Shown: positions 1 to 52,982 of the stretch, in pieces | Position numbering within the stretch: the stretch's first letter is position 1 | Layout: each line of letters begins with the position of its first letter | NCBI GenBank assembly: GCA_943328795.2 | Contig: CALQBK020000011.1 | Location: 1-52,982 of the forward strand | Length of the DNA: 52,982 bases | Reading direction: 5' to 3' | Source: Bifidobacterium breve | Lineage (GTDB): Bacteria > Myxococcota_A > UBA796 > SXON01 | Notes under the pieces: model-generated | The model's input: the letters and a program-made list of their open reading frames with translations, nothing else | What the model was told of the DNA's origin: nothing | Databases searched by the model: none | Made by a program: the position numbers and the translations under genes

Positions 1-33
1 CCACCTCGCCGTGCGGGTTCCCAGAATTCGTGC

Positions 34-77
34 ACAAAACGAGCGCGACCCGTTGGGGAGGGCTCCCCAACGGGTCG
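34..77 (-). terminator. Intrinsic terminator of the TPR/beta-barrel operon
   Basis: A perfect inverted repeat has 14-bp arms (46-59 and 64-77) around a 4-base loop. It lies 19 bases beyond the stop codon (96-98) of the last minus-strand gene. Reading on the minus strand, a short T-tract follows (A-run at 36-39 on the plus strand). Position and structure fit a Rho-independent terminator ending the five-gene minus-strand operon. Confidence 0.8.
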
Positions 78-95
78 GCGTGCGCGCCGGGTACG

Positions 96-1562
96 CTACG
101 GCGTAGGCGTAGGCGCGGGCTCGGTCGGCGCCGCCGGGGCAGCGGGCGCCTCGGGGGCCGCTGGCGCGGCACCTGCGGGGCAGGCCGTGGCCTTGCCGGC
201 GTCCAGCTGGGCCCGGGCGTCCACGATGAACGGCTCGACGTCGCCCGCGAGGGTGTAGTCCTTCTCGTCCAAGACCGGCTTGACCTGCTCCAAGGTCATC
301 TGGATGACCTCGACGATCCCCGGGTCGAGCGTGGGGCAATCCTTGAGGTCCTTCTCGATCGCGGCGACCTTCTCGCCCAGCTCCTTCAGCAGCTTGTCGC
401 CGCGCTCCTTGCGCTCACGCTCGGCATCCGCAGCGTCCTTGGCTGCCTTGACGCGCGCGTCCTCGGCCGCCTGCTCCTTCTTGATCGTCGTTTCGAGCTC
501 AAAGATCTCGTCCGTCGGGGACAGTTGGCCCGCCATGGCCTTCTTGAAGTCGTCGACGATCGCCTGCGCCTTCTTGAAGTCCTTCGCGTACTTCATGTTG
601 AAGGTGATCGCGTTTTTCACGACCGTGCGGTTCGTCGGGTTGTTCTTGAGCAGCGACTCGTACGCCTTCTGGGCGCCGTCGTTGTCCTTCATCCCGCGCA
701 AGGCGATGGCGTAGCCGAGCTGGCCATCCATGTTCCCCGGGTACTGCTTGACGACCGATTCGAACGCCGTGAGCGCGAGCTCGAAGTCACCGGAGTCTGC
801 GGCCAGGTAGCCGAGGTTCAAGTTGGCCTCGACGTTCGCCGGGTCGAGCTTGATGGCGGTCTTGAACTGCTCGATCGCCGCCGGGGCGTTCTTCTGGGCG
901 AGGTAGGTCACGCCCATGTTGTTGTAGATGCCCGGGTCGGTGTCCGACAGCGTCTTCGCCTTCTCTGCGCAGAGCAGGCTCATCTGGTAGTTCCCCTGCA
1001 CGTAGTACGCGCGGGAGAGGTTCCGGTAGGCGGACACGTTCTTCGGGTCGTGGCCGAGCACGTCTTGCGCGGTGGCGACGGACTCGTCGTACGCCTTGGC
1101 GCCGATGAGGGCGTCCGCGTAGTTGTTCTTCGCGACCAGGTCTTCGGGGTGCGTATCCACGTAGCCCTTGTAGATGGTGGTCGCCTCGGACGCCTTGTTC
1201 CCGAGGACGAGGACGTTCCCGAGGTTGAACAACGCTTCCGAGTAGTCCGGCTTGAGGTCGAGCGCCTTCTTGTAGTACTGCTCGGCCTTCGCGTAGTCGC
1301 CGGTGCGTTCGGCGGCCCAGCCGGCGTTGAACCAGGCCTTCGTGAAGGTCGCGTCCTGCGTGGTCGCCGCCTCGAACAAGGTCAGCGCGCCGGCGTAGTT
1401 CGCGGCCTTGAGCTGGTCGACGCCCTGGGTGAACGCCTGCTTGGGGTTGACGGTGCTGCCGTCGACGACAGGGTCGACGATCTTGGGTTCGCCGCAGCCC
1501 GTCAACGCGACGGGGCCGAAGGCGGCGAGCAGGATCAGGAGGGAGGGGATGGTGCGATTCAT
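96..1562 (-). CDS. TPR-repeat lipoprotein, GltE-like (AglT-like)
   Basis: 488 residues. The N-terminus is a lipoprotein signal with an LTGC lipobox, the modified cysteine being residue 23. From about residue 40 to 330 there are consecutive tetratricopeptide repeats, recognisable by W-x-x-x-G-x-A, A-x-x-x-Y and K-A-L-x-L-x-P patterns. A charged coiled-coil-like segment (about 355-400) and an Ala/Pro-rich tail follow. TPR lipoproteins are usually scaffolds. In the myxobacterial Glt system, GltE (AglT) is a TPR lipoprotein of similar build that sits beside the larger TPR protein GltD, as this gene does. It is the last gene of the operon, 15 bases after the 1069-residue TPR gene and just before a terminator. 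TPR lipoprotein is certain from sequence; the Glt assignment is inference from architecture and order. Confidence 0.85.
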   Translation of the reverse strand: MNRTIPSLLILLAAFGPVALTGCGEPKIVDPVVDGSTVNPKQAFTQGVDQLKAANYAGALTLFEAATTQDATFTKAWFNAGWAAERTGDYAKAEQYYKKALDLKPDYSEALFNLGNVLVLGNKASEATTIYKGYVDTHPEDLVAKNNYADALIGAKAYDESVATAQDVLGHDPKNVSAYRNLSRAYYVQGNYQMSLLCAEKAKTLSDTDPGIYNNMGVTYLAQKNAPAAIEQFKTAIKLDPANVEANLNLGYLAADSGDFELALTAFESVVKQYPGNMDGQLGYAIALRGMKDNDGAQKAYESLLKNNPTNRTVVKNAITFNMKYAKDFKKAQAIVDDFKKAMAGQLSPTDEIFELETTIKKEQAAEDARVKAAKDAADAERERKERGDKLLKELGEKVAAIEKDLKDCPTLDPGIVEVIQMTLEQVKPVLDEKDYTLAGDVEPFIVDARAQLDAGKATACPAGAAPAAPEAPAAPAAPTEPAPTPTP

Positions 1563-1577
1563 AGTGGTTCCTTTGGC

Positions 1578-4500
1578 CTACGGCTCGGTCTCGAAGGACG
1601 CGGAGGTCACCGCCGGGGCGGTGAAGCGGTTCTGGGGCACGATCTCGTACAGGCCGGGGTACTCGAGCGGACGGAGCACGCCGAGCTGGCGCGTCGCGTA
1701 GGCCGTGTTGTCGTTGTACAAGTTGAGCTCGTAGGCCTTTTTCAGCGCCTCCGAGTAGGACGCGACGGCCTTCTCGATCTGCGGGAAGCCCTTGTCACCG
1801 ATCTGCGCGCTGTAGATCTCGCACTGGTCGGTGGTCAGGTAGCTCGGGCACTTCGAGTTGGTGAACGTGTCGGCCATGTCCTCGTAGACCTGGCCGAGCT
1901 TCACGAGCGACGCCAAGCCCCACTCGCCGGCGCCCGTGTTCAGGACGTCGGTGTAGGTCTTCTCGATCGCGACGAGGGCCTTCGCCTTCCCGATCAGCTG
2001 GTCCTGGTAGGTCTTGTCCTCCACCCTCTGGCTGACCTTGGACGTGGGCCCGTTGATGCGCATCACGGTGAACTTCTTGAACTCGGGCTCAGCCAAGATG
2101 AACTTGATCTGACCGACGTACTCGCGAGACAGCTGCTGGGTCTCCTGGGGCGCGGCGGTCTTGGACTTCTCGTAGAACGCGAGCGTCTCCTGCCAGTGCT
2201 TCGTGACGTTCGCGGACTGGCCGAGCTTGTCCATCAGCAAGCCGTACCGCAGGCGGGCGAACATGAGCTCGTCCAGCGCCGGAGGCGTGGGCGCGACGGC
2301 TCCGGGGGCCAACTTGGGGGCGGTCTTCGGCGGCGTGAAGAAGTTCAGGTAGATCTTCGCGGCTTCCGGGTACTTGCCCTGGTCCTCGTAGGTCTTCGCG
2401 ATGCCGAGCTGCAGCCCGTTCAGCCCGGGCTTGGTCGGGTACGCCAGCATGTAGGCCTGGTAGTCCTTGATGGACGTCTCCCACTGCCCAAGCGCGCCGC
2501 GGAACAGCGCGGCCGAGTAGATCGCGTCAGCGGAGCCTGGGTGCGCCTTGTCCAGCGTGAACAGCTTCTCGTACCAGCTCGCGGCGTCCGCGAAGTCGGC
2601 CTCGGACTCGTAGTCGAACCCGAGCGCAGCCACCTGGTCCTTGTAGTACTTGGACTTGGGGAACTTGTTGATGAGCTCGAGCCGCAGGGGGATGCCCTCG
2701 GTCGCGCGACCGAGGTCGTGCAGGTAGACCGTCGCGTTGTTGAGCGCCAGATCGGCGTTCGAGGACTGCGGGAACTCCTTGTAGAAGGCCTGGTAGTCCG
2801 CCGCGCCCTTGGTCTTGTCGCTGGTCTTCTTGAAGTTGATCTCGATCAGCTTGAGCGACGCGTTCTCGTAGATCCCGTAGACGTCCTTCTTGAACTCGGC
2901 GGACCCGAGCCCGACCTGGTCGTAGTACAGCTTGGCGTTCGACTTCAGGTTGTCCCAGTCCTCGACCAGGTTGAAGTCGTCCAAGATCAAGTTCGCGGCT
3001 TGCTCGGCCTCCTTCGAGGACGGGTCCATCTTGATGACGACGTTGAACCGGTCCGACGCTTCCTTGAAGTGGTTCCTGCCGTTGAGCAGGTAAGCCGACT
3101 TGTAGATGATGTTCCGGACCTTGTCGCTCGTCGGGAACAGCTGGGCGTACTGGTCAAGCGCCTTGAGCGACTTGCCTTCCCACTCGGTGAGGGGCTGCTC
3201 AGCCTTGCTGCCCGGGTCGGGCCCGCCGGCCGAGACGGTCTTCTTCTCCTTCTTGATCATCTCGTCTGCGGCGAAGATCGCGGACGATGCGCAGAACTCG
3301 GAGTGCTGGCCCTTCCCGTCGATCGCGACGACGGCCATGTACTGCTCGTACGCCTCGTCGAACTTCTTGACCTTGTACAAGAGCTCGGCGAACGAGTACC
3401 GCATCTCGTAGGTGTACTGGCCCGTGGGAAACTCTTGCAGGTAGGTGCGGTACGCCTGCTCGGCGAGGCCGTAGACCTTGGTCGCGCCGGCGCCCGTGCC
3501 GATCTTCTTCGCCTCGTTGTGGTAGTTCGTGGCCACCGTCCGGAGGGCCTTCTCGATCATCTCGCCAGCGCCCTTGATGGCGTCCTGGTTGGACGCGTTC
3601 GCGCGTGCCCACGAGGAGGTCTTGCCGTAGGTCGTGCGGAGGCGATCGATCTCTTGGAGGGTCTCCTCCTTCTTGCCCATCTTGGTGTAGGCGGTGATGA
3701 TCTCGTTCTGGAAGTCAGCCGAGACGGGGGCAGTCGGCGCGTCCGTGATGAGCCGGCGGTACATCTCGATCGCCTGCTCGAACTTGCCCTGCTCGACGTA
3801 GGTGCCGGCGAGCTTCTTGAGGAGCTCGGGGATCATCTGCTGCTTGCCGATCTGCTTGAAGTAGGCGATGGCCTCGTCCATGTCGCCGCCGTCGGCGAAG
3901 AAGCGGACGAGGTCCTTTAGGGCCTCCTCTTGCAGCTGGATGTTGCTCTTCCCGCCGGAGCTCGAGTCGGAGTAGCTGACGACCGTCTTCATCGTGCTGA
4001 TGGCGGTGCCGTACTCCTGGAGGTTGTAGTAGCACCACGCGAGCTTGTACATCGCGAACGGGTACTTCTCGTGGGTCTTGTTGCTCGCGGCCTTGCGGTA
4101 GGCGAGCATCGCCTTGTTCGCGTCTTCCTTCTCCTCGAAGTAGTACTCGCCGATCAGCACGTAGGCGTCGGTGATGTACGTGGAGTCAGGGTACTGCTTC
4201 ACGAGGCGCGTGAACTCCTGCGCCGCGAGGTCGAGCTGCTGCGTGTCGTTGTACGCGCTCGCGAGGAAGAACGTCGCTTCGTCGGCACGCGCGAACTGCG
4301 GGTAGTTCGTGAGGATCTGCTGGTAGAGCTTGATCGACCGGTCCTGCCACTGGCGGGAGCCCGTGGTGTACGTCTTGCAATCGACGCTGTCCGGCTGACC
4401 ACCCGCGTTGAAGACCTTGTCGATCTCGGCGTTACACGCCTTCATCTCGTCCAAGTACAGGTCGCGACCTTCGTCGAAGTACAGGTCCGAGAGGCGCAAG

Positions 4501-4787
4501 ATCAGCTCGGCCTTCTGGTCCGGCGGGCCCTGGAACTCCTTCAGGAGCGCCTTCAGCTGCTCGATGGACGCGAGCCGCGCCTCGTGCGCCTTGGCGCGGA
4601 GCTCGGCTGTCTGCTGGTCCTGCACCGAGAGGTCGGTGGCAGACAAGCGGCGGCGCTCGGTGTCCGCGGCGTGCGCGGGGTTGATCGGCGCGATCGCCAT
4701 CACCAACGCGAGCACAAAACCGAGGCGAGAGGCACGGCGGAGGAGGGCTGCCGTCGGGCTAAGGTCAGAAGGTACGGAGATGGGCAT
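1578..4787 (-). CDS. Large secreted TPR protein, GltD-like (AgmU-like)
   Basis: 1069 residues. The N-terminus has a positive region, a hydrophobic stretch (about 24-36) and a likely signal peptidase site after AHA near residue 40, so the protein is probably periplasmic. Most of the remainder is TPR or TPR-like helical repeat, with repeated Y-P-x-S-x-x-x-x-A-x-x-x-x-G and A-x-x-x-Y motifs. No enzymatic domain is visible. Length, export and repeat content resemble GltD/AgmU of Myxococcus xanthus, a large TPR component of the gliding machinery. A GGAA Shine-Dalgarno lies 7 bases before the ATG. It follows the 627-residue TPR gene after a 95-base gap and is closely followed by the TPR lipoprotein. 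TPR identity is certain; the Glt-like role is inferred from the gene set. Confidence 0.85.
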   Translation of the reverse strand: MPISVPSDLSPTAALLRRASRLGFVLALVMAIAPINPAHAADTERRRLSATDLSVQDQQTAELRAKAHEARLASIEQLKALLKEFQGPPDQKAELILRLSDLYFDEGRDLYLDEMKACNAEIDKVFNAGGQPDSVDCKTYTTGSRQWQDRSIKLYQQILTNYPQFARADEATFFLASAYNDTQQLDLAAQEFTRLVKQYPDSTYITDAYVLIGEYYFEEKEDANKAMLAYRKAASNKTHEKYPFAMYKLAWCYYNLQEYGTAISTMKTVVSYSDSSSGGKSNIQLQEEALKDLVRFFADGGDMDEAIAYFKQIGKQQMIPELLKKLAGTYVEQGKFEQAIEMYRRLITDAPTAPVSADFQNEIITAYTKMGKKEETLQEIDRLRTTYGKTSSWARANASNQDAIKGAGEMIEKALRTVATNYHNEAKKIGTGAGATKVYGLAEQAYRTYLQEFPTGQYTYEMRYSFAELLYKVKKFDEAYEQYMAVVAIDGKGQHSEFCASSAIFAADEMIKKEKKTVSAGGPDPGSKAEQPLTEWEGKSLKALDQYAQLFPTSDKVRNIIYKSAYLLNGRNHFKEASDRFNVVIKMDPSSKEAEQAANLILDDFNLVEDWDNLKSNAKLYYDQVGLGSAEFKKDVYGIYENASLKLIEINFKKTSDKTKGAADYQAFYKEFPQSSNADLALNNATVYLHDLGRATEGIPLRLELINKFPKSKYYKDQVAALGFDYESEADFADAASWYEKLFTLDKAHPGSADAIYSAALFRGALGQWETSIKDYQAYMLAYPTKPGLNGLQLGIAKTYEDQGKYPEAAKIYLNFFTPPKTAPKLAPGAVAPTPPALDELMFARLRYGLLMDKLGQSANVTKHWQETLAFYEKSKTAAPQETQQLSREYVGQIKFILAEPEFKKFTVMRINGPTSKVSQRVEDKTYQDQLIGKAKALVAIEKTYTDVLNTGAGEWGLASLVKLGQVYEDMADTFTNSKCPSYLTTDQCEIYSAQIGDKGFPQIEKAVASYSEALKKAYELNLYNDNTAYATRQLGVLRPLEYPGLYEIVPQNRFTAPAVTSASFETEP

Positions 4788-4882
4788 CTTCGTTTCCGGG
4801 GGAATGCGGGGTGCGCTTGGCGCTTGGAACGGGGAGGTCGCCGCAAGCCGGCGATCTCCGCGGGGGACTGGCCGGGGTCGGC

Positions 4883-6766
4883 CTACTTGCAGTTGCCTTG
4901 CTCGGTATACCAGTAGTATCCGAGCTCGTCCTGCCAGAACTCACCGTTGAACGGCCAGAAGATCCGGTCGGGAGACGTCGCGAAGTCGATCTGGAACTCC
5001 TTGGAGGTGTCCTGGACGTCCTGCGCCGTGAGCTTGTACTGGTAGTCGCCGCGGATGGCGTCGGTCTTCTCGAAGTTGATGATCTGGGACTGCCCGAGCA
5101 GGCCGCCGAGCATCGTGGCGAGCCCGCTCATCTCCTTCAGCAGGTAGACGCCGGCGCGACGCTTCAAGCGGTCGCGATCCTCGGCGATGACCTTGTGCAG
5201 GTTCTCCCCGAGGCTGTCCTTCCACTGGCTCTTCTGCTCGTCGATGAGCTTCTCCTCGCTCTCCATCACCTGCAGGTGGCTCACGATGCCCGCGAGGTCC
5301 TGGTTGCGGAGCATCCGCACGAACGCGGACTTCGGGATGAGCGTCTTGTCGGGCTTGGCGCCGAAGTAGCGGTCGTACGCCTGGTCCGAGAGCTTGGAGT
5401 TCTCGCCCGTGTACTGCTTCAGGAAGTCCTTCATCTCCTCTTGCATCGGCTTGTACGTCGAGTCGAAGCTCGCGAGGGTCTTGTCGACCTCCTTGTACTC
5501 GCAGAGGTTGAAGAACGTCAGCGCGCGCAGGATCTGCGCCTCGGGGATGAACTCCTCCTTGTCGAAGAAGGGGCTGTTCACCGTGAGCATCTGCCCAAGC
5601 GTGCGGTTGACGTCCGACGTCACGAAGTCCGCCCAACCGCTCTCGAACTGGGCTTCGGCCCAGTAGCGGCTCTCGCGCGGGACGTTGTCGTACCAGGTGT
5701 TGGCCTCGGGGTACCGCTGGATGCTGTAGTAGATACGCGCGATGTTGAGCAGCGAGAGGTCGCGGAGGCGCTTGTTGGCCTCCTCCTCGACAGGGGTGCT
5801 CGCGTCAGGCGTGGACTTCACGACCTCGGTGAAGCTCTTGACGGCGGACCGCAGCTTCTCCTGCTTGTAGTAGATGACGCCCTCGAAGTACTTCGACTTC
5901 GAGTAGAGGTCGGACTTCTCCGACACCTGCGCGAAGCTCTTGCGCGCGTCGGTCAGCTTGTCCTGCTCGTACAAGCGGAGGCCGGCCAGGTAGTAGTACT
6001 GGTTGCGCGCGGAGGCGGGGAACTCCTCGGCGGGCACCTTCGCCACGATCTTGGCCAGGTCGGAGTCGTCGCCCGTGAACTTGGCGATAGTGACCAGCTT
6101 GGGCAGCGCCTTCGAGAAGTACGGGGTGCTCGGGCCTTTCTTGATGACCTCGGTGAAGTAGTACTGCGCCGAGTGGTACATCTGCAGGTCGTACAAGGAG
6201 CGCGCCAGGTAGTACTGGATCTTCGCTTCCTTGTCCGGGTACTGGTTGTCCTGGAGCATCTGGAAGAACGCGAGGCTCGCGGTCAGCGGCTTCTTGGCGT
6301 CGTACGCCTTGATCGCGCTATCGAGCTTCTCGGGGTCCTTGCCCGTCTCGTCCTCGTCCCCGCCCTTGTCTTCGAGCGTCTTGGCGGTCTGCTTGTCGCC
6401 GACCCCCTCGTCGCTGTCGAAGGAGTCGCCAGCCTTCGGCTTGGTGGTGACGGGGACGTCCGCCGGCTCGTCCTCTTCGGGCGGGGCGGCCATCATCGCC
6501 TTGGCGGCGACGATGACTTCGGCGGGCGCGCCCTTGTCCTGCAGGCACTTCACCTGCAGCGGCGTGAAGGTCTCGCCAGACCCCTGCACCGTCTGGACGA
6601 TGATCTCGGTGGGGACGGAGACGTCCACCATGTTCATCAGCTCGTCGCAGGACAGCGCGAACGCGGGGCGGCTGCCCAGCGCGAGCGTGAGCGACACGGC
6701 CACGGGCAACGCGTGACGAAGGGAAGGAAAGCGAGGTGCGGAGTTCGCGGGGGTGCTGGGTTTCAT
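4883..6766 (-). CDS. Secreted TPR-type protein, GltC/NfsC-like
   Basis: 627 residues. A signal peptide (cleavage probably after AFA near residue 37) is followed by a Cys-containing N-terminal domain and an acidic linker (about 95-150). TPR-like repeats occupy about 150-420: they carry Y-Y-L-A-R-S-L-Y, Y-Y-F-T-E-V and G-V-I-Y-Y-K-Q type helices. A conserved-looking C-terminus ends in a W-P-F-N-G-E-F-W-x-D-E-L-G-Y-Y block. Glt/Nfs operons contain a TPR protein of similar size (GltC/NfsC) next to two outer-membrane barrels, which is the arrangement here. The gene starts 10 bases after the stop of the preceding barrel gene. The family call rests on architecture and context, not on an alignment. 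Confidence 0.8.
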   Translation of the reverse strand: MKPSTPANSAPRFPSLRHALPVAVSLTLALGSRPAFALSCDELMNMVDVSVPTEIIVQTVQGSGETFTPLQVKCLQDKGAPAEVIVAAKAMMAAPPEEDEPADVPVTTKPKAGDSFDSDEGVGDKQTAKTLEDKGGDEDETGKDPEKLDSAIKAYDAKKPLTASLAFFQMLQDNQYPDKEAKIQYYLARSLYDLQMYHSAQYYFTEVIKKGPSTPYFSKALPKLVTIAKFTGDDSDLAKIVAKVPAEEFPASARNQYYYLAGLRLYEQDKLTDARKSFAQVSEKSDLYSKSKYFEGVIYYKQEKLRSAVKSFTEVVKSTPDASTPVEEEANKRLRDLSLLNIARIYYSIQRYPEANTWYDNVPRESRYWAEAQFESGWADFVTSDVNRTLGQMLTVNSPFFDKEEFIPEAQILRALTFFNLCEYKEVDKTLASFDSTYKPMQEEMKDFLKQYTGENSKLSDQAYDRYFGAKPDKTLIPKSAFVRMLRNQDLAGIVSHLQVMESEEKLIDEQKSQWKDSLGENLHKVIAEDRDRLKRRAGVYLLKEMSGLATMLGGLLGQSQIINFEKTDAIRGDYQYKLTAQDVQDTSKEFQIDFATSPDRIFWPFNGEFWQDELGYYWYTEQGNCK

Positions 6767-6776
6767 CGCCGTCAGC

Positions 6777-7676
6777 TCACTTCATGGAGGGGAAGAAGAA
6801 GGTCACGCCGCCCTGGAGGAGGAAGTTGTTCTTCATCTCCAGGGTGGTGCTGTTGATCGTCTCGATGTACGACATGGACTTGCCCTCGATGCGCGCGGCG
6901 ACGCTCTCGCCGAACGCGACGCGGGCCCCACCGGCGATGATCGTGGTGGGGTGCCATTCTTGGTCGCTGCCGACGAACGCGGGATCCCCGGGGTCGACCT
7001 GCAGGGCCTTGGGGTCGTCCGCCGTGTGGACCACGCCGAGGCCGAACGCGCCGTACATGTCGAACGCGATGATCTTGCGGCCGACGGCCGCCTTGCCGTA
7101 GATGGGGGAGAACGCGAGCGCCGCGGAGCCCATGGCGTCCAGCTTGGAGATGTCGGGGGAGACGCTGTTCTCGAGCAGCAGCTGCTTCGACAGCTTCTTC
7201 CAGTCCGGGTCGTTCTCGCCGCCGGAGCCGAGGATAGGCGAGTAAGCGAGCTGGATCTCCGCCGCGAAGATCTCGGTCACGTGGTAGTCGATCGTCGCGC
7301 CGATCACGTAGCGGTTCAAGAACGGGTCGTTCGTGACGAACCCGATCTCGGGGCCGACCTCGTAGCGCCCGATCTTCATGAAGTTCTTCTTCTGAATGAC
7401 CTTGATGATCCGCTTCTTGGCCTTCTTACCGGTGGCCTCCTCCGCCTTCTTGGGGTCGGCAGAGCCCGACTTCACGGCCTCCTTCTCGGACTTGACGGAG
7501 TCCTCGTCCTCCTCCGTGTCGTCGGACGCGGGGTCGTCATCAGCGAGCGCGTCGCTCGCCAGGTAGTGGAGGACGACGGGGGACGAATCGGTCGCCGAGT
7601 CCGCGGGTTCCGGCGACGAGGCCTGGGCGGGCAGCGCAGCGAGGGAGAGTGCGAGCAACATCATGGGGGTGGCCAC
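6777..7676 (-). CDS. Outer-membrane beta-barrel protein, GltA/GltB-like (second copy)
   Basis: 299 residues from the GTG at 7676; ATG codons at 7664 and 7661 are alternative starts. A hydrophobic export signal ends near ALPAQA. An Asp/Glu/Lys-rich, probably disordered segment (about 40-90) precedes a C-terminal barrel domain (about 92-299) with alternating hydrophobic strands and a terminal aromatic strand (FFFPS). The barrel begins with the VIQKKNF...RYEVGPEIG pattern, matched in the upstream gene by VIQNKFF...RFEIAPMIG, so the two are paralogues. This fits the myxobacterial outer-membrane beta-barrel family that includes GltA and GltB. It lies 7 bases after the first barrel gene. Fold assignment is fairly secure; function is inferred. 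Confidence 0.8.
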   Translation of the reverse strand: MATPMMLLALSLAALPAQASSPEPADSATDSSPVVLHYLASDALADDDPASDDTEEDEDSVKSEKEAVKSGSADPKKAEEATGKKAKKRIIKVIQKKNFMKIGRYEVGPEIGFVTNDPFLNRYVIGATIDYHVTEIFAAEIQLAYSPILGSGGENDPDWKKLSKQLLLENSVSPDISKLDAMGSAALAFSPIYGKAAVGRKIIAFDMYGAFGLGVVHTADDPKALQVDPGDPAFVGSDQEWHPTTIIAGGARVAFGESVAARIEGKSMSYIETINSTTLEMKNNFLLQGGVTFFFPSMK

Positions 7677-7683
7677 CGTCTGC

Positions 7684-8556
7684 TTAGAAGTTGGAGAGGC
7701 GCGGCTTCATCTTCGGCACGAAGATCGAAACGCCGGCGGTGGTGATGAACGAGTTGTACAGCCGGCTGTTGAGCTCGACTGCCTGGCCTTGCGCGTCCTT
7801 GTTCCCGTAGTCGGGCTCCTTCGCGACGTAGAGGAGGCTGCGGGCGTCGATCTTCAACGCGATGCCTTGCGTGAGGAAGAAGTCGAAGCCGACGCCGAGG
7901 TTGATTGCAACGTTCGCGGCGGTGGTGGGGTCCACCGCGCTCGTGGCGGGGTGGCTCGGGTCGTTCCCGTTGATGTACTCGGGGTTGACGATCGCGTAGT
8001 CCTTCGTGATCAGCAGCAGGCCGAGGCCCGCGGTGCCGTAGAAGTCGAAGTTCAACACGCCTTCGCCGAGCAGGTTGATCTTGCCGTACACCGGTGCGAG
8101 GCGCGCATCGAACACGGCGCCGAGCTGGATACGGTCGAGCGGCTGCTTGAAGGTGGTTTGGTTGTCACCCTCGTACGCGATGCCGACGAGCGTCTGCGTG
8201 AGGTTCTTGATGCCGGCGTCCCCGGTGTTCGGGCCGTAGAGGATGCTGCCCTCCGCCGCGAAGGTCTCCGAGAAGTGGTAGGCGAGGAACGCCCCGCCGA
8301 CCGGGCTCGACACGAACGAGTTGTTCGGCACGTACCCGATCATCGGCGCGATCTCGAACCGGTTCTGCTTGACGAAGAACTTGTTCTGGATGACCGAGAG
8401 CTGGGCTTTCTTGCCCTGGAGCTCGTCGAGCGCCTGCGTCGCGGGGTGTGCGAAGGCTTTGCCCGGCAGCAGCGCAGCGGCAAGCCCCAGCATCGGAGCC
8501 AAAGAGGTGAGCAGGGTGAGAGGGGAGCGTCGTTTCAGGCGGGCCAGCATGTTCAT
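7684..8556 (-). CDS. Outer-membrane beta-barrel protein, GltA/GltB-like (first copy)
   Basis: 290 residues from the ATG at 8556, chosen because a GGAG Shine-Dalgarno sits 9 bases upstream; the reading frame extends to 8586 without support. A typical signal peptide (Arg/Lys-rich n-region, hydrophobic core, cleavage after AFA) is followed by a short helix and a barrel of about 230 residues. Conserved family features are VIQNKFF, RFEIAPMIGYVPNNSF, the Y-H-F-S-E-T-F-A-A-E strand and a C-terminal strand ending in VSIFVPKMK. It is the first gene of the five-gene envelope operon and a paralogue of its downstream neighbour. Paired barrels next to three TPR proteins is the hallmark arrangement of Glt/Nfs loci. 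Confidence 0.82.
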   Translation of the reverse strand: MNMLARLKRRSPLTLLTSLAPMLGLAAALLPGKAFAHPATQALDELQGKKAQLSVIQNKFFVKQNRFEIAPMIGYVPNNSFVSSPVGGAFLAYHFSETFAAEGSILYGPNTGDAGIKNLTQTLVGIAYEGDNQTTFKQPLDRIQLGAVFDARLAPVYGKINLLGEGVLNFDFYGTAGLGLLLITKDYAIVNPEYINGNDPSHPATSAVDPTTAANVAINLGVGFDFFLTQGIALKIDARSLLYVAKEPDYGNKDAQGQAVELNSRLYNSFITTAGVSIFVPKMKPRLSNF

Positions 8557-8632
8557 CAGGGCTTTCTCCGGGGGCTCCGTCAGCAAGAATCCGCGCGACA
8601 GGACGCGCGGCCCCGCACCATAGCACGGCCGC

Positions 8633-9070
8633 GTGGTTAGTCATGCGTTCGTGACGCTCTCTTTGCCCGCCCTGGTTCTCGTCGGCGCTGCAGCAGCCGC
8701 TGCCCCCGTCGAGGTCGTGGTGCCCAGCGCTCCCCCCACGGAGGGAGAGGCCGTGCCGTTCACCGTCCGCGAGTCCGTCGAGGGCGCTGTGTTCGTCGAC
8801 GGGTGCTCGCCCGTGGAGGTCGAGCAGAAGACCACGGGGAAGTGGCTGCCCACGGCCGTGAAGGTGTGCGATTCGCCGGTGCCGGCGACCCGGGTGGACG
8901 GGGAGCTGGCGTTCTCGGTCCCGAGCCCCTCGGCAGGGTCGGGCACCTACCGGGTGTTGCTCACGTGGGGGACCGACTGCGCCGTTGGGTTCCCGCTGCC
9001 TACGGCGGCCTGCAAGGAGCTCGGGAGCGTGACTTCGGCGCCGTTCGTGGTCGCGCCGAAGTCGAAGTAG
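8633..9070 (+). CDS. Small secreted protein of unknown function
   Basis: 145 residues from the GTG at 8633; a second in-frame GTG at 8651 would give a tidier signal peptide. The N-terminus is a hydrophobic export signal rich in Ala. The mature part looks all-beta, with alternating Val/Thr/Ser and four Cys that could form two disulphides. It resembles an Ig-like or fibronectin-like domain, but I do not recognise the family. The gene is divergent from the barrel operon (76-base gap) and convergent with the downstream lipoprotein; the two stop codons abut (9068-9070 and 9071-9073), leaving no room for a terminator. It could be a periplasmic or surface accessory of either flanking operon. Confidence 0.7.
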   Translation: MVSHAFVTLSLPALVLVGAAAAAAPVEVVVPSAPPTEGEAVPFTVRESVEGAVFVDGCSPVEVEQKTTGKWLPTAVKVCDSPVPATRVDGELAFSVPSPSAGSGTYRVLLTWGTDCAVGFPLPTAACKELGSVTSAPFVVAPKSK

Positions 9071-9979
9071 CTACTCGACCACGAGCTTTTGCTCGATCCA
9101 CGCCATGCCGCCGCGCCGGTCGCGCACGACCACCCACAGGGACTGCTCCGTGAGCGTGGCGTCCGCCGCCACCGTGTAGTCGACGGCGGTGTACGGCCAC
9201 AGCGTGTTCGATTGGTCGAAGCTGCCCTCCTGCAGGTACCAGCTGAAGTAGGGCTCCTCGGTGCGGTCCTCGGAGACCCCGGTGTCGTTCACGTAGACGT
9301 AGTCCTCGAGCGCATCGTCGGCGAGCTCACAGGAGATCGCGTAGGTCTGCCCCCGCGTGAGCGTCACCGTCGCGCCGGGCGTGATCGCGACATCGTCGAT
9401 CGTGAGCCCCAGCACCGTGGGGTTGTGGTTCGGCGTGGTCGCGAGGCTCACGGGCACGCGCTTGTAGGCCACCTCGATGTCCTCGATCGCCGTGTCCAGG
9501 GTCCCCGTGTCGCCCTCCACCGTCGGGATGGCGGTGAGGGTGACGATCGCGGTGGTGCCTTCGAGCTTCTCGTCGTCCGTGAGCGCGTCCAAGTAGTCGT
9601 CGGGGACGGTCCAAGCCGGGGACAAGAAGGGCTCGGCGCCGATCAGCCCGGCGGCTTGCAATTCGGCGTAGAGCGCCGCGAGCTCGTCCGGCGTCAGGTC
9701 GGAGGTGTCCTGCAAGGAGGCGAGCAGGTCCTCGTCGGGAGAGCACCCGTAGCTGCCGGCGTCTGTGCACGTGAACCAGGTGGTGAGCGCCACGGGCGCG
9801 ACGGGGGAGACCACGAGGGAGGTGAAGGTCACCTGGTCACCAGGTTGGGGCTCCGCGGGCTCGGCGGCTACCGCGAGGATCCGCAGCCTGTCGATCTGGT
9901 AGGACTGCGAGAGCCCGAGGCCGTCGCACCCCAGCAGGAGCGCGATCAGGGGGGCGAACGGGACGGTCCTAGAACTCAA
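9071..9979 (-). CDS. Lipoprotein of unknown function, last gene of the TonB operon
   Basis: 302 residues from a TTG start at 9979. The start was chosen because it yields a standard lipoprotein signal with an LLLGC lipobox (Cys at residue 18) and has GAGG 6 bases upstream; the frame stays open to 10087 but that part has no export signal. The mature protein is Thr/Asp-rich and probably beta-sandwich in character, with Cys pairs near TTWFTCTDAGSYGCSP. The start overlaps the last 11 bases of the TonB-dependent receptor gene, implying translational coupling. It may act at the outer membrane with the receptor, as partner lipoproteins often do; no specific ligand can be inferred. Confidence 0.75.
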   Translation of the reverse strand: MSSRTVPFAPLIALLLGCDGLGLSQSYQIDRLRILAVAAEPAEPQPGDQVTFTSLVVSPVAPVALTTWFTCTDAGSYGCSPDEDLLASLQDTSDLTPDELAALYAELQAAGLIGAEPFLSPAWTVPDDYLDALTDDEKLEGTTAIVTLTAIPTVEGDTGTLDTAIEDIEVAYKRVPVSLATTPNHNPTVLGLTIDDVAITPGATVTLTRGQTYAISCELADDALEDYVYVNDTGVSEDRTEEPYFSWYLQEGSFDQSNTLWPYTAVDYTVAADATLTEQSLWVVVRDRRGGMAWIEQKLVVE

Positions 9980-12650
9980 ACTTCGCCTCGAACCCAGGGC
10001 TTGGGATGAACGGCAGCGACTTGATGTACGCGGTCTCGGTGTAATCGTAGTTGTAGATCTGGAATTCCGGGTTTGTTCCATGGACAACGTTGATCAGGTC
10101 GAGGAACAGGTCGAGGCTCCACGCCTTGAAGGTAAAGACCTTGTCAATCCGTGCGCTCGCGGACCAATACGGGGGGAGCCGGTCGGAGTTGTATGGCGCG
10201 GTTGAGTACCCGGAGTACGTGTCCTGGTCCACGTCGTACACGCCCAGGTTGTACGGGGTCGTCGGGTTGCCCGTCGTGTACTGGAACCGGGCCGACACCT
10301 CGACCTGCCAGGGGAGCTTGTACCCGCCGACGCCGACCAGGTTGTGCGTCTGGTCATAGTCGTAGTTGTACCAGTCGTCCTCGGGCTCGTCCCTGCGCTC
10401 GCTTTTTGAGAGCGTGTACGAGATCCACCCGAAGAAGTGCCCGATCGGGTCATGCCGGACGATCACCTCGACGCCGTACGCGCGCCCGACGCCGTCGTTG
10501 ACGAAGAACGCGTCGTCGAGGCTCTGGAAGTCGGGGTTGCCGACGATGAGGTGGGAGAAGCCCTTGTAGAAGCCCTCGATCTCACCGTGGACGGCCTGCC
10601 CGAAGTCCTGCTCCCAACCGAGCGCCCCGGAGATGCAGCGCTCGGAGACGAGGTCGACGAACGAGTCGTCGGTCCGGTACATCTGGTAGGGCTGGGGCGG
10701 CTGGTGGTAGAGGCCTACCGAGCCCTTGAGGCGGGTCTTCGGGGTAAGGCTGAACTTGGTCGCGAGCCGAGGGTCGAGGGCGGCGGTCCGCAGCTGTCCG
10801 GGGATCCAGGCCACGGTCCCACGGATCCCGGGGGTGATGAGCCAACGGTCGGCGTCCTTGAGCGGGCGGATGTTGAAGAACAGGTACGGGTCGGGCCCCC
10901 AGCCGGTCTGGTCGTCCTTCAAGATGAACGGCTCGCGCTCGGCCAGCGGGTCGGTCTCGGCGAGGCTCGACGGGTCGAACGGCAGCTCCACCTCGAACGG
11001 GGACCACCCGCCGACGAAGTCGAGCCCGGGCACCACCTTGAGGTGATCGCTGACCGTCCAGGGCAGCTCCGCGCGCACCTCGGCCAACCACTGGGTCTGG
11101 TAGAGCCGCCACGAGTCGCCGACGACCAAGCTCGCGTAGTCGCGGCCGAACGTCGGCACGAAGCGGAAGGACAGCTTGTCGTTGAACGGGTGCACCCAGG
11201 TCAACAAGATGCGGTGGGTCGAGTAGCTCGTGCCGAAGCTGCCCTGGGTGTCCTGGTCGGTGCCCTGGGCCGTCCCCTCGGGGCTGGAGGCGGTCAGGTC
11301 GTCCTGGAAGCCGAACACCAGCACGCTGAAGCTGTCGCGGTGCTCCAGCAGCTCGTACTTGACCTGGAAGTCGTACCAGACCGGGGAGATCGTGTAGCCC
11401 TGGTTGCCCGTGTACTTCAGCACCGGGTCCATCAACAGGTCGATGTAGGACCGGCGGCCGGCGAGGCCGATGGCGTGCTGCTTGTGCTTGCCGAAGCGGC
11501 CCTGGATCATGGCGCCCGAGTCGAGGGCGTCGGTCTTCCACGTGATCTTGTTGCGATCCGGCCACTTGCTCACGGTCGTGACGTCCACCACGCCGCCCAT
11601 GCCGCGGCCGTACTGGACGCCGAAGCCGCCCGGCAGGTAGTCCACGGCGCTGACGAGCCCCGGGTTGATGACCGACTCGAAGCCCCCGAGGTGGTAGATG
11701 TAGGGGATGCGGATGCCGTCGACGTAGACGCCCGAGTCCTCGGGGTTCGACCCGCGGATGATCAGGAGCCCGGTGCCGAACGGCGAACGCGCCGCGCCCG
11801 GTAGGCTCTGCACGACGCGGATCGGGTCCCCGAACGTGCCGGGGATGCGCTTGATCGTGTCCATCGAGATCGTGCGCTGCGTGACCTCGTTCTTGTCCTT
11901 GTCGTAGTAGGCGTACAGCGTGTCGTCGGCCGGCACGGTGCGCATCCACAGCTTCGCTTCGACGGCTTGGCCGGCCGTGAGCGTGATCTCCTGGGTGACG
12001 GTGCCGAGCGCGGGGTCGGACGCGCGGAGGACCCACGTGCCGTCGGGGACGCCACGCAGGGCGAACGCGCCGGCGTCGTCGGTCTCCGTGACCCAAGCGC
12101 CGTCCCGCGCGGCCTGCTTCTGCGCGTCGTCCGCGGTGGCGGTCGCGAGGATGCTGACCGCGACGCGGGGGAGCAGGCGGCGTGAGCCCATCTCCCGCAG
12201 CGTGCCGCTCACGTTGATCCCGGCCTCGACGGGCGCGGCCGCTTCGGGGGGCGGCTCGGCGGGCTTGAAGACGAAGCCGTAGTCGAACTGGATGATGACG
12301 GGGACGGGCCCCGAGGGGTCCTCGGCCGGTGAGAACACGAACTGCCGAGCGGCGTCGATAGCAGCTTGGTCGAAGCCGTTGCCCACCGGCTCCTCGACCG
12401 TCACGTTCGTGACTTTTCCCGTCGCGTCGATCTCGATGTCCAGCAGGACGTGCGCCTCGAGCCCTGCTGCCTGGGCCTCGGGCGGGTAAGGCGCGTCCAC
12501 GAAGCTCACCAGGACGGGATCCTTGGTGAGCGGGGGCGGGTCGGCCGGCGGGGCTGGGGCCGCCGCTGGGTCGGTAGGCGGGCCATCGCTGGCGAGCGCG
12601 GGGTGGGCGAGCGCGAGCGCGAGCAGCGCGGAGGGGACGAGGAGGGTCAC
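9969..12650 (-). CDS. TonB-dependent outer-membrane receptor with N-terminal TonB-like domain
   Basis: 893 residues from the GTG at 12650, which overlaps the tonB stop in a GTGA junction and starts a clean signal peptide. The frame extends to 12935 only as an out-of-frame shadow of tonB. Domain order: signal peptide (1-20), Pro-rich linker, a domain resembling the TonB C-terminal fold (about 47-130, Y-P-P-E-A...V-L-L-D-I-x-I-D-A-T-G-K-V...A-A-R-Q-F-V-F-S-P-A), a carboxypeptidase-regulatory-like beta domain (about 143-235), a plug domain with RGSNPEDSGVYVDGIRIP, then a beta-barrel ending in an F-E-F strand. Substrate is not evident; there is no siderophore or cobalamin gene nearby. It lies in an operon with ExbB, ExbD and TonB, so it is energised uptake or surface remodelling. 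Confidence 0.9.
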   Translation of the reverse strand: MTLLVPSALLALALAHPALASDGPPTDPAAAPAPPADPPPLTKDPVLVSFVDAPYPPEAQAAGLEAHVLLDIEIDATGKVTNVTVEEPVGNGFDQAAIDAARQFVFSPAEDPSGPVPVIIQFDYGFVFKPAEPPPEAAAPVEAGINVSGTLREMGSRRLLPRVAVSILATATADDAQKQAARDGAWVTETDDAGAFALRGVPDGTWVLRASDPALGTVTQEITLTAGQAVEAKLWMRTVPADDTLYAYYDKDKNEVTQRTISMDTIKRIPGTFGDPIRVVQSLPGAARSPFGTGLLIIRGSNPEDSGVYVDGIRIPYIYHLGGFESVINPGLVSAVDYLPGGFGVQYGRGMGGVVDVTTVSKWPDRNKITWKTDALDSGAMIQGRFGKHKQHAIGLAGRRSYIDLLMDPVLKYTGNQGYTISPVWYDFQVKYELLEHRDSFSVLVFGFQDDLTASSPEGTAQGTDQDTQGSFGTSYSTHRILLTWVHPFNDKLSFRFVPTFGRDYASLVVGDSWRLYQTQWLAEVRAELPWTVSDHLKVVPGLDFVGGWSPFEVELPFDPSSLAETDPLAEREPFILKDDQTGWGPDPYLFFNIRPLKDADRWLITPGIRGTVAWIPGQLRTAALDPRLATKFSLTPKTRLKGSVGLYHQPPQPYQMYRTDDSFVDLVSERCISGALGWEQDFGQAVHGEIEGFYKGFSHLIVGNPDFQSLDDAFFVNDGVGRAYGVEVIVRHDPIGHFFGWISYTLSKSERRDEPEDDWYNYDYDQTHNLVGVGGYKLPWQVEVSARFQYTTGNPTTPYNLGVYDVDQDTYSGYSTAPYNSDRLPPYWSASARIDKVFTFKAWSLDLFLDLINVVHGTNPEFQIYNYDYTETAYIKSLPFIPSPGFEAKFEF

Positions 12651-13378
12651 GGGTTGGCCGTCACGGTGCAGTATTGCGGCATGCCGGTGACCGCGACGGG
12701 CACGCCATCCTGCATCGCGGGCTTGAACTTCGCTTGGCGCCAGGCGGCGATGCACGCCTCCTCGATGCCGTAGCCGAGCGGCTTCGAGATGACCTTTGCG
12801 CTCTGCACGGAGCCCTTGTCGTCGATGTCCAGCCGCACCTCCACGGTGCCCTCGACGTTGGCCTTCTGGGCCTCCGGGGGGGCCTGGAACAGCGGGCGCA
12901 GGCTCATCTTGGGCCGGGTGGTGACGGCCGCCCACGCGCGGGGGCCGTTCGCCTCGTCGAGCGTCAAGCCCTTGCCGGTCGCCGCGACGTCTGTCGTGTT
13001 GCCGGCGCGGACGGAGAGCCCCGTGCCGCTGTTGGAGAAGCTGTTCGCCGACAGGCCCTGGACGCGGCGCGGCGGCGCGGGCGTCGCTGCGACGTCGGGC
13101 GGCGGAGGGGTAGGCACGGGCGGGATGTCCTTGAACTTGACGGGCTTCGGCTTCTCCTTCGGCGGCTCGGGCTTGGGCGGCTCAGCGGGAGGAGGCGGCG
13201 GCTCCGGGGCCTTCTGGACCTGCACCTGCACCCACTCGGCGGCCTTCTTCGCGGGCTCGGGGTTCACTGCGAAGAACAGCGCCAGCAACCCGTGGAACAC
13301 GATCGAGGCCACCCCCGCGCCGCTGCGCAGCGCCTGCTGCCAACGCGGCACGCTGTGGAAGGGCGAGATCGAGCTCAC
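12647..13378 (-). CDS. tonB: TonB energy transducer
   Basis: 243 residues. A short cytoplasmic N-terminus is followed by one membrane helix (about 20-38) and a Pro/Lys/Glu-rich periplasmic spacer (about 52-110, PEPPPPP and KPKPVKF runs). A C-terminal TonB fold (about 165-243) carries V-E-G-T-V-E-V-R-L-D-I-D-D-K-G-S-V. TonB conveys proton-motive-force energy from ExbB/ExbD to outer-membrane receptors. Here it is encoded between exbD (4-base gap) and the receptor (4-base overlap), so the four proteins are expected to work together. The C-terminal domain holds two Cys near the end (EACIAAW and QYCTV), which might form a disulphide; this is uncommon but not diagnostic. Confidence 0.9.
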   Translation of the reverse strand: MSSISPFHSVPRWQQALRSGAGVASIVFHGLLALFFAVNPEPAKKAAEWVQVQVQKAPEPPPPPAEPPKPEPPKEKPKPVKFKDIPPVPTPPPPDVAATPAPPRRVQGLSANSFSNSGTGLSVRAGNTTDVAATGKGLTLDEANGPRAWAAVTTRPKMSLRPLFQAPPEAQKANVEGTVEVRLDIDDKGSVQSAKVISKPLGYGIEEACIAAWRQAKFKPAMQDGVPVAVTGMPQYCTVTANP

Positions 13379-13382
13379 GCAG

Positions 13383-13817
13383 TCACCCGGCGCTGGGGAC
13401 GGCGACTTCGGCCGGGTCGATGTTGATCGCGAACTTGGTGACGCCGAGGCCCTTCACGAGGTCGATGATGTGCGTCACGTCGCCGTGGCGCGCGTCCTTG
13501 TCTCCCGAGATCAGGCAGACGACGTTCTTGTCCTTCTTGAACTCCGCCGCCACGCGCTCGCGCAGCGCGGGCTCGCTGATCTCTTCGCCGTCGAGCATCA
13601 AGCGCCCGTCGGCCGCGACGCTGATGCCAAGCGAGGTTGGCTCCACGTTCTCCCCAGTGGTCGAGTCCGGCAGGTCGATCTTGATCGCCGGCTTCACGAT
13701 GTACGTCGCTGTCACCATGAAGATGATGAGCACGACGAGCACGATGTCCACGAGCGGGACGATGTTGATGTCGGTGATGGGCTCATCCCCCCCGCCGCGG
13801 AGCTTTCCTCCCGCCAT
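13383..13817 (-). CDS. exbD: ExbD/TolR-family proton-channel subunit
   Basis: 144 residues. A short cytoplasmic tail is followed by a single membrane helix (about 19-40) that contains the family's essential Asp (D24 in PLVDIVLVVL), preceded by the ITDINIVPLVD signature. The rest is the periplasmic ExbD/TolR domain. It forms the ion channel with ExbB and energises TonB. Its ATG follows the exbB stop with no intervening base, and tonB starts 4 bases after its stop. A relationship to the gliding motor subunits AglQ/AglS is possible since these are the same family, but there is a single copy and a tonB follows, so ordinary TonB energisation is the better reading. Confidence 0.92.
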   Translation of the reverse strand: MAGGKLRGGGDEPITDINIVPLVDIVLVVLIIFMVTATYIVKPAIKIDLPDSTTGENVEPTSLGISVAADGRLMLDGEEISEPALRERVAAEFKKDKNVVCLISGDKDARHGDVTHIIDLVKGLGVTKFAINIDPAEVAVPSAG

Positions 13818-14462
13818 TCAGGCCCCCGTCGCCTGCAGCCGCGCAAGGACGAGCTGCCCCATGCTCTCGGTGCGCGAGCAGATGCCCTTGATCTGGCTCT
13901 GCAACAGGTTGTAGAGCACGACGGCGGGGATCGCGACGGCGAGGCCCATCGCTGTCGACACCAGCGCTTCGGAGATGCCCGCCATGACGGCGCCCGCGTT
14001 CTCACCCGCCGCGCCGCCGGTGGTGAGGGCGAGATCGTGGAACGCCTTGATGATGCCGAGCACCGTCCCGAACAGGCCGACGAAGGGCACGGACGAGGCC
14101 ACGGTGCCGACGATCAGCACGCCGCGCTCCAGCCGGCCCCGCTCGAACTGCAGCGTGCCGACCATCGCGGACTCGGCGGCGTCGACCTGCCCGCCGGTCG
14201 CCACCGCGAGCCCGGCGCGGATCACGCGGGCCTCGAGCCCCTTCATCGAGTCGAGCGCCTTCTCCAGCGCCGCCCGGTCCCCGCCGGTCAAGAAGCTGCC
14301 GAGCGCGCCCTCGAACGCGCCGCTCGGCGAGCGGTTGAGCACGAAGTACAGCGCTCGCTCGATCGTGATCGCGACGCACAGCACGGACAAGCCGACCATC
14401 AACCACAACACCCAGCCGGCGCCCAGGAGCGCGAACTGGGACATCTTCTGCTCGAGCAACAC
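13818..14462 (-). CDS. exbB: ExbB/TolQ/MotA-family proton-channel subunit
   Basis: 214 residues from the GTG at 14462, supported by GGAG 6 bases upstream. Three membrane segments are visible: about 15-36, and the two conserved helices of the MotA/TolQ/ExbB domain (V-G-T-V-A-S-S-V-P-F-V-G-L-F-G-T-V-L-G and A-L-V-S-T-A-M-G-L-A-V-A-I-P-A-V). ExbB forms the pentameric scaffold around ExbD that uses the proton-motive force. It is the first gene of the minus-strand TonB operon. The upstream intergenic region holds two inverted repeats that may control it together with the divergent gene at 14624. Confidence 0.92.
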   Translation of the reverse strand: MLLEQKMSQFALLGAGWVLWLMVGLSVLCVAITIERALYFVLNRSPSGAFEGALGSFLTGGDRAALEKALDSMKGLEARVIRAGLAVATGGQVDAAESAMVGTLQFERGRLERGVLIVGTVASSVPFVGLFGTVLGIIKAFHDLALTTGGAAGENAGAVMAGISEALVSTAMGLAVAIPAVVLYNLLQSQIKGICSRTESMGQLVLARLQATGA

Positions 14463-14552
14463 GGAAGGCTCCGACGGGCGCGGATGCTAATTCGTCTCGG
14501 GATCGGGTGAGGCGGCGCACGGCTCGCACGCCGTGGTTGCCGTGCTGGCGGG

Positions 14553-14572
14553 GTGCGTAAAATATTTCGCAC
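14553..14572. promoter_or_regulatory. 20-bp near-perfect palindrome in divergent promoter region
   Basis: Outer arms GTGCG and CGCAC flank an AT-rich core, giving 8 of 10 matched base pairs. The site lies between the divergent exbB (start 14462) and Tat-signal gene (start 14624), in the only AT-rich part of that 161-base gap. The dyad is the size expected for a dimeric repressor or activator. The regulator is unknown. Confidence 0.45.
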
Positions 14573-14579
14573 CTTCACT

Positions 14580-14595
14580 CTGACTCCGTAGTCAG
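14580..14595. promoter_or_regulatory. Inverted repeat, 6-bp arms
   Basis: CTGACT and AGTCAG arms are separated by 4 bases, 7 bases beyond the larger palindrome and about 28 bases before the ATG at 14624. An A-run follows (14599-14604). It could be a second operator or a small leader hairpin for the plus-strand transcript. Confidence 0.3.
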
Positions 14596-14623
14596 TTTAA
14601 AAAACCAGTGCTATTGAAGGTCC

Positions 14624-15211
14624 ATGTGGATGCTCAACCGCCGCAAGTTCCTCGCAACCGCGGGCTCAGCCCTCGCGGCGGTCGCCGTTGGCGGCGTGGT
14701 TGGGGTCGGCGCGCTCGAGTTGCCGGCGGCCGCGGCAGGGCGGGCGTGCTTGTCCAACCACGAGCTGCTCCTGGTGCAGGCGCTGGCGGAGGCGCTCTTT
14801 CCCCCAGGGAACGCGCTCGGGGTCACGGCGCTGGGCATGGACCTCGCGGGGGAGGTGGACGAGCTCATGGGCGACCGGCTCGATCCGGTGGTCACCCCGG
14901 TGTTCCGGCGCGTGTTGCAGGCGCTGGACGACGGCACGATGGTGAGCCGCGGGGCGCGCTTCGCGGACCTGCCGCTCGACGTGAGGGTGGGCGTGATGGC
15001 CAGCTGGGCGGAGCCCGGCGTGTTGGCCCGGCGCCTGATGTACGACGCGCTGCGGACCATCGTCGGGATGGTGTTCTTTTGCCGGCCGGAGGTGGTCTCG
15101 GCGATTGGGTGGCGACCGGCGTGCGCGGCGGACGCCCAGCTCGGCGCGATCCCCGCGTCGGCGCGCCCGGTGGCCGTGCTGGAGCCCGTTGGCGAAGGGA
15201 GGGCACCATGA
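14624..15211 (+). CDS. Tat-exported gluconate 2-dehydrogenase subunit 3-like protein
   Basis: 195 residues. The N-terminus carries a twin-arginine signal (NRRKFLATAG followed by a hydrophobic stretch). The mature part has the small-subunit pattern of gluconate-2-dehydrogenase subunit 3 proteins (L-L-V-Q-A-L-A-E-A-L-F-P-P-G). These subunits accompany GMC-type flavoprotein dehydrogenases, and the next gene is one, overlapping by 4 bases (ATGA). Tat export suggests the folded complex is moved to the periplasm by hitch-hiking, because the GMC protein has no signal of its own. No cytochrome c subunit follows, so the electron acceptor is unclear. Start supported by GAAGG 3-7 bases upstream. Confidence 0.75.
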   Translation: MWMLNRRKFLATAGSALAAVAVGGVVGVGALELPAAAAGRACLSNHELLLVQALAEALFPPGNALGVTALGMDLAGEVDELMGDRLDPVVTPVFRRVLQALDDGTMVSRGARFADLPLDVRVGVMASWAEPGVLARRLMYDALRTIVGMVFFCRPEVVSAIGWRPACAADAQLGAIPASARPVAVLEPVGEGRAP

Positions 15212-16725
15212 CGAGGTTTCGTCCAGGGCGCAACGGCTTCGAGCAGTTCGGAGAAGGGCCGCTCGAGCTCGCGGCGGACGTGTGCGTGATCGGCGGCGGG
15301 GCGGGCGGCGCCAGCACGGCGTGCGCGCTCACCGAGGCTGGGCTCACGGTGGTGCTGCTCGAGGAGGGGCGCAATTGGCGGCCCCAGCAGTTCCAGCCGA
15401 CGGCGAGCTGGGCGTTCAAGCACCTGTACGCGGGGCGTGGCACGCGGGCGACGCGCGGCAACTGCGTGATCCCGCTCGCTGGCGGTCGCGGGGTTGGCGG
15501 GAGCACGCTGATCAACAGCGCGATCTGCTTCCGCACGCCCGAGCCGGTGCTGACGGACTGGCGGGAGAACCACGGGTGCGAGCACTTCGACACCGCGTGG
15601 ATGGACGCCTGCTTCGCGCGAATCTGGAGCACCATCGGCGTCACGGTGAACCCGCCGGAGTTCCAGCGCGAGAACAACCGCATCTTCAAGCAAGGCGCAG
15701 ACGCGCTCGGCCTCGACGGGAAGTGGATGGCGCGGTCGGCCCCGGGCTGCACGGGCTGCGGGACGTGCAACCAAGGGTGTCCGACGGGCGGCAAGCTCAC
15801 GGTCGACCGTTCGTTCCTCCAGCTCGCGCTCGACACGGGCCGGGTCGGCGTCTACGGGGACTGCCGCGTCGAGGGCGTCGAGACCGACGGCGGGCGGGTC
15901 GTAGCGGTCACCGGGCGCACCGTCGAGCCCAAGGGCTACACTGACGCCGGGACGTTCCGCGTGAAGGCCGACCGTTTCGTGGTCTGCGGCGGGGCCGTGG
16001 GCTCGCCCCGCTTCCTGCGCGCGAACGGGCTCGCGTCGGGCGTCGTCGGCCAGAACCTGCGCATTCACCCGACGAGCTACGCGCTCGCCCGGTTCGACCA
16101 AGAGATCGTGCCCTGGCACGGCGTGACTCAGGGCTACTACGTAGACATGTGGGACCAGGGGTTCCTGCTCCAGACGTTCTCGATGCCGCCGGACCAGTAC
16201 TACCTCTCGGTGCCGCTGCCGGGGGACGAAGGGCTGGCCGTGATGCGGGACCTGCGGCACTTCGCCTCGGGCGGGGTCGTCATCCACGACGAGGACTCGG
16301 TCGGGCACGTGGGGAGCAGCGAGCTCGTCTACTGGCTCGGCGACCAGGACCGACGGCGCCTGCTCGCGGGCGTTCGCCAGGTCGCGCGGGTGTACTTCGC
16401 GGCCGGGGCGACCGAGGTGATCGCCGGCATCCACGGCGTGCCGAAGCTCCGCTCCGTGGACGACATCGACCGGTACATCCTGGACGACATCCCGGCGGTC
16501 GAGCTTGGGTTGTACGCGAGCCACCCGATGGGCACGTGCCGGATGGGGGCTGACGCCGCGACGTCCGTGGTGGACCCCGCCGGGCGCGTGTGGGGATGGG
16601 ACAACCTGCACGTCGCAGACGCCAGCGTGTTCCCCACCTCGCTCGGGGTGAACCCGCAGGTCACGGTGATGGCGATGGGGCTGACCATCGGCCGGGAGGT
16701 CGCCCGCGCGATGAATCCGGATTAG
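15208..16725 (+). CDS. GMC-family FAD oxidoreductase with Cys-rich cluster motif
   Basis: 505 residues from the ATG at 15208, which overlaps the preceding stop. The FAD-binding Rossmann motif (VIGGGAGGAS) is at about 28-36; the GMC signature G-G-S-T-L-I-N-S-A follows. The C-terminal catalytic region holds S-H-P-M-G-T-C-R-M-G (about 437-446) and a final N-P-Q-V-T-V-M-A segment. A notable C-T-G-C-G-T-C-N-Q-G-C-P motif near residues 180-191 resembles the ferredoxin-like cysteine block found in some sorbosone/alcohol dehydrogenase-like GMC proteins. It probably oxidises an alcohol or sugar; the substrate is not predictable. It pairs with the Tat-signal small subunit upstream. Confidence 0.88.
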   Translation: MTRFRPGRNGFEQFGEGPLELAADVCVIGGGAGGASTACALTEAGLTVVLLEEGRNWRPQQFQPTASWAFKHLYAGRGTRATRGNCVIPLAGGRGVGGSTLINSAICFRTPEPVLTDWRENHGCEHFDTAWMDACFARIWSTIGVTVNPPEFQRENNRIFKQGADALGLDGKWMARSAPGCTGCGTCNQGCPTGGKLTVDRSFLQLALDTGRVGVYGDCRVEGVETDGGRVVAVTGRTVEPKGYTDAGTFRVKADRFVVCGGAVGSPRFLRANGLASGVVGQNLRIHPTSYALARFDQEIVPWHGVTQGYYVDMWDQGFLLQTFSMPPDQYYLSVPLPGDEGLAVMRDLRHFASGGVVIHDEDSVGHVGSSELVYWLGDQDRRRLLAGVRQVARVYFAAGATEVIAGIHGVPKLRSVDDIDRYILDDIPAVELGLYASHPMGTCRMGADAATSVVDPAGRVWGWDNLHVADASVFPTSLGVNPQVTVMAMGLTIGREVARAMNPD

Positions 16726-16755
16726 CCCCCGCGCGCCCAAACCCGGAGCCCCTCA

Positions 16756-17364
16756 ATGTCCCAGAAGAGCACGAACATCACCTTCCACGGCGCGAACGTC
16801 ACCCAAGCGGAGCGCGAGGAGATCCTCGGCCAGCGCGGCGCGGTCATCTGGCTCACGGGCCTCTCCGCCAGCGGCAAGAGCACCATCGCTCGCCGGGCCG
16901 AGCAGCTGCTGCTCGCACGCGGCGTCACCGTCTACGTGCTCGACGGGGACAACGTCCGCTTCGGGCTGAACAAGGACCTCGGGTTCTCCCCCGCGGACCG
17001 CACCGAGAACATCCGTCGCATCGGCGAGGTCGCCAAGCTGTTCGCCGAGGCCTGCACCATCACGCTCACGGCCTTCATCTCGCCGTACCGCGCCGACCGC
17101 GACGCCGCGCGCGCGATCATGCCCGCCGGCACGTTCATCGAGTGCCTGGTCGAGGCGAGCGTCGAAGTGTGCGAGCAGCGCGACCCCAAGGGCCTGTACA
17201 AGAAGGCGCGCGCCGGCCAGATCCCCGAGTTCACCGGCATCTCCGCGCCCTACGAGGCGCCCGCGAGCCCCGAGCTCGTGCTGGAGACTGCGACGCTGTC
17301 GATCGACGAGGCCGCGCAGGCCGTCGTCGATCACCTCGTCAAGCACGGCTTCATCAAGGCCTGA
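16756..17364 (+). CDS. cysC: Adenylyl-sulfate (APS) kinase
   Basis: 202 residues, the usual CysC length. The P-loop G-L-S-A-S-G-K-S-T lies at 35-43. The [16 protein letters not shown] block and the F-I-S-P-Y-R-A-D-R motif, which are typical of APS kinases, follow. It phosphorylates APS to PAPS in the cytoplasm, providing activated sulfate for sulfation or assimilation. No ATP sulfurylase or PAPS reductase gene is adjacent. The start has a CCGGAG Shine-Dalgarno. The gene stands alone, 30 bases after the GMC gene. Confidence 0.95.
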
Positions 17365-17370
17365 TCACGG

Positions 17371-17385
17371 CTCGGGCGGGCCGAG
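17371..17385 (+). terminator. Weak hairpin after cysC
   Basis: CTCGG and CCGAG arms (5 bp) are separated by 5 bases, starting 7 bases after the cysC stop. There is no T-tract, so termination is uncertain; the hairpin may only protect the 3' end. Confidence 0.3.
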
Positions 17386-17482
17386 AGTTGCCCGCCCAGT
17401 TGCCCGTCCCGGGTGAACCGGTGAAGGTTGGCGGCGCTGGCGCGTAGTCCCTGCGCCTCGCCACCCCCTTCCCGGAACCCTG

Positions 17483-18592
17483 ATGTCCCTCCGTCTCCCC
17501 AGCCTGACCGCGCTCCTCCTGCTCCCCAGCTTCGCCTTCGCTACCGCGGGGAAGGCGTTCGACCCGGCCACCGACACCTGGAGCCGGGAGGCGATGGAAG
17601 ACGGCGCCAAGGTCGTGAAGAGCGGCCCGCTCGCGTCGGCGTTCCTCGGCGACACCTCGGGGATGAAGCCGTTCACGGGCGCCCACCAGGCCTGGTTCGC
17701 GGACGGCTTTCGCATGGCGACCTACCAGGCCGTCGTGCTCGAGCCTTGGACCAACTCGCTTGGCCGGTACCACGTGACCGGCCAGGAGCTGATGCGGCGC
17801 TCGCTGGCGGACGCGCTCAACGGCTTGAAGGCGTGGAAGGGGAAGGTGATCGCCCCCCAACCGGGCGTCGCGGCGACCGGCGGCGACTTCACGATCTACG
17901 GGAACGTGCACCAGTTCAAGAACACCGCGAACGACGTCGAGTACGTGCTCGAGCTCGTGGGGGTGGACAGCGCCGGGATGGTGCAGTTCAAGCTGCAGGA
18001 CATCATCGGCTCGTCCGGCACCGCCGGGATCGCCGTCGCGGGGGCCAGCGCGCTCCAGAACAGCAACGGGAACATGCTGTCCGCCGGGATGGCGATGGCG
18101 ATGGCGATGCCCACAGACCGCGACCAGTTCGAGTTCTACAACCTCGCGGGGGAGGAGATCGCGCGGCGCGTGCCGAGCTCGATCTACAGCGCGGACAAGC
18201 TGCTGACGAAGGGCAAGGGCGACACGCCCCACTCGCCCGCGGTCGCGTTGACGACCGACCGCGCTGGCCTCGTGGACAGCCACACCGAGGCGTTCGGGCC
18301 CGCGCTTTCGGCGCAGGTCGCCGAGTACTTGGCCGTGGTCTCGGACCCGAAGGCGAGTGACCACGACCGGGCCGATCGGCTCCGGGACCTTGGCAAGATC
18401 GGCGCGCTCGCCGCCGTGCCGGTTGCGATCGCGCTCATCCAGGACGACTCGGTCGACAACGGCGTCCAGGAGAACGCGGCTTGGGCGTTGGGGGAGATCG
18501 GGCACCCCGACGCGCTCCCTGTCCTCGAGGCGGCGAAGGGCGTCGACAAGTTCAACTTGAAGGCTGCGACGACGAAGATCACCGAATTCTGA
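17483..18592 (+). CDS. Secreted protein with C-terminal HEAT-like repeats
   Basis: 369 residues. A signal peptide ends after FATA near residue 21. The central part contains a predicted beta region (about 125-170) and an odd Ala/Met-rich hydrophobic stretch (about 175-212) with a short MAMAMAM repeat. The C-terminal 90 residues (about 275-369) have HEAT/PBS-lyase-like helical repeats: L-R-D-L-G-K-I-G-A-L-A-A-V-P-V-A-I-A-L and N-A-A-W-A-L-G-E-I-G. The family is not recognised; the HEAT-like end suggests protein binding in the periplasm. It has its own 118-base upstream gap. Confidence 0.75.
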   Translation: MSLRLPSLTALLLLPSFAFATAGKAFDPATDTWSREAMEDGAKVVKSGPLASAFLGDTSGMKPFTGAHQAWFADGFRMATYQAVVLEPWTNSLGRYHVTGQELMRRSLADALNGLKAWKGKVIAPQPGVAATGGDFTIYGNVHQFKNTANDVEYVLELVGVDSAGMVQFKLQDIIGSSGTAGIAVAGASALQNSNGNMLSAGMAMAMAMPTDRDQFEFYNLAGEEIARRVPSSIYSADKLLTKGKGDTPHSPAVALTTDRAGLVDSHTEAFGPALSAQVAEYLAVVSDPKASDHDRADRLRDLGKIGALAAVPVAIALIQDDSVDNGVQENAAWALGEIGHPDALPVLEAAKGVDKFNLKAATTKITEF

Positions 18593-18654
18593 GGCGCCCT
18601 CGATCCCCCTGCCGCCCGGCAGGCAGGGACCTCGGTGGCTCGTTAGCCTATCGG

Positions 18655-19107
18655 ATGCGTGGTCTCCCTCTCGTCGCAGCGCTCGTGGCGCTCTCGGCTT
18701 GCTCACTCTCTGGGTTGAAGCCGGAAGATCCCGAACCTCGCGACTGCGAGACGCGCACGGCGTACTACCGGGATGCCGACGGGGATGGGTTCGGAGACGA
18801 GCTCGTCGTGGCGTTCGGCTGCTCGGCGGAGGATGGCTGGGTGGAGGCCGCTGGGGACTGCGACGACACCGACCCGGCGCGCGCTTCGGACTGCTCGACG
18901 GACACTGGTGATATCCACGAGACCGGCGAGACCGGCGACACGAGCGGCGACACCAGCTCGGTCGACACAGGCGGCGACACCGCTCCGGCCGACACGAGCG
19001 GCGATACCGGCTCGGTCGACACCGGCGGGGACACCGCGGCCCCGCCGCCGAGCGCCGACCGCCGGGCACCGTCCTGGGAGGCCGTCCGGGTGTCGCGTCG
19101 ATGCTGA
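18655..19107 (+). CDS. Asp/Thr-rich lipoprotein with MopE-type metal-binding motif
   Basis: 150 residues from the ATG at 18655. A lipoprotein signal ends in LSAC (Cys at residue 16). The next part has Y-Y-R-D-A-D-G-D-G-F-G-D followed by G-D-C-D-D-T-D-P, the paired motif of MopE/thrombospondin-3-like calcium or copper binding segments common in Myxococcota surface proteins. The C-terminal half is a low-complexity series of G-D-T-(G/S) units encoded by imperfect repeats (about 18900-19035), probably an extended stalk. The last 7 bases overlap plsB. Metal binding is inferred from the motif. Confidence 0.75.
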   Translation: MRGLPLVAALVALSACSLSGLKPEDPEPRDCETRTAYYRDADGDGFGDELVVAFGCSAEDGWVEAAGDCDDTDPARASDCSTDTGDIHETGETGDTSGDTSSVDTGGDTAPADTSGDTGSVDTGGDTAAPPPSADRRAPSWEAVRVSRRC

Positions 19108-21710
19108 TGACGCCGACCGAGGGCGCCGACCTGCCGGCGCCAATCGCCCGCAACGGCCCCTCCGCGATGCTGGAGGAGTTCGGCCCGCTGTGGTTCGCGT
19201 CGGGGCTGTGGTTCTTCTTCCGTCACCTGCGCATGGACGACAACAGCGCCGAGCGCGTGCGCAAGGCCGCGCTCCGCGGGCCCGTGGTGTTCGCGCTGCA
19301 CACCGAGTCGCGCGTGGACTGGCTCGCGCTGAACCGCGTGCTGCTCGACCGTCGCCTGCCGCTGTCCGTCTGCGCAAACGGGGTGACCGCGACGCCGTTC
19401 ATGCCGCTCGGGCAGATGTGGCGCACCCTGACCGGGCCGAAGGTCGGAAACCCGCTGGAGAACGGCCAAACGCTGGCCGCCATCCTCGCCGGGCAGCCGG
19501 TGTGCGTGTTCTTGGCACCGCGGCGGGACCTGCGGGACGTCGCGACCCTCCTGGACCCGGCCGGGCGAGATGGCCGCGACGAGGTTGACCCGGTGCGGGT
19601 GCTGTGGGACGCGCAAGCCCGGACGGATCGCCCCGTCCAGGTGCTGCCCGTCGTCGTGATCTGGGATCGCGCCCCGGAGCCCGCTCGCACCGAGGTCGGC
19701 CGGTTCCTGCTCGGGACAGAGGACCGGCCGGGCGCGTTTGGGAAGATCCGCGCGCTGGCCCGCTCCCAGGGCGGCGGCATCGTCCAGGTCGGTGAGCCGG
19801 TCGTGCTCGCAGAGCAGGTCCAGGTGTTCGCTGGGGAGTCGGAGGCCCGGCGCGCTCGGGCGCTGCGGATGGTGCTGCGGCGCTACTTGTACCGCGAGTC
19901 TCAGGTGGTGAAGGGCCCCCGCTCGCGGCCGCGCGGCTGGGTACGAAAGCAGGTGCTGCAGAGCCGGGAGATCCGCGAGCTTGTCCGGCGCGAGGTCGCG
20001 GCGTCGAGCAAGCCGGAGGAGCAGGTCGTCCGGAAGATCGTGAAGACCTTCGACCACATCGCGGCGCGCTTCAGCTACCCGATGGTGCGCTTCTCGGCGT
20101 TCGTCACCCGCCAGATCTGGAACCGGATCTACTCTGGCGTCGACGTGCGCGAGGAGGACATCGAGCGCATCCGCGCCGCGTTGCGCGCCGGCACGCCGAT
20201 CCTCACGCCGTGCCACCGGTCCCACCTGGACTACCTGCTGATCAGCTCCCTGCTGCACGATAATGACGTCGTCATCCCGCACATCGTCGCAGGCGAGAAC
20301 CTGTCGTTCTGGCCGCTCGGGGCGATCTTCCGGCGCTGTGGCGCGTTCTTCATCAAGCGCAGCTTCAGCGGCGACCGCATCTTCCCCGCGGTGTTCGAGC
20401 GCTACGTGCGCGAGCTCATCAAGATGGAGGTCCCGCTCGAGTTCTTCATCGAGGGCGGGCGATCCCGCACGGGCAAGCTCCTGCCCCCGAAGCTCGGCGT
20501 GCTGTCCATGGTGTTCGACGCCGCCCCCGATGTCCGGGCCGACCGCGACGTCACGTTCTTGCCGATCTACATCGGCTACGAGCAGATCGCCGAGGAGCGG
20601 GTGTACGCCCGGGAGCTCGCTGGCGCCGGCAAGGAGAAGGAGAACGTCGGGCAGGTCGTCAAGGCCACGAAGGTCCTCACCCAGCGCTACGGGAAGGTGT
20701 ACCTGCGGGTCGGCGAGCCGTACACGTTGAAGGACGCGCTCGCGGCTGCGGGGACCACCGCGACGGGGTGGCCCGAGCTGGGGCACGCGCAACGGCAAGA
20801 GGTCCTCCAGGGGGCCTCGGAGGTGCTGCTCCACCGGATCAACGCGGAGGCGCTGGCCTTGCCCACCGCGATCGTCGCGATCGCGCTGCTCGGGCACCCT
20901 CGCGCCGGGGTCCGGCACGCCGAGCTGGTCGCGCGCGTGAGCCGGATCCGGCAGTTCTTGGCCGTCGCGGGCGTCCCCGAGGGCGGGGGCGTCGACCACG
21001 TGCACGCGATCATCGAAGAGGCGGTAGCGCGCTTCTCGAGCGGCCGGCTCCTCGTGCGGATGGAGGCCGAGCACGACCGCGTCTACCGCATCGTGCCCGA
21101 GGGCCGGACGACGCTCGAGTACTACAAGAACACCGTGCTGCACGCGTTTGCACCGGCCGCCTACGTGGCCGCGGCCGTCCGCGCGATCGGCACCGACACC
21201 GTGGACCGGGACCAGGTACGCGAGCTCTTCCGCATGCAGCAGTTCCTGCTGCGGCACGAGTTCGTGCTGGATCCTGGCCTCGACACCGACATGCTGGAGG
21301 CGCGCGGCTTCGCTGCGCTGGCGGCGTACGGCGCGCTCTCGGCCGATGGCAGCGCGGTGCTCGACCGGGCGCGGGTCGGGGAGATCGCGAACCTGACGGC
21401 GAACTTCTTGGAGTCCTACCTGCTGCTGCTGCGCGCGGCCGACCGGGGGGACGCCGCCGGGCTCGACGCGAAGACGCTGGGACGCGACGCGTTGGCGTTC
21501 GGGAAGACGCTCTTGGCGGTCGACGAGATCTACCGGCCGGAGTCGCTCTCGACGCAGAACCTGGAGAACGCGGTGCGCGCGTTCAAGGAGGAAGGCGTGC
21601 TGAGGGTGGACGGCACGAAGCTGCGGCTGGTGCGGGAGCCGTTCACGACCTGGGTATCGGTGATCGAGCGCCTGCTGCTCGTGCCGCTCCGAGACGGGGC
21701 GCAGCTCTGA
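19101..21710 (+). CDS. plsB: Glycerol-3-phosphate 1-O-acyltransferase
   Basis: 869 residues, close to the roughly 800 of E. coli PlsB. The acyltransferase core is clear: block I H-R-S-H-L-D (H-x4-D) near residue 373, F-R-R-C-G-A-F-F-I-K-R, block III F-I-E-G-G-R-S-R-T-G-K near 449, and block IV F-L-P-I-Y-I-G-Y-E. The N-terminal 280 residues and C-terminal helical region also follow the PlsB layout. It makes 1-acyl-glycerol-3-phosphate at the inner membrane, the first step of phospholipid synthesis. The ATG at 19101 overlaps the preceding lipoprotein stop; a second ATG at 19107 is an alternative. A small membrane protein follows 14 bases later. Confidence 0.95.
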   Translation: MLMTPTEGADLPAPIARNGPSAMLEEFGPLWFASGLWFFFRHLRMDDNSAERVRKAALRGPVVFALHTESRVDWLALNRVLLDRRLPLSVCANGVTATPFMPLGQMWRTLTGPKVGNPLENGQTLAAILAGQPVCVFLAPRRDLRDVATLLDPAGRDGRDEVDPVRVLWDAQARTDRPVQVLPVVVIWDRAPEPARTEVGRFLLGTEDRPGAFGKIRALARSQGGGIVQVGEPVVLAEQVQVFAGESEARRARALRMVLRRYLYRESQVVKGPRSRPRGWVRKQVLQSREIRELVRREVAASSKPEEQVVRKIVKTFDHIAARFSYPMVRFSAFVTRQIWNRIYSGVDVREEDIERIRAALRAGTPILTPCHRSHLDYLLISSLLHDNDVVIPHIVAGENLSFWPLGAIFRRCGAFFIKRSFSGDRIFPAVFERYVRELIKMEVPLEFFIEGGRSRTGKLLPPKLGVLSMVFDAAPDVRADRDVTFLPIYIGYEQIAEERVYARELAGAGKEKENVGQVVKATKVLTQRYGKVYLRVGEPYTLKDALAAAGTTATGWPELGHAQRQEVLQGASEVLLHRINAEALALPTAIVAIALLGHPRAGVRHAELVARVSRIRQFLAVAGVPEGGGVDHVHAIIEEAVARFSSGRLLVRMEAEHDRVYRIVPEGRTTLEYYKNTVLHAFAPAAYVAAAVRAIGTDTVDRDQVRELFRMQQFLLRHEFVLDPGLDTDMLEARGFAALAAYGALSADGSAVLDRARVGEIANLTANFLESYLLLLRAADRGDAAGLDAKTLGRDALAFGKTLLAVDEIYRPESLSTQNLENAVRAFKEEGVLRVDGTKLRLVREPFTTWVSVIERLLLVPLRDGAQL

Positions 21711-21724
21711 GATGAGGCCGCTTC

Positions 21725-22177
21725 GTGAGCGTTGACGACCTGTTTGGCGCCGCGCCGGCGCCGGCTCCCACGCGCCCGGAGGACGCGCTCCGCGGGGTTC
21801 GCCGGTGGACGTGGCTCGCGGGCGCGATGAACTACGCGGGCTTCCTCGGCGGCCTCGGGATCCTGTTCTTGCGGGGCTCGGTCGGGCCGGGTGGCCCGGA
21901 GCCCGGCGCGATGGGCACGGTGGCTGCGGGGCTCCTCGTCGTCACCATGGTGATGTCGCTGCTCTCTGTCCCTGGCGCGCTCGTCACTGCCTGGGCGTGG
22001 ATCCTCGCGGACGAGACGCTGAGGCAGGCCCGCACGGGGGCGCTTCCGCCTGCGGTTGGTGAACCCGCGTTCCGGGCGCGCGAGCGAGCGTTCGTCTTGC
22101 TCATCGTCGCCTGCGTGTGCCTCGGGGTGCAGCTGTTCGCGCTGCAGTCGGTCCTGGCGGGCGGCGCCGGGCCGTGA
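21725..22177 (+). CDS. Small membrane protein of unknown function
   Basis: 150 residues from a GTG. Three hydrophobic segments (about 31-50, 63-88, and 122-144) indicate an inner-membrane protein with a Pro/Ala-rich cytoplasmic start. No known family is recognised. It follows plsB by 14 bases and is probably co-transcribed with it. The gene is convergent with the LuxR-type regulator, with only 4 bases between the stops. Confidence 0.7.
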   Translation: MSVDDLFGAAPAPAPTRPEDALRGVRRWTWLAGAMNYAGFLGGLGILFLRGSVGPGGPEPGAMGTVAAGLLVVTMVMSLLSVPGALVTAWAWILADETLRQARTGALPPAVGEPAFRARERAFVLLIVACVCLGVQLFALQSVLAGGAGP

Positions 22178-22181
22178 CGAC

Positions 22182-22775
22182 CTAGAGGGCCAGGAGCCCA
22201 GCGCGCATCGCGCGGGTGACGACGTCCGTCCGGCTCTGCGCTCCGAGCTTGTGGATCAGCGCGTTCACGTGGAACTTCGCCGTGTGCTCGCTGATGTCCA
22301 GCCTGTCCGCGATGATCTTGTTCGGGTGGCCCTCGGCGAGGTGCTTGAGCACCTGAGCCTCGCGGTTCGTGAGCGTTGGCCCTGCGGTCGCCCCGAGGTT
22401 GTCGGACACCACGAACCCGAGCGCACACGCCCGGAGCGCCGCGACGAGCCGGACGGTCCCCGCGTTGTCCCGGATGCTGTCGCGCAGCATCGCCCCGCGG
22501 GCGCCGGCGTGCATCGCCGCCCGCCCCTGGTCCGCGTTCCCGACCAACGCGAGCGCCGGGGTGTCGAGGCCGGCGTGCGCCCTGAACTGGCGCAGGCCCA
22601 GCTCCTCGTTGCGCCCGAAGTCCCACGCGTAGACATCCGCGGGGACCGACATCACCAGGTCCGAAGGCGAAAGCCCGCCGGTCACCCGCGCTCCGGGCTC
22701 GCCCCCGAGCAGCCCGAGGAGCCCGCTGCGGTGCGCCGCATCCTCTGCGACGACCAACACAGAAACCGCGTCCAT
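22182..22775 (-). CDS. LuxR/NarL-type transcription regulator with atypical receiver-like domain
   Basis: 197 residues from the ATG at 22775; a second ATG at 22796 is equally possible, as neither has a clear Shine-Dalgarno. The C-terminal 62 residues are a LuxR-type helix-turn-helix (L-T-N-R-E-A-Q-V-L-K-H-L-A-E-G...H-T-A-K-F-H-V-N-A-L-I-H-K-L-G). The N-terminal 120 residues follow the receiver fold loosely: the first acidic pair is E-D, a candidate phospho-acceptor Asp lies in Y-A-W-D-F-G, and the usual conserved Lys of the L-x-K-D segment is replaced by Arg (M-L-R-D-S). It may thus work without phosphorylation. It is divergent from the beta-propeller gene at 22904. Confidence 0.82.
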   Translation of the reverse strand: MDAVSVLVVAEDAAHRSGLLGLLGGEPGARVTGGLSPSDLVMSVPADVYAWDFGRNEELGLRQFRAHAGLDTPALALVGNADQGRAAMHAGARGAMLRDSIRDNAGTVRLVAALRACALGFVVSDNLGATAGPTLTNREAQVLKHLAEGHPNKIIADRLDISEHTAKFHVNALIHKLGAQSRTDVVTRAMRAGLLAL

Positions 22776-22903
22776 CGAGTGAAGAGAAGCGACCATGAGA
22801 AATGGGGTACACACCCCCGGCACGCCGGCAAGTCGGCCCCCCGACGCAATTTGTTGCAAGGCCGTCCAGCCGGCCCGCGGTGACGAGCTTATGTACGCGC
22901 AGC

Positions 22904-23797
22904 GTGGACCTGTCGAACGCCCACTTCCAGCACCCAGTGAAGCCGTTGGAGGCGCTCGTCAGCCCGCCTGTGAGCAACCCGCGGGCCATGGCGTGGAGCG
23001 GCGAGGAGCTGCTCGTCGTGGACAACGAGGGCACCGTTCACCTCGTGGAGCCGAGCTACGGGGCGCGAAAGCTCTTTCGCGCGGCGCCAAACCCGGTGCG
23101 GATCGCCATCTCGCCGAGCTCGACCGCCGGCCGGCGCGTGGCGATCTTGGACGCGGCGGGCCTGCTGCGCGTGTACGGGCTCGACGGGCGGCTGTGGTGG
23201 GAGCGCTTGACCGGCCTGATCGCCGGGCTGCAGGTCACGTTCGAGGCGTCCGGGTTGGTGGCCGTCGGGGACGCCGGGGATGCCCGGCGGGCGCTCGCGC
23301 TCGACCCGGACGGCGGCGTGCTCTCCCGCGCGCGGGTCCCAGCCCGCACTGTCGCGGTGCCCCAACCGACCGGCCTACCTTGGCTCGTGCGGAGCCTGTC
23401 GACGGGCCTGCAGGTGCTGCCCTGGGGCGTCCCGCTCGGGTCGGAGGCGGGCACCCAACACCACCTGTACGTGGCGCCCAACTGCGTGTTTGGCGTGTCG
23501 TCGGGCGGGGTGACCCTGTGGCGCGGGCCGAGACCGAAGGAGCACGGCGTGGCGCAAGAGGCCGTCACGGTCAAGCTCCTCGACGTCGCGAACGCGGCTG
23601 TCTCGCTCGACGGGGAGACGCTGGCGCTGGCCACGCGGTCGGGCGGGGTGTCCGTCACGGTCGCGCGGCCCGGCGTCGTTCGCCCGGGCTCCGGCGGCGT
23701 GACCGCGCACGAGGCGCCTGTCACTGGGCTGGGGTTCTCGCAGCGCGGGCGGTGGCTCGCGAGCTTGGCCGAGCGCGTCTGGATCTGGAGCTACTAG
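22904..23797 (+). CDS. Beta-propeller (WD40-like) protein of unknown function
   Basis: 297 residues from the GTG at 22904, chosen because coding character begins there; the frame is open to 22802, overlapping the regulator's alternative start. No signal peptide is evident, so it is probably cytoplasmic. Repeats with WD40/PQQ-like blades are visible: L-L-V-V-D-N-E-G-T-V-H-L-V, V-A-I-L-D-A-A-G-L-L-R-V-Y-G-L-D-G, and the C-terminal H-E-A-P-V-T-G-L-G-F-S-Q-R-G-R-W-L-A-S...V-W-I-W-S-Y. Such proteins are usually binding platforms. The divergent regulator might control it. Confidence 0.72.
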   Translation: MDLSNAHFQHPVKPLEALVSPPVSNPRAMAWSGEELLVVDNEGTVHLVEPSYGARKLFRAAPNPVRIAISPSSTAGRRVAILDAAGLLRVYGLDGRLWWERLTGLIAGLQVTFEASGLVAVGDAGDARRALALDPDGGVLSRARVPARTVAVPQPTGLPWLVRSLSTGLQVLPWGVPLGSEAGTQHHLYVAPNCVFGVSSGGVTLWRGPRPKEHGVAQEAVTVKLLDVANAAVSLDGETLALATRSGGVSVTVARPGVVRPGSGGVTAHEAPVTGLGFSQRGRWLASLAERVWIWSY

Positions 23798-23808
23798 CCG
23801 GGGTCAGG

Positions 23809-24291
23809 TCAGAACAAGTCCGGCCAGGTCATCGCCGCGAGGATTCCCAGCCCGACCACGGGCGCGTGCGCGACGACGGTTGGCGGTGCCCCTTCGCCCT
23901 GCACCACGCGCTTCACGTTCCCGAGCCGCCCCTTGATCGCCAAGATCGCAATCCCGATCGGCACGCCCAGGAACAGCATCCAGAGGGTCGCCCGCAGCGC
24001 GGGCAGCGGCCCGAGCAGCGCGCCCGCGGCCATCAACATCTTCACGTCGCCCGCCTTGATCGCGCCCATCCGCCACGGGAAGAAGCACGCGAGCATCGCG
24101 GTCACCACCCCCGCGGCGCCAAGCCACCAGCCGCCGAGCGTCCAGTGCGCTGCGACCGCGCCGATCGCCATCACCGGGAACGTCAGCCAGTTCTTGATCT
24201 TCTGCGTGGTCAGGTCGGTGTAGCAGGCCACGAGGATGAGCACCCCGATAGCGATGCGCTGGAACAGCTCCGCGGGCGCGAGGCCGGTCAC
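23809..24291 (-). CDS. Prepilin peptidase, CpaA/TadV type
   Basis: 160 residues from a GTG. This is the short A24 aspartic peptidase form with no N-terminal methylase domain. The two catalytic aspartates are visible: D26 in Y-T-D-L-T-T-Q-K-I-K-N and D82 in K-A-G-D-V-K-M. There are four to five membrane helices. It cleaves type IV or Flp-type prepilins at the cytoplasmic face of the inner membrane. A 58-residue pilin-like ORF ends 23 bases upstream on the same strand, but no other tad/flp or type IV pilus genes are seen nearby. Confidence 0.9.
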   Translation of the reverse strand: MTGLAPAELFQRIAIGVLILVACYTDLTTQKIKNWLTFPVMAIGAVAAHWTLGGWWLGAAGVVTAMLACFFPWRMGAIKAGDVKMLMAAGALLGPLPALRATLWMLFLGVPIGIAILAIKGRLGNVKRVVQGEGAPPTVVAHAPVVGLGILAAMTWPDLF

Positions 24292-24313
24292 GAGCGCCGG
24301 CTCGGACGCCCGC

Positions 24314-24490
24314 TCAAAAGTCGATCCCGATGGCTTCCGCGACGTCGTTCACCACGCCGTTGGCCCAGGGGAGGAGCTGCGGCGCGAACGTGCCGGTGAC
24401 GATCACGAGCCCGACCACCAGCGCGCTGATGACGACCAGCACCTCGGCCGTCGACCCCGCCGGGCGATCAGTAGTTGGAGACGATGCCAT
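24314..24490 (-). CDS. 58-residue Flp-pilin-like micro-protein
   Basis: This small ORF reads from the ATG at 24490 to the TGA at 24316-24314. The first 12 residues are hydrophilic (MASSPTTDRPAG), then S-T-A-E-V leads into one hydrophobic helix of about 17 residues (VLVVISALVVGLVIVTG) and a short polar tail ending in GIDF. Hydrophilic leader, small residue, Glu, hydrophobic helix is the layout of Flp-type and type IV prepilins. If cleavage is after Ala11, Glu falls at position +5, the canonical place. It overlaps the preceding lipoprotein gene by 23 bases and is followed by the prepilin peptidase. A GGGGG run 5-6 bases upstream may serve as the ribosome binding site. Pilin identity is inference from layout and neighbour. 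Confidence 0.6.
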   Translation of the reverse strand: MASSPTTDRPAGSTAEVLVVISALVVGLVIVTGTFAPQLLPWANGVVNDVAEAIGIDF

Positions 24491-25616
24491 AGAACCCCCG
24501 GTGCGGGACGGTGCCGTCGGTGGTGTACAGGTCCGCGGCGTAGCCCGAACCCGCTACGACGCGCCACACGGTGTAGAACCAGCCGGCGTTCGCGGTGACG
24601 TAGTAGTCGCCGGTGTCCCCGTCAATCGCGAGCATGAACGGCTCCCAGTCCTCGTCCGCCCACTCCTCTTGCGCGACCCAACTCGAGTCCCCGATGTTGA
24701 AGCGGTAGACGTAGTAGGCCCCCGTGTTTGCGTCGATCCCGGGGCTGTACCACCCGTCGCCGTCCTTGTGGGCCCCCGAGTACGTGTACACCGCAGGCGC
24801 CTCCAGGTCCTCCTTCAGGAGCACGTTGAACGCGCCCGACGAAGGGTCGTAGGTCGCGAACCCGCCGAAGTAGCCGAACAGGCCCACCTCGCCGGTGAGC
24901 GGGTCGACCGCGAGGCTGTACGCGGCGATCTCGTGCGTCTCGGGCGAGTAGAGGTCGCAGGTCCACGTGGCGACCTCGGAGACCGTGCCGTCCGGCGCGA
25001 TCGCCTGCAGCCCGCCGAGCGTCGTCGCGTAGATGGTCCCGTCGAGCCCGGTAGCGATCCCGTAGACGCCGTACGGGTACGCGTCGGTGTCCTCTGAGAA
25101 GTCGAACAGGTCCGTGCACGTGCCGTCGCGGTCGACGGTCGAGACCTTCGCGTAGCCGTTGTTGATCACCCAGCCGTCGGTGCCGTCGGAGAGCGGGCCG
25201 GCCGCGTGGTCGAGCCACACCGGGTAGCAGTCGTTGTCCAGCGTCTGCTCGTCCTGGACCCGGCCGATGGTGTCGAGGTTGAAGATCGAGCTCGAGCCCT
25301 CGTCGTTCGCGTAGGCGACATCGAGCCCGGACCAGTCCTCGTCCACCCGTCCGTCGCAGTCGTTGTCGATGGTGTCGTTCGTGTCCTCGTCGCGCGCGGG
25401 CGAGGCGTACACGTTGTTGTCGTCGCAGTCGCCCTCGGCGACGGTGAAGCCGTCGTCGTCTTGGTCGTCGTCGCTGTCCCCCGTGTCGTCGGGGTTCGTG
25501 TCGTGCGGGCTCGTGTCCTGCGTGTCGGCGACGGAGTCATCAGGCGAGGGCTGGAAGCCCGGCTTTTGCCCGCAGCCGGCCAGGAGGAGGAGGGGGACAG
25601 GGAGGAGGCGCATCAT
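24468..25616 (-). CDS. Lipoprotein with MopE-type motifs and beta-propeller-like domain
   Basis: 382 residues from the ATG at 25616 (a second ATG follows directly). The signal ends in LLAGC, Cys at residue 15. A Asp/Thr/Ser-rich stalk precedes D-D-D-G-F-T-V-A-E-G-D-C-D-D-N-N and D-N-D-C-D-G-R-V-D-E-D, the MopE-like metal-binding motif. The rest (about 110-382) has repeated D-G-T-I-Y-A-T-T-L-G-G-L and D-P-L-T-G-E-V-G-L-F-G-Y strands resembling a beta-propeller with calcium-loop D-G-D-x-G-D-Y. It is likely exposed at the cell surface. The pilin-like ORF begins inside its 3' end, so the three genes probably form an operon. Confidence 0.78.
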   Translation of the reverse strand: MMRLLPVPLLLLAGCGQKPGFQPSPDDSVADTQDTSPHDTNPDDTGDSDDDQDDDGFTVAEGDCDDNNVYASPARDEDTNDTIDNDCDGRVDEDWSGLDVAYANDEGSSSIFNLDTIGRVQDEQTLDNDCYPVWLDHAAGPLSDGTDGWVINNGYAKVSTVDRDGTCTDLFDFSEDTDAYPYGVYGIATGLDGTIYATTLGGLQAIAPDGTVSEVATWTCDLYSPETHEIAAYSLAVDPLTGEVGLFGYFGGFATYDPSSGAFNVLLKEDLEAPAVYTYSGAHKDGDGWYSPGIDANTGAYYVYRFNIGDSSWVAQEEWADEDWEPFMLAIDGDTGDYYVTANAGWFYTVWRVVAGSGYAADLYTTDGTVPHRGFYGIVSNY

Positions 25617-25662
25617 CCTGCAATAGTAGCGCGGCAGCGCCCGGGCTGGCCCCGGCGATCGG

Positions 25663-26088
25663 CTACTGGCAGACGACGCCGTCACCGGCGAGCGTGTAGC
25701 TGGCGCTGTCGAGGACGGCCGCACCATCGGCGTCCGTGATCGCGACGCCCGTGTTGCTGACCAGGTCGGCCTCGATGGTGATGTCGCCGTCGTCGTAGCC
25801 GTCGAGCGTGATGCTGCACTCGAGCGACTCGCACGGGAAGTTCTTCGGCTCGGCGTTGATCACGATGTTCCAGTGCCCCTCGCCATCGACCTCCTCAGAG
25901 TGCTCGACGGGAGAGACGACCGTGACGTTCTCCACGGCGACGGTGACCTGCATGCACGTCGGGATCGTCGCGCCGTCCGCGGGCGCGGTGATGGTGATGC
26001 ACGGTTGACCGGCGGGGCAGTCCGACGGGGCCGAGTCGTCGACGCCCTTGCCGGCGCAGGCAGCGAGGAGGAGGAGCGCGAGCTTCAT
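25663..26088 (-). CDS. Small lipoprotein of unknown function
   Basis: 141 residues from the ATG at 26088. The signal is extremely short: MKLALLLLAAC, with the lipobox Cys at residue 11. The mature part has C-P-A-G-Q-P-C then an Ig-like beta sandwich pattern (I-T-I-T-A-P-A-D-G-A-T-I-P...V-T-V-A-V-E-N-V), with further Cys that may pair. The frame stays open far upstream to 26472, but that part is antisense to the amidotransferase gene. It lies 46 bases before the MopE-type lipoprotein and is divergent from the amidotransferase operon. Confidence 0.72.
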   Translation of the reverse strand: MKLALLLLAACAGKGVDDSAPSDCPAGQPCITITAPADGATIPTCMQVTVAVENVTVVSPVEHSEEVDGEGHWNIVINAEPKNFPCESLECSITLDGYDDGDITIEADLVSNTGVAITDADGAAVLDSASYTLAGDGVVCQ

Positions 26089-26155
26089 GCCACTAGGATC
26101 ACACGGCGTGCGCGTTCGTGCAAACCCGCCGGGCCTTTCTTGATAGACGCGCCCC

Positions 26156-26884
26156 ATGCGCTCGCTGCTCATCTCCCTCCGCGATCCCGAAGACCCGATG
26201 GCCGAGCAAGAGCTCCGTTGCTTCAAGGGGACAACCGGGCTCGACGATCTCGTGAAGGTCCACGCGCGTGACACGCTGCTGGACCAGTCGCTGCTCGACG
26301 CCGGCGACACGTTCTTCTTCGGTGGCTCCGGCGCGTACTCGGTCTTGGACACGCACGGGTGGGTGCGCTCGATGCTCGACTTCCTCGTCCGCGTGGTGGA
26401 CGCGCGCAAGCCCGCGTGGGCGTCGTGCTTCGGGTTCCAGGGGCTCGCGTTGGCGCTTGGCGGCGAGGTCAACCGCGACGACGCGCGCCAGGAGCTCGGC
26501 TGCTTCCCGATCGACCGCGTCCCGGGCGTGCAGGATCCGGTGTTCGGCGCCGCGCCGCTCTCGTTCTACGCGCAGCTCGGCCACCACGACCACGTGGACG
26601 TGCTGCCGCCGGGCGTGACCCTGCTGTGCACCGGCCGAAAGATCCAGAACCAGGCCTTCAAGGTAGACGGCGCGCCGTTCTGGGCCACGCAGTTCCATCC
26701 CGAGCTCCGAAAGGCGACTACCATGGAGAGATGGAACTACTACCGCTCGCACTACGCGGGCAGCCCCGAGATCGCAGCGCGAATCGACCAGCTGATGGAC
26801 GAAGCTCCGGACACGCCGGAGGCCGAGGCCATCATCCAGGCGTTCGTCCGGGTGGCGCGCGAGGTCGTGGAGGGGCGGGCGTGA
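26156..26884 (+). CDS. Class I glutamine amidotransferase-like protein
   Basis: 242 residues. The class I glutamine amidotransferase triad is recognisable: nucleophile C91 in A-S-C-F-G-F-Q-G, and F-H-P-E near residue 181. An oxyanion-type G-G-S-G-A-Y motif is near 56-61. It resembles the stand-alone GuaA-like amidotransferases rather than a fused synthetase; the partner and substrate are unknown. It is first in a four-gene run in which each gene overlaps the next by 4 bases. Confidence 0.85.
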   Translation: MRSLLISLRDPEDPMAEQELRCFKGTTGLDDLVKVHARDTLLDQSLLDAGDTFFFGGSGAYSVLDTHGWVRSMLDFLVRVVDARKPAWASCFGFQGLALALGGEVNRDDARQELGCFPIDRVPGVQDPVFGAAPLSFYAQLGHHDHVDVLPPGVTLLCTGRKIQNQAFKVDGAPFWATQFHPELRKATTMERWNYYRSHYAGSPEIAARIDQLMDEAPDTPEAEAIIQAFVRVAREVVEGRA

Positions 26885-27258
26885 GCGTGCTGGCGCCGTG
26901 TTCTGTCGGGGACCTGCTCGACCGAGTGACGATCCTGCGGATCAAGGTCGCCCGGGTCGGGGAGGCCGCGCGGTCGAACGTGCAGCGCGAGCTCGAGCAG
27001 CTCACCGCGTGCTGGCCGGCGCTCGCGAAGGGCGACGAGCACGAGATGGCAGAGCTCTCGCGCGTGAACCTCGCGCTGTGGGAGGTGGAGGACCGCCTCC
27101 GCGCGGCAGAGGCCGCCGGGGAGTTCGGCCCGGCATTCGTGGCTGACGCCCGCAGCGTCTACCGCTTGAACGACCAGCGCGCGGCGTTGAAGCGCGCGTT
27201 GAACGTGCGCCTCGGCTCGGACCTCGTGGAAGAGAAGCTCCACCCGGTGTACTCGTGA
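26881..27258 (+). CDS. DUF6165-family protein
   Basis: 125 residues from a GTG that overlaps the preceding stop by 4 bases. The pattern V-L-A-P-C-S-V-G-D-L-L-D-R-V-T-I-L-R-I-K at the start and Y-R-L-N-D-Q-R-A-A-L-K-R-A-L-N...G-S-D-L-V-E-E-K at the end matches DUF6165, a family often found beside glycosyltransferase or surface-polysaccharide genes. It is predicted to be helical and cytoplasmic. Its function is unknown; here it is coupled to the amidotransferase and to moaC. Confidence 0.8.
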   Translation: MSVLAPCSVGDLLDRVTILRIKVARVGEAARSNVQRELEQLTACWPALAKGDEHEMAELSRVNLALWEVEDRLRAAEAAGEFGPAFVADARSVYRLNDQRAALKRALNVRLGSDLVEEKLHPVYS

Positions 27259-27752
27259 CGCCCGCCCCAACGCTCACGCACGTGACGCCCGAGGGGGACG
27301 CGCGGATGGTCGAGGTCGGCGAGAAGGCCGTGACGAGGCGGGAGGCGACGGCCGAGGGGTGGGTGCACCTGTCGCCAGAGGCCCTCGCGCAGGTGAACGA
27401 GCGCCGCGCGAAGAAGGGCGACGTGCTCACCATCGCGCAGATCGCGGGCATCCAAGCGGCGAAGCGGACCGCAGAGTGGATCCCGCTCTGTCACCCGTTG
27501 CCGCTCGACGGGGTCGACGTGCGGCTGCACGTAGAGGCGGGCGCCATCCGCGTGGTCGCTACCACGCGGTGCACGGGCCGCACGGGCGTCGAGATGGAGG
27601 CGCTCACTGCGGTCACTGCTGCCGCGCTCACCGTCTACGACATGCTCAAGGCCGTGGACCGGGGCATCCGCATCGACGGCGTGCGCCTGCTCGCGAAGTC
27701 CGGCGGGCGCTCCGGGGACTGGCGCGCGGACCCGCCACGGAGCCAGCCATGA
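27255..27752 (+). CDS. moaC: Cyclic pyranopterin monophosphate synthase
   Basis: 165 residues from a GTG. MoaC signatures are clear: M-V-E-V-G-E-K, the K-G-D-V-L-T-I-A-Q-I-A-G-I block, the L-C-H-P-L-P-L motif, C-T-G-R-T-G-V-E-M-E-A-L, the A-V-T-A-A-A-L-T-V-Y-D-M-L-K-A region and a K-S-G-G-R-S-G end. It converts the MoaA product to cyclic pyranopterin in molybdenum cofactor synthesis. The usual K-S-G-G-K-S-G end reads Arg for Lys here, a conservative change. No other molybdopterin gene is in the window; it overlaps its neighbours by 4 bases each side. Confidence 0.95.
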   Translation: MTPAPTLTHVTPEGDARMVEVGEKAVTRREATAEGWVHLSPEALAQVNERRAKKGDVLTIAQIAGIQAAKRTAEWIPLCHPLPLDGVDVRLHVEAGAIRVVATTRCTGRTGVEMEALTAVTAAALTVYDMLKAVDRGIRIDGVRLLAKSGGRSGDWRADPPRSQP

Positions 27753-28288
27753 TGCTCCTGCTGCTCGGGTGCGCGGGCGCCGGCCCGGTCGTCACCACCT
27801 CGACGCCGTGCGACTACTGCGACGGGGACTGCTCGGACGAGACACAGACCGTCGTGGCGTCGAGCCACGTGGAAGGCGACCTGGTCTATGACGACCCGCC
27901 GCCGACGTCCGGCGACCACAACGCGTGCTGGACCGACTGGGGCGTTCACGCGGAGGACCCGGGAGACGAGCGCTGGGTGCACAACGAAGAGCACGGCGGC
28001 GTGGTGATCCTCTACCAGCCCACCGACTGCACGAGCGGCGACTCCGGCGCGAACGACTGCAATGCCGAGGTCGACGCGCTGGCGGCGATCCTCGGCACGG
28101 AAGGGGACCCGCGCTGGGTCATCACGCCCTACGACGACCTCCCGACCGCGTGGGGCGCCGTGTCCTGGGGCGAGCGCCGCCTGATGGGGTGCTTCGATCT
28201 CGGCGCCCTGGTCGAGTTCTTCGAGGCCCACGTCGGCCACGGCTCGGAGGACGTCGAGTCCGGGCCGTCCAGCACCTGTATGGAATAG
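27749..28288 (+). CDS. DUF3105-family lipoprotein
   Basis: 179 residues from the ATG at 27749, overlapping the moaC stop by 4 bases. The lipobox LLLGC places Cys at residue 8, an unusually short signal without a basic n-region; no other in-frame start is available just upstream. The mature protein contains P-P-P-T-S-G-D-H-N-A-C-W-T-D-W-G-V and E-R-W-V-H-N-E-E-H-G-G-V-V-I-L-Y, the conserved blocks of DUF3105, with two histidines suggesting a metal site. Cys-rich N-terminal part (C-D-Y-C-D-G-D-C). Function unknown; probably outer surface or periplasmic. Confidence 0.8.
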   Translation: MMLLLLGCAGAGPVVTTSTPCDYCDGDCSDETQTVVASSHVEGDLVYDDPPPTSGDHNACWTDWGVHAEDPGDERWVHNEEHGGVVILYQPTDCTSGDSGANDCNAEVDALAAILGTEGDPRWVITPYDDLPTAWGAVSWGERRLMGCFDLGALVEFFEAHVGHGSEDVESGPSSTCME

Positions 28289-28296
28289 CGACCCGG

Positions 28297-28333
28297 AAAA
28301 AAAGCGTCGTCGCCCGCCGCCGAGAGGCGACGA
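28297..28333 (-). terminator. atpE: Intrinsic terminator of the atp operon
   Basis: On the minus strand TCGTCGCC (28333-28326) and GGCGACGA (28314-28307) form an 8-bp stem. It is followed after 3 bases by seven consecutive Ts (A-run 28297-28303 on the plus strand). It lies 36 bases beyond the atpE stop and is a clear Rho-independent terminator. Confidence 0.85.
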
Positions 28334-28368
28334 GCGACGGGCTTGGGGCCGGACCAGCCGGCGTCCGA

Positions 28369-28671
28369 CTACTTGCTGGTGAGCAGGTAGGCGATCGCGA
28401 AGCTGAACAGGGTGAGGGTCTCGGTGAACACGAGGCCGAGGACCATGGGGGTCTGCAGGTTGCCGGCGGCCTGCGGGTTGCGGGCCATGCCCTCGAGGGC
28501 CGCCGAGGCGGTCTTGCCCTGGCCGAACCCGCCGCCGAGCGCCGCGAGGCCGACCGCGAGGCCGGCGCCGATGCCGGGGCCCATGTTGCCGCCGTCTTCA
28601 GCGAAGGCGAGGCCGGTGGAGAGGACGAAGAGGGCGCCAACGCGGGCGGCGGTCTGAAGCTTCTTGTTCAT
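28369..28671 (-). CDS. atpE: ATP synthase Fo subunit c with signal peptide
   Basis: 100 residues from the ATG at 28671, preceded by CCCCCGGAG. The first 24 residues form a cleavable-looking signal peptide (cut after AFA), which is found in some bacterial c subunits. The hairpin of two membrane helices follows: G-x-G-x-G-x-G repeat, then A-R-N-P loop at 63-66, and the ion-binding Glu at residue 84 (F-T-E-T-L-T). Gln51 in F-G-Q-G-K lies where sodium-coupled c rings and chloroplast c rings also carry Gln. The ring rotates against subunit a. Last gene of the Fo operon. Confidence 0.95.
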   Translation of the reverse strand: MNKKLQTAARVGALFVLSTGLAFAEDGGNMGPGIGAGLAVGLAALGGGFGQGKTASAALEGMARNPQAAGNLQTPMVLGLVFTETLTLFSFAIAYLLTSK

Positions 28672-28731
28672 GTGAGTCTCCGGGGGTGAAAATTGAGCGG
28701 ACAAGGAATCGAGCGAGAGAGACAGGCGAGG

Positions 28732-29592
28732 CTAGTGCCCAGCCTCGTGACCGTGGCCCTCTTCGTGGGCGACGGACTGCGAGATGTAGATGATCGTGAG
28801 CAGCGCGAAGACGAACGCTTGCACGGAGCACACGAGCAGGCCGAGGAAGTATAGCGGCACCGGCAGGACGATCGCGCCCACCGTGCCGAGCAGGTCGGTG
28901 CCGAGGCCGCGGGCGATGCCCTGCAGCAGGTGGTCGACGAAGATGTTGACCGTGAGGCGCATCGAGAGGGACATCGGCCGGATGAGCAGCGACACCGACT
29001 CCAGCACGAAGAACACGGGCGCGAGCCAGACGACGGGGCCGCCGAGGTGCTTGATGTACCCGAAGCCGTTGCGCGACAGGCCGGCGTAGTTGAACACCAG
29101 GAACACGGTGAGCGCCATCGCGAAGTTGCTCGACAAGTTGTCGGTCGGCGGGCGCAAGCCGGGGATGAACCCGGAGAAGTTGGCGAACAGGATGAACACG
29201 AACAGCCCGCCGACGAGCGGGAAGAACGCGCGGGTCTCCTTGTCGCCCAGGTTGGCCTTCATCAAGTTCGCCAAGAACTCGACGATCATCTCGAAGAAGT
29301 TACGGACCGAGAGCCCGGCGTCAGGCAGGTACTTGTCGGTCCCGCGGCGCTGCATCGCCTTTTCGAGGCCCATGCGCGCGACCCCGGCGAGCAGCAGGAT
29401 CACGCCGACGATGGCCCACGTGGTGGGGATGAACACGGCCTCGTGCGGGTCGTTCAGGCCCAGCATCGTGCCCAGGTTGTGCTCGCCGGTGATGCCGGGC
29501 ACGAACTGGAACCACGAGAAGTCGTTCATCGCGCCGTGGACGAAGTGCAGGGAGAACCCGCGAACGAGACTCTCGACGAGCGAAGGGATCAT
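28732..29592 (-). CDS. atpB: ATP synthase Fo subunit a
   Basis: 286 residues from the ATG at 29592, preceded by CCCCCGGAG and overlapping the AtpI-like stop by 4 bases; the frame upstream to 29784 is an artefact. Five to six membrane helices are seen. The essential Arg lies in P-M-S-L-S-M-R-L-T-V-N-I, the family's S-L-x-L-R-L-x-x-N motif, and I-P-G-L-R-P-P-T follows in the earlier conserved loop. It forms the half channels that load and release the ion on the c ring. The His-rich tail (H-E-E-G-H-G-H-E-A-G-H) is unusual and could bind metal. Confidence 0.95.
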   Translation of the reverse strand: MIPSLVESLVRGFSLHFVHGAMNDFSWFQFVPGITGEHNLGTMLGLNDPHEAVFIPTTWAIVGVILLLAGVARMGLEKAMQRRGTDKYLPDAGLSVRNFFEMIVEFLANLMKANLGDKETRAFFPLVGGLFVFILFANFSGFIPGLRPPTDNLSSNFAMALTVFLVFNYAGLSRNGFGYIKHLGGPVVWLAPVFFVLESVSLLIRPMSLSMRLTVNIFVDHLLQGIARGLGTDLLGTVGAIVLPVPLYFLGLLVCSVQAFVFALLTIIYISQSVAHEEGHGHEAGH

Positions 29593-29927
29593 CGTTGAAC
29601 TCCGGGGGTGGACGAGGACGGCTGGTCGATCAGCGTCCGGACGGTGATCGCGACGAGCGGGGCCAGGAGGCCGAGCATCGCGGGGAGGGGTTCGAACCGC
29701 GTGAGCAGCACGTACAGGACGGCCATCGCGGTGAGGTTGTGCAGGACCAGTCGGCCCATCAGCGCGCCCGGGGTGCCGGAGCACGCGATGACCAAGCCGC
29801 CCAGGTTCACCAGCGCGCCGATGCAGCCTGCGGCGACAGCGAGCCCGTGGCCGGCGGCTTGGCCCACGGCGATGAACACCAACGCGGCGAAGGCGGAGTC
29901 ACGAAGGAGGCGGGGCAGGGGGGTCAT
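29589..29927 (-). CDS. AtpI-like small membrane protein
   Basis: 112 residues with three to four hydrophobic helices (about 11-28, 31-50, 60-80, 83-98). Its position between the AtpZ-like gene and atpB is that of ATP synthase subunit I, which assists c-ring assembly. It overlaps both neighbours (29 bases and 4 bases). Sequence alone would not identify it; the call rests on topology and context. Confidence 0.75.
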   Translation of the reverse strand: MTPLPRLLRDSAFAALVFIAVGQAAGHGLAVAAGCIGALVNLGGLVIACSGTPGALMGRLVLHNLTAMAVLYVLLTRFEPLPAMLGLLAPLVAITVRTLIDQPSSSTPGVQR

Positions 29928-30138
29928 CAGGGGGGCGCGAGGTCCGGAGAAGTTGCATCACTGCCACTGCGAAGCCCACCGCGCCGAGCCCGACCGCCCC
30001 GAGGGGCGCCGACCCGAGCCACCGGTCGATGAGTACGCCGAGCAGGCCACCCGCTAGGGTGCATCCAGGGAGGGATGACGCCAGCGCGATGGCCGACGCG
30101 GTGCGCTTTAGCAGCTCGGGATCTTGCATCCCGAGCAT
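29899..30138 (-). CDS. AtpZ/AtpI-type Fo assembly protein
   Basis: 79 residues from the ATG at 30138 (M4 at 30129 is an alternative). Two membrane helices are separated by a short loop with D-R-W-L-G-S, a feature of the AtpZ/AtpI family (putative F0F1-ATPase subunit). Pro-rich tail. It is first in the minus-strand Fo operon and divergent from tRNA-Cys. The F1 genes are not in this window. Confidence 0.75.
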   Translation of the reverse strand: MLGMQDPELLKRTASAIALASSLPGCTLAGGLLGVLIDRWLGSAPLGAVGLGAVGFAVAVMQLLRTSRPPDDPPAPPPS

Positions 30139-30323
30139 GTACTGCGCTCGCGGCGGGGCAGCGGTTCAAAGAGACGGCGGGGGGGAACCCGGCGGGGGGC
30201 GCGTGTATCGAATTGTCCTCGCGTCGTCAAGCGTTGCGGGCGCGTACAGTGCGGTCGTCCCGGTCGTCCAGCGCGGTTGTCCCCTTGCCGGTGGTCCCGG
30301 GGTTGGATACCCGGCTGCCCAGC

Positions 30324-30401
30324 GGCGACGTAGCCAAGTGGCCTAAGGCGGTGGTTTGCAAAACCATTATTTCGGCGGTTCAAATCCGCCCGTCGCCTCC
30401 A
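30324..30401 (+). tRNA. tRNA-Cys (GCA)
   Basis: The acceptor arms GGCGACG (30324-30330) and CGTCGCC (30391-30397) pair fully. The anticodon stem GTGGT/ACCAT encloses TTGCAAA, so the anticodon is GCA. The T-loop is TTCAAAT. The discriminator base is T (U73), as required for tRNA-Cys, and CCA is encoded (30399-30401). No terminator follows, so it is probably processed from a transcript that continues into the next genes. Confidence 0.95.
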
Positions 30402-30799
30402 ACATCCTCCTCGGAATCAGCGCGTTGGTGATCGGATGTAGCCCAGCACCCAGCGGGCTCCCCGAGTCGCACGTCGAGTGGCGGTCCCCGGTCGACCCGG
30501 TGGATCGACCGCTCGCGGTGTTTGTCGGCGAGCCCGGCGGGCCCGCGGACCGGATCGCCCGCGACTCGGACGTCACCACGTTCCTGAACGACCGCTTCGC
30601 GCCGCTGCTCGTGCCCGCGTTCGGCGCTCAACCGCGCGAGACCACCGCGATCTACACGGCAGACGGCTGCGTGTTGGTCGCGCCGTTCCTACCTACGACC
30701 CCCGAGGCGTGGATCGCGCAGGCGAACCGGGCCGTGGTGATGCCTACGGCGACCGGGCGTAGCGCCCCTGCACCGGCCCCGAGAGACTGCGGCCCGTGA
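30356..30799 (+). CDS. Putative lipoprotein with thioredoxin-like segment, start uncertain
   Basis: The reading frame starts formally at a TTG inside the tRNA-Cys anticodon arm, 148 codons with stop. Coding character begins just after the tRNA: a hydrophobic stretch with an LVIGC lipobox-like motif, then P-L-A-V-F-V-G-E-P-G-G and D-V-T-T-F-L-N-D-R-F-A-P-L-L-V-P-A, reminiscent of thioredoxin-like or DUF255-type proteins but without a C-x-x-C. GC-rich third positions support real coding. No conventional start lies between the tRNA and the lipobox except TTG/GTG four or five codons before the Cys. It precedes the LeuA-family gene. Confidence 0.5.
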   Translation: MQNHYFGGSNPPVASNILLGISALVIGCSPAPSGLPESHVEWRSPVDPVDRPLAVFVGEPGGPADRIARDSDVTTFLNDRFAPLLVPAFGAQPRETTAIYTADGCVLVAPFLPTTPEAWIAQANRAVVMPTATGRSAPAPAPRDCGP

Positions 30800-30864
30800 C
30801 CTCCCCCGGGCCCGGGCCAAAGGCCCGCCGCCGGGCTAAAGTGTGCGCCAGCAGCGAGCGCGCA

Positions 30865-32100
30865 ATGTCCGACAGCAACGAGATCAGCGAGTCCTCCGTC
30901 ATCCACGACTGGAACGTGCAAGGCGGCGTGAAGCCCGCCCGCCGGCCGAAGATCGTGGACGAGACGCTCCGGGACGGCGTGCAATGCCCGTCGGTGACCG
31001 ACCCGCCGATCGACGCGAAGGTCCAGATCGTCCGGCTCCTCGCTGGCCTCGGCGTAGACGTCGTGGACATCGGCCTCCCCGGCGCCGGGCCCCGGGCGGT
31101 GGCGGACGTGACTCGGCTCGCGACGCTGATCCGGGACGAGAAGCTCCCCATCGCCGCCAACTGCGCCGCCCGCACGATCGACGCCGACATCCTGCCCATC
31201 ATCGACATCTCGCAGAAGGTCGGGATCCCGATCGAGGTCATGGCGTTCCTCGGGGCTTCCCCCATTCGGCTCTACGCCGAGGGCTGGGACGTCGATCTGC
31301 TCGAGACGCGCACCCGGAGCTCGATCCGGCTCGCGAAGAAGAACGGGCTCCCGTGCACATTCGTGACCGAGGACACCACGCGGTCGAGCCCGGAGACGCT
31401 GCGCCGGCTCTTCCTCGCTGCGATTGAAGAAGGCGCTGACGGGCTCTGCTTGTGCGACACGGTCGGGCACGCGACGGACTCCGGCGTGCGCAACCTGCTG
31501 GCCTTCGCCCGGTCGGTGGTGGTCGAGTCCGGGCGGGACGTGCGGCTTGACTGGCACGGGCACAACGACCGCGGGTACGGCTTGTCGAACGCCGTCGCGG
31601 CGGTGGAGGACGGCGTCGACCGCGTCCACGGGTGTGTACTGGGCGTCGGGGAGCGTGTCGGCAACACGTCACTCGACCTATTGCTCGTGAACCTGAAGCT
31701 GATGGGCTGGTTCGACGGCGACCTCTCGCGGCTCGCGGAGCTGGTCGACCTCACCTCCGTCCACACCAGCGTGCCGATCCCGGTGAGCTACCCGGTGTTC
31801 GGCAAGGACGCGTTCCGCACCGGCACCGGGGTGCACGCCGCGGCGGTGATCAAGGCCATCAACAAGGGCGCCGACTGGCTGGCGGACCGCGTGTACTCGG
31901 GCGTCCCCGCGGCCTGGTTCGGCCGCCGGCAGGAGATCGAGATCGGCCCGATGGCGGGCGACTCCAACATCGTGTTCTGGCTTCGGCAACGCAAGCTCGA
32001 GCCGGCTCCTGCGCTCGTCGCGGCGATCCGCGAGAAGGCGAAGGGCAGCGCGCGGATGCTCACCGAGGAAGAGGTCTACGCGGTCGTGAACGGGGCCTGA
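30865..32100 (+). CDS. LeuA-family enzyme (isopropylmalate/homocitrate-type synthase) without regulatory domain
   Basis: 411 residues from the ATG at 30865; the frame is open to 30796. The HMG-CoA-lyase-like TIM barrel is clear: D-E-T-L-R-D-G-V-Q-C-P-S, the metal-binding H-G-H-N-D-R-G, and the later G-V-G-E-R-V-G-N-T-S-L-D. The C-terminal part matches the family's helical subdomain (F-G-K-D-A-F-R-T-G-T-G-V-H-A-A-A-V-I-K). The usual C-terminal leucine-binding dimer domain is absent; full-length LeuA is over 500 residues. Substrate could be 2-oxoisovalerate, 2-oxoglutarate or another 2-oxoacid condensed with acetyl-CoA; no other leu or lys genes are adjacent. Confidence 0.88.
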   Translation: MSDSNEISESSVIHDWNVQGGVKPARRPKIVDETLRDGVQCPSVTDPPIDAKVQIVRLLAGLGVDVVDIGLPGAGPRAVADVTRLATLIRDEKLPIAANCAARTIDADILPIIDISQKVGIPIEVMAFLGASPIRLYAEGWDVDLLETRTRSSIRLAKKNGLPCTFVTEDTTRSSPETLRRLFLAAIEEGADGLCLCDTVGHATDSGVRNLLAFARSVVVESGRDVRLDWHGHNDRGYGLSNAVAAVEDGVDRVHGCVLGVGERVGNTSLDLLLVNLKLMGWFDGDLSRLAELVDLTSVHTSVPIPVSYPVFGKDAFRTGTGVHAAAVIKAINKGADWLADRVYSGVPAAWFGRRQEIEIGPMAGDSNIVFWLRQRKLEPAPALVAAIREKAKGSARMLTEEEVYAVVNGA

Positions 32101-32143
32101 TCGCGCCGGGGCTGGCCCCCGCGCTCGCCCCCGTCACCTCCTA

Positions 32144-32419
32144 TCAGTCGTTCACGCCGCTCGGGAACGTGCAGCTCCCGGTGTTCGCGGTACAGGTGCA
32201 CGTCGAGGTCGTGAACCCGGCGAACAGCCCGTCCTGTACACACGCGGCCTCCTCCGACGCCAGCTGGGCTTCCCCGTGCTCCGCCCACTGGTCGCAGCTC
32301 ATGGTGGCCGCGACGTAGGGGTCGGACTGGGCCTCGTCCCCTTCGCTCCAGTTGGGGACGCACGTGATCTCCACGTCGTCCGGCCCGGAGCACGCGAGCA
32401 GGAGGAGCAGCACGGTCAC
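32144..32419 (-). CDS. Small Cys-rich lipoprotein of unknown function
   Basis: 91 residues from a GTG that overlaps the aspS stop (GTGA). The signal is minimal, MTVLLLLLAC, with the lipobox Cys at residue 10 and no basic residue before it. The mature part has six further Cys (C-V-P, S-C-D-Q-W, A-C-V-Q-D, T-C-T-C-T, S-C-T-F-P), suggesting three disulphides. No family is recognised. Overlap with aspS implies it is translated from the same message. Confidence 0.7.
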   Translation of the reverse strand: MTVLLLLLACSGPDDVEITCVPNWSEGDEAQSDPYVAATMSCDQWAEHGEAQLASEEAACVQDGLFAGFTTSTCTCTANTGSCTFPSGVND

Positions 32420-34182
32420 GCCTTTGGCATGACGATCGCGATATGGAGCTCGTCCAGCTGCTTCTGGGAGACCTCGCCCGGCGCGCCCATCAGCAGGTCT
32501 TGCGCGGTGATGACCATCGGGAAGGGGATGACCTCGCGGATGTTCTTCTCGTCCGCGAGGAGCATGACCATGCGGTCGATGCCGGGCGCGAGCCCACCGT
32601 GCGGCGGGGGCCCGTAGTGGAACGCGCGGAACAGCGCGCCGAACCGCTTGGACACCTCGTCTCGGCTGTAGCCGGCGACCTCGAACGCCTTGACCATCAG
32701 CTCTGGCTGGTGGTTCCGGATCGCGCCGGAGGACAGCTCCACGCCGTTGCAGACGATGTCGTACTGGTAGGCGAGGATCTCGAGCGGGTCCTTGGTGACC
32801 AGGGACTCCATCCCGCCCTGCGGCATCGAGAACGGGTTGTGGGAGAACTCGATGCCCCCGGTGTCCGGGTTCCGCTCGTACATCGGGAAGTCGACGATCC
32901 AGCAGAACCGGAACACGCCGGGCTCGTGGAGCTTCAGGTCCTCCGCCAGCTTGTTTCGCAGCCGGCCGAGCACCGTCTGCACCTTGTCCTCGGGCCCGCC
33001 CATCACCAGGATCGTGGCGTTCTCCGCGTACTCGGGCAGGCCACGGAGCGTGGCGACCGCGGCGGGATCAAGGAACTTCGCGAGCGAGCCCTTTGCCGTT
33101 CCGTCCGGCTGCGGCACGGCCCATGCGAGCCCATTCCCGCCCTGGAGCTTCACGAATTCGACCAGCGCGTCGTAGAACTTGCGGGACTCGCCGCCGACAT
33201 TCGGCACCACCAGCGCGCGGTTCACGCCGCCGTCTCCCACCGCCGTCGCGAGGAACGGCACCGCGGTCATCGCGCCTGCTACGTCCTGGATCTCCATGCC
33301 GAACCGCAGGTCGGGCTTGTCGATGCCCCAGCGGCGCATGGCCTCGCGGAACGGGATCCGCGGGAACGGGGCGTTCACCTTCTTGGTGCCGAAATGCTCG
33401 AACATGTCGATCATCAGGCGCTCGATGGGCGCGAACACGTCCTCTTGCTCGACGAACGCCATCTCCACGTCGAGCTGGTAGAACTCGCCGGGGGAGCGAT
33501 CCGCGCGGCCGTCCTCGTCCCGGAAGCACGGGGCGATCTGGAAGTACCGGTCGAAGCCGGACGTCATCAGCAGCTGCTTGAACATCTGCGGTGCCTGGGG
33601 CAACGCGTAGAAGCGGCCGGGGTGAACGCGTGACGGCACCAGGTAGTCGCGCGCGCCCTCCGGCGAGCTCGCCGTCAGGATCGGGGTCTGGAACTCGAGG
33701 AAGCCGAGCTCGTGCATCTTGGCGCGGATGTAGCTGACGACCTTCGACCGCAGCACGATGTTGGCGTGCACGTTCGGGCGGCGCAGGTCCAGGAAGCGGT
33801 TCTTGAGCCGCTCGGCCTCCGACGCGTTGATGTTGGCCTGGATCGGGAACGGCAGCACGTCGCTCGCCGCCAGGAGCTCGAAGCTCTTGGCCCGCAGCTC
33901 GATCTCGCCGGTGGCCATCTTCGCGTTCGACCCGCCGTCGGGGCGGGGCTGGACCACGCCGGAGATGCAGATCGTGCTCTCGAGCCGGGTGTGCTTCACG
34001 GCGTCGTAGAACGGGTCCGCCGGGTCGACCGCGACCTGGGTCGAGCCGTAGTGGTCGCGGACGACGAGGAACAAGATCCCGCCGACGTCGCGCACCATGT
34101 GCAGCCAGCCGGAGAGGGTGACGACCTGCCCGATGTGCTCGGCGCGCAGGTCGTTGCAAGTGTGGGTGCGGTAGCGGCTCAT
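32416..34182 (-). CDS. aspS: Aspartyl-tRNA synthetase
   Basis: 588 residues, the bacterial-type AspRS length. An N-terminal OB-fold anticodon-binding domain (about 1-105) is followed by the class II core: F-R-D-E-D-G-R-A-D-R-S-P-G-E-F-Y-Q-L-D-V-E-M (motif 2 region) and G-L-A-P-G-I-D-R-M-V-M-L (motif 3) near the end. A GAD insertion domain lies between. It charges tRNA-Asp; bacterial-type enzymes may also be nondiscriminating if the genome lacks AsnRS, which cannot be judged here. The following lipoprotein overlaps its stop. Confidence 0.97.
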   Translation of the reverse strand: MSRYRTHTCNDLRAEHIGQVVTLSGWLHMVRDVGGILFLVVRDHYGSTQVAVDPADPFYDAVKHTRLESTICISGVVQPRPDGGSNAKMATGEIELRAKSFELLAASDVLPFPIQANINASEAERLKNRFLDLRRPNVHANIVLRSKVVSYIRAKMHELGFLEFQTPILTASSPEGARDYLVPSRVHPGRFYALPQAPQMFKQLLMTSGFDRYFQIAPCFRDEDGRADRSPGEFYQLDVEMAFVEQEDVFAPIERLMIDMFEHFGTKKVNAPFPRIPFREAMRRWGIDKPDLRFGMEIQDVAGAMTAVPFLATAVGDGGVNRALVVPNVGGESRKFYDALVEFVKLQGGNGLAWAVPQPDGTAKGSLAKFLDPAAVATLRGLPEYAENATILVMGGPEDKVQTVLGRLRNKLAEDLKLHEPGVFRFCWIVDFPMYERNPDTGGIEFSHNPFSMPQGGMESLVTKDPLEILAYQYDIVCNGVELSSGAIRNHQPELMVKAFEVAGYSRDEVSKRFGALFRAFHYGPPPHGGLAPGIDRMVMLLADEKNIREVIPFPMVITAQDLLMGAPGEVSQKQLDELHIAIVMPKA

Positions 34183-34260
34183 CCTAGCTCCGTGAGGCGC
34201 GGCGGGTAACCTGTGGACGTGAGCCGCCCAAGTGTCCGGGCGGGGCCAGCCCGGGCGCTC

Positions 34261-35958
34261 TCACGCGCACATGAACTCCTGGAGCTGCTCCGGCGGGACC
34301 TCGAGCACGCTGGTGTAGGCGATCGAGCTGGCGAGCTCCACGCCGAGCTCCTCGTGATGGTGCTCGCCCTCGATGGACGCTTCCCGCTCGATCTCGGTGG
34401 TCACCTCCACCCGGGACTCGGCGACCTCGCACATCTCGACCGCGAGGTCGAGCCCGCCCTCGAGCTGCCTCGCGCCCGGCCACTCGTACGCCTCGCCAAG
34501 GAAACGGGCCGCGATCTGCCGCTCGGCGTCGAGCAGGGCGTCCTCGGCGCTCTCACCGCAGGTGTCGAAGGTCTCTGCGGCTCCGCCCAACGCCGCCCAG
34601 ACGGCCACCCTGTCGACGCGGACACTGCCCTTCGCGACGATGGTCGTCCGGACGTCCCGGCCGTACGCATCACCCGGCCGGTCGACGAGCTCAGACAGCG
34701 CAGCGACCTGGGCTTCATCCTCGACCGGCCGCTGCGCCGACCGGACCAGGGTGCGGTCCGGGAGCTTTGACGCCTCCATCACCCCCCCCGAGCTGCTCCC
34801 GCCGAGGAGCGACCAGAGGAAGTCGACCGCGCTCGGGAGCGCGCCGATCTCAACCCAGGTGCTGGAGGACGCCTCGCCTGCGGTGGTCGCCCAGCAGAAG
34901 AAGAACTTCGCGTAGTGCGGGTCTGGGAACTTGTCCTTTGGGATCTCGACCCGCGCTTGGACGTCGCCCGAGTACTTCGACGCGAGGTCGACCAACGCGG
35001 GGTCTTCCAGCAGCGCTTGCATCAGCCCCCAGTCGAAACCGGCGCTGACGCCCGCCGAGATGCGGGCGAACGAGTAGTACACGTCGCTGTCCATCCCGTA
35101 CCCAGCGCTCCCCTCGATCTCCGCTCCGACCTCAAGGCCGACGCCCACCCCGAGGGAGGCGTCCGCCTCGACCGCCATCTTCTGGGTCGCCTCGACGCTC
35201 TCCGGGGCGGGCATGTCCGATAGCAGCATGTCGATGCTGCGGACGAGCGCGTCCAGCGCAGGGAGGCAGGGGAAGCCGCCGAGCACGCCGTCCATCGCGT
35301 CGGTCGCGAGCTCCCAGCCGAGCCGGAGCTCGTAGCCGCCGGAGACACCGGCCCCCGCGCTTGCGCCGAGCCCGACGCTGACGTCGCTGCCGAATCGTGG
35401 GCCGACGCGGCTCGCGTTCAGCGCTTCCTCGACCTCTGATGACATGCCCGGGAGCGAGAGCCCGGCCTGCAGCGACATCTCGCCGGCGAGCTCGACCGTG
35501 AAGCCATCGGCGCCGCGCTCGGTCTCCACGTCGCCCGTCACGCCACCGCCGAGGCCCGCGATCGTCATCCCGCCCTCCACCGAGGCCTTGATCCGCCGGC
35601 CAACGGGCCAGACGATCTCCCGTGCGGTGTCGAGCATCTCCGGGGCCTCGGCCGCGACGTCGTCGAGGGTGTAGTGCGCGAGCCACCGCTGCGCGGACGG
35701 GCGGGTCGGGTCGGCGAGGCAGGTCGCCAACGCGGTCGCCCAGTCGATCTGCGCCCAGCCGAGCAGCTGGATGTACGCCCATTCCTCGTCCGCTTCTTCG
35801 AGGTACATCGTGCTGTAGTCGTCCACCAGCCCGGCATCTTCGAGCGCCGCTTGGTTCCCGTAGGGCTGCTGGGCGACTTGCGTTGGCGTCGCTACGGACT
35901 GGGTGGGCGGCGCCTGGGTGACCGCCTGCGAGGTGGACGGGGAGAGGGACTGGGACAC
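34261..35958 (-). CDS. Unknown 565-residue protein with YGN-type leader and Gly-rich repeat region
   Basis: 565 residues from the GTG at 35958, supported by CCCCCGGAG 5 bases upstream; the frame to 35991 has no support. There is no signal peptide. Residues 1-32 are a Ser/Thr/Gln/Pro-rich leader, followed by Q-P-Y-G-N-Q-A-A-L, a motif often seen in the leaders of large uncharacterised and DUF4157-type proteins. An alpha-helical region with conserved Trp (about 50-120) comes next. Residues about 125-320 are Gly/Val/Ala-rich with alternating strands (G-L-G-G-G-V-T-G-D-V and G-V-G-V-G-L-E-V-G-A-E-I-E-G), like an extended beta-repeat or self-associating domain. A Glu-rich C-terminal region ends in Cys-Ala. 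I do not recognise the family. The 28-bp palindrome lies 93 bases upstream. Confidence 0.75.
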   Translation of the reverse strand: MSQSLSPSTSQAVTQAPPTQSVATPTQVAQQPYGNQAALEDAGLVDDYSTMYLEEADEEWAYIQLLGWAQIDWATALATCLADPTRPSAQRWLAHYTLDDVAAEAPEMLDTAREIVWPVGRRIKASVEGGMTIAGLGGGVTGDVETERGADGFTVELAGEMSLQAGLSLPGMSSEVEEALNASRVGPRFGSDVSVGLGASAGAGVSGGYELRLGWELATDAMDGVLGGFPCLPALDALVRSIDMLLSDMPAPESVEATQKMAVEADASLGVGVGLEVGAEIEGSAGYGMDSDVYYSFARISAGVSAGFDWGLMQALLEDPALVDLASKYSGDVQARVEIPKDKFPDPHYAKFFFCWATTAGEASSSTWVEIGALPSAVDFLWSLLGGSSSGGVMEASKLPDRTLVRSAQRPVEDEAQVAALSELVDRPGDAYGRDVRTTIVAKGSVRVDRVAVWAALGGAAETFDTCGESAEDALLDAERQIAARFLGEAYEWPGARQLEGGLDLAVEMCEVAESRVEVTTEIEREASIEGEHHHEELGVELASSIAYTSVLEVPPEQLQEFMCA

Positions 35959-36039
35959 GGGAGCTCCGGGGGACGGAGACCTCCAGCGCAAGCGCCGTGC
36001 CCACGGAAAAACCTGTGCAATTCGTGAATCACGCGCGGG

Positions 36040-36079
36040 TGACGGTTGTCAGTGACGAACGTCAGCTGACGTTCGTCAC
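36040..36079. promoter_or_regulatory. 28-bp perfect palindrome with repeated TGACG-CGTCA dyads
   Basis: A perfect inverted repeat without loop (arms 36052-36065 and 36066-36079, GTGACGAACGTCAG and its complement) is preceded by a third, imperfect copy (GTGACGGTTGTCA, 36039-36051). Each unit is itself a TGACG(N2-3)(C)GTCA dyad. The block sits 10 bases after the tamA stop and 93 bases before the start of the 565-residue unknown gene on the same strand. It could be a multi-site operator for that gene or a stem ending the tamBA transcript; no T-tract follows. Confidence 0.6.
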
Positions 36080-36088
36080 CCCCTGCCG

Positions 36089-39000
36089 TCAGAACACGCT
36101 GCCCAGGCTCACGTGCAGGCGCGCCCAGGTCTCGCCGCGCTCGGCGATGCGGGCGGGGTTGAAGCCGACGTCGACTTGGATGGGGCCGACGGCCGTCGCG
36201 CGCCGCAGGCCGATCCCGAGGCTGTACCGCAGAGCGGGGTCGCCGCCGTCCGCGACAGAGCGCGTCATCGACGAGGTGCTCACCAGCGGCGAGAGCCACC
36301 AGACGTTGCCGACGTCGGTGAACAGCGCCACCCGCGTCGCCTCCCAGCCGGCGAGCCCGAACACGTCGAGCGGCACGGAGAACTCGAACGTCCCGACCGC
36401 CATCGCGTCCCCGCCCGTCGAGACCCACCGGCCTGTCGCGGTGCGCTCTGCGTAGTCGAGGATCGGGTCGAGGGTGTTCGGGTACGGGATGTCCTCGTTG
36501 CTGACGAGGTTCGCGGGCCCGAGCGTGTCGAGCCCGAACCCCCGAAAGCTCGCGCCGCCGCCCCCTTGGAAGCGGTCTTCGATCGGCAAGACCGAGGTGC
36601 CGCCGGGCACCCAGGCGCCACCGGTCCGGAGGCGGAGCAGCAACGCCGGGCGGTTGAGCGGGACGACTTGGGTCCAGCTCCCCTCGGCGCGCAAGTAGGT
36701 CTGGTCGCCGAACAGCGGGTCTGCGAGCACGAAGGCGGCGTTTCCGACCCCGCCCCTGGTCGGGTTGAAGGGGTCGTCCCGCAGGTCCAGCAGGAACGAG
36801 AGATCGAGCCCGGACTCGCGGCGCAGCGAGCTCGGCGTGACCGGGGAGGGGTCGTTCGCGTCGGCCAGGCCGAGCGGCCCGAGCCAGGGGTCCCCGTTGA
36901 CGAGCACGCCGGGGTCGATGTCCACGAGGCGACGCCACTGGAGGCGGTAGTCCGCGCGGACGGTCGCGTGCGCGCCGAGCTTGAGCGACAGGCCAGCGGC
37001 GAGCCCCGAGCGGGACAAGCGCCACGACGGGGCCTGCTCCTCCGCGCCGAACAGCACGTCGCCCGTCACGGACTCGCCGCGGCCCGGCACGTGGGGCGCC
37101 TCGTAGTGGGCGGTGAAGCGGTAGGTCGGGTCCGAGAGGTCAAAGCTCCACCCGTCGCCGAGCCAGCCGATGCCGGTCTGCGCGTAGAGCGTGAGCCGGT
37201 GGGCGAGCCCGAACAAGTTGCGGTGGCCTGCGCGGGCGAACACACGTACGCCCTGGTCGGTCGCGACGCCCCCGCCGACCTCGGCGTACAGGTTCTTGCG
37301 CTCCGCGACGTCGACCAGGATGTCCTTCACGCGATCTTCGTCGCCCACGGCCTCGACGCTGACGCGGTCGAACACGCCCAGGTCGTACAACCGCCGCCGG
37401 ATCTCGGAGATGGCGTCGGGCGTGATGGGATCGCCCGGCTCGAGGTCGATCTCCCGCTCGATGATGTACCGGCGCGTGCGCGAGTAGCCCCGGATCAGGA
37501 TCGCGCGCAGGTAGACCACGTTCCCGGGCGTCAGGGTCACCGTCAGCTCGGCGCGCGTGCCGTCCGGCGACACCTCCAACTTCGTCGTGGCGTCGGCGTC
37601 CAGGTACCCCAGGTCGCCGTATTGGTCGACCAACTTCCGGGCCTGCACCTCGATCTTGCTGGGGTCCACCGGCTGGTTGAGCAGCGGGGTGTACAGCGGC
37701 TTGGGGTCGATCTCCGGCACCCCGCCGGCCACGTTGAACCCCGCGAGCCATGCCCTGGGGCCGGGGTCGACGAAGATCACCACGTCGTCCCGCATCGACG
37801 CCCCCTGGCGCCGCGGGGTCAACGAGAGCCGGCGGAACGTCGCGCCGAGGTAGCCCTCGGCCCGGTAGAACTCCCGCATGGCGTCGAGCGCCTTGTCGAT
37901 CGCCTGGGGCGTGACCTTGCCGCGCTCGAACCCGTCGCCGGCCTCCAGGAACGCCCCGCGCAGGTACTTCTGCGTCCAGGTCCGGTCGCCGTCCGGCGCG
38001 TCGAGCGCCCCGGTTGGCCCTGTGAACGTGGTCTCCCCCAGCCGGTGGCGCGGGCCGGGGGCCCCGGTGATCGTGAGCGTGACGGTGTCCGTGTCTGCCG
38101 TGACCCCCACCTTCACGTCGGCCGCCAAGTGGCCTCGACCCTGGAGGGTGGCCTTGAGCGCGTCCGTGCCGTCGGCGTCGAACGTGCGCGTGAGCCGCGC
38201 GCCCTGCTCGAGCTCGAGCGCGTCGACCACGTCCTTCTTGCGGACCCCAGTGGACCCGGCGTCGATCACCCAGGTTCGGCGGCCGTCGATGAACACAGCG
38301 CCGGTGCCGTCGGCGCCGACCGCGAGGCTGACGCGGGCCTCGTATTGCCCGGCCCCCGGCCCCCCGCGCTTGCGTGTCGCCAACGCGAGCGCGTCGCGGG
38401 CCTCGTGCAGCCGGGACTCGGTGTACAGGTGCCCCTTCCAAAGGCCGTGGCGCGCCAGGATCCAGCGCGCCTGCCAGCCGGGGATCGCGTCGTCGGTGTG
38501 CAGCTTCAAGCTCGCGAGCCGGTTGGGCTCGCCCTCGGTGACGTCGACGTGGACGTCCACGCCGTCCGGGTCGCCGTTCTTGTCGACGCGATCAGTGGTC
38601 ACGATGCGCGCGTGGGCGTTTGGCCAGCCGCGCTGGGCGTAGGCGAGCCGCAAGCCCTCTGCGAGCGTCGGGACGTCCTCGGGGAACCACGGGCTCTGGC
38701 GCGTGAGGTGCATCGCGGCCTGGAGCTCGCGGCCGGGCACATGGGCGTTGCCCGTGATGCGAAGTCGCCCGATCGAGTCCGGCGGGTAGATCGTGTAGTC
38801 GACGTGCACCGCGGAGATCGCGTTGCCGTCGGCGTCGAACGCAGGCCACTCCTCTACGTCCACCTCGACCTGGACGACGTGCGCGACGCGGTACAACATC
38901 GCGACGTCCTGCCGGACGTCCTGCGGGTTGTACCGGCCGTCTTGCCGGACCCGGAGCAGGGGCTCGAGGTTCTCGTCGGGCAAGCCTCCGCGGCCGGCGG

Positions 39001-39172
39001 AGAGGGTCCGCAGCGCGATCAGCTGGCCGGTGTACCGCGTCGGGATCGGGTCCTCGAGGTTCAACTGCAACGGCGGGAGCGTCGCTTCCGCGGGGGCGGC
39101 CGCCGTCCCGGTCGCGCCCGGTTCGGGGTCCGCCGCGAGCGCGAGGCCCAGCGCCGCGAGGAGGGCGAGCAT
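36089..39172 (-). CDS. TamA/BamA-like Omp85 outer-membrane protein
   Basis: 1027 residues. A short signal peptide (cleavage after ALA near residue 13) is followed by a very long periplasmic part (to about 620) with several POTRA-like domains. One stands out before the barrel (R-G-Y-S-R-T-R-R-Y-I-I-E-R-E-I-D-L-E-P-G-D-P-I). The C-terminal barrel (about 625-1027) has the Omp85 features G-G-G-A-S-F-R-G-F-G (the loop 6 V/I-R-G-F/Y-type motif) and a terminal strand ending in V-F. E. coli TamA has 577 residues and three POTRAs, so this protein carries roughly twice the periplasmic region. Its ATG overlaps the TamB stop by 4 bases, giving a coupled tamB-tamA pair for outer-membrane protein insertion or lipid transport. 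Confidence 0.88.
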   Translation of the reverse strand: MLALLAALGLALAADPEPGATGTAAAPAEATLPPLQLNLEDPIPTRYTGQLIALRTLSAGRGGLPDENLEPLLRVRQDGRYNPQDVRQDVAMLYRVAHVVQVEVDVEEWPAFDADGNAISAVHVDYTIYPPDSIGRLRITGNAHVPGRELQAAMHLTRQSPWFPEDVPTLAEGLRLAYAQRGWPNAHARIVTTDRVDKNGDPDGVDVHVDVTEGEPNRLASLKLHTDDAIPGWQARWILARHGLWKGHLYTESRLHEARDALALATRKRGGPGAGQYEARVSLAVGADGTGAVFIDGRRTWVIDAGSTGVRKKDVVDALELEQGARLTRTFDADGTDALKATLQGRGHLAADVKVGVTADTDTVTLTITGAPGPRHRLGETTFTGPTGALDAPDGDRTWTQKYLRGAFLEAGDGFERGKVTPQAIDKALDAMREFYRAEGYLGATFRRLSLTPRRQGASMRDDVVIFVDPGPRAWLAGFNVAGGVPEIDPKPLYTPLLNQPVDPSKIEVQARKLVDQYGDLGYLDADATTKLEVSPDGTRAELTVTLTPGNVVYLRAILIRGYSRTRRYIIEREIDLEPGDPITPDAISEIRRRLYDLGVFDRVSVEAVGDEDRVKDILVDVAERKNLYAEVGGGVATDQGVRVFARAGHRNLFGLAHRLTLYAQTGIGWLGDGWSFDLSDPTYRFTAHYEAPHVPGRGESVTGDVLFGAEEQAPSWRLSRSGLAAGLSLKLGAHATVRADYRLQWRRLVDIDPGVLVNGDPWLGPLGLADANDPSPVTPSSLRRESGLDLSFLLDLRDDPFNPTRGGVGNAAFVLADPLFGDQTYLRAEGSWTQVVPLNRPALLLRLRTGGAWVPGGTSVLPIEDRFQGGGGASFRGFGLDTLGPANLVSNEDIPYPNTLDPILDYAERTATGRWVSTGGDAMAVGTFEFSVPLDVFGLAGWEATRVALFTDVGNVWWLSPLVSTSSMTRSVADGGDPALRYSLGIGLRRATAVGPIQVDVGFNPARIAERGETWARLHVSLGSVF

Positions 39173-42100
39173 CAGTCGCCCTCCACGCGCAGCTTGAGGT
39201 CGAGGCCGTACGCGGCGCCGATGGGCAGCGTGCGGCCTTCTTGCTCAGTCGCCAGCCACGCCGAGAGGTAGAGCTTCTGCGCGATCCGGCGCTCTACGCT
39301 GGCATACCAGTCGCGCCCGAGGTTCTGCCCCAGCGCCGTCTCCACGGTCACGTCGAACCCGGCGATCTGCTTCTGTGCGACGAGCCGCAGGTCGGACGAC
39401 AGCGTCGGCGTGCCGCGCTCGGTCACGCCGCTGACGAGGTTCCAGCGGTCGACGACCAGGAAGCTCTTTGACAAGGCCGTCTGGCCGAGCAGCAGGTCGC
39501 CCGTCTCGGCGAGCAGGGCGGTGCCGAGCCCGCCGTAGCGCTCGAGCTCCTCGCGGGTGACGCCGAAGAGCAACAGCGCGTTGATGTCCGCCTGGGAGAG
39601 GTAGGGGTCCGACGACGTCGTCGTGCGCCAGTCGGAGAAGGGCCCGGTGACGAGGTAGTTGACCCGGTAGTCCTGCTCCTGGCTGCGCACGTCCGTCTCG
39701 AGCATCACGTCCAGGTCCGGGTCGAACGTGAACGGGTCGACGTACCGGATCTCCGCGCGGTGGATCTCGAACTCGCGGTCGTTCAGGTAGATCCGCCCGC
39801 CCGGGTCGAGGCGGATCTCGCCGATCATGCCGGGGCGCGCGGTGTCCCCGATGATGCGGAGATCGCAGGAGCCGTCGGCGTCCGCGACGTTGTTTCGCAG
39901 CCGGAGCGTGCTCTCGAGCGGCCCGTTCGCGCCGCTCCGCGTGTCCACCACCAGGTCCATGCCGAAGTAGTTGTCGTTCGGATCCGGCGCGGCAGCGGTC
40001 AGGTGCTCCTCGCGCAAGGAGACGACCATGCCCTCCCAGTCGATGCGTTCCCGCCACTCGAGGTCCTTGATGTGGATGTCGCCGGCGAGCAACAGCGAGC
40101 CTACCGGCCCGTCGAAGGACAAGTGGGCGTCCCCGCGCATCGGGGGGAGGTAGTCGAGGTACTGGACGCGGGAGTCCTTCAACGAGCCGGCCAGCGAGTA
40201 GCGCGTCGGGACCCAGTTGACCGCGTCGATGTGGGAGGACTCGCCGGTGAACGTGCCGCCGCCGACGGCCGCGCCGATGTTCTCGAGCGTGTAGCCACGG
40301 GACGTCGCGGTGATGTCGCCGTGCACGTTCTCGAAGGTCGCCGGGAAGTAGCCGGTGCGAAAGGTCACGTTCTTGAAGTGCGTCGACAGGGTGACGGGCT
40401 CGGCCGCGGTGTTCTCTACGCGAATGGTCACGTCGGCGAGCCCGCGGGCCTCCTGGAGCTCGGGCACCACCGCGCGGAGCAGGTCCAGGTCCACCTTGCC
40501 GCCCCCTTCGAACAGCACCGGGGCGAGGCCCTCTTGTACCTGGCTGGCCGGGGCGGCGCGCCCGGCGAACGCGACGCGCGTGCCGTCGGACCCCGCGAGC
40601 GCCACCGGGGGCAACGAGAACTCCCGCGCGTGCAGCGAGAACACCCACGGCGCCTCGTTCGTCAACACGTGCCCTCCCCAGGCGAGCCGCACCGACTTCA
40701 GGGTGCCGTCGATGTCCGCGGGGGTCGGGTGGTCGCCCAGGTGGCCCACGAGGTCGAGGCTGCCGGTCAGGTTGGCGGAGATCGGGCTCCCGTCAGGCGC
40801 CCTCGGGTGGAAGTAGGCGAACGGGAAGTCGTCGAAGCGGGCGTGCAGGCTGTACGGCTGCTCGCCGTCGAGCCCGAGCGTGCCGGTCGCGGTCGCGGCC
40901 CCGCCGAGCAGGTCCCCGGTCCAGACGAGCGTGTCCGTGGCCGAGACGTCGCCGTGGTGCGTGGTGTCGAAGCGGAACGCCGAGTCGGCGATGGGCTCGC
41001 CGAGCACGTGCACGTGCCGGAACGTGAGGCGCCCGCGGGGCTCCCAGTCGTAGAGCGTGCCGCCGATCTGCGCGTCGAGCTGCACGTCGCCCGTCACGCC
41101 CATCCCCTGCGCCGCGGCCAGGCGCTCGACCGCCACGCCGTCGCTCAGCACCTCCATGTTCATCTTGAACCCGCGCTTCACCGACCCCCGCGCGCGGAGG
41201 AGCTCGTCGTGACCCGTCTCCCCGGTGCGCTGCAAGCGCAGGTCGTTCAACGTGAACTCGCCGTCGGTCATCGTGCCGCGCGCGCTGCCCCGCTCGATCG
41301 GCTCGCCCCACAGCGCGCCTTCGCCGATCTCGAATTTCGCCGTGCCGCCGAGGTTGTACGGCGTGCCGTCGAGCGCGATCGTGCCGGTCACAGCGGCGTC
41401 GGCGTCCCCCAGGTCCACGAAGATCCCGGTCAGGTCCCGCGTCCGCCCCTCGGTCACGGTCAGCACCGTGTTCATACGCTCGCCGTCCACCAGGTCGATC
41501 CCGTACTGGCCCTCGTAGAACGTCGCGCCGAGCCGAGCCTGGATGTCGGTGAAGTCGAGCCGCTTCATGTCCGAGTCGAACGTGGCGGTCAGCGCGTCCG
41601 CGAACCCGAGGCCGAGCACGACGACGCCGCGGCCGTCGACCGTGCCGGTCGCGTGCAGGTCGTCGTAGGGCCCGCCGAGGACGCCCTGCACCGCGGCGAT
41701 GCCGTCCAGCCCGAGGTCGTTGAGCGGGGCGAGCCAGGACAGGTCGAGGTCCGGCAGGTCTACGTCCACGCGCAGCGGCCCCTGCGGCGCAAACCCGATG
41801 TCGGCGAGCACGCGGCCGTGGGTCGGCCCGGCGCGGAGCTGGTGGACGTCGAGCACCATGTGGTCAGCGGTGATGTCCATGTCGCCGACCAACGACCCGC
41901 GCGGGACGGCGATCAGCGTGTCGTGCGGGCCGCCGACGGGGGCGTCCCCCACCTCCAGGTCGGTCAGGGCGATCTCGAACGGCCCCACGAGCCGGAAAGG
42001 CACGATCGTGCCGACCACGTGGGTGTCCACGTCGGCCTGGAAGTTCACCCAGGGCGTCGGCGCCACCGCGACGTCGGTCAAGATGTGCGCGAGGGAGACG

Positions 42101-43236
42101 TTCTCCGCGCGGACGGTGGCCGCGAGCCCCAAGTCGGCGAGGTTGACGTTCGCGTCGATGCCGAGCTGGCCGGTCCCCCAGGTCATCTTCGCGTCTTCGA
42201 GGAAGAAGTGGGGCGGGCGTGACGCGTCACCAACGTCGATGTGCCAGGGCCCCAGGATGTCGCCGAACCGCTTGGGCAGCAGGTCGTGGATGGTCAGCCC
42301 GCTCACCGCGACCGTACCGGTCACCACGGGCCGCTCCGGCGTGCCCGCGAGGTTGGTGTCGAGCCACACGACGCCGTCGACCCAGCCCGACGCGGGGCGG
42401 GCCGCGGGGTCCTCTGGCAAGCCCGGCGAGAGCGTAGGGAGATCCAGCCGAAGCGAGAGGTCGCCCGAGAGCGCGTGCCCCAGCCAAGCGTCTACGCCAC
42501 CGTCGAGCTGCACGAGCGGCGTGTTCTGCTTGCTCTGGTCGCTCCCCGGCGCGAGCGCGAGGTGGATCTCGGGCAACGAGAGCCGGGACGGCGTGAGCAG
42601 CACGTCGCGGAACACGATCGGCGCGTCGTGCACGGCCAGCGTCCCGGCCTCGAATCGCACGTCGCCGAGCACCAGGTCCGCTCGGTCCGGGGCCGTGGGG
42701 GTGACGTCGATCCCGTCGACGTCGAGCGCCCACGTGGTGTTCACCTTGTCGGTCCCCTCGACGTGGAGCGCGCCGGACACCACCATCAGCCGCTGCCAAG
42801 GGAACGTCGTCATCGGCTTCGACGGCGTGCTCGCCGCGTCGAACCGCGTCACGTCCCGGAACTCGCGGAGCCCGTCGGGGTCGAGGTGCAGCGTGGCCTC
42901 GGGCCGCAGGAGGGTGACCTGCGCGAGCACGGGTCCGCCCAAGTAGGGGATCGGCCCGGCGTTGACGTCCCACCCGAGCGTCGCCGTGACGGCGTCGACG
43001 TGCACGATGGTGTCGTTGGTGGCCGGGTGGGCGACGTCGATCCCGCGGACCGACAGCTCGGTGGGCGAGAGCACGACCCGGGAGACCGTCGCGCGCTCGC
43101 CGGTGAGGCCTTCGATGACCGCCTCCAGCAGCCCACACACGACGTCCGACGCAGTGTCCGAGCGCACCGCAGCGACCAGGGCGACGGCGCCGACTGCCGG
43201 CCACAGCAACCACCGTAGTCGGTTTCGACGTGCCAC
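39172..43236 (-). CDS. tamB: TamB-like translocation/assembly module protein
   Basis: 1354 residues, within the TamB size range. One N-terminal membrane helix (about 9-24) anchors it in the inner membrane. The long middle is repetitive beta-strand (taco-like groove, L-D-G-x-x-x-L-G-G-T and V-D-V-D-L-P-D-L-D-L patterns). The C-terminal TamB (DUF490) domain (about 950-1354) shows S-Q-A-D-I-N-A-L-L-L-F-G-V-T-R-E-E-L and ends in barrel-like strands with A-A-Y-G-L-D-L-K-L-R. TamB spans the periplasm and partners an Omp85 protein, the next gene. It may move lipids or assist outer-membrane protein assembly. It begins 39 bases after the subtilisin-like lipoprotein gene. Confidence 0.92.
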   Translation of the reverse strand: MARRNRLRWLLWPAVGAVALVAAVRSDTASDVVCGLLEAVIEGLTGERATVSRVVLSPTELSVRGIDVAHPATNDTIVHVDAVTATLGWDVNAGPIPYLGGPVLAQVTLLRPEATLHLDPDGLREFRDVTRFDAASTPSKPMTTFPWQRLMVVSGALHVEGTDKVNTTWALDVDGIDVTPTAPDRADLVLGDVRFEAGTLAVHDAPIVFRDVLLTPSRLSLPEIHLALAPGSDQSKQNTPLVQLDGGVDAWLGHALSGDLSLRLDLPTLSPGLPEDPAARPASGWVDGVVWLDTNLAGTPERPVVTGTVAVSGLTIHDLLPKRFGDILGPWHIDVGDASRPPHFFLEDAKMTWGTGQLGIDANVNLADLGLAATVRAENVSLAHILTDVAVAPTPWVNFQADVDTHVVGTIVPFRLVGPFEIALTDLEVGDAPVGGPHDTLIAVPRGSLVGDMDITADHMVLDVHQLRAGPTHGRVLADIGFAPQGPLRVDVDLPDLDLSWLAPLNDLGLDGIAAVQGVLGGPYDDLHATGTVDGRGVVVLGLGFADALTATFDSDMKRLDFTDIQARLGATFYEGQYGIDLVDGERMNTVLTVTEGRTRDLTGIFVDLGDADAAVTGTIALDGTPYNLGGTAKFEIGEGALWGEPIERGSARGTMTDGEFTLNDLRLQRTGETGHDELLRARGSVKRGFKMNMEVLSDGVAVERLAAAQGMGVTGDVQLDAQIGGTLYDWEPRGRLTFRHVHVLGEPIADSAFRFDTTHHGDVSATDTLVWTGDLLGGAATATGTLGLDGEQPYSLHARFDDFPFAYFHPRAPDGSPISANLTGSLDLVGHLGDHPTPADIDGTLKSVRLAWGGHVLTNEAPWVFSLHAREFSLPPVALAGSDGTRVAFAGRAAPASQVQEGLAPVLFEGGGKVDLDLLRAVVPELQEARGLADVTIRVENTAAEPVTLSTHFKNVTFRTGYFPATFENVHGDITATSRGYTLENIGAAVGGGTFTGESSHIDAVNWVPTRYSLAGSLKDSRVQYLDYLPPMRGDAHLSFDGPVGSLLLAGDIHIKDLEWRERIDWEGMVVSLREEHLTAAAPDPNDNYFGMDLVVDTRSGANGPLESTLRLRNNVADADGSCDLRIIGDTARPGMIGEIRLDPGGRIYLNDREFEIHRAEIRYVDPFTFDPDLDVMLETDVRSQEQDYRVNYLVTGPFSDWRTTTSSDPYLSQADINALLLFGVTREELERYGGLGTALLAETGDLLLGQTALSKSFLVVDRWNLVSGVTERGTPTLSSDLRLVAQKQIAGFDVTVETALGQNLGRDWYASVERRIAQKLYLSAWLATEQEGRTLPIGAAYGLDLKLRVEGD

Positions 43237-43275
43237 GGCCGGGTCTATCGTGCGTGCCGACGGCCGGCCGGGGCG

Positions 43276-44823
43276 CTACACGCTGATCGAGTAGGCCGTG
43301 GTCGTCGTGGCGTTGCCCGCGGCATCGGTGCTGGTGAGGGTGAACACGTACGTGGTCCCGCGGCTGCCGGTGAACGAGAGGCTGTGCGACGTCGTCATCG
43401 TGCTGTTGCCGTAGGTGCCGTAGTCTTGGAAGTTGATGTAGGACGTCGCCGACTCGTTGGTGGTCCACTTGACGTAGAACTTCGTGCTCCGGGTGTAGCC
43501 GCTGACCGCCGAGAGGGTGGGGGCAGTGGTGTCCGCGGTGCTGGAAGAGCCGGAGCTGGACCCGGAGGAGCCGGAGCTGGACCCGGAGGAGCCGGAGCTG
43601 GACCCGGACGAGCTGCTGCCGGACGCGACGCTCTTGGCCTTCGCGACCGCGGCGTACGCGTTCAGGTAGCCGTAGCCGTAGGTGGTGTCGTAGCCGGACG
43701 ACCCCTTGTCCGTCGCGGTGGACTCGAGGATGCTCGCCACGTCGTCGGGGTTCGTGACGCCTTGCCCGATCACCAGCGCAGCGGCGGCGGCCACGTGCGG
43801 GGTCGCCATCGAGGTGCCTTCCCAGAACGTGTACGTCCACGCCCCGGACTCGGTGGTCTCCTGCAGGATGCCGTCTGCGTACCCGTCGCCGTTGGCGTCC
43901 TTCGAGAGATCGCCGCCCGGGGCGGTGATGTCGAGCCCGGTGCCGGTGTTGGAGTACGCGCTGTGCGTGCCGCCGTACCCAGCGGCGCCGACGGAGATGA
44001 CGCCGTTGTACGCCGCGGGGTAGCTGATCGAGCTCGCGTACTCGTTGCCCGACGCGGCCACGATCGTGACGCCCTTCCCGTACGCGTAGGACACAGCGCT
44101 GGAGAGCGTGCTGCTCGACGACGAGCTGCCGAGCGACATGCTGATCACCTTGGCGCCGTTGTCGGTCGCCCAGGTGATGCCGCTCGCGATGCTCGCCATG
44201 TCGCCCGACCCGTCGTCCCCCATGACCTTCACAGGCAGGATGCTCGCCCCGGGCGCGAGCCCCGCGACGCCGACGCCGTTGTTCGTCTTCTGGGCGATCG
44301 TCCCGGCGCAGAAGGTGCCGTGGCCGTTGCCGTCGGAGGGGTTCGAGTCGTTGTTGTAGAAGTCGTACCCGGAGAGCACGTTCGCGACGCCGTCGGGGCC
44401 GCCCGTCTTCAGCCCGGTGTCCAGCACGGCGACGATGACGCCGGAGCCGGTGCCGTAGTCCCAGGCGCTCGACGCCTGCACGTCAGTCAGGTTCCACTGG
44501 TAGCCGATGTAGGGGTCGTTCATCGTCGTGCTGGTCGTGAACGCCAGGATGTTCGGCTCGGCGAACGCCACGCGTCCATCGGCCGCGAGCTTGTCGACGA
44601 CCGACTGCACGCTCTTGCCCTCGGGGATGCGCAAACGCTTCACGTTGATCGGCGCGATGTAGTCTGACTCCTGCAGGCCGTTCTCGTCCTCCACGTTCAT
44701 CTGGTCCACGTCGTCGCCGTTGCCCTGGACGAGCACTTCACCCTCGAGGAACGGCACGTCCCCGTCGAAGGTGGGGGCAGTGGCGGCGGTGTCACAGGCG
44801 GCGAGCAGGAGGAGTGTGAGCAA
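43276..44823 (-). CDS. Subtilisin-like (S8) serine protease lipoprotein
   Basis: 515 residues from the TTG at 44823, chosen because GAGG lies 5 bases upstream and the product begins with a lipoprotein signal (MLTLLLLAAC, Cys at 10); an upstream TTG at 44853 is possible but unsupported. An inhibitor-like propeptide is followed by the catalytic domain: D135 in V-L-D-T-G-L, H168 in G-H-G-T-F-C-A-G, oxyanion Asn in A-A-S-G-N, and S338 in G-T-S-M-A-T-P. A Ser/Gly linker encoded by tandem 21-bp repeats leads to a fibronectin-like C-terminal domain (about 435-515). It is a lipid-anchored, probably calcium-stabilised, exported protease, and may share a transcript with tamB-tamA. Confidence 0.9.
   Translation of the reverse strand: MLTLLLLAACDTAATAPTFDGDVPFLEGEVLVQGNGDDVDQMNVEDENGLQESDYIAPINVKRLRIPEGKSVQSVVDKLAADGRVAFAEPNILAFTTSTTMNDPYIGYQWNLTDVQASSAWDYGTGSGVIVAVLDTGLKTGGPDGVANVLSGYDFYNNDSNPSDGNGHGTFCAGTIAQKTNNGVGVAGLAPGASILPVKVMGDDGSGDMASIASGITWATDNGAKVISMSLGSSSSSSTLSSAVSYAYGKGVTIVAASGNEYASSISYPAAYNGVISVGAAGYGGTHSAYSNTGTGLDITAPGGDLSKDANGDGYADGILQETTESGAWTYTFWEGTSMATPHVAAAAALVIGQGVTNPDDVASILESTATDKGSSGYDTTYGYGYLNAYAAVAKAKSVASGSSSSGSSSGSSGSSSGSSGSSSGSSSTADTTAPTLSAVSGYTRSTKFYVKWTTNESATSYINFQDYGTYGNSTMTTSHSLSFTGSRGTTYVFTLTSTDAAGNATTTTAYSISV
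43548..43612. repeat. 21-bp tandem repeats inside the protease gene
   Basis: About three copies of a 21-bp unit built from CCGGAGCTGGACCCGGAGGAG encode the Ser/Gly linker (GSSSGSS units) between the protease and its C-terminal domain. The number of copies could vary by slippage, changing linker length. Confidence 0.75.
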
Positions 44824-44916
44824 AGGGACCTCGGGTGGCCGCCAGAGGTGCAAGGTGCATGCCGGTCTAGGGCTTGCCAGGTCAACGATGCGACCTGCTG
44901 AATTGCCGGTATGGAC

Positions 44917-44934
44917 TGGGACATCGATGTCCCA
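44917..44934. promoter_or_regulatory. 18-bp perfect palindrome upstream of the protease gene
   Basis: TGGGACATC and its exact complement GATGTCCCA meet without a spacer. The site lies 94 bases before the protease start (minus strand) and 108 bases before tRNA-Gly (plus strand) in a non-coding gap. Size and symmetry fit a dimeric regulator's operator. Confidence 0.5.
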
Positions 44935-45041
44935 CTGGGGCGCGCTTGGGGCGCTGAGGGGGCGCGGGCGGAGCGGCGCCCGAAGGTGTTGTCGAATGCC
45001 GGCGTTGCGCGCACGCGCCGTTCGGTTACTACGCTGGCACC

Positions 45042-45117
45042 GCGGGCGTAGCTCAGTTGGTAGAGCACGAGCTTCCCAAGCTCGGGGTCACGGGTTCGAC
45101 CCCCGCCGCCCGCTCCA
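45042..45117 (+). tRNA. tRNA-Gly (CCC)
   Basis: Acceptor arms GCGGGCG (45042-45048) and CGCCCGC (45107-45113) pair. The D-arm reads GCTCAGTTGGTAGAGC and the anticodon stem CGAGC/GCTCG encloses TTCCCAA, so the anticodon is CCC. T-loop TTCGACC; CCA is encoded at 45115-45117. The outermost T-stem pair is an A-C mismatch. Confidence 0.95.
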
Positions 45118-45126
45118 AATCGCGCG

Positions 45127-45162
45127 GAAGCCACCGGAAACCCCGGTGGCTTCTTGCTTTTT
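45127..45162 (+). terminator. Intrinsic terminator after tRNA-Gly
   Basis: Perfect 11-bp arms GAAGCCACCGG (45127-45137) and CCGGTGGCTTC (45143-45153) with a 5-base loop are followed by a five-T run (45158-45162). It ends the tRNA-Gly transcript ten bases beyond its CCA. Confidence 0.9.
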
Positions 45163-45209
45163 GACCGGCGCGGCCTGCAAGCCCCGCGCCGATCCGTTAA
45201 TCGCGGCGG

Positions 45210-47093
45210 GTGACCCTCGTTGCCACCGGATCGCCAGAGCTCGCCGCGCTTCGGGCGATCGTGCGCGTCGATGAGCGCCCCGCCGAGCGGCAGGCCCACG
45301 CGCGGGACCTCTGGCCCCGCGGCACGCTCAAGCTCGCGAGCGAGCACGACGCCGGCGTAGCCCCCCGCGCTGTCGCGTTCCCCACGAGCGAGGCCGAGGT
45401 CGCCGCGTGCCTGCGGTTCGCCGCCGAGCGCGGGATCCCCCTGGTGCCCTGGGGCGCGGGGAGCGGCGTGTGCGGCGCTGCCGCCGGCCGGGCGGACGCC
45501 ATCGCGTTGGATCTCAAGCTGCTCCGCGAGATCGGGCCTGTAGAGGACCGCGGGGACCACGGCGTCGTGGACGTCGGTGCGGGCGTGCTCGGTCAGCACT
45601 TGGAGGACGCGCTCGAGGCGCAGGGCTGGGCGACGCGCCATAGCCCGAGCTCCATCTGGTGCAGCACCGTGGGGGGCTGGGCCGTCGGGCGGTCCGCGGG
45701 GCAGTTCTCCAGCAGGTACGGCAAGTTCGAGGACATGGCCTCGGCGCTGCGGGTGGTCACGCCCCGCGGGGCCTACGGCACCGGCGAGTGGTTCGACCCG
45801 GAGAACCCCACCAGCGCAGGGCGAGACCTGCACGAGTGGGTGCTCGGGAGCGAGGGCGCGCTCGGGGTGGTCACCCAGGTGCGCACGCGCGTGAACCGCG
45901 TGGCGCGGGCCCGCTGGCTCCGCGGCTACCGCTTCAAGCAGATCGACATGGCCTGGTCAGCGATGCGCCGCATCCTGCAGTTGGAGCTGCGGCCGTGCGC
46001 GGTTCGGCTCTACGACGCGGTGGACACGCGCCTGGCCGGCAAGGGGACCGTCGGGAAGGTGAAGAAGAGCTCGGCGTGGCTGGACGCGCTTCGGGGCCTG
46101 GTGGAGACCACCCCTTCGCTGCGAAAACACACGTTGTCGCTGCCGCTCTCGCTGCCGCGCCTCGTCAACCGCATCGCCCAGGGGGCCTCCGGCGACTGCG
46201 TGCTCATCCTCGGGTTCGAGGGGGAGCCCGACGAGGTGGCCGAGGCGAGCGGACGCGCGCACGCAGTGGCGATGCACGACCCGACGCTGGTGGCGGATCT
46301 CGGCTCGGAGCCTGGGGAGCACTGGTACAATCACCGGCACGAGGTCTCGTACAAGCTCTCGCCGATCTACAGCCACGGTGGCTTTGCAGACACGATGGAG
46401 GTCTGCGCGCTGTGGTCGAGACTTCCGGCGTTGTACGCCGGTGTCCGGGCGGCGCTCGGCCAGTACGGCCTCGTGATGGCGCACTTCTCCCACGTCTACC
46501 GGGAGGGGTGCAGCATCTACTTCACCTTCGCGGGGAGAGGTACGGTCGAGGTGTATGACGCCGCGTGGAGAGCGGCGTTGGCGGCCGCAGAAGCCGCGGG
46601 CGGCACGGTGGCCCACCACCACGGGGTCGGGCAGCTGAAGCAGCACGCAGCGGGCCGCGAGCTCGCTGGGGTCGCGCCGTTGTTCCGGGCGCTCCGTGCA
46701 GAGCTGGACCCGGCCGGGATCCTGAACCCCGGTCGGATGTTCCCAGAGCAGCCGGCTCCCGAGGTCGCGCCGCCTGTGTACGGCGTCGACGCCGTCAGCC
46801 GCGTCGCGACCCTGCCAGCCCACGAGCCAGCGGGAGAGCGCGACGCCCGGCTGGCGTCCGCGGGCTGGCTGCTCCGTCACCCGACCCCGGGGCCCCTCTC
46901 GGCGGACCTGGGCCGCGTCGGGCCCGACGACACGCGCGTCGTCGGGGCCTGGGCGAACATCGAGGGCCAGCGGATCGCGCTGCTCCCCGTGCCGCGCAGC
47001 TCGGCGGGGCCGGATCCTCGCCGTGTCCTGCCCGCGGAGCGCTACGAAGCGCTCACGGTGCCGATCGTACCCATCCCTGGGGAGGACGACTGA
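45210..47093 (+). CDS. FAD-binding oxidoreductase, alkyl-DHAP synthase-like
   Basis: 627 residues. The N-terminal FAD-binding type 4 (VAO/PCMH) domain includes I-P-L-V-P-W-G-A-G-S-G-V and T-V-G-G-W-A-V-G-R-S-A-G-Q-F-S. The C-terminal cap has S-H-V-Y-R-E-G-C-S-I-Y-F-T-F-A (about 427-441) and H-H-H-G-V-G-Q (about 469-475), the two blocks that mark alkylglycerone-phosphate synthase (AGPS) among VAO proteins. AGPS swaps an acyl for an alkyl chain on acyl-DHAP, the key step to ether lipids. An extra C-terminal part of about 110 residues is unusual. The next gene is a ferredoxin-like half of a GlcF/GlpC protein, so a 2-hydroxyacid dehydrogenase remains an alternative. The two genes overlap by one base (TGATG). 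Confidence 0.82.
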   Translation: MTLVATGSPELAALRAIVRVDERPAERQAHARDLWPRGTLKLASEHDAGVAPRAVAFPTSEAEVAACLRFAAERGIPLVPWGAGSGVCGAAAGRADAIALDLKLLREIGPVEDRGDHGVVDVGAGVLGQHLEDALEAQGWATRHSPSSIWCSTVGGWAVGRSAGQFSSRYGKFEDMASALRVVTPRGAYGTGEWFDPENPTSAGRDLHEWVLGSEGALGVVTQVRTRVNRVARARWLRGYRFKQIDMAWSAMRRILQLELRPCAVRLYDAVDTRLAGKGTVGKVKKSSAWLDALRGLVETTPSLRKHTLSLPLSLPRLVNRIAQGASGDCVLILGFEGEPDEVAEASGRAHAVAMHDPTLVADLGSEPGEHWYNHRHEVSYKLSPIYSHGGFADTMEVCALWSRLPALYAGVRAALGQYGLVMAHFSHVYREGCSIYFTFAGRGTVEVYDAAWRAALAAAEAAGGTVAHHHGVGQLKQHAAGRELAGVAPLFRALRAELDPAGILNPGRMFPEQPAPEVAPPVYGVDAVSRVATLPAHEPAGERDARLASAGWLLRHPTPGPLSADLGRVGPDDTRVVGAWANIEGQRIALLPVPRSSAGPDPRRVLPAERYEALTVPIVPIPGEDD

Positions 47094-47620
47094 TGGACGG
47101 CATCGACTGGGCCACCTGCACGTTTTGCCCCAAGCTCTGCCGCCACGTGTGCCCCACGGCGGTGGCGACGGGCCTCGAGTCCGCCACCGCGACCGCGATG
47201 ATGGCCGCGGCCTGGCTCGCGGTCGAGACTGGCGTGGCCGCGGACCCCGACGCGTTGGCGCTCTGCCTCGGGTGCGGCGCCTGCACCCGGCACTGCAAGC
47301 ACCACGTGCCCGTCGCGGACCTCCTGGACCGCGCCGCGGGTCGGGCGAGCCCCGCGCGGCCCGACGTCGCGCTCGCTCCCGTGGCCGGCCCGGCGGTCGA
47401 CCCCGGCCGGTTCGTGACGTGCCACGAGGGCTCCGTCGGCGCGCCGCACCAGCTCGCGTGCTGTGGCTCGCGTGACGGCTTCGTGGATCGGCAGCCCGCC
47501 GCTGCTCACGCGGTCGCGGCCGAGAACGTGCGGCTGCTCGCCGGGCGATCGGTGGCTTGCTCGAACGTGGACTGTGCGGCGTGGCTCAAGGCCCACGGCG
47601 CGAACATCGTGGAGGGATGA
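47093..47620 (+). CDS. Short GlpC/GlcF-like iron-sulfur protein
   Basis: 175 residues. Two 4Fe-4S motifs are seen: C-T-F-C-P-K-L-C-R-H-V-C-P at the start and C-L-G-C-G-A-C-T-R-H-C-K-H-H-V-P near residues 58-73. A single CCG-type segment (C-H-E-G...A-C-C-G-S) follows near 110-125. GlpC and GlcF proteins have about 400 residues with two CCG domains, so this is a half-length version. It probably passes electrons from the FAD enzyme encoded just upstream. The kinase gene overlaps its stop by 4 bases (ATGA). Confidence 0.82.
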   Translation: MDGIDWATCTFCPKLCRHVCPTAVATGLESATATAMMAAAWLAVETGVAADPDALALCLGCGACTRHCKHHVPVADLLDRAAGRASPARPDVALAPVAGPAVDPGRFVTCHEGSVGAPHQLACCGSRDGFVDRQPAAAHAVAAENVRLLAGRSVACSNVDCAAWLKAHGANIVEG

Positions 47621-48597
47621 TGAGCGACAGTGGTGCGCGGAACGAAGGCGAACGGCTCGTGGTCATCGCCAACCCCAGGGGTGCCGGGGGGCGCGCCGGC
47701 CAGAGCCGGGCGGAGATCGAGGCCGCGGTGAGCCGGGCGTTCGCCCAGGCCCGCGTGGTGTGGACCGAGCGTGCCGGCCACGCGACCGAGATCGCGCGCG
47801 AGCTCGCTGAGAAGGGCGAGACGGACATCATCGCGGCCCTGGGCGGCGACGGCACGTGCCACGAGGTCGTGAACGGGCTGTTCAAGGACGGCGTCATCGT
47901 GAACCGGCGCGTGATCTTCACGGTCATCCCGTTCGGCACCGGGGGCGACCTCGTTCGCTCGCTCGAGATCAAGAAGGACCTCCGCGCTTCGCTCTGGACA
48001 GCGAGCACCGGGATGACGCTCCCGCTCGACGTCATCAAGATGACCTTCCCGCCTGGGCCAGGCGGCCTCCAGCGCGTGGAGATGTGCGTCAACGTCGCCG
48101 GGTTCGGGATCAACGCGATGGTCTGCAAGATGGTCAACGCGTCGTCGAAGCGGCTCGGCGGCACGCTGTCCTTCCTGGGCGCGATCTTGCGGGCGCTGAC
48201 CACGTTCGAGCCCCGCGCGGTGGACTGGACGTGGGACGGCCCTGCGGGCCCAGGCAGCGCGTCCGTGGAGACGCACGCGGCGTTCGTAGCGAACGGGCAG
48301 TACTGCGGCGCCGGGCTGTTCGTCGGCAAAGGCGGCTCGATGGCCGACGGGCTGCTCGACGTGTCGATCGTCCCGAAGATGGCTCCCTGGGTCGCGGCGC
48401 GGCACCTGCCCAAGCTCTACGCGGGGAACTTCGCGAAGGTCCCCGGCGTCGTCCGCGTGACCGCGACACACGTGACCATCACACGGTCGATCCCTATCGA
48501 GACAGACGGCGAGCCGTTGGGAGAGACGCCGGTGACCATCGACCTGCTGCCGAAGGCGCTGATGGTGCGTGGCGGCTGGCTCAAGCCCCCGGCGTAG
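47617..48597 (+). CDS. Diacylglycerol kinase-family lipid kinase
   Basis: 326 residues from the ATG at 47617 (another ATG follows). The DAGK/LCB5/YegS catalytic domain is clear: V-I-A-N-P-R-G-A-G-G at the start, L-G-G-D-G-T-C-H-E-V-V-N-G (the G-G-D-G-T nucleotide loop) and P-F-G-T-G-G-D-L-V-R. The later G-K-G-G-S-M-A-D-G-L-L-D-V metal and substrate block follows, with D-G-E-P-L-G near the end. These enzymes phosphorylate diacylglycerol, sphingoid bases or related lipids. Being coupled to an AGPS-like gene suggests phosphorylation of an alkyl- or acylglycerol; this is inference. Confidence 0.9.
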   Translation: MMSDSGARNEGERLVVIANPRGAGGRAGQSRAEIEAAVSRAFAQARVVWTERAGHATEIARELAEKGETDIIAALGGDGTCHEVVNGLFKDGVIVNRRVIFTVIPFGTGGDLVRSLEIKKDLRASLWTASTGMTLPLDVIKMTFPPGPGGLQRVEMCVNVAGFGINAMVCKMVNASSKRLGGTLSFLGAILRALTTFEPRAVDWTWDGPAGPGSASVETHAAFVANGQYCGAGLFVGKGGSMADGLLDVSIVPKMAPWVAARHLPKLYAGNFAKVPGVVRVTATHVTITRSIPIETDGEPLGETPVTIDLLPKALMVRGGWLKPPA

Positions 48598-48983
48598 CCC
48601 GGGATTTGCAACAAAAGGCCCCCCTGGGGCCGTAGTCCGGCGACCGAACCCGGCTTCTCGGGCCGCCCCGTCCTCCGGGGCAAAACCGCGCTGAGTGCGT
48701 GCTGCTCGCGCTCGTGGTCGTGCCTGGGGTCCGGCCGGTTGGTCCATTTGCGGTATTTTCGTTTTTTGCGTTCGACAGCTTTGGGACAAAAACCGGCGTT
48801 TTCACGTTGGCGCTCAACTGCGCTTCTGTTAGTGTTGCGTCGTCCTAAGTAAAGGTGTCTCTGATCTTTCACCGCAGGCGACCGCGAAATGCGCCGACGG
48901 ACCCCTGATCGAGTAGATGGCATCGCGCAGTTGGACCTTTTGGACAATTTGGACAATCACCCAGCACCCTCAAGGAGTACCTC
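48598..48983 (+). promoter_or_regulatory. Non-coding leader/promoter region of the HU gene
   Basis: 386 bases without a credible gene. A GGCCCC/GGGGCC hairpin (48617-48631) follows the kinase stop; its T-tract is on the minus strand, so its role is unclear. An AT-rich island (about 48740-48850, with runs of T) is the likely promoter for HU, but no convincing -35/-10 pair can be assigned. Three tandem TTGGAC units occur at 48931, 48940 and 48949. AAGGAG (48972-48977) is the HU ribosome binding site. Confidence 0.5.
48931..48957 (+). repeat. Three tandem 9-bp TTGGAC repeats in HU leader
   Basis: TTGGACCTT, TTGGACAAT and TTGGACAAT follow each other at an exact 9-base period, 27-53 bases before the HU start codon and 15 bases before its ribosome binding site. 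They lie in the expected 5' leader. Confidence 0.65.
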
Positions 48984-49259
48984 ATGAACAAGGCAGACCT
49001 CACCGAGCAGCTCGCACAGAAGGCCCAGATCGCCAAGATCAAGGCCGCGCAGCACGTGAACATCATCATGGACACCATCCAGGAGGCCCTCACCAAGGGC
49101 GACAAGGTCACCATCTCCGACTTCGGCACGTTCACCGTGTCGCAGCGCCGCCAGTTCAAGGGCCACAACCCGAAGAACGGCAAGGAGATCCAGGTCCCCT
49201 CGCGCCGCATCCCCGTGTTCCGCGCGGGCAAGGGTCTCAAGGAGTCCCTCAACACGTGA
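48984..49259 (+). CDS. HU/IHF-family histone-like DNA-binding protein
   Basis: 91 residues, the HU length. It opens with M-N-K-A-D-L-T-E-Q-L-A, has the dimer helix region, then the signature V-T-I-S-D-F-G-T-F-T-V and the flexible DNA-binding arm (R-N-P-type loop represented by G-H-N-P-K-N-G-K-E-I-Q-V-P), and ends in the F-R-A-G-K-G-L-K helix. It bends and packages DNA. A strong AAGGAG ribosome binding site and a double terminator suggest high expression from its own promoter. Confidence 0.95.
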   Translation: MNKADLTEQLAQKAQIAKIKAAQHVNIIMDTIQEALTKGDKVTISDFGTFTVSQRRQFKGHNPKNGKEIQVPSRRIPVFRAGKGLKESLNT

Positions 49260-49265
49260 GTCCAA

Positions 49266-49294
49266 CCCCGGGAGGCGCTCTGCGCCTCCCGGGG
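49266..49294 (+). terminator. First of two tandem hairpins after HU gene
   Basis: Perfect 13-bp arms (49266-49278 and 49282-49294) enclose a 3-base loop, 6 bases after the HU stop. No T-tract follows directly; it may stabilise the message or act with the next hairpin. Confidence 0.75.
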
Positions 49295-49306
49295 CACCCA
49301 CCCTTT

Positions 49307-49345
49307 CGGCCACCTGCCCCCTGGGCAGGTGGCCGTTCGGCTTTT
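49307..49345 (+). terminator. Second tandem hairpin after HU gene with T-tract
   Basis: Perfect 13-bp arms CGGCCACCTGCCC (49307-49319) and its complement (49323-49335) with a 3-base loop are followed by TTCGGCTTTT. This is a normal intrinsic terminator, 12 bases after the first hairpin. Confidence 0.85.
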
Positions 49346-49498
49346 CCGGCCCGTGCGCCTTGACACACGCGCGGTGGGTGAGAAGGTTCCTGCGAAGCGG
49401 CACGTCTCGTGGCCGTCGGCACCCGATCCTCGGGATGTCGAGAAGGGTGTCAAACCCACGGCGTCCTCGGCTTCGGGGTCGTGTGCTTCGGAGTCCTG

Positions 49499-50113
49499 AT
49501 GCAACTGCACGAATCCCGCACCTCTGAACCCTCGGTCCGCTTCGTCGCCGAGGCGCGCTTGCCGTCGCGCTACGGCGACTTCCGTGTGTTGGCGTTCGAG
49601 TGTGCGGCCGACGGGCTCGACTACGGCGTGATGGCTCGCGGGGACCTGGAGGGCGCCGAGAACGTGCCGGTCCGGCTGCACTCCGAGTGCTTCACGGGGG
49701 ACGTGATGGGGAGCCTGAAGTGCGACTGCCGCGACCAGCTCGAGGCCGCCTTGTCGTACGTCGGCCAGCACGAGCGCGGCGCAGTGCTCTACTTGCCGCA
49801 AGAGGGGCGTGGCATCGGCCTCGCCAACAAGATCCGCGCGTACGCGCTCCAGGACCGCGGGCTGGACACGGTGGAGGCCAACCTCGCGCTCGGATTCCCG
49901 GACGACCTGCGGCGGTACGACACCGCCGCCGAGATCATTCGGCTCCTCGGCATCCGCTCCGTTGCGCTGCTCACGAACAACCCGTCGAAGCTCGCTGGCC
50001 TCGCCCGCGCGGGCATCCCGGTGCAGAGCCACATCCCCCTGCGCACCGCGCCAAACCCACACAACGCCTTCTACCTCGACACAAAGAGGGACAAGAGCGG
50101 GCACAGGCTGTAG
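49499..50113 (+). CDS. ribA: GTP cyclohydrolase II
   Basis: 204 residues from the ATG at 49499, preceded by GGAG; the frame is open to 49409 but without coding character. Signatures: R-L-H-S-E-C-F-T-G-D-V-M-G-S-L-K-C-D-C (zinc ligands), Y-L-P-Q-E-G-R-G-I-G-L and the L-L-T-N-N-P-S-K motif. It opens GTP to the first riboflavin intermediate and releases formate. It is a stand-alone RibA, not fused to RibB. Four downstream bases separate it from a sulfatase-like gene, so they may share a transcript although unrelated in function. Confidence 0.95.
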   Translation: MQLHESRTSEPSVRFVAEARLPSRYGDFRVLAFECAADGLDYGVMARGDLEGAENVPVRLHSECFTGDVMGSLKCDCRDQLEAALSYVGQHERGAVLYLPQEGRGIGLANKIRAYALQDRGLDTVEANLALGFPDDLRRYDTAAEIIRLLGIRSVALLTNNPSKLAGLARAGIPVQSHIPLRTAPNPHNAFYLDTKRDKSGHRL

Positions 50114-50115
50114 CG

Positions 50116-52125
50116 GTGGCCCGGCGCGCGGAACGCTACCTCGCGCCCCCGACGTCGGCGGCAGGGCTCTGGTTCACGGGGCTCGGCGGTGGGCTCATCG
50201 GCGGGTCGCTGACCGGCGTCGCCGAGGCGGGCTGGGTGCTGAGCAGCACGGCGCCGTCCGAGTACCAGGCGGTGCTCTACGGGGCGCTGATCTACGGCGC
50301 CCTGGGCGCTGTGCTCGGCGCGTGCATCGGGGTGTTCAACGCGGCGATGGGGCGCGCGATGGGGCTCTCCGCGGCGATGGGCTGGTGCCTCGGCTGCTTC
50401 GGGGCCGGGGGAGCGATGGCGTTCGCGGTGGTCCGCTTCGTCGTGAACGAGCGCTGGTATGGTGAGTCCGGCCTGCCGGCGACCGCCGACGTCGGGATCG
50501 GCCTCTCGCTGCTGGCGCTGCTCCTCCCCGGGGTTTGGCTCGGCCGGAACGTGTTGTCGAAGACCCCGCTGCGGGTGCTCGCGCGCCCGCGGGGGACGTT
50601 CACGCTCTGGGCTGCGGGCGTAGCGCTGTGCGTGTTGGTGGCGATCGCCCCGGCGCCGGCTGCCGTCGGCGCACAGGTGCCGCACCACCCCCAGGATGGC
50701 ACCGCGGCCCGCCCGAACATCGTGCTGGTGCAGGTAGACGCGCTCCGCTACGACGCGCTGGGGGTAGACGGCGCGGACGCGTCCGCCTCGCCGCACATCG
50801 ACCAGTTCGCCCGCGACGCGGTTGTGTTCGAGCAGGCCATCGCCGCCGCGACGTGGACCCGCGCGTCCACCGCGTCGATGTTCACGAGCGTGCCCCCCGG
50901 CTCGCACGCCTGCGAGGGCAAGGACGGCGTGCTCTCCGCCGACAACGTCACGCTCGCCGAGGCCCTGGGCGAGGCCAACTACGCGCGGGCCGGCTTCCCG
51001 AACAACGCGAACATCACCGCCGCGTCGGGGTTCGGGCAGGGCTTCGACTGGTACCCGTACGACCCCGCGTACCCGCTCGGCGCGAAGGAATCGACCTATT
51101 CCCTCACGCTGTACACGGCGGTTCGGCGGGCGCTGGCCCACGTCGACACCCACCGCCGCGTCGAGGACTACTACACCCCCGCGGGCGCCCAGCTCGGCCG
51201 CTCGGTCCAGTGGATCGAGGCCCAGGGCGACGACCGCTGGTTCGTGTTCATCCACCTGATGGAGCCGCACGACCCGTGGTTCACCTACCCAGTCACGGGG
51301 GAGGCGTTCGGCCGGGCGGAGAACCCCGAGCCCGACCCCGCGCTCGCCCCACGGCTGAGGAGCCTGTACGCTGGCTCGGTGCGCGAGCTGGACGCACAGC
51401 TGGGGGCCTTCTTCCAGCGCCTGCGCGCCGAGGGGCTGTACGACGACGCGCTGATCATCCTGACCTCCGACCACGGCGAGGAGCTTCAAGACCACGGCGG
51501 CTGGTGGCACGGCGCGACTGTGTACGACGAGCAGGTGCACGTGCCGCTGATCGTCAAGCTGCCGCGCAACGAGCGTGCGGGCACCCGCGTGCCCTGGCAG
51601 GTGCGGGAGATCGACGTCCCGGCCACCATCCTCGGCGTAGCGGGGGTGGAGCCCGAGCCCGAGTCGTGGGACGGGGAGACGCTGTTCACGGACGACTTCG
51701 ACCAGCAGCTGGTGCCGACGTTGCCGCCGGAGCCGGACGCGGATGCGCCGCTCACGGCGGGGCCGGCGGCATGGAGCGCCCCGCCGTGGTGGAAGCTGCC
51801 GGCGAGCCGCGAGGCGCTGACGCAGGAGGACTTCGAGGGCTACGTCATCAGCAGCCTGCGCGCAGAGGGCCGAAAGCTGGTGGTGACGCGCGGGGCGCCG
51901 TCCGGGTCGACCCGCGAGCTTGGCGAGGCGCTGTTCGACCTGGAGCGAGACGCCGGCGAGCAGCACCCCCGGGCAGACGACCCCGCGCTCGAGGGGCTCC
52001 GGCTGCGGCTCGAGGCCGCCGAGGCGCACGCCGCCGCGAACCGCCGCGAGGCCGCCGCACCCCAGCGATCGGCCTCGGAGACCGACCGAGCCCGGCTTCG
52101 CCAGCTCGGGTACCCGGCGCAGTAG
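50116..52125 (+). CDS. Membrane-anchored sulfatase-like (AlkP superfamily) protein
   Basis: 669 residues from a GTG 2 bases after the ribA stop. The first 190 residues have about five membrane helices. The sulfatase-type domain starts with N-I-V-L-V-Q-V-D-A-L-R-Y-D (metal Asp) and holds T-S-D-H-G-E-E-L-Q-D-H-G-G-W-W-H-G, the second metal site. At the nucleophile position there is A-T-W-T-R-A-S (Thr, 246-251) instead of the C/S-x-P-x-R of formylglycine sulfatases, so the enzyme is more likely a phospho- or phosphoethanolamine-transferase-like hydrolase. A further AlkP-family gene follows without a gap. Confidence 0.85.
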   Translation: MARRAERYLAPPTSAAGLWFTGLGGGLIGGSLTGVAEAGWVLSSTAPSEYQAVLYGALIYGALGAVLGACIGVFNAAMGRAMGLSAAMGWCLGCFGAGGAMAFAVVRFVVNERWYGESGLPATADVGIGLSLLALLLPGVWLGRNVLSKTPLRVLARPRGTFTLWAAGVALCVLVAIAPAPAAVGAQVPHHPQDGTAARPNIVLVQVDALRYDALGVDGADASASPHIDQFARDAVVFEQAIAAATWTRASTASMFTSVPPGSHACEGKDGVLSADNVTLAEALGEANYARAGFPNNANITAASGFGQGFDWYPYDPAYPLGAKESTYSLTLYTAVRRALAHVDTHRRVEDYYTPAGAQLGRSVQWIEAQGDDRWFVFIHLMEPHDPWFTYPVTGEAFGRAENPEPDPALAPRLRSLYAGSVRELDAQLGAFFQRLRAEGLYDDALIILTSDHGEELQDHGGWWHGATVYDEQVHVPLIVKLPRNERAGTRVPWQVREIDVPATILGVAGVEPEPESWDGETLFTDDFDQQLVPTLPPEPDADAPLTAGPAAWSAPPWWKLPASREALTQEDFEGYVISSLRAEGRKLVVTRGAPSGSTRELGEALFDLERDAGEQHPRADDPALEGLRLRLEAAEAHAAANRREAAAPQRSASETDRARLRQLGYPAQ

Positions 52126-52982
52126 GTGGGCACGCGCGCGCTGGTCGTGGGCTTGGACGGCGCGACCTGGGACGTGATCGAGGCCCACGCCGCGCGGCTG
52201 CCGAACCTGTGGCGAATGCGCCAACAGGGGCTCTGGGCCCGCCTCGACAGCACGACGCCCCCGATGACGCTGCCGGCGTGGTCGTCCGTGCTCACCGGGT
52301 GCCGCCCGGGGCGCCACGGCTTCTTCGACTTCACGCGGCGCGAGCCCGGCACCCACGAGCTCGCCTTCCTGGACGCGCGCTGCCGCGCCGTGCCCACCCT
52401 CCACCGGCTGCTGTCGGACGCCGGTCGCCGGGTCGCGAGCATCGCTGTGCCGACGACCTACCCGCCCGAGGAGCTGGACGGCATCGTGATCGCCGGCTTC
52501 GACAGCCCAGTCGCGACCCGCGCCGAGTCCCGCCATTGCGCGCCGGCGCGCGAGTGGCCCTCGCTGCGGCGGACGTTCGGCGGGCTGCGGTTCGCCGACT
52601 TCCCCGAGCGTGGGATCGGCCCGGGGTGGCACGCGCGCGCGCTCGACAGCCTGCTCCGGGAGATCGCCCGCAAGGAGGCGCTCTGCCTGCACCTCTTGGC
52701 CCGCGAGCCGTGGGAGCTGTTCATGGTGGTGTTCGGCGAGAGCGACACGGCCGCGCACCACTTCTGGATGTTCCATGACCCGCGCTCTCCAAGGCACGCG
52801 GCGGCGCGGCGCCTCCCCGGCGCCGACGTGCTCCGGGGCGCGCTCCTGCGCGTGTACGAGCGGCTCGACGAGGCGCTTGGGCGCCTCTCGGCCAACGCCG
52901 AGCTCGTCGCCGTCGTGAGCGACCACGGGTTCGGAGGGGCGAACGACACCGCGCTCTACCTCAACCGGTTCCTGGAGGCCGA
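52126..52982 (+). CDS. AlkP-superfamily phosphodiesterase/nucleotide pyrophosphatase-like protein, 3' end cut off
   Basis: At least 285 residues from the GTG at 52126, directly after the previous stop; the gene runs past the window end. L-V-V-G-L-D-G-A-T-W-D (metal Asp plus candidate Thr nucleophile), T-P-P-M-T-L-P-A-W-S-S-V-L-T-G, G-E-S-D-T-A-A-H-H-F-W and V-S-D-H-G-F-G-G are the type I phosphodiesterase blocks. No membrane segment or signal is seen in this part. It is probably co-expressed with the preceding sulfatase-like enzyme, a pairing suggestive of surface-glycan or lipid modification. Confidence 0.85.
   Translation, partial: MGTRALVVGLDGATWDVIEAHAARLPNLWRMRQQGLWARLDSTTPPMTLPAWSSVLTGCRPGRHGFFDFTRREPGTHELAFLDARCRAVPTLHRLLSDAGRRVASIAVPTTYPPEELDGIVIAGFDSPVATRAESRHCAPAREWPSLRRTFGGLRFADFPERGIGPGWHARALDSLLREIARKEALCLHLLAREPWELFMVVFGESDTAAHHFWMFHDPRSPRHAAARRLPGADVLRGALLRVYERLDEALGRLSANAELVAVVSDHGFGGANDTALYLNRFLEA

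What the first reader, a model, noticed from the sequence alone, without database searches (positions are those of the whole stretch)
34..8556. Compact Glt/Nfs-like envelope operon: two barrels, three TPR proteins
Seen: five consecutive minus-strand genes with short gaps encode two paralogous outer-membrane barrels, two secreted TPR proteins (627 and 1069 residues) and a TPR lipoprotein, closed by a terminator. Known: Myxococcus Glt (gliding) and Nfs (spore coat) systems use GltA/GltB barrels, GltC, GltD and the lipoprotein GltE, but in M. xanthus these are split over several loci. Inference: here the outer-membrane and periplasmic half forms one locus without the GltG/GltJ-type inner-membrane proteins in view, possibly an ancestral or repurposed version.
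Basis: partly seen in the sequence, partly recalled or inferred. Interest (0 to 1): 0.72.

Follow-up and report, generated by a model that had tools for sequence, protein, structure and literature searches.

The report
Truncated Nfs/Glt-type operon beside Ton genes
The five genes are the first part of a known kind of bacterial cell-surface transport machine (related to the gliding and spore-coat machinery of myxobacteria), cut off by the end of the assembled contig; the main new point is that many uncultured relatives keep it next to a second energised membrane system.

Summary
The five genes are real and are homologues, in order, of NfsA-E/GltA-E: two TIGR04565 barrels, a near full-length GltC relative, a D-type TPR protein and a GltE-type TPR lipoprotein. 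The "missing inner-membrane half" is an assembly effect. The window is a whole contig (C11) ending 45 bases past the hairpin stem. A same-genus locus (L088) runs on through two small F-family genes into a GltG-like FHA protein, and in the window's own genome that protein begins at the start of contig C17. Relatives show A-B-C-D-E-F-G-H, the order of a Myxococcus nfs-type cluster. The genome also holds a probable AglRQS-type motor on C45. Directly upstream, same strand, lie ExbB-ExbD-TonB, a TonB-dependent transporter and a lipoprotein. These five adjoin A-B-C in 21 of 27 named relatives with at least 8.2 kb upstream and in 0 of 41 GltC loci outside the group, 30 of them that long. In a Myxococcus the Ton module exists unlinked. 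Verdict: a distinct lineage of a known machine; the Ton linkage is the new feature, and its function is unproven, since synteny also keeps an L3 ribosomal gene nearby.

The parts
7684..8556 (-). Barrel A (GltA/NfsA-type outer-membrane protein)
   Evidence: TIGR04565 93 bits, cut-off 60; present in 38 of 39 named relatives L088-L126, the other contig starting inside C
6777..7676 (-). Barrel B (GltB/NfsB-type): about 100 residues (signal peptide and charged stretch) before an OmpA-like 8-strand barrel
   Evidence: TIGR04565 79 bits; AlphaFold mean pLDDT 67, barrel blocks mostly 75-93, loops near 60; top seven PDB fold matches OmpA
4883..6766 (-). C: GltC/NfsC homologue, secreted TPR protein with conserved WPFNGEFWQDELGYY-type C-terminus
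   Evidence: NF033756 301 bits over 49-619/622, E 1.8e-89, below equivalog cut-off 450; alignment A1
1578..4787 (-). D: GltD/NfsD-type large secreted TPR protein
   Evidence: TPR families; best NCBIfam match is the general TPR model tol_pal_ybgF, 122 bits; HMM of its relatives scores a Myxococcus NfsD-type protein 632 bits; tree
96..1562 (-). E: GltE/NfsE-type TPR lipoprotein
   Evidence: NF033758 95 bits, cut-off 225, next model 89 bits; lipobox LTGC by eye
46..77 (-). Terminator-like hairpin after E; does not end the locus
   Evidence: continuation
8633..9070 (+). Small secreted divergent gene between the two halves, often conserved in relatives
   Evidence: family 11 in 18 of 55 loci, some of them repeats; 'div' hits; no Pfam match
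9071..9964 (-). IgL lipoprotein (start codon approximate), mostly beta predicted fold, motif VVVRDRRGGMAW
   Evidence: alignment A4, AlphaFold mean pLDDT 86; no Pfam or NCBIfam match
9969..12668 (-). TonB-dependent transporter with N-terminal TonB_C-like domain and CarboxypepD_reg (start uncertain)
   Evidence: PF03544, PF13620, PF07715; 33% identity over 896 columns to a Myxococcus transporter
12647..13378 (-). TonB
   Evidence: PF03544 over cut-off; weak AgmX/PglI tail match, 22 bits against cut-off 40
13383..13817 (-). ExbD
   Evidence: PF02472; membrane Asp in PLVDIVLVV
13818..14462 (-). ExbB
   Evidence: PF01618; Ton-type clade apart from AglR-type

Best explanation
The finding is the 5' part of an Nfs/Glt-type trans-envelope operon, A-B-C-D-E-(F)-G, whose 3' part is on another contig. 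Shown: homology of the parts, gene order, continuation onto C17, and a probable AglRQS-type motor gene set in the same genome. Inferred from Myxococcus: the proton-driven AglRQS motor engages the FHA/TonB-tail protein G in the inner membrane. G reaches through the peptidoglycan to the periplasmic TPR proteins C, D and E and the barrels A and B, and drags the outer-membrane complex along the surface, moving a polymer or a surface contact. The neighbouring ExbB-ExbD-TonB-transporter-lipoprotein module most likely energises its own transporter, as Ton systems do. Its linkage across many relatives suggests, but does not show, that the two work on the same surface material.
For: Profiles: TIGR04565 twice, GltC and GltE homology; CglF 56 bits (cut-off 90), GltG 329 bits (650) and CglE 102 bits, over its cut-off of 70, in relative L093; GltG 312 bits on own contig C17. 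Continuation: L088 197-14645 aligns with window 14502-112 (83%), L088 15733-17567 with C17 1-1835 (90%). Same A-H order in Myxococcus sp. CA023 L186. F in 32 of 32, G in 28 of 31, H in 22 of 26 named relatives with enough sequence past E, out of 33 with E. AglRQS candidate: a Myxococcus triple of 245/162/194 aa, the sizes in PMC3169522 Table 1; its ExbB subunit groups 100/98 with that of own contig C45.
Against: No equivalog cut-off for GltC, GltE or GltG is reached. D has no Glt-specific model hit. No H was seen in same-genus L088 and L089, and F of the window's own genome would lie in the unassembled gap. GltJ was met only in its C-terminal tail; GltI and GltK were not sought. The ExbB tree carries a long-branch warning. 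Function rests wholly on Myxococcus; the host's lifestyle is unknown.
Confidence: 0.75

Rival explanations
1. The outer-membrane/periplasmic A-E part is driven by the adjacent ExbB-ExbD-TonB, not by AglRQS and G: a Ton-powered Glt/Nfs machine.
For: Linkage: 21 of 27 loci with 8.2 kb upstream, 0 of 41 outside; also class-mates L225, L226, L229. Three of 31 loci (L107, L110, L114) keep the five Ton genes, A-F and H but have no G between F and H. PMC5349195 (passages) notes that GltG/GltJ are TonB-like and GltA/B have possible TonB boxes.
Against: G is kept in 28 of 31 loci. TonB has its own transporter in the module. The divergent gene at 8633-9070 splits the two halves. L099, L103 and L115 have A-E, and L125 A-D, without Ton genes in the roughly 10 kb upstream fetched. 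I saw no conserved TonB box in A or B (by eye).
Confidence: 0.15
2. Ton module and Nfs/Glt operon are mere neighbours kept together by slow gene-order decay.
For: A ribosomal L3 gene is also a recurrent neighbour downstream (family 14, 12 of 55 loci, many too short to show it) and is unlikely to be functionally linked. The Ton module is unlinked in a Myxococcus (L220). Six of 27 relatives lack all or part of it.
Against: The linkage holds where C is only 37-40% identical (L121, L123), and conservation falls off upstream of ExbB, where the commonest families occur in 8 of 55 loci.
Confidence: 0.35
3. The operon is a true nfs orthologue (spore coat) rather than a separate lineage.
For: Same A-H order as L186; D tree puts the group with NfsD and one Bdellovibrio copy, 88/94; an L3-like gene flanks both, on different sides.
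Against: G tree puts it beside two gut-bacterium rows (95/92), not with NfsG; C tree leaves it an own clade; the C profile score is nearer GltC (301 bits) than that of NfsC (210 bits).
Confidence: 0.25

Closest known systems
Nfs system of Myxococcus xanthus (nfsA-H; spore coat)
   Same: Gene content and order A-B-C-D-E-F-G-H in relatives, compared with the nfs-type cluster of Myxococcus sp. CA023: two barrels, three TPR proteins, FHA/TonB-tail protein, CglE-type protein
   Different: Own lineage in the C, D and G trees; Ton module upstream; in the window's genus an extra tail protein after G, and no H seen in L088 and L089
Agl-Glt gliding machinery (gltA-K, aglRQS)
   Same: Homologous A-G parts; a probable AglRQS-type triple elsewhere in the genome
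   Different: Glt is split into clusters in M. xanthus (PMC3169522; PMC3858216); GltJ not found beyond its tail domain; equivalog cut-offs not reached
Ton module of Myxococcus sp. CA023 (L220), possibly the MXAN_0820/0821 cluster (TonB length 266 aa fits the fragment end in PMC6434023; inference; a second similar module, L221, is cut by its contig)
   Same: ExbB-ExbD-TonB-transporter-lipoprotein order; transporter 33% identical over 896 columns
   Different: No glt or nfs family gene in the 18 kb fetched; its lipoprotein matches weakly (48 bits)
Core complex GltC,D,E,G + AglRQS in Gammaproteobacteria and Geobacter (PMC3169522, sections 7, 11, 12)
   Same: Compact grouping of C, D, E, G
   Different: Those carry AglRQS in the cluster and lack barrels A and B, by that paper

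Membership tests
Glt/Nfs superfamily | Two OMP_myx_plus barrels | tested here: met
   TIGR04565 93 and 79 bits against cut-off 60
Glt/Nfs superfamily | GltC-type protein, near full length | tested here: met
   NF033756 positions 49-619 of 622, 301 bits
Glt/Nfs superfamily | GltD/NfsD-type protein | tested here: met
   No Glt-specific model among the hits (best: tol_pal_ybgF); HMM of the group scores NfsD-type 632-650 bits and the tree groups them at 88/94
GltC equivalog (gliding) | NF033756 over curated cut-off 450 | tested here: not met
   301 bits; the Myxococcus gltC scores 1092
GltE equivalog | NF033758 over cut-off 225 | tested here: not met
   95 bits; Myxococcus NfsE-type scores 122
Glt/Nfs superfamily | GltG/NfsG-type FHA + TonB-tail protein | tested here: met
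   C17:3-1790, FHA and NF033760 312 bits, collinear with L088; equivalog cut-off 650 not reached, nor by the Myxococcus NfsG-type (336)
Glt/Nfs superfamily | F and H genes | tested here: inconclusive
   F in 32 of 32 and H in 22 of 26 relatives, but the window genome has a gap at F and H is not seen in same-genus L088 and L089
Agl-Glt | AglRQS motor in the genome | tested here: met
   ExbB subunit of the C45 triple groups 100/98 with that of the Myxococcus triple of AglRQS sizes
Agl-Glt | GltJ | tested here: inconclusive
   Only C-terminal tail matches, 26-34 bits, in 4 of 7 tail-domain proteins scanned out of 12 tail matches; one (C34) has a zinc-ribbon-like N-terminus by eye; MAG 86% complete
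Agl-Glt | GltI, GltK | not tested
   No search made
Nfs | Phylogenetic position with Nfs | tested here: inconclusive
   D tree 88/94 with NfsD; C and G trees do not support it
Glt or Nfs | Gliding or spore-coat function | not testable with these tools
   Needs experiments
Ton system (upstream module) | ExbB, ExbD with membrane Asp, TonB, plug-bearing transporter | tested here: met
   PF01618, PF02472, PF03544, PF07715; Asp in PLVDIVLVV

The most novel reading that the evidence does not exclude
In one uncultured class of Myxococcota an Nfs/Glt-type outer-membrane machine has been joined to a dedicated ExbB-ExbD-TonB-transporter module. The two act as one surface apparatus: the Ton transporter exports or takes up the material that the A-H complex moves, or TonB itself drives the barrels in the lineages whose locus lacks G.
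Probability: 0.2. Interest if true: 0.7.

Novelty: new variant of a known kind. Interest (0 to 1): 0.38.

Why it matters
In the papers I saw, Agl-Glt/Nfs machines are studied by experiment in Myxococcus, and PMC3858216 (section 20, read) says that other motor associations are conceivable. A recurrent pairing of such an operon with a complete Ton system, in most of the tested relatives, is a concrete case in which that can be tested. It also extends the nfs-type operon to uncultured Myxococcota, and warns that 'missing' parts in MAG windows may be contig ends.

Tried and rejected
Rejected: that the A-E locus lacks its inner-membrane half. Rejected: that the compact layout is new (PMC3858216; L186; L128, L130 and L149 also carry barrel-C-D-E-F-G runs). 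Tried: PDB sequence search with barrel B (no match) and with C (only CpoB, E 0.004); neither informative. A look by eye for a TonB box in the A and B N-termini found nothing conserved. The ExbB tree carries a long-branch warning. GltJ search by tail domain was inconclusive. Naming the lineage: titles of the group's records mostly say Myxococcota, Myxococcales, Deltaproteobacteria or Proteobacteria; I did not place it in a named order. The fold search of the IgL model was never run.

L165 and L185, and L128 and L193, are also the same places. Score thresholds were set by me.
Full report
Observation. The window is the complete contig C11 (52,982 bases) of a 4.79 Mb, 298-contig, 86%-complete genome, which I take as Myxococcota from its relatives. 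Five minus-strand ORFs lie at the stated coordinates with gaps of 7, 10, 95 and 15 nt. The hairpin at 77-46 has 14 pairs and a T-rich tail.

Identity of the five proteins. Both barrels exceed the cut-off of TIGR04565. A model of barrel B (mean pLDDT 67; barrel blocks mostly 75-93, loops near 60) has eight strands, and its best seven PDB fold matches are OmpA structures, with TM-scores of 0.3-0.4 by the whole query. C matches the GltC equivalog model over nearly its whole length (301 bits, E 1.8e-89; cut-off 450), including a strongly conserved WPFNGEFWQDELG-type C-terminus. E matches the GltE model best (95 bits; cut-off 225), only a little ahead of another TPR model (89). D has only general TPR matches, the best being tol_pal_ybgF at 122 bits (cut-off 90), but an HMM of its relatives scores the D protein of a Myxococcus nfs-type cluster at 632 bits. 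So C and E are homologues, and by NCBI's own cut-offs not equivalogs, of the Myxococcus proteins. Relatives of GltC are common: 228 of 282 genomes sampled from the phylum matched, 1 of 282 over the cut-off.

The missing half. A same-genus locus on one contig, L088, aligns with the window over 14.5 kb (83%), then runs past the point where the window ends. 1.1 kb further on it aligns with the first base of contig C17 of the window's own genome (90%). The stretch between carries two small F-family genes and the start of a 612-residue FHA protein. C17 opens inside that protein, which has an FHA domain, an AgmX/PglI tail and 312 bits to GltG, followed by a second tail protein of 441 aa. In many other relatives the order is E, F, G, H; in L093 these match CglF (56 bits, cut-off 90), GltG (329, cut-off 650) and CglE (102, over its cut-off of 70). 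Among 33 named relatives with E, F is present in 32 of 32 with 700 bp beyond E, G in 28 of 31 with 3 kb, H in 22 of 26 with 4.5 kb; 20 have all three. H was not seen in the same-genus L088 and L089, nor in L099 and L117. A hairpin follows E in same-genus L047 too, and F and G lie beyond it, so the hairpin does not close the locus.

Comparison with Myxococcus. In Myxococcus sp. CA023 I found gltB-gltA-gltC (L185; C scores 1092 bits against NF033756) and a separate nfs-type run A-B-C-D-E-F-G-H (L186). PMC3858216 (passages) states that nfsA-H form one cluster while gltA-C and gltD-H are two. The window layout is therefore the nfs layout. The GltC tree (45 rows) makes the window's group its own clade (98/99) with an unresolved position. 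The D tree puts it with NfsD and a Bdellovibrio copy at 88/94. The G tree puts it beside two gut-bacterium rows at 95/92 and not with NfsG. I conclude that it is a separate lineage; whether it is nearer Nfs or Glt is undecided.

Motor. The genome has ten ExbB-type and fourteen ExbD-type matches, including four ExbB-ExbD-ExbD triples (C45, C89, C112, C193). In Myxococcus sp. CA023 one triple has 245, 162 and 194 residues, the AglR, AglQ and AglS sizes in PMC3169522 Table 1; its ExbB groups with that of C45 at 100/98. So an AglRQS-type motor is probably present. Further GltC-type clusters of the group lie near their own ExbB gene in some relatives: the second in G127 and G087 but not within the stretches of G048, G165 and G029 that I fetched; the third in all five. 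The window's ExbB belongs to a different, Ton-type clade (13 rows, 99/100) that holds two Myxococcus sequences next to single ExbD genes; the tool warns of long branches.

The Ton neighbour. Immediately upstream on the same strand are ExbB, ExbD, TonB, a TonB-dependent transporter and a lipoprotein. Of the 39, 27 have at least 8.2 kb upstream of C, and 21 of these 27 have all five Ton genes in the same order (in three of the 21 the locus ends before D or E). L088, with 8.0 kb, has them too. L098 and L111 have only the transporter and lipoprotein; L099, L103, L115 and L125 have none. Of the other 41 GltC loci (L127-L167; 30 with 8.2 kb upstream) none has any (score thresholds set by me; in the looser best-family list the only trace is a 22-bit transporter match in L163). 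The block is also in class-mates L225, L226 and L229; L228, the same contig as L125, lacks it. In Myxococcus sp. CA023 the same five-gene module exists unlinked (L220), its lipoprotein matching weakly (48 bits). Its TonB of 266 aa fits MXAN_0820, whose neighbour MXAN_0821 could not be deleted (PMC6434023, passages); that identification is an inference from length and order, and a second similar module (L221) is cut by its contig.

How far linkage can be pushed. Upstream of ExbB gene order is little conserved (commonest families in 8 of 55 loci), but downstream a ribosomal L3 gene is also a recurrent neighbour (12 of 55 loci, many of which do not reach that far), so linkage alone does not prove joint function. 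An often conserved small gene on the other strand (8633-9070) separates the two halves, so they are probably separate transcription units. Three loci with enough sequence (L107, L110, L114) have F directly followed by H without G; L115 looks the same but has less downstream sequence. Whether G lies elsewhere in those genomes was not tested. This is the only hint that something other than G might drive the complex in some lineages.

Mechanism. From Myxococcus (PMC3858216 and PMC5349195, passages; PMC3169522, sections 6, 7, 11, 12): AglR contacts GltG and NfsG, whose TonB-like tails are thought to reach the outer membrane and move barrels and cargo along the surface. I infer the same for the C45 motor, C17 G and window A-E. 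Nothing here shows movement, cargo or lifestyle.

Literature on the linkage. Searches listed no paper whose title or abstract start reports a Ton module joined to a Glt/Nfs operon; two searches listed 8 of 131 and 10 of 17. I did not read the listed papers through; PMC4488436 was seen as abstract and outline, PMC13104615 and PMC3986340 as passages.

Noticed in passing
window 36089-43236 (-): Omp85/TamA-type protein with POTRA domains next to a TamB protein, with a subtilase gene (43276-44853) just upstream: an outer-membrane assembly locus on the same contig.
   Followed up: no
window 8633-9070 (+): Small secreted gene of unknown family, divergent from barrel A and convergent with the lipoprotein, kept at this place in 18 of 55 loci, some repeats, and in class-mates.
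   Followed up: partly
L186 14652-15326 and L093 20898-21551: A ribosomal L3-like gene flanks the nfs-type cluster both in Myxococcus and in the window's group, on different sides.
   Followed up: partly
L201 2017-3342 (G000:C17), L047 779-2095, L088 17585-19126: Window's genus: a second protein with a GltG-type tail follows G; the C17 copy has the tail but no FHA match.
   Followed up: partly
L107, L110, L114, L115: F is followed directly by H with no GltG/NfsG-type gene between.
   Followed up: no
L090, L114: Records titled Klebsiella pneumoniae MAG carry this locus and look mislabelled; L090 has the contig length of G179 from the window's own family.
   Followed up: no
L072 (G000:C231) and L073 (G000:C117): Two further GltC-type genes in the genome, both on short contigs; C117 has a C-D pair, C231 a barrel and a C-type gene at the contig end.
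   Followed up: partly
L149, L151, L152, L153, L156, L157: Compact barrel-C-D-E clusters also in bacteria whose records point to rumen or gut, Spirochaetales or UBP6.
   Followed up: no
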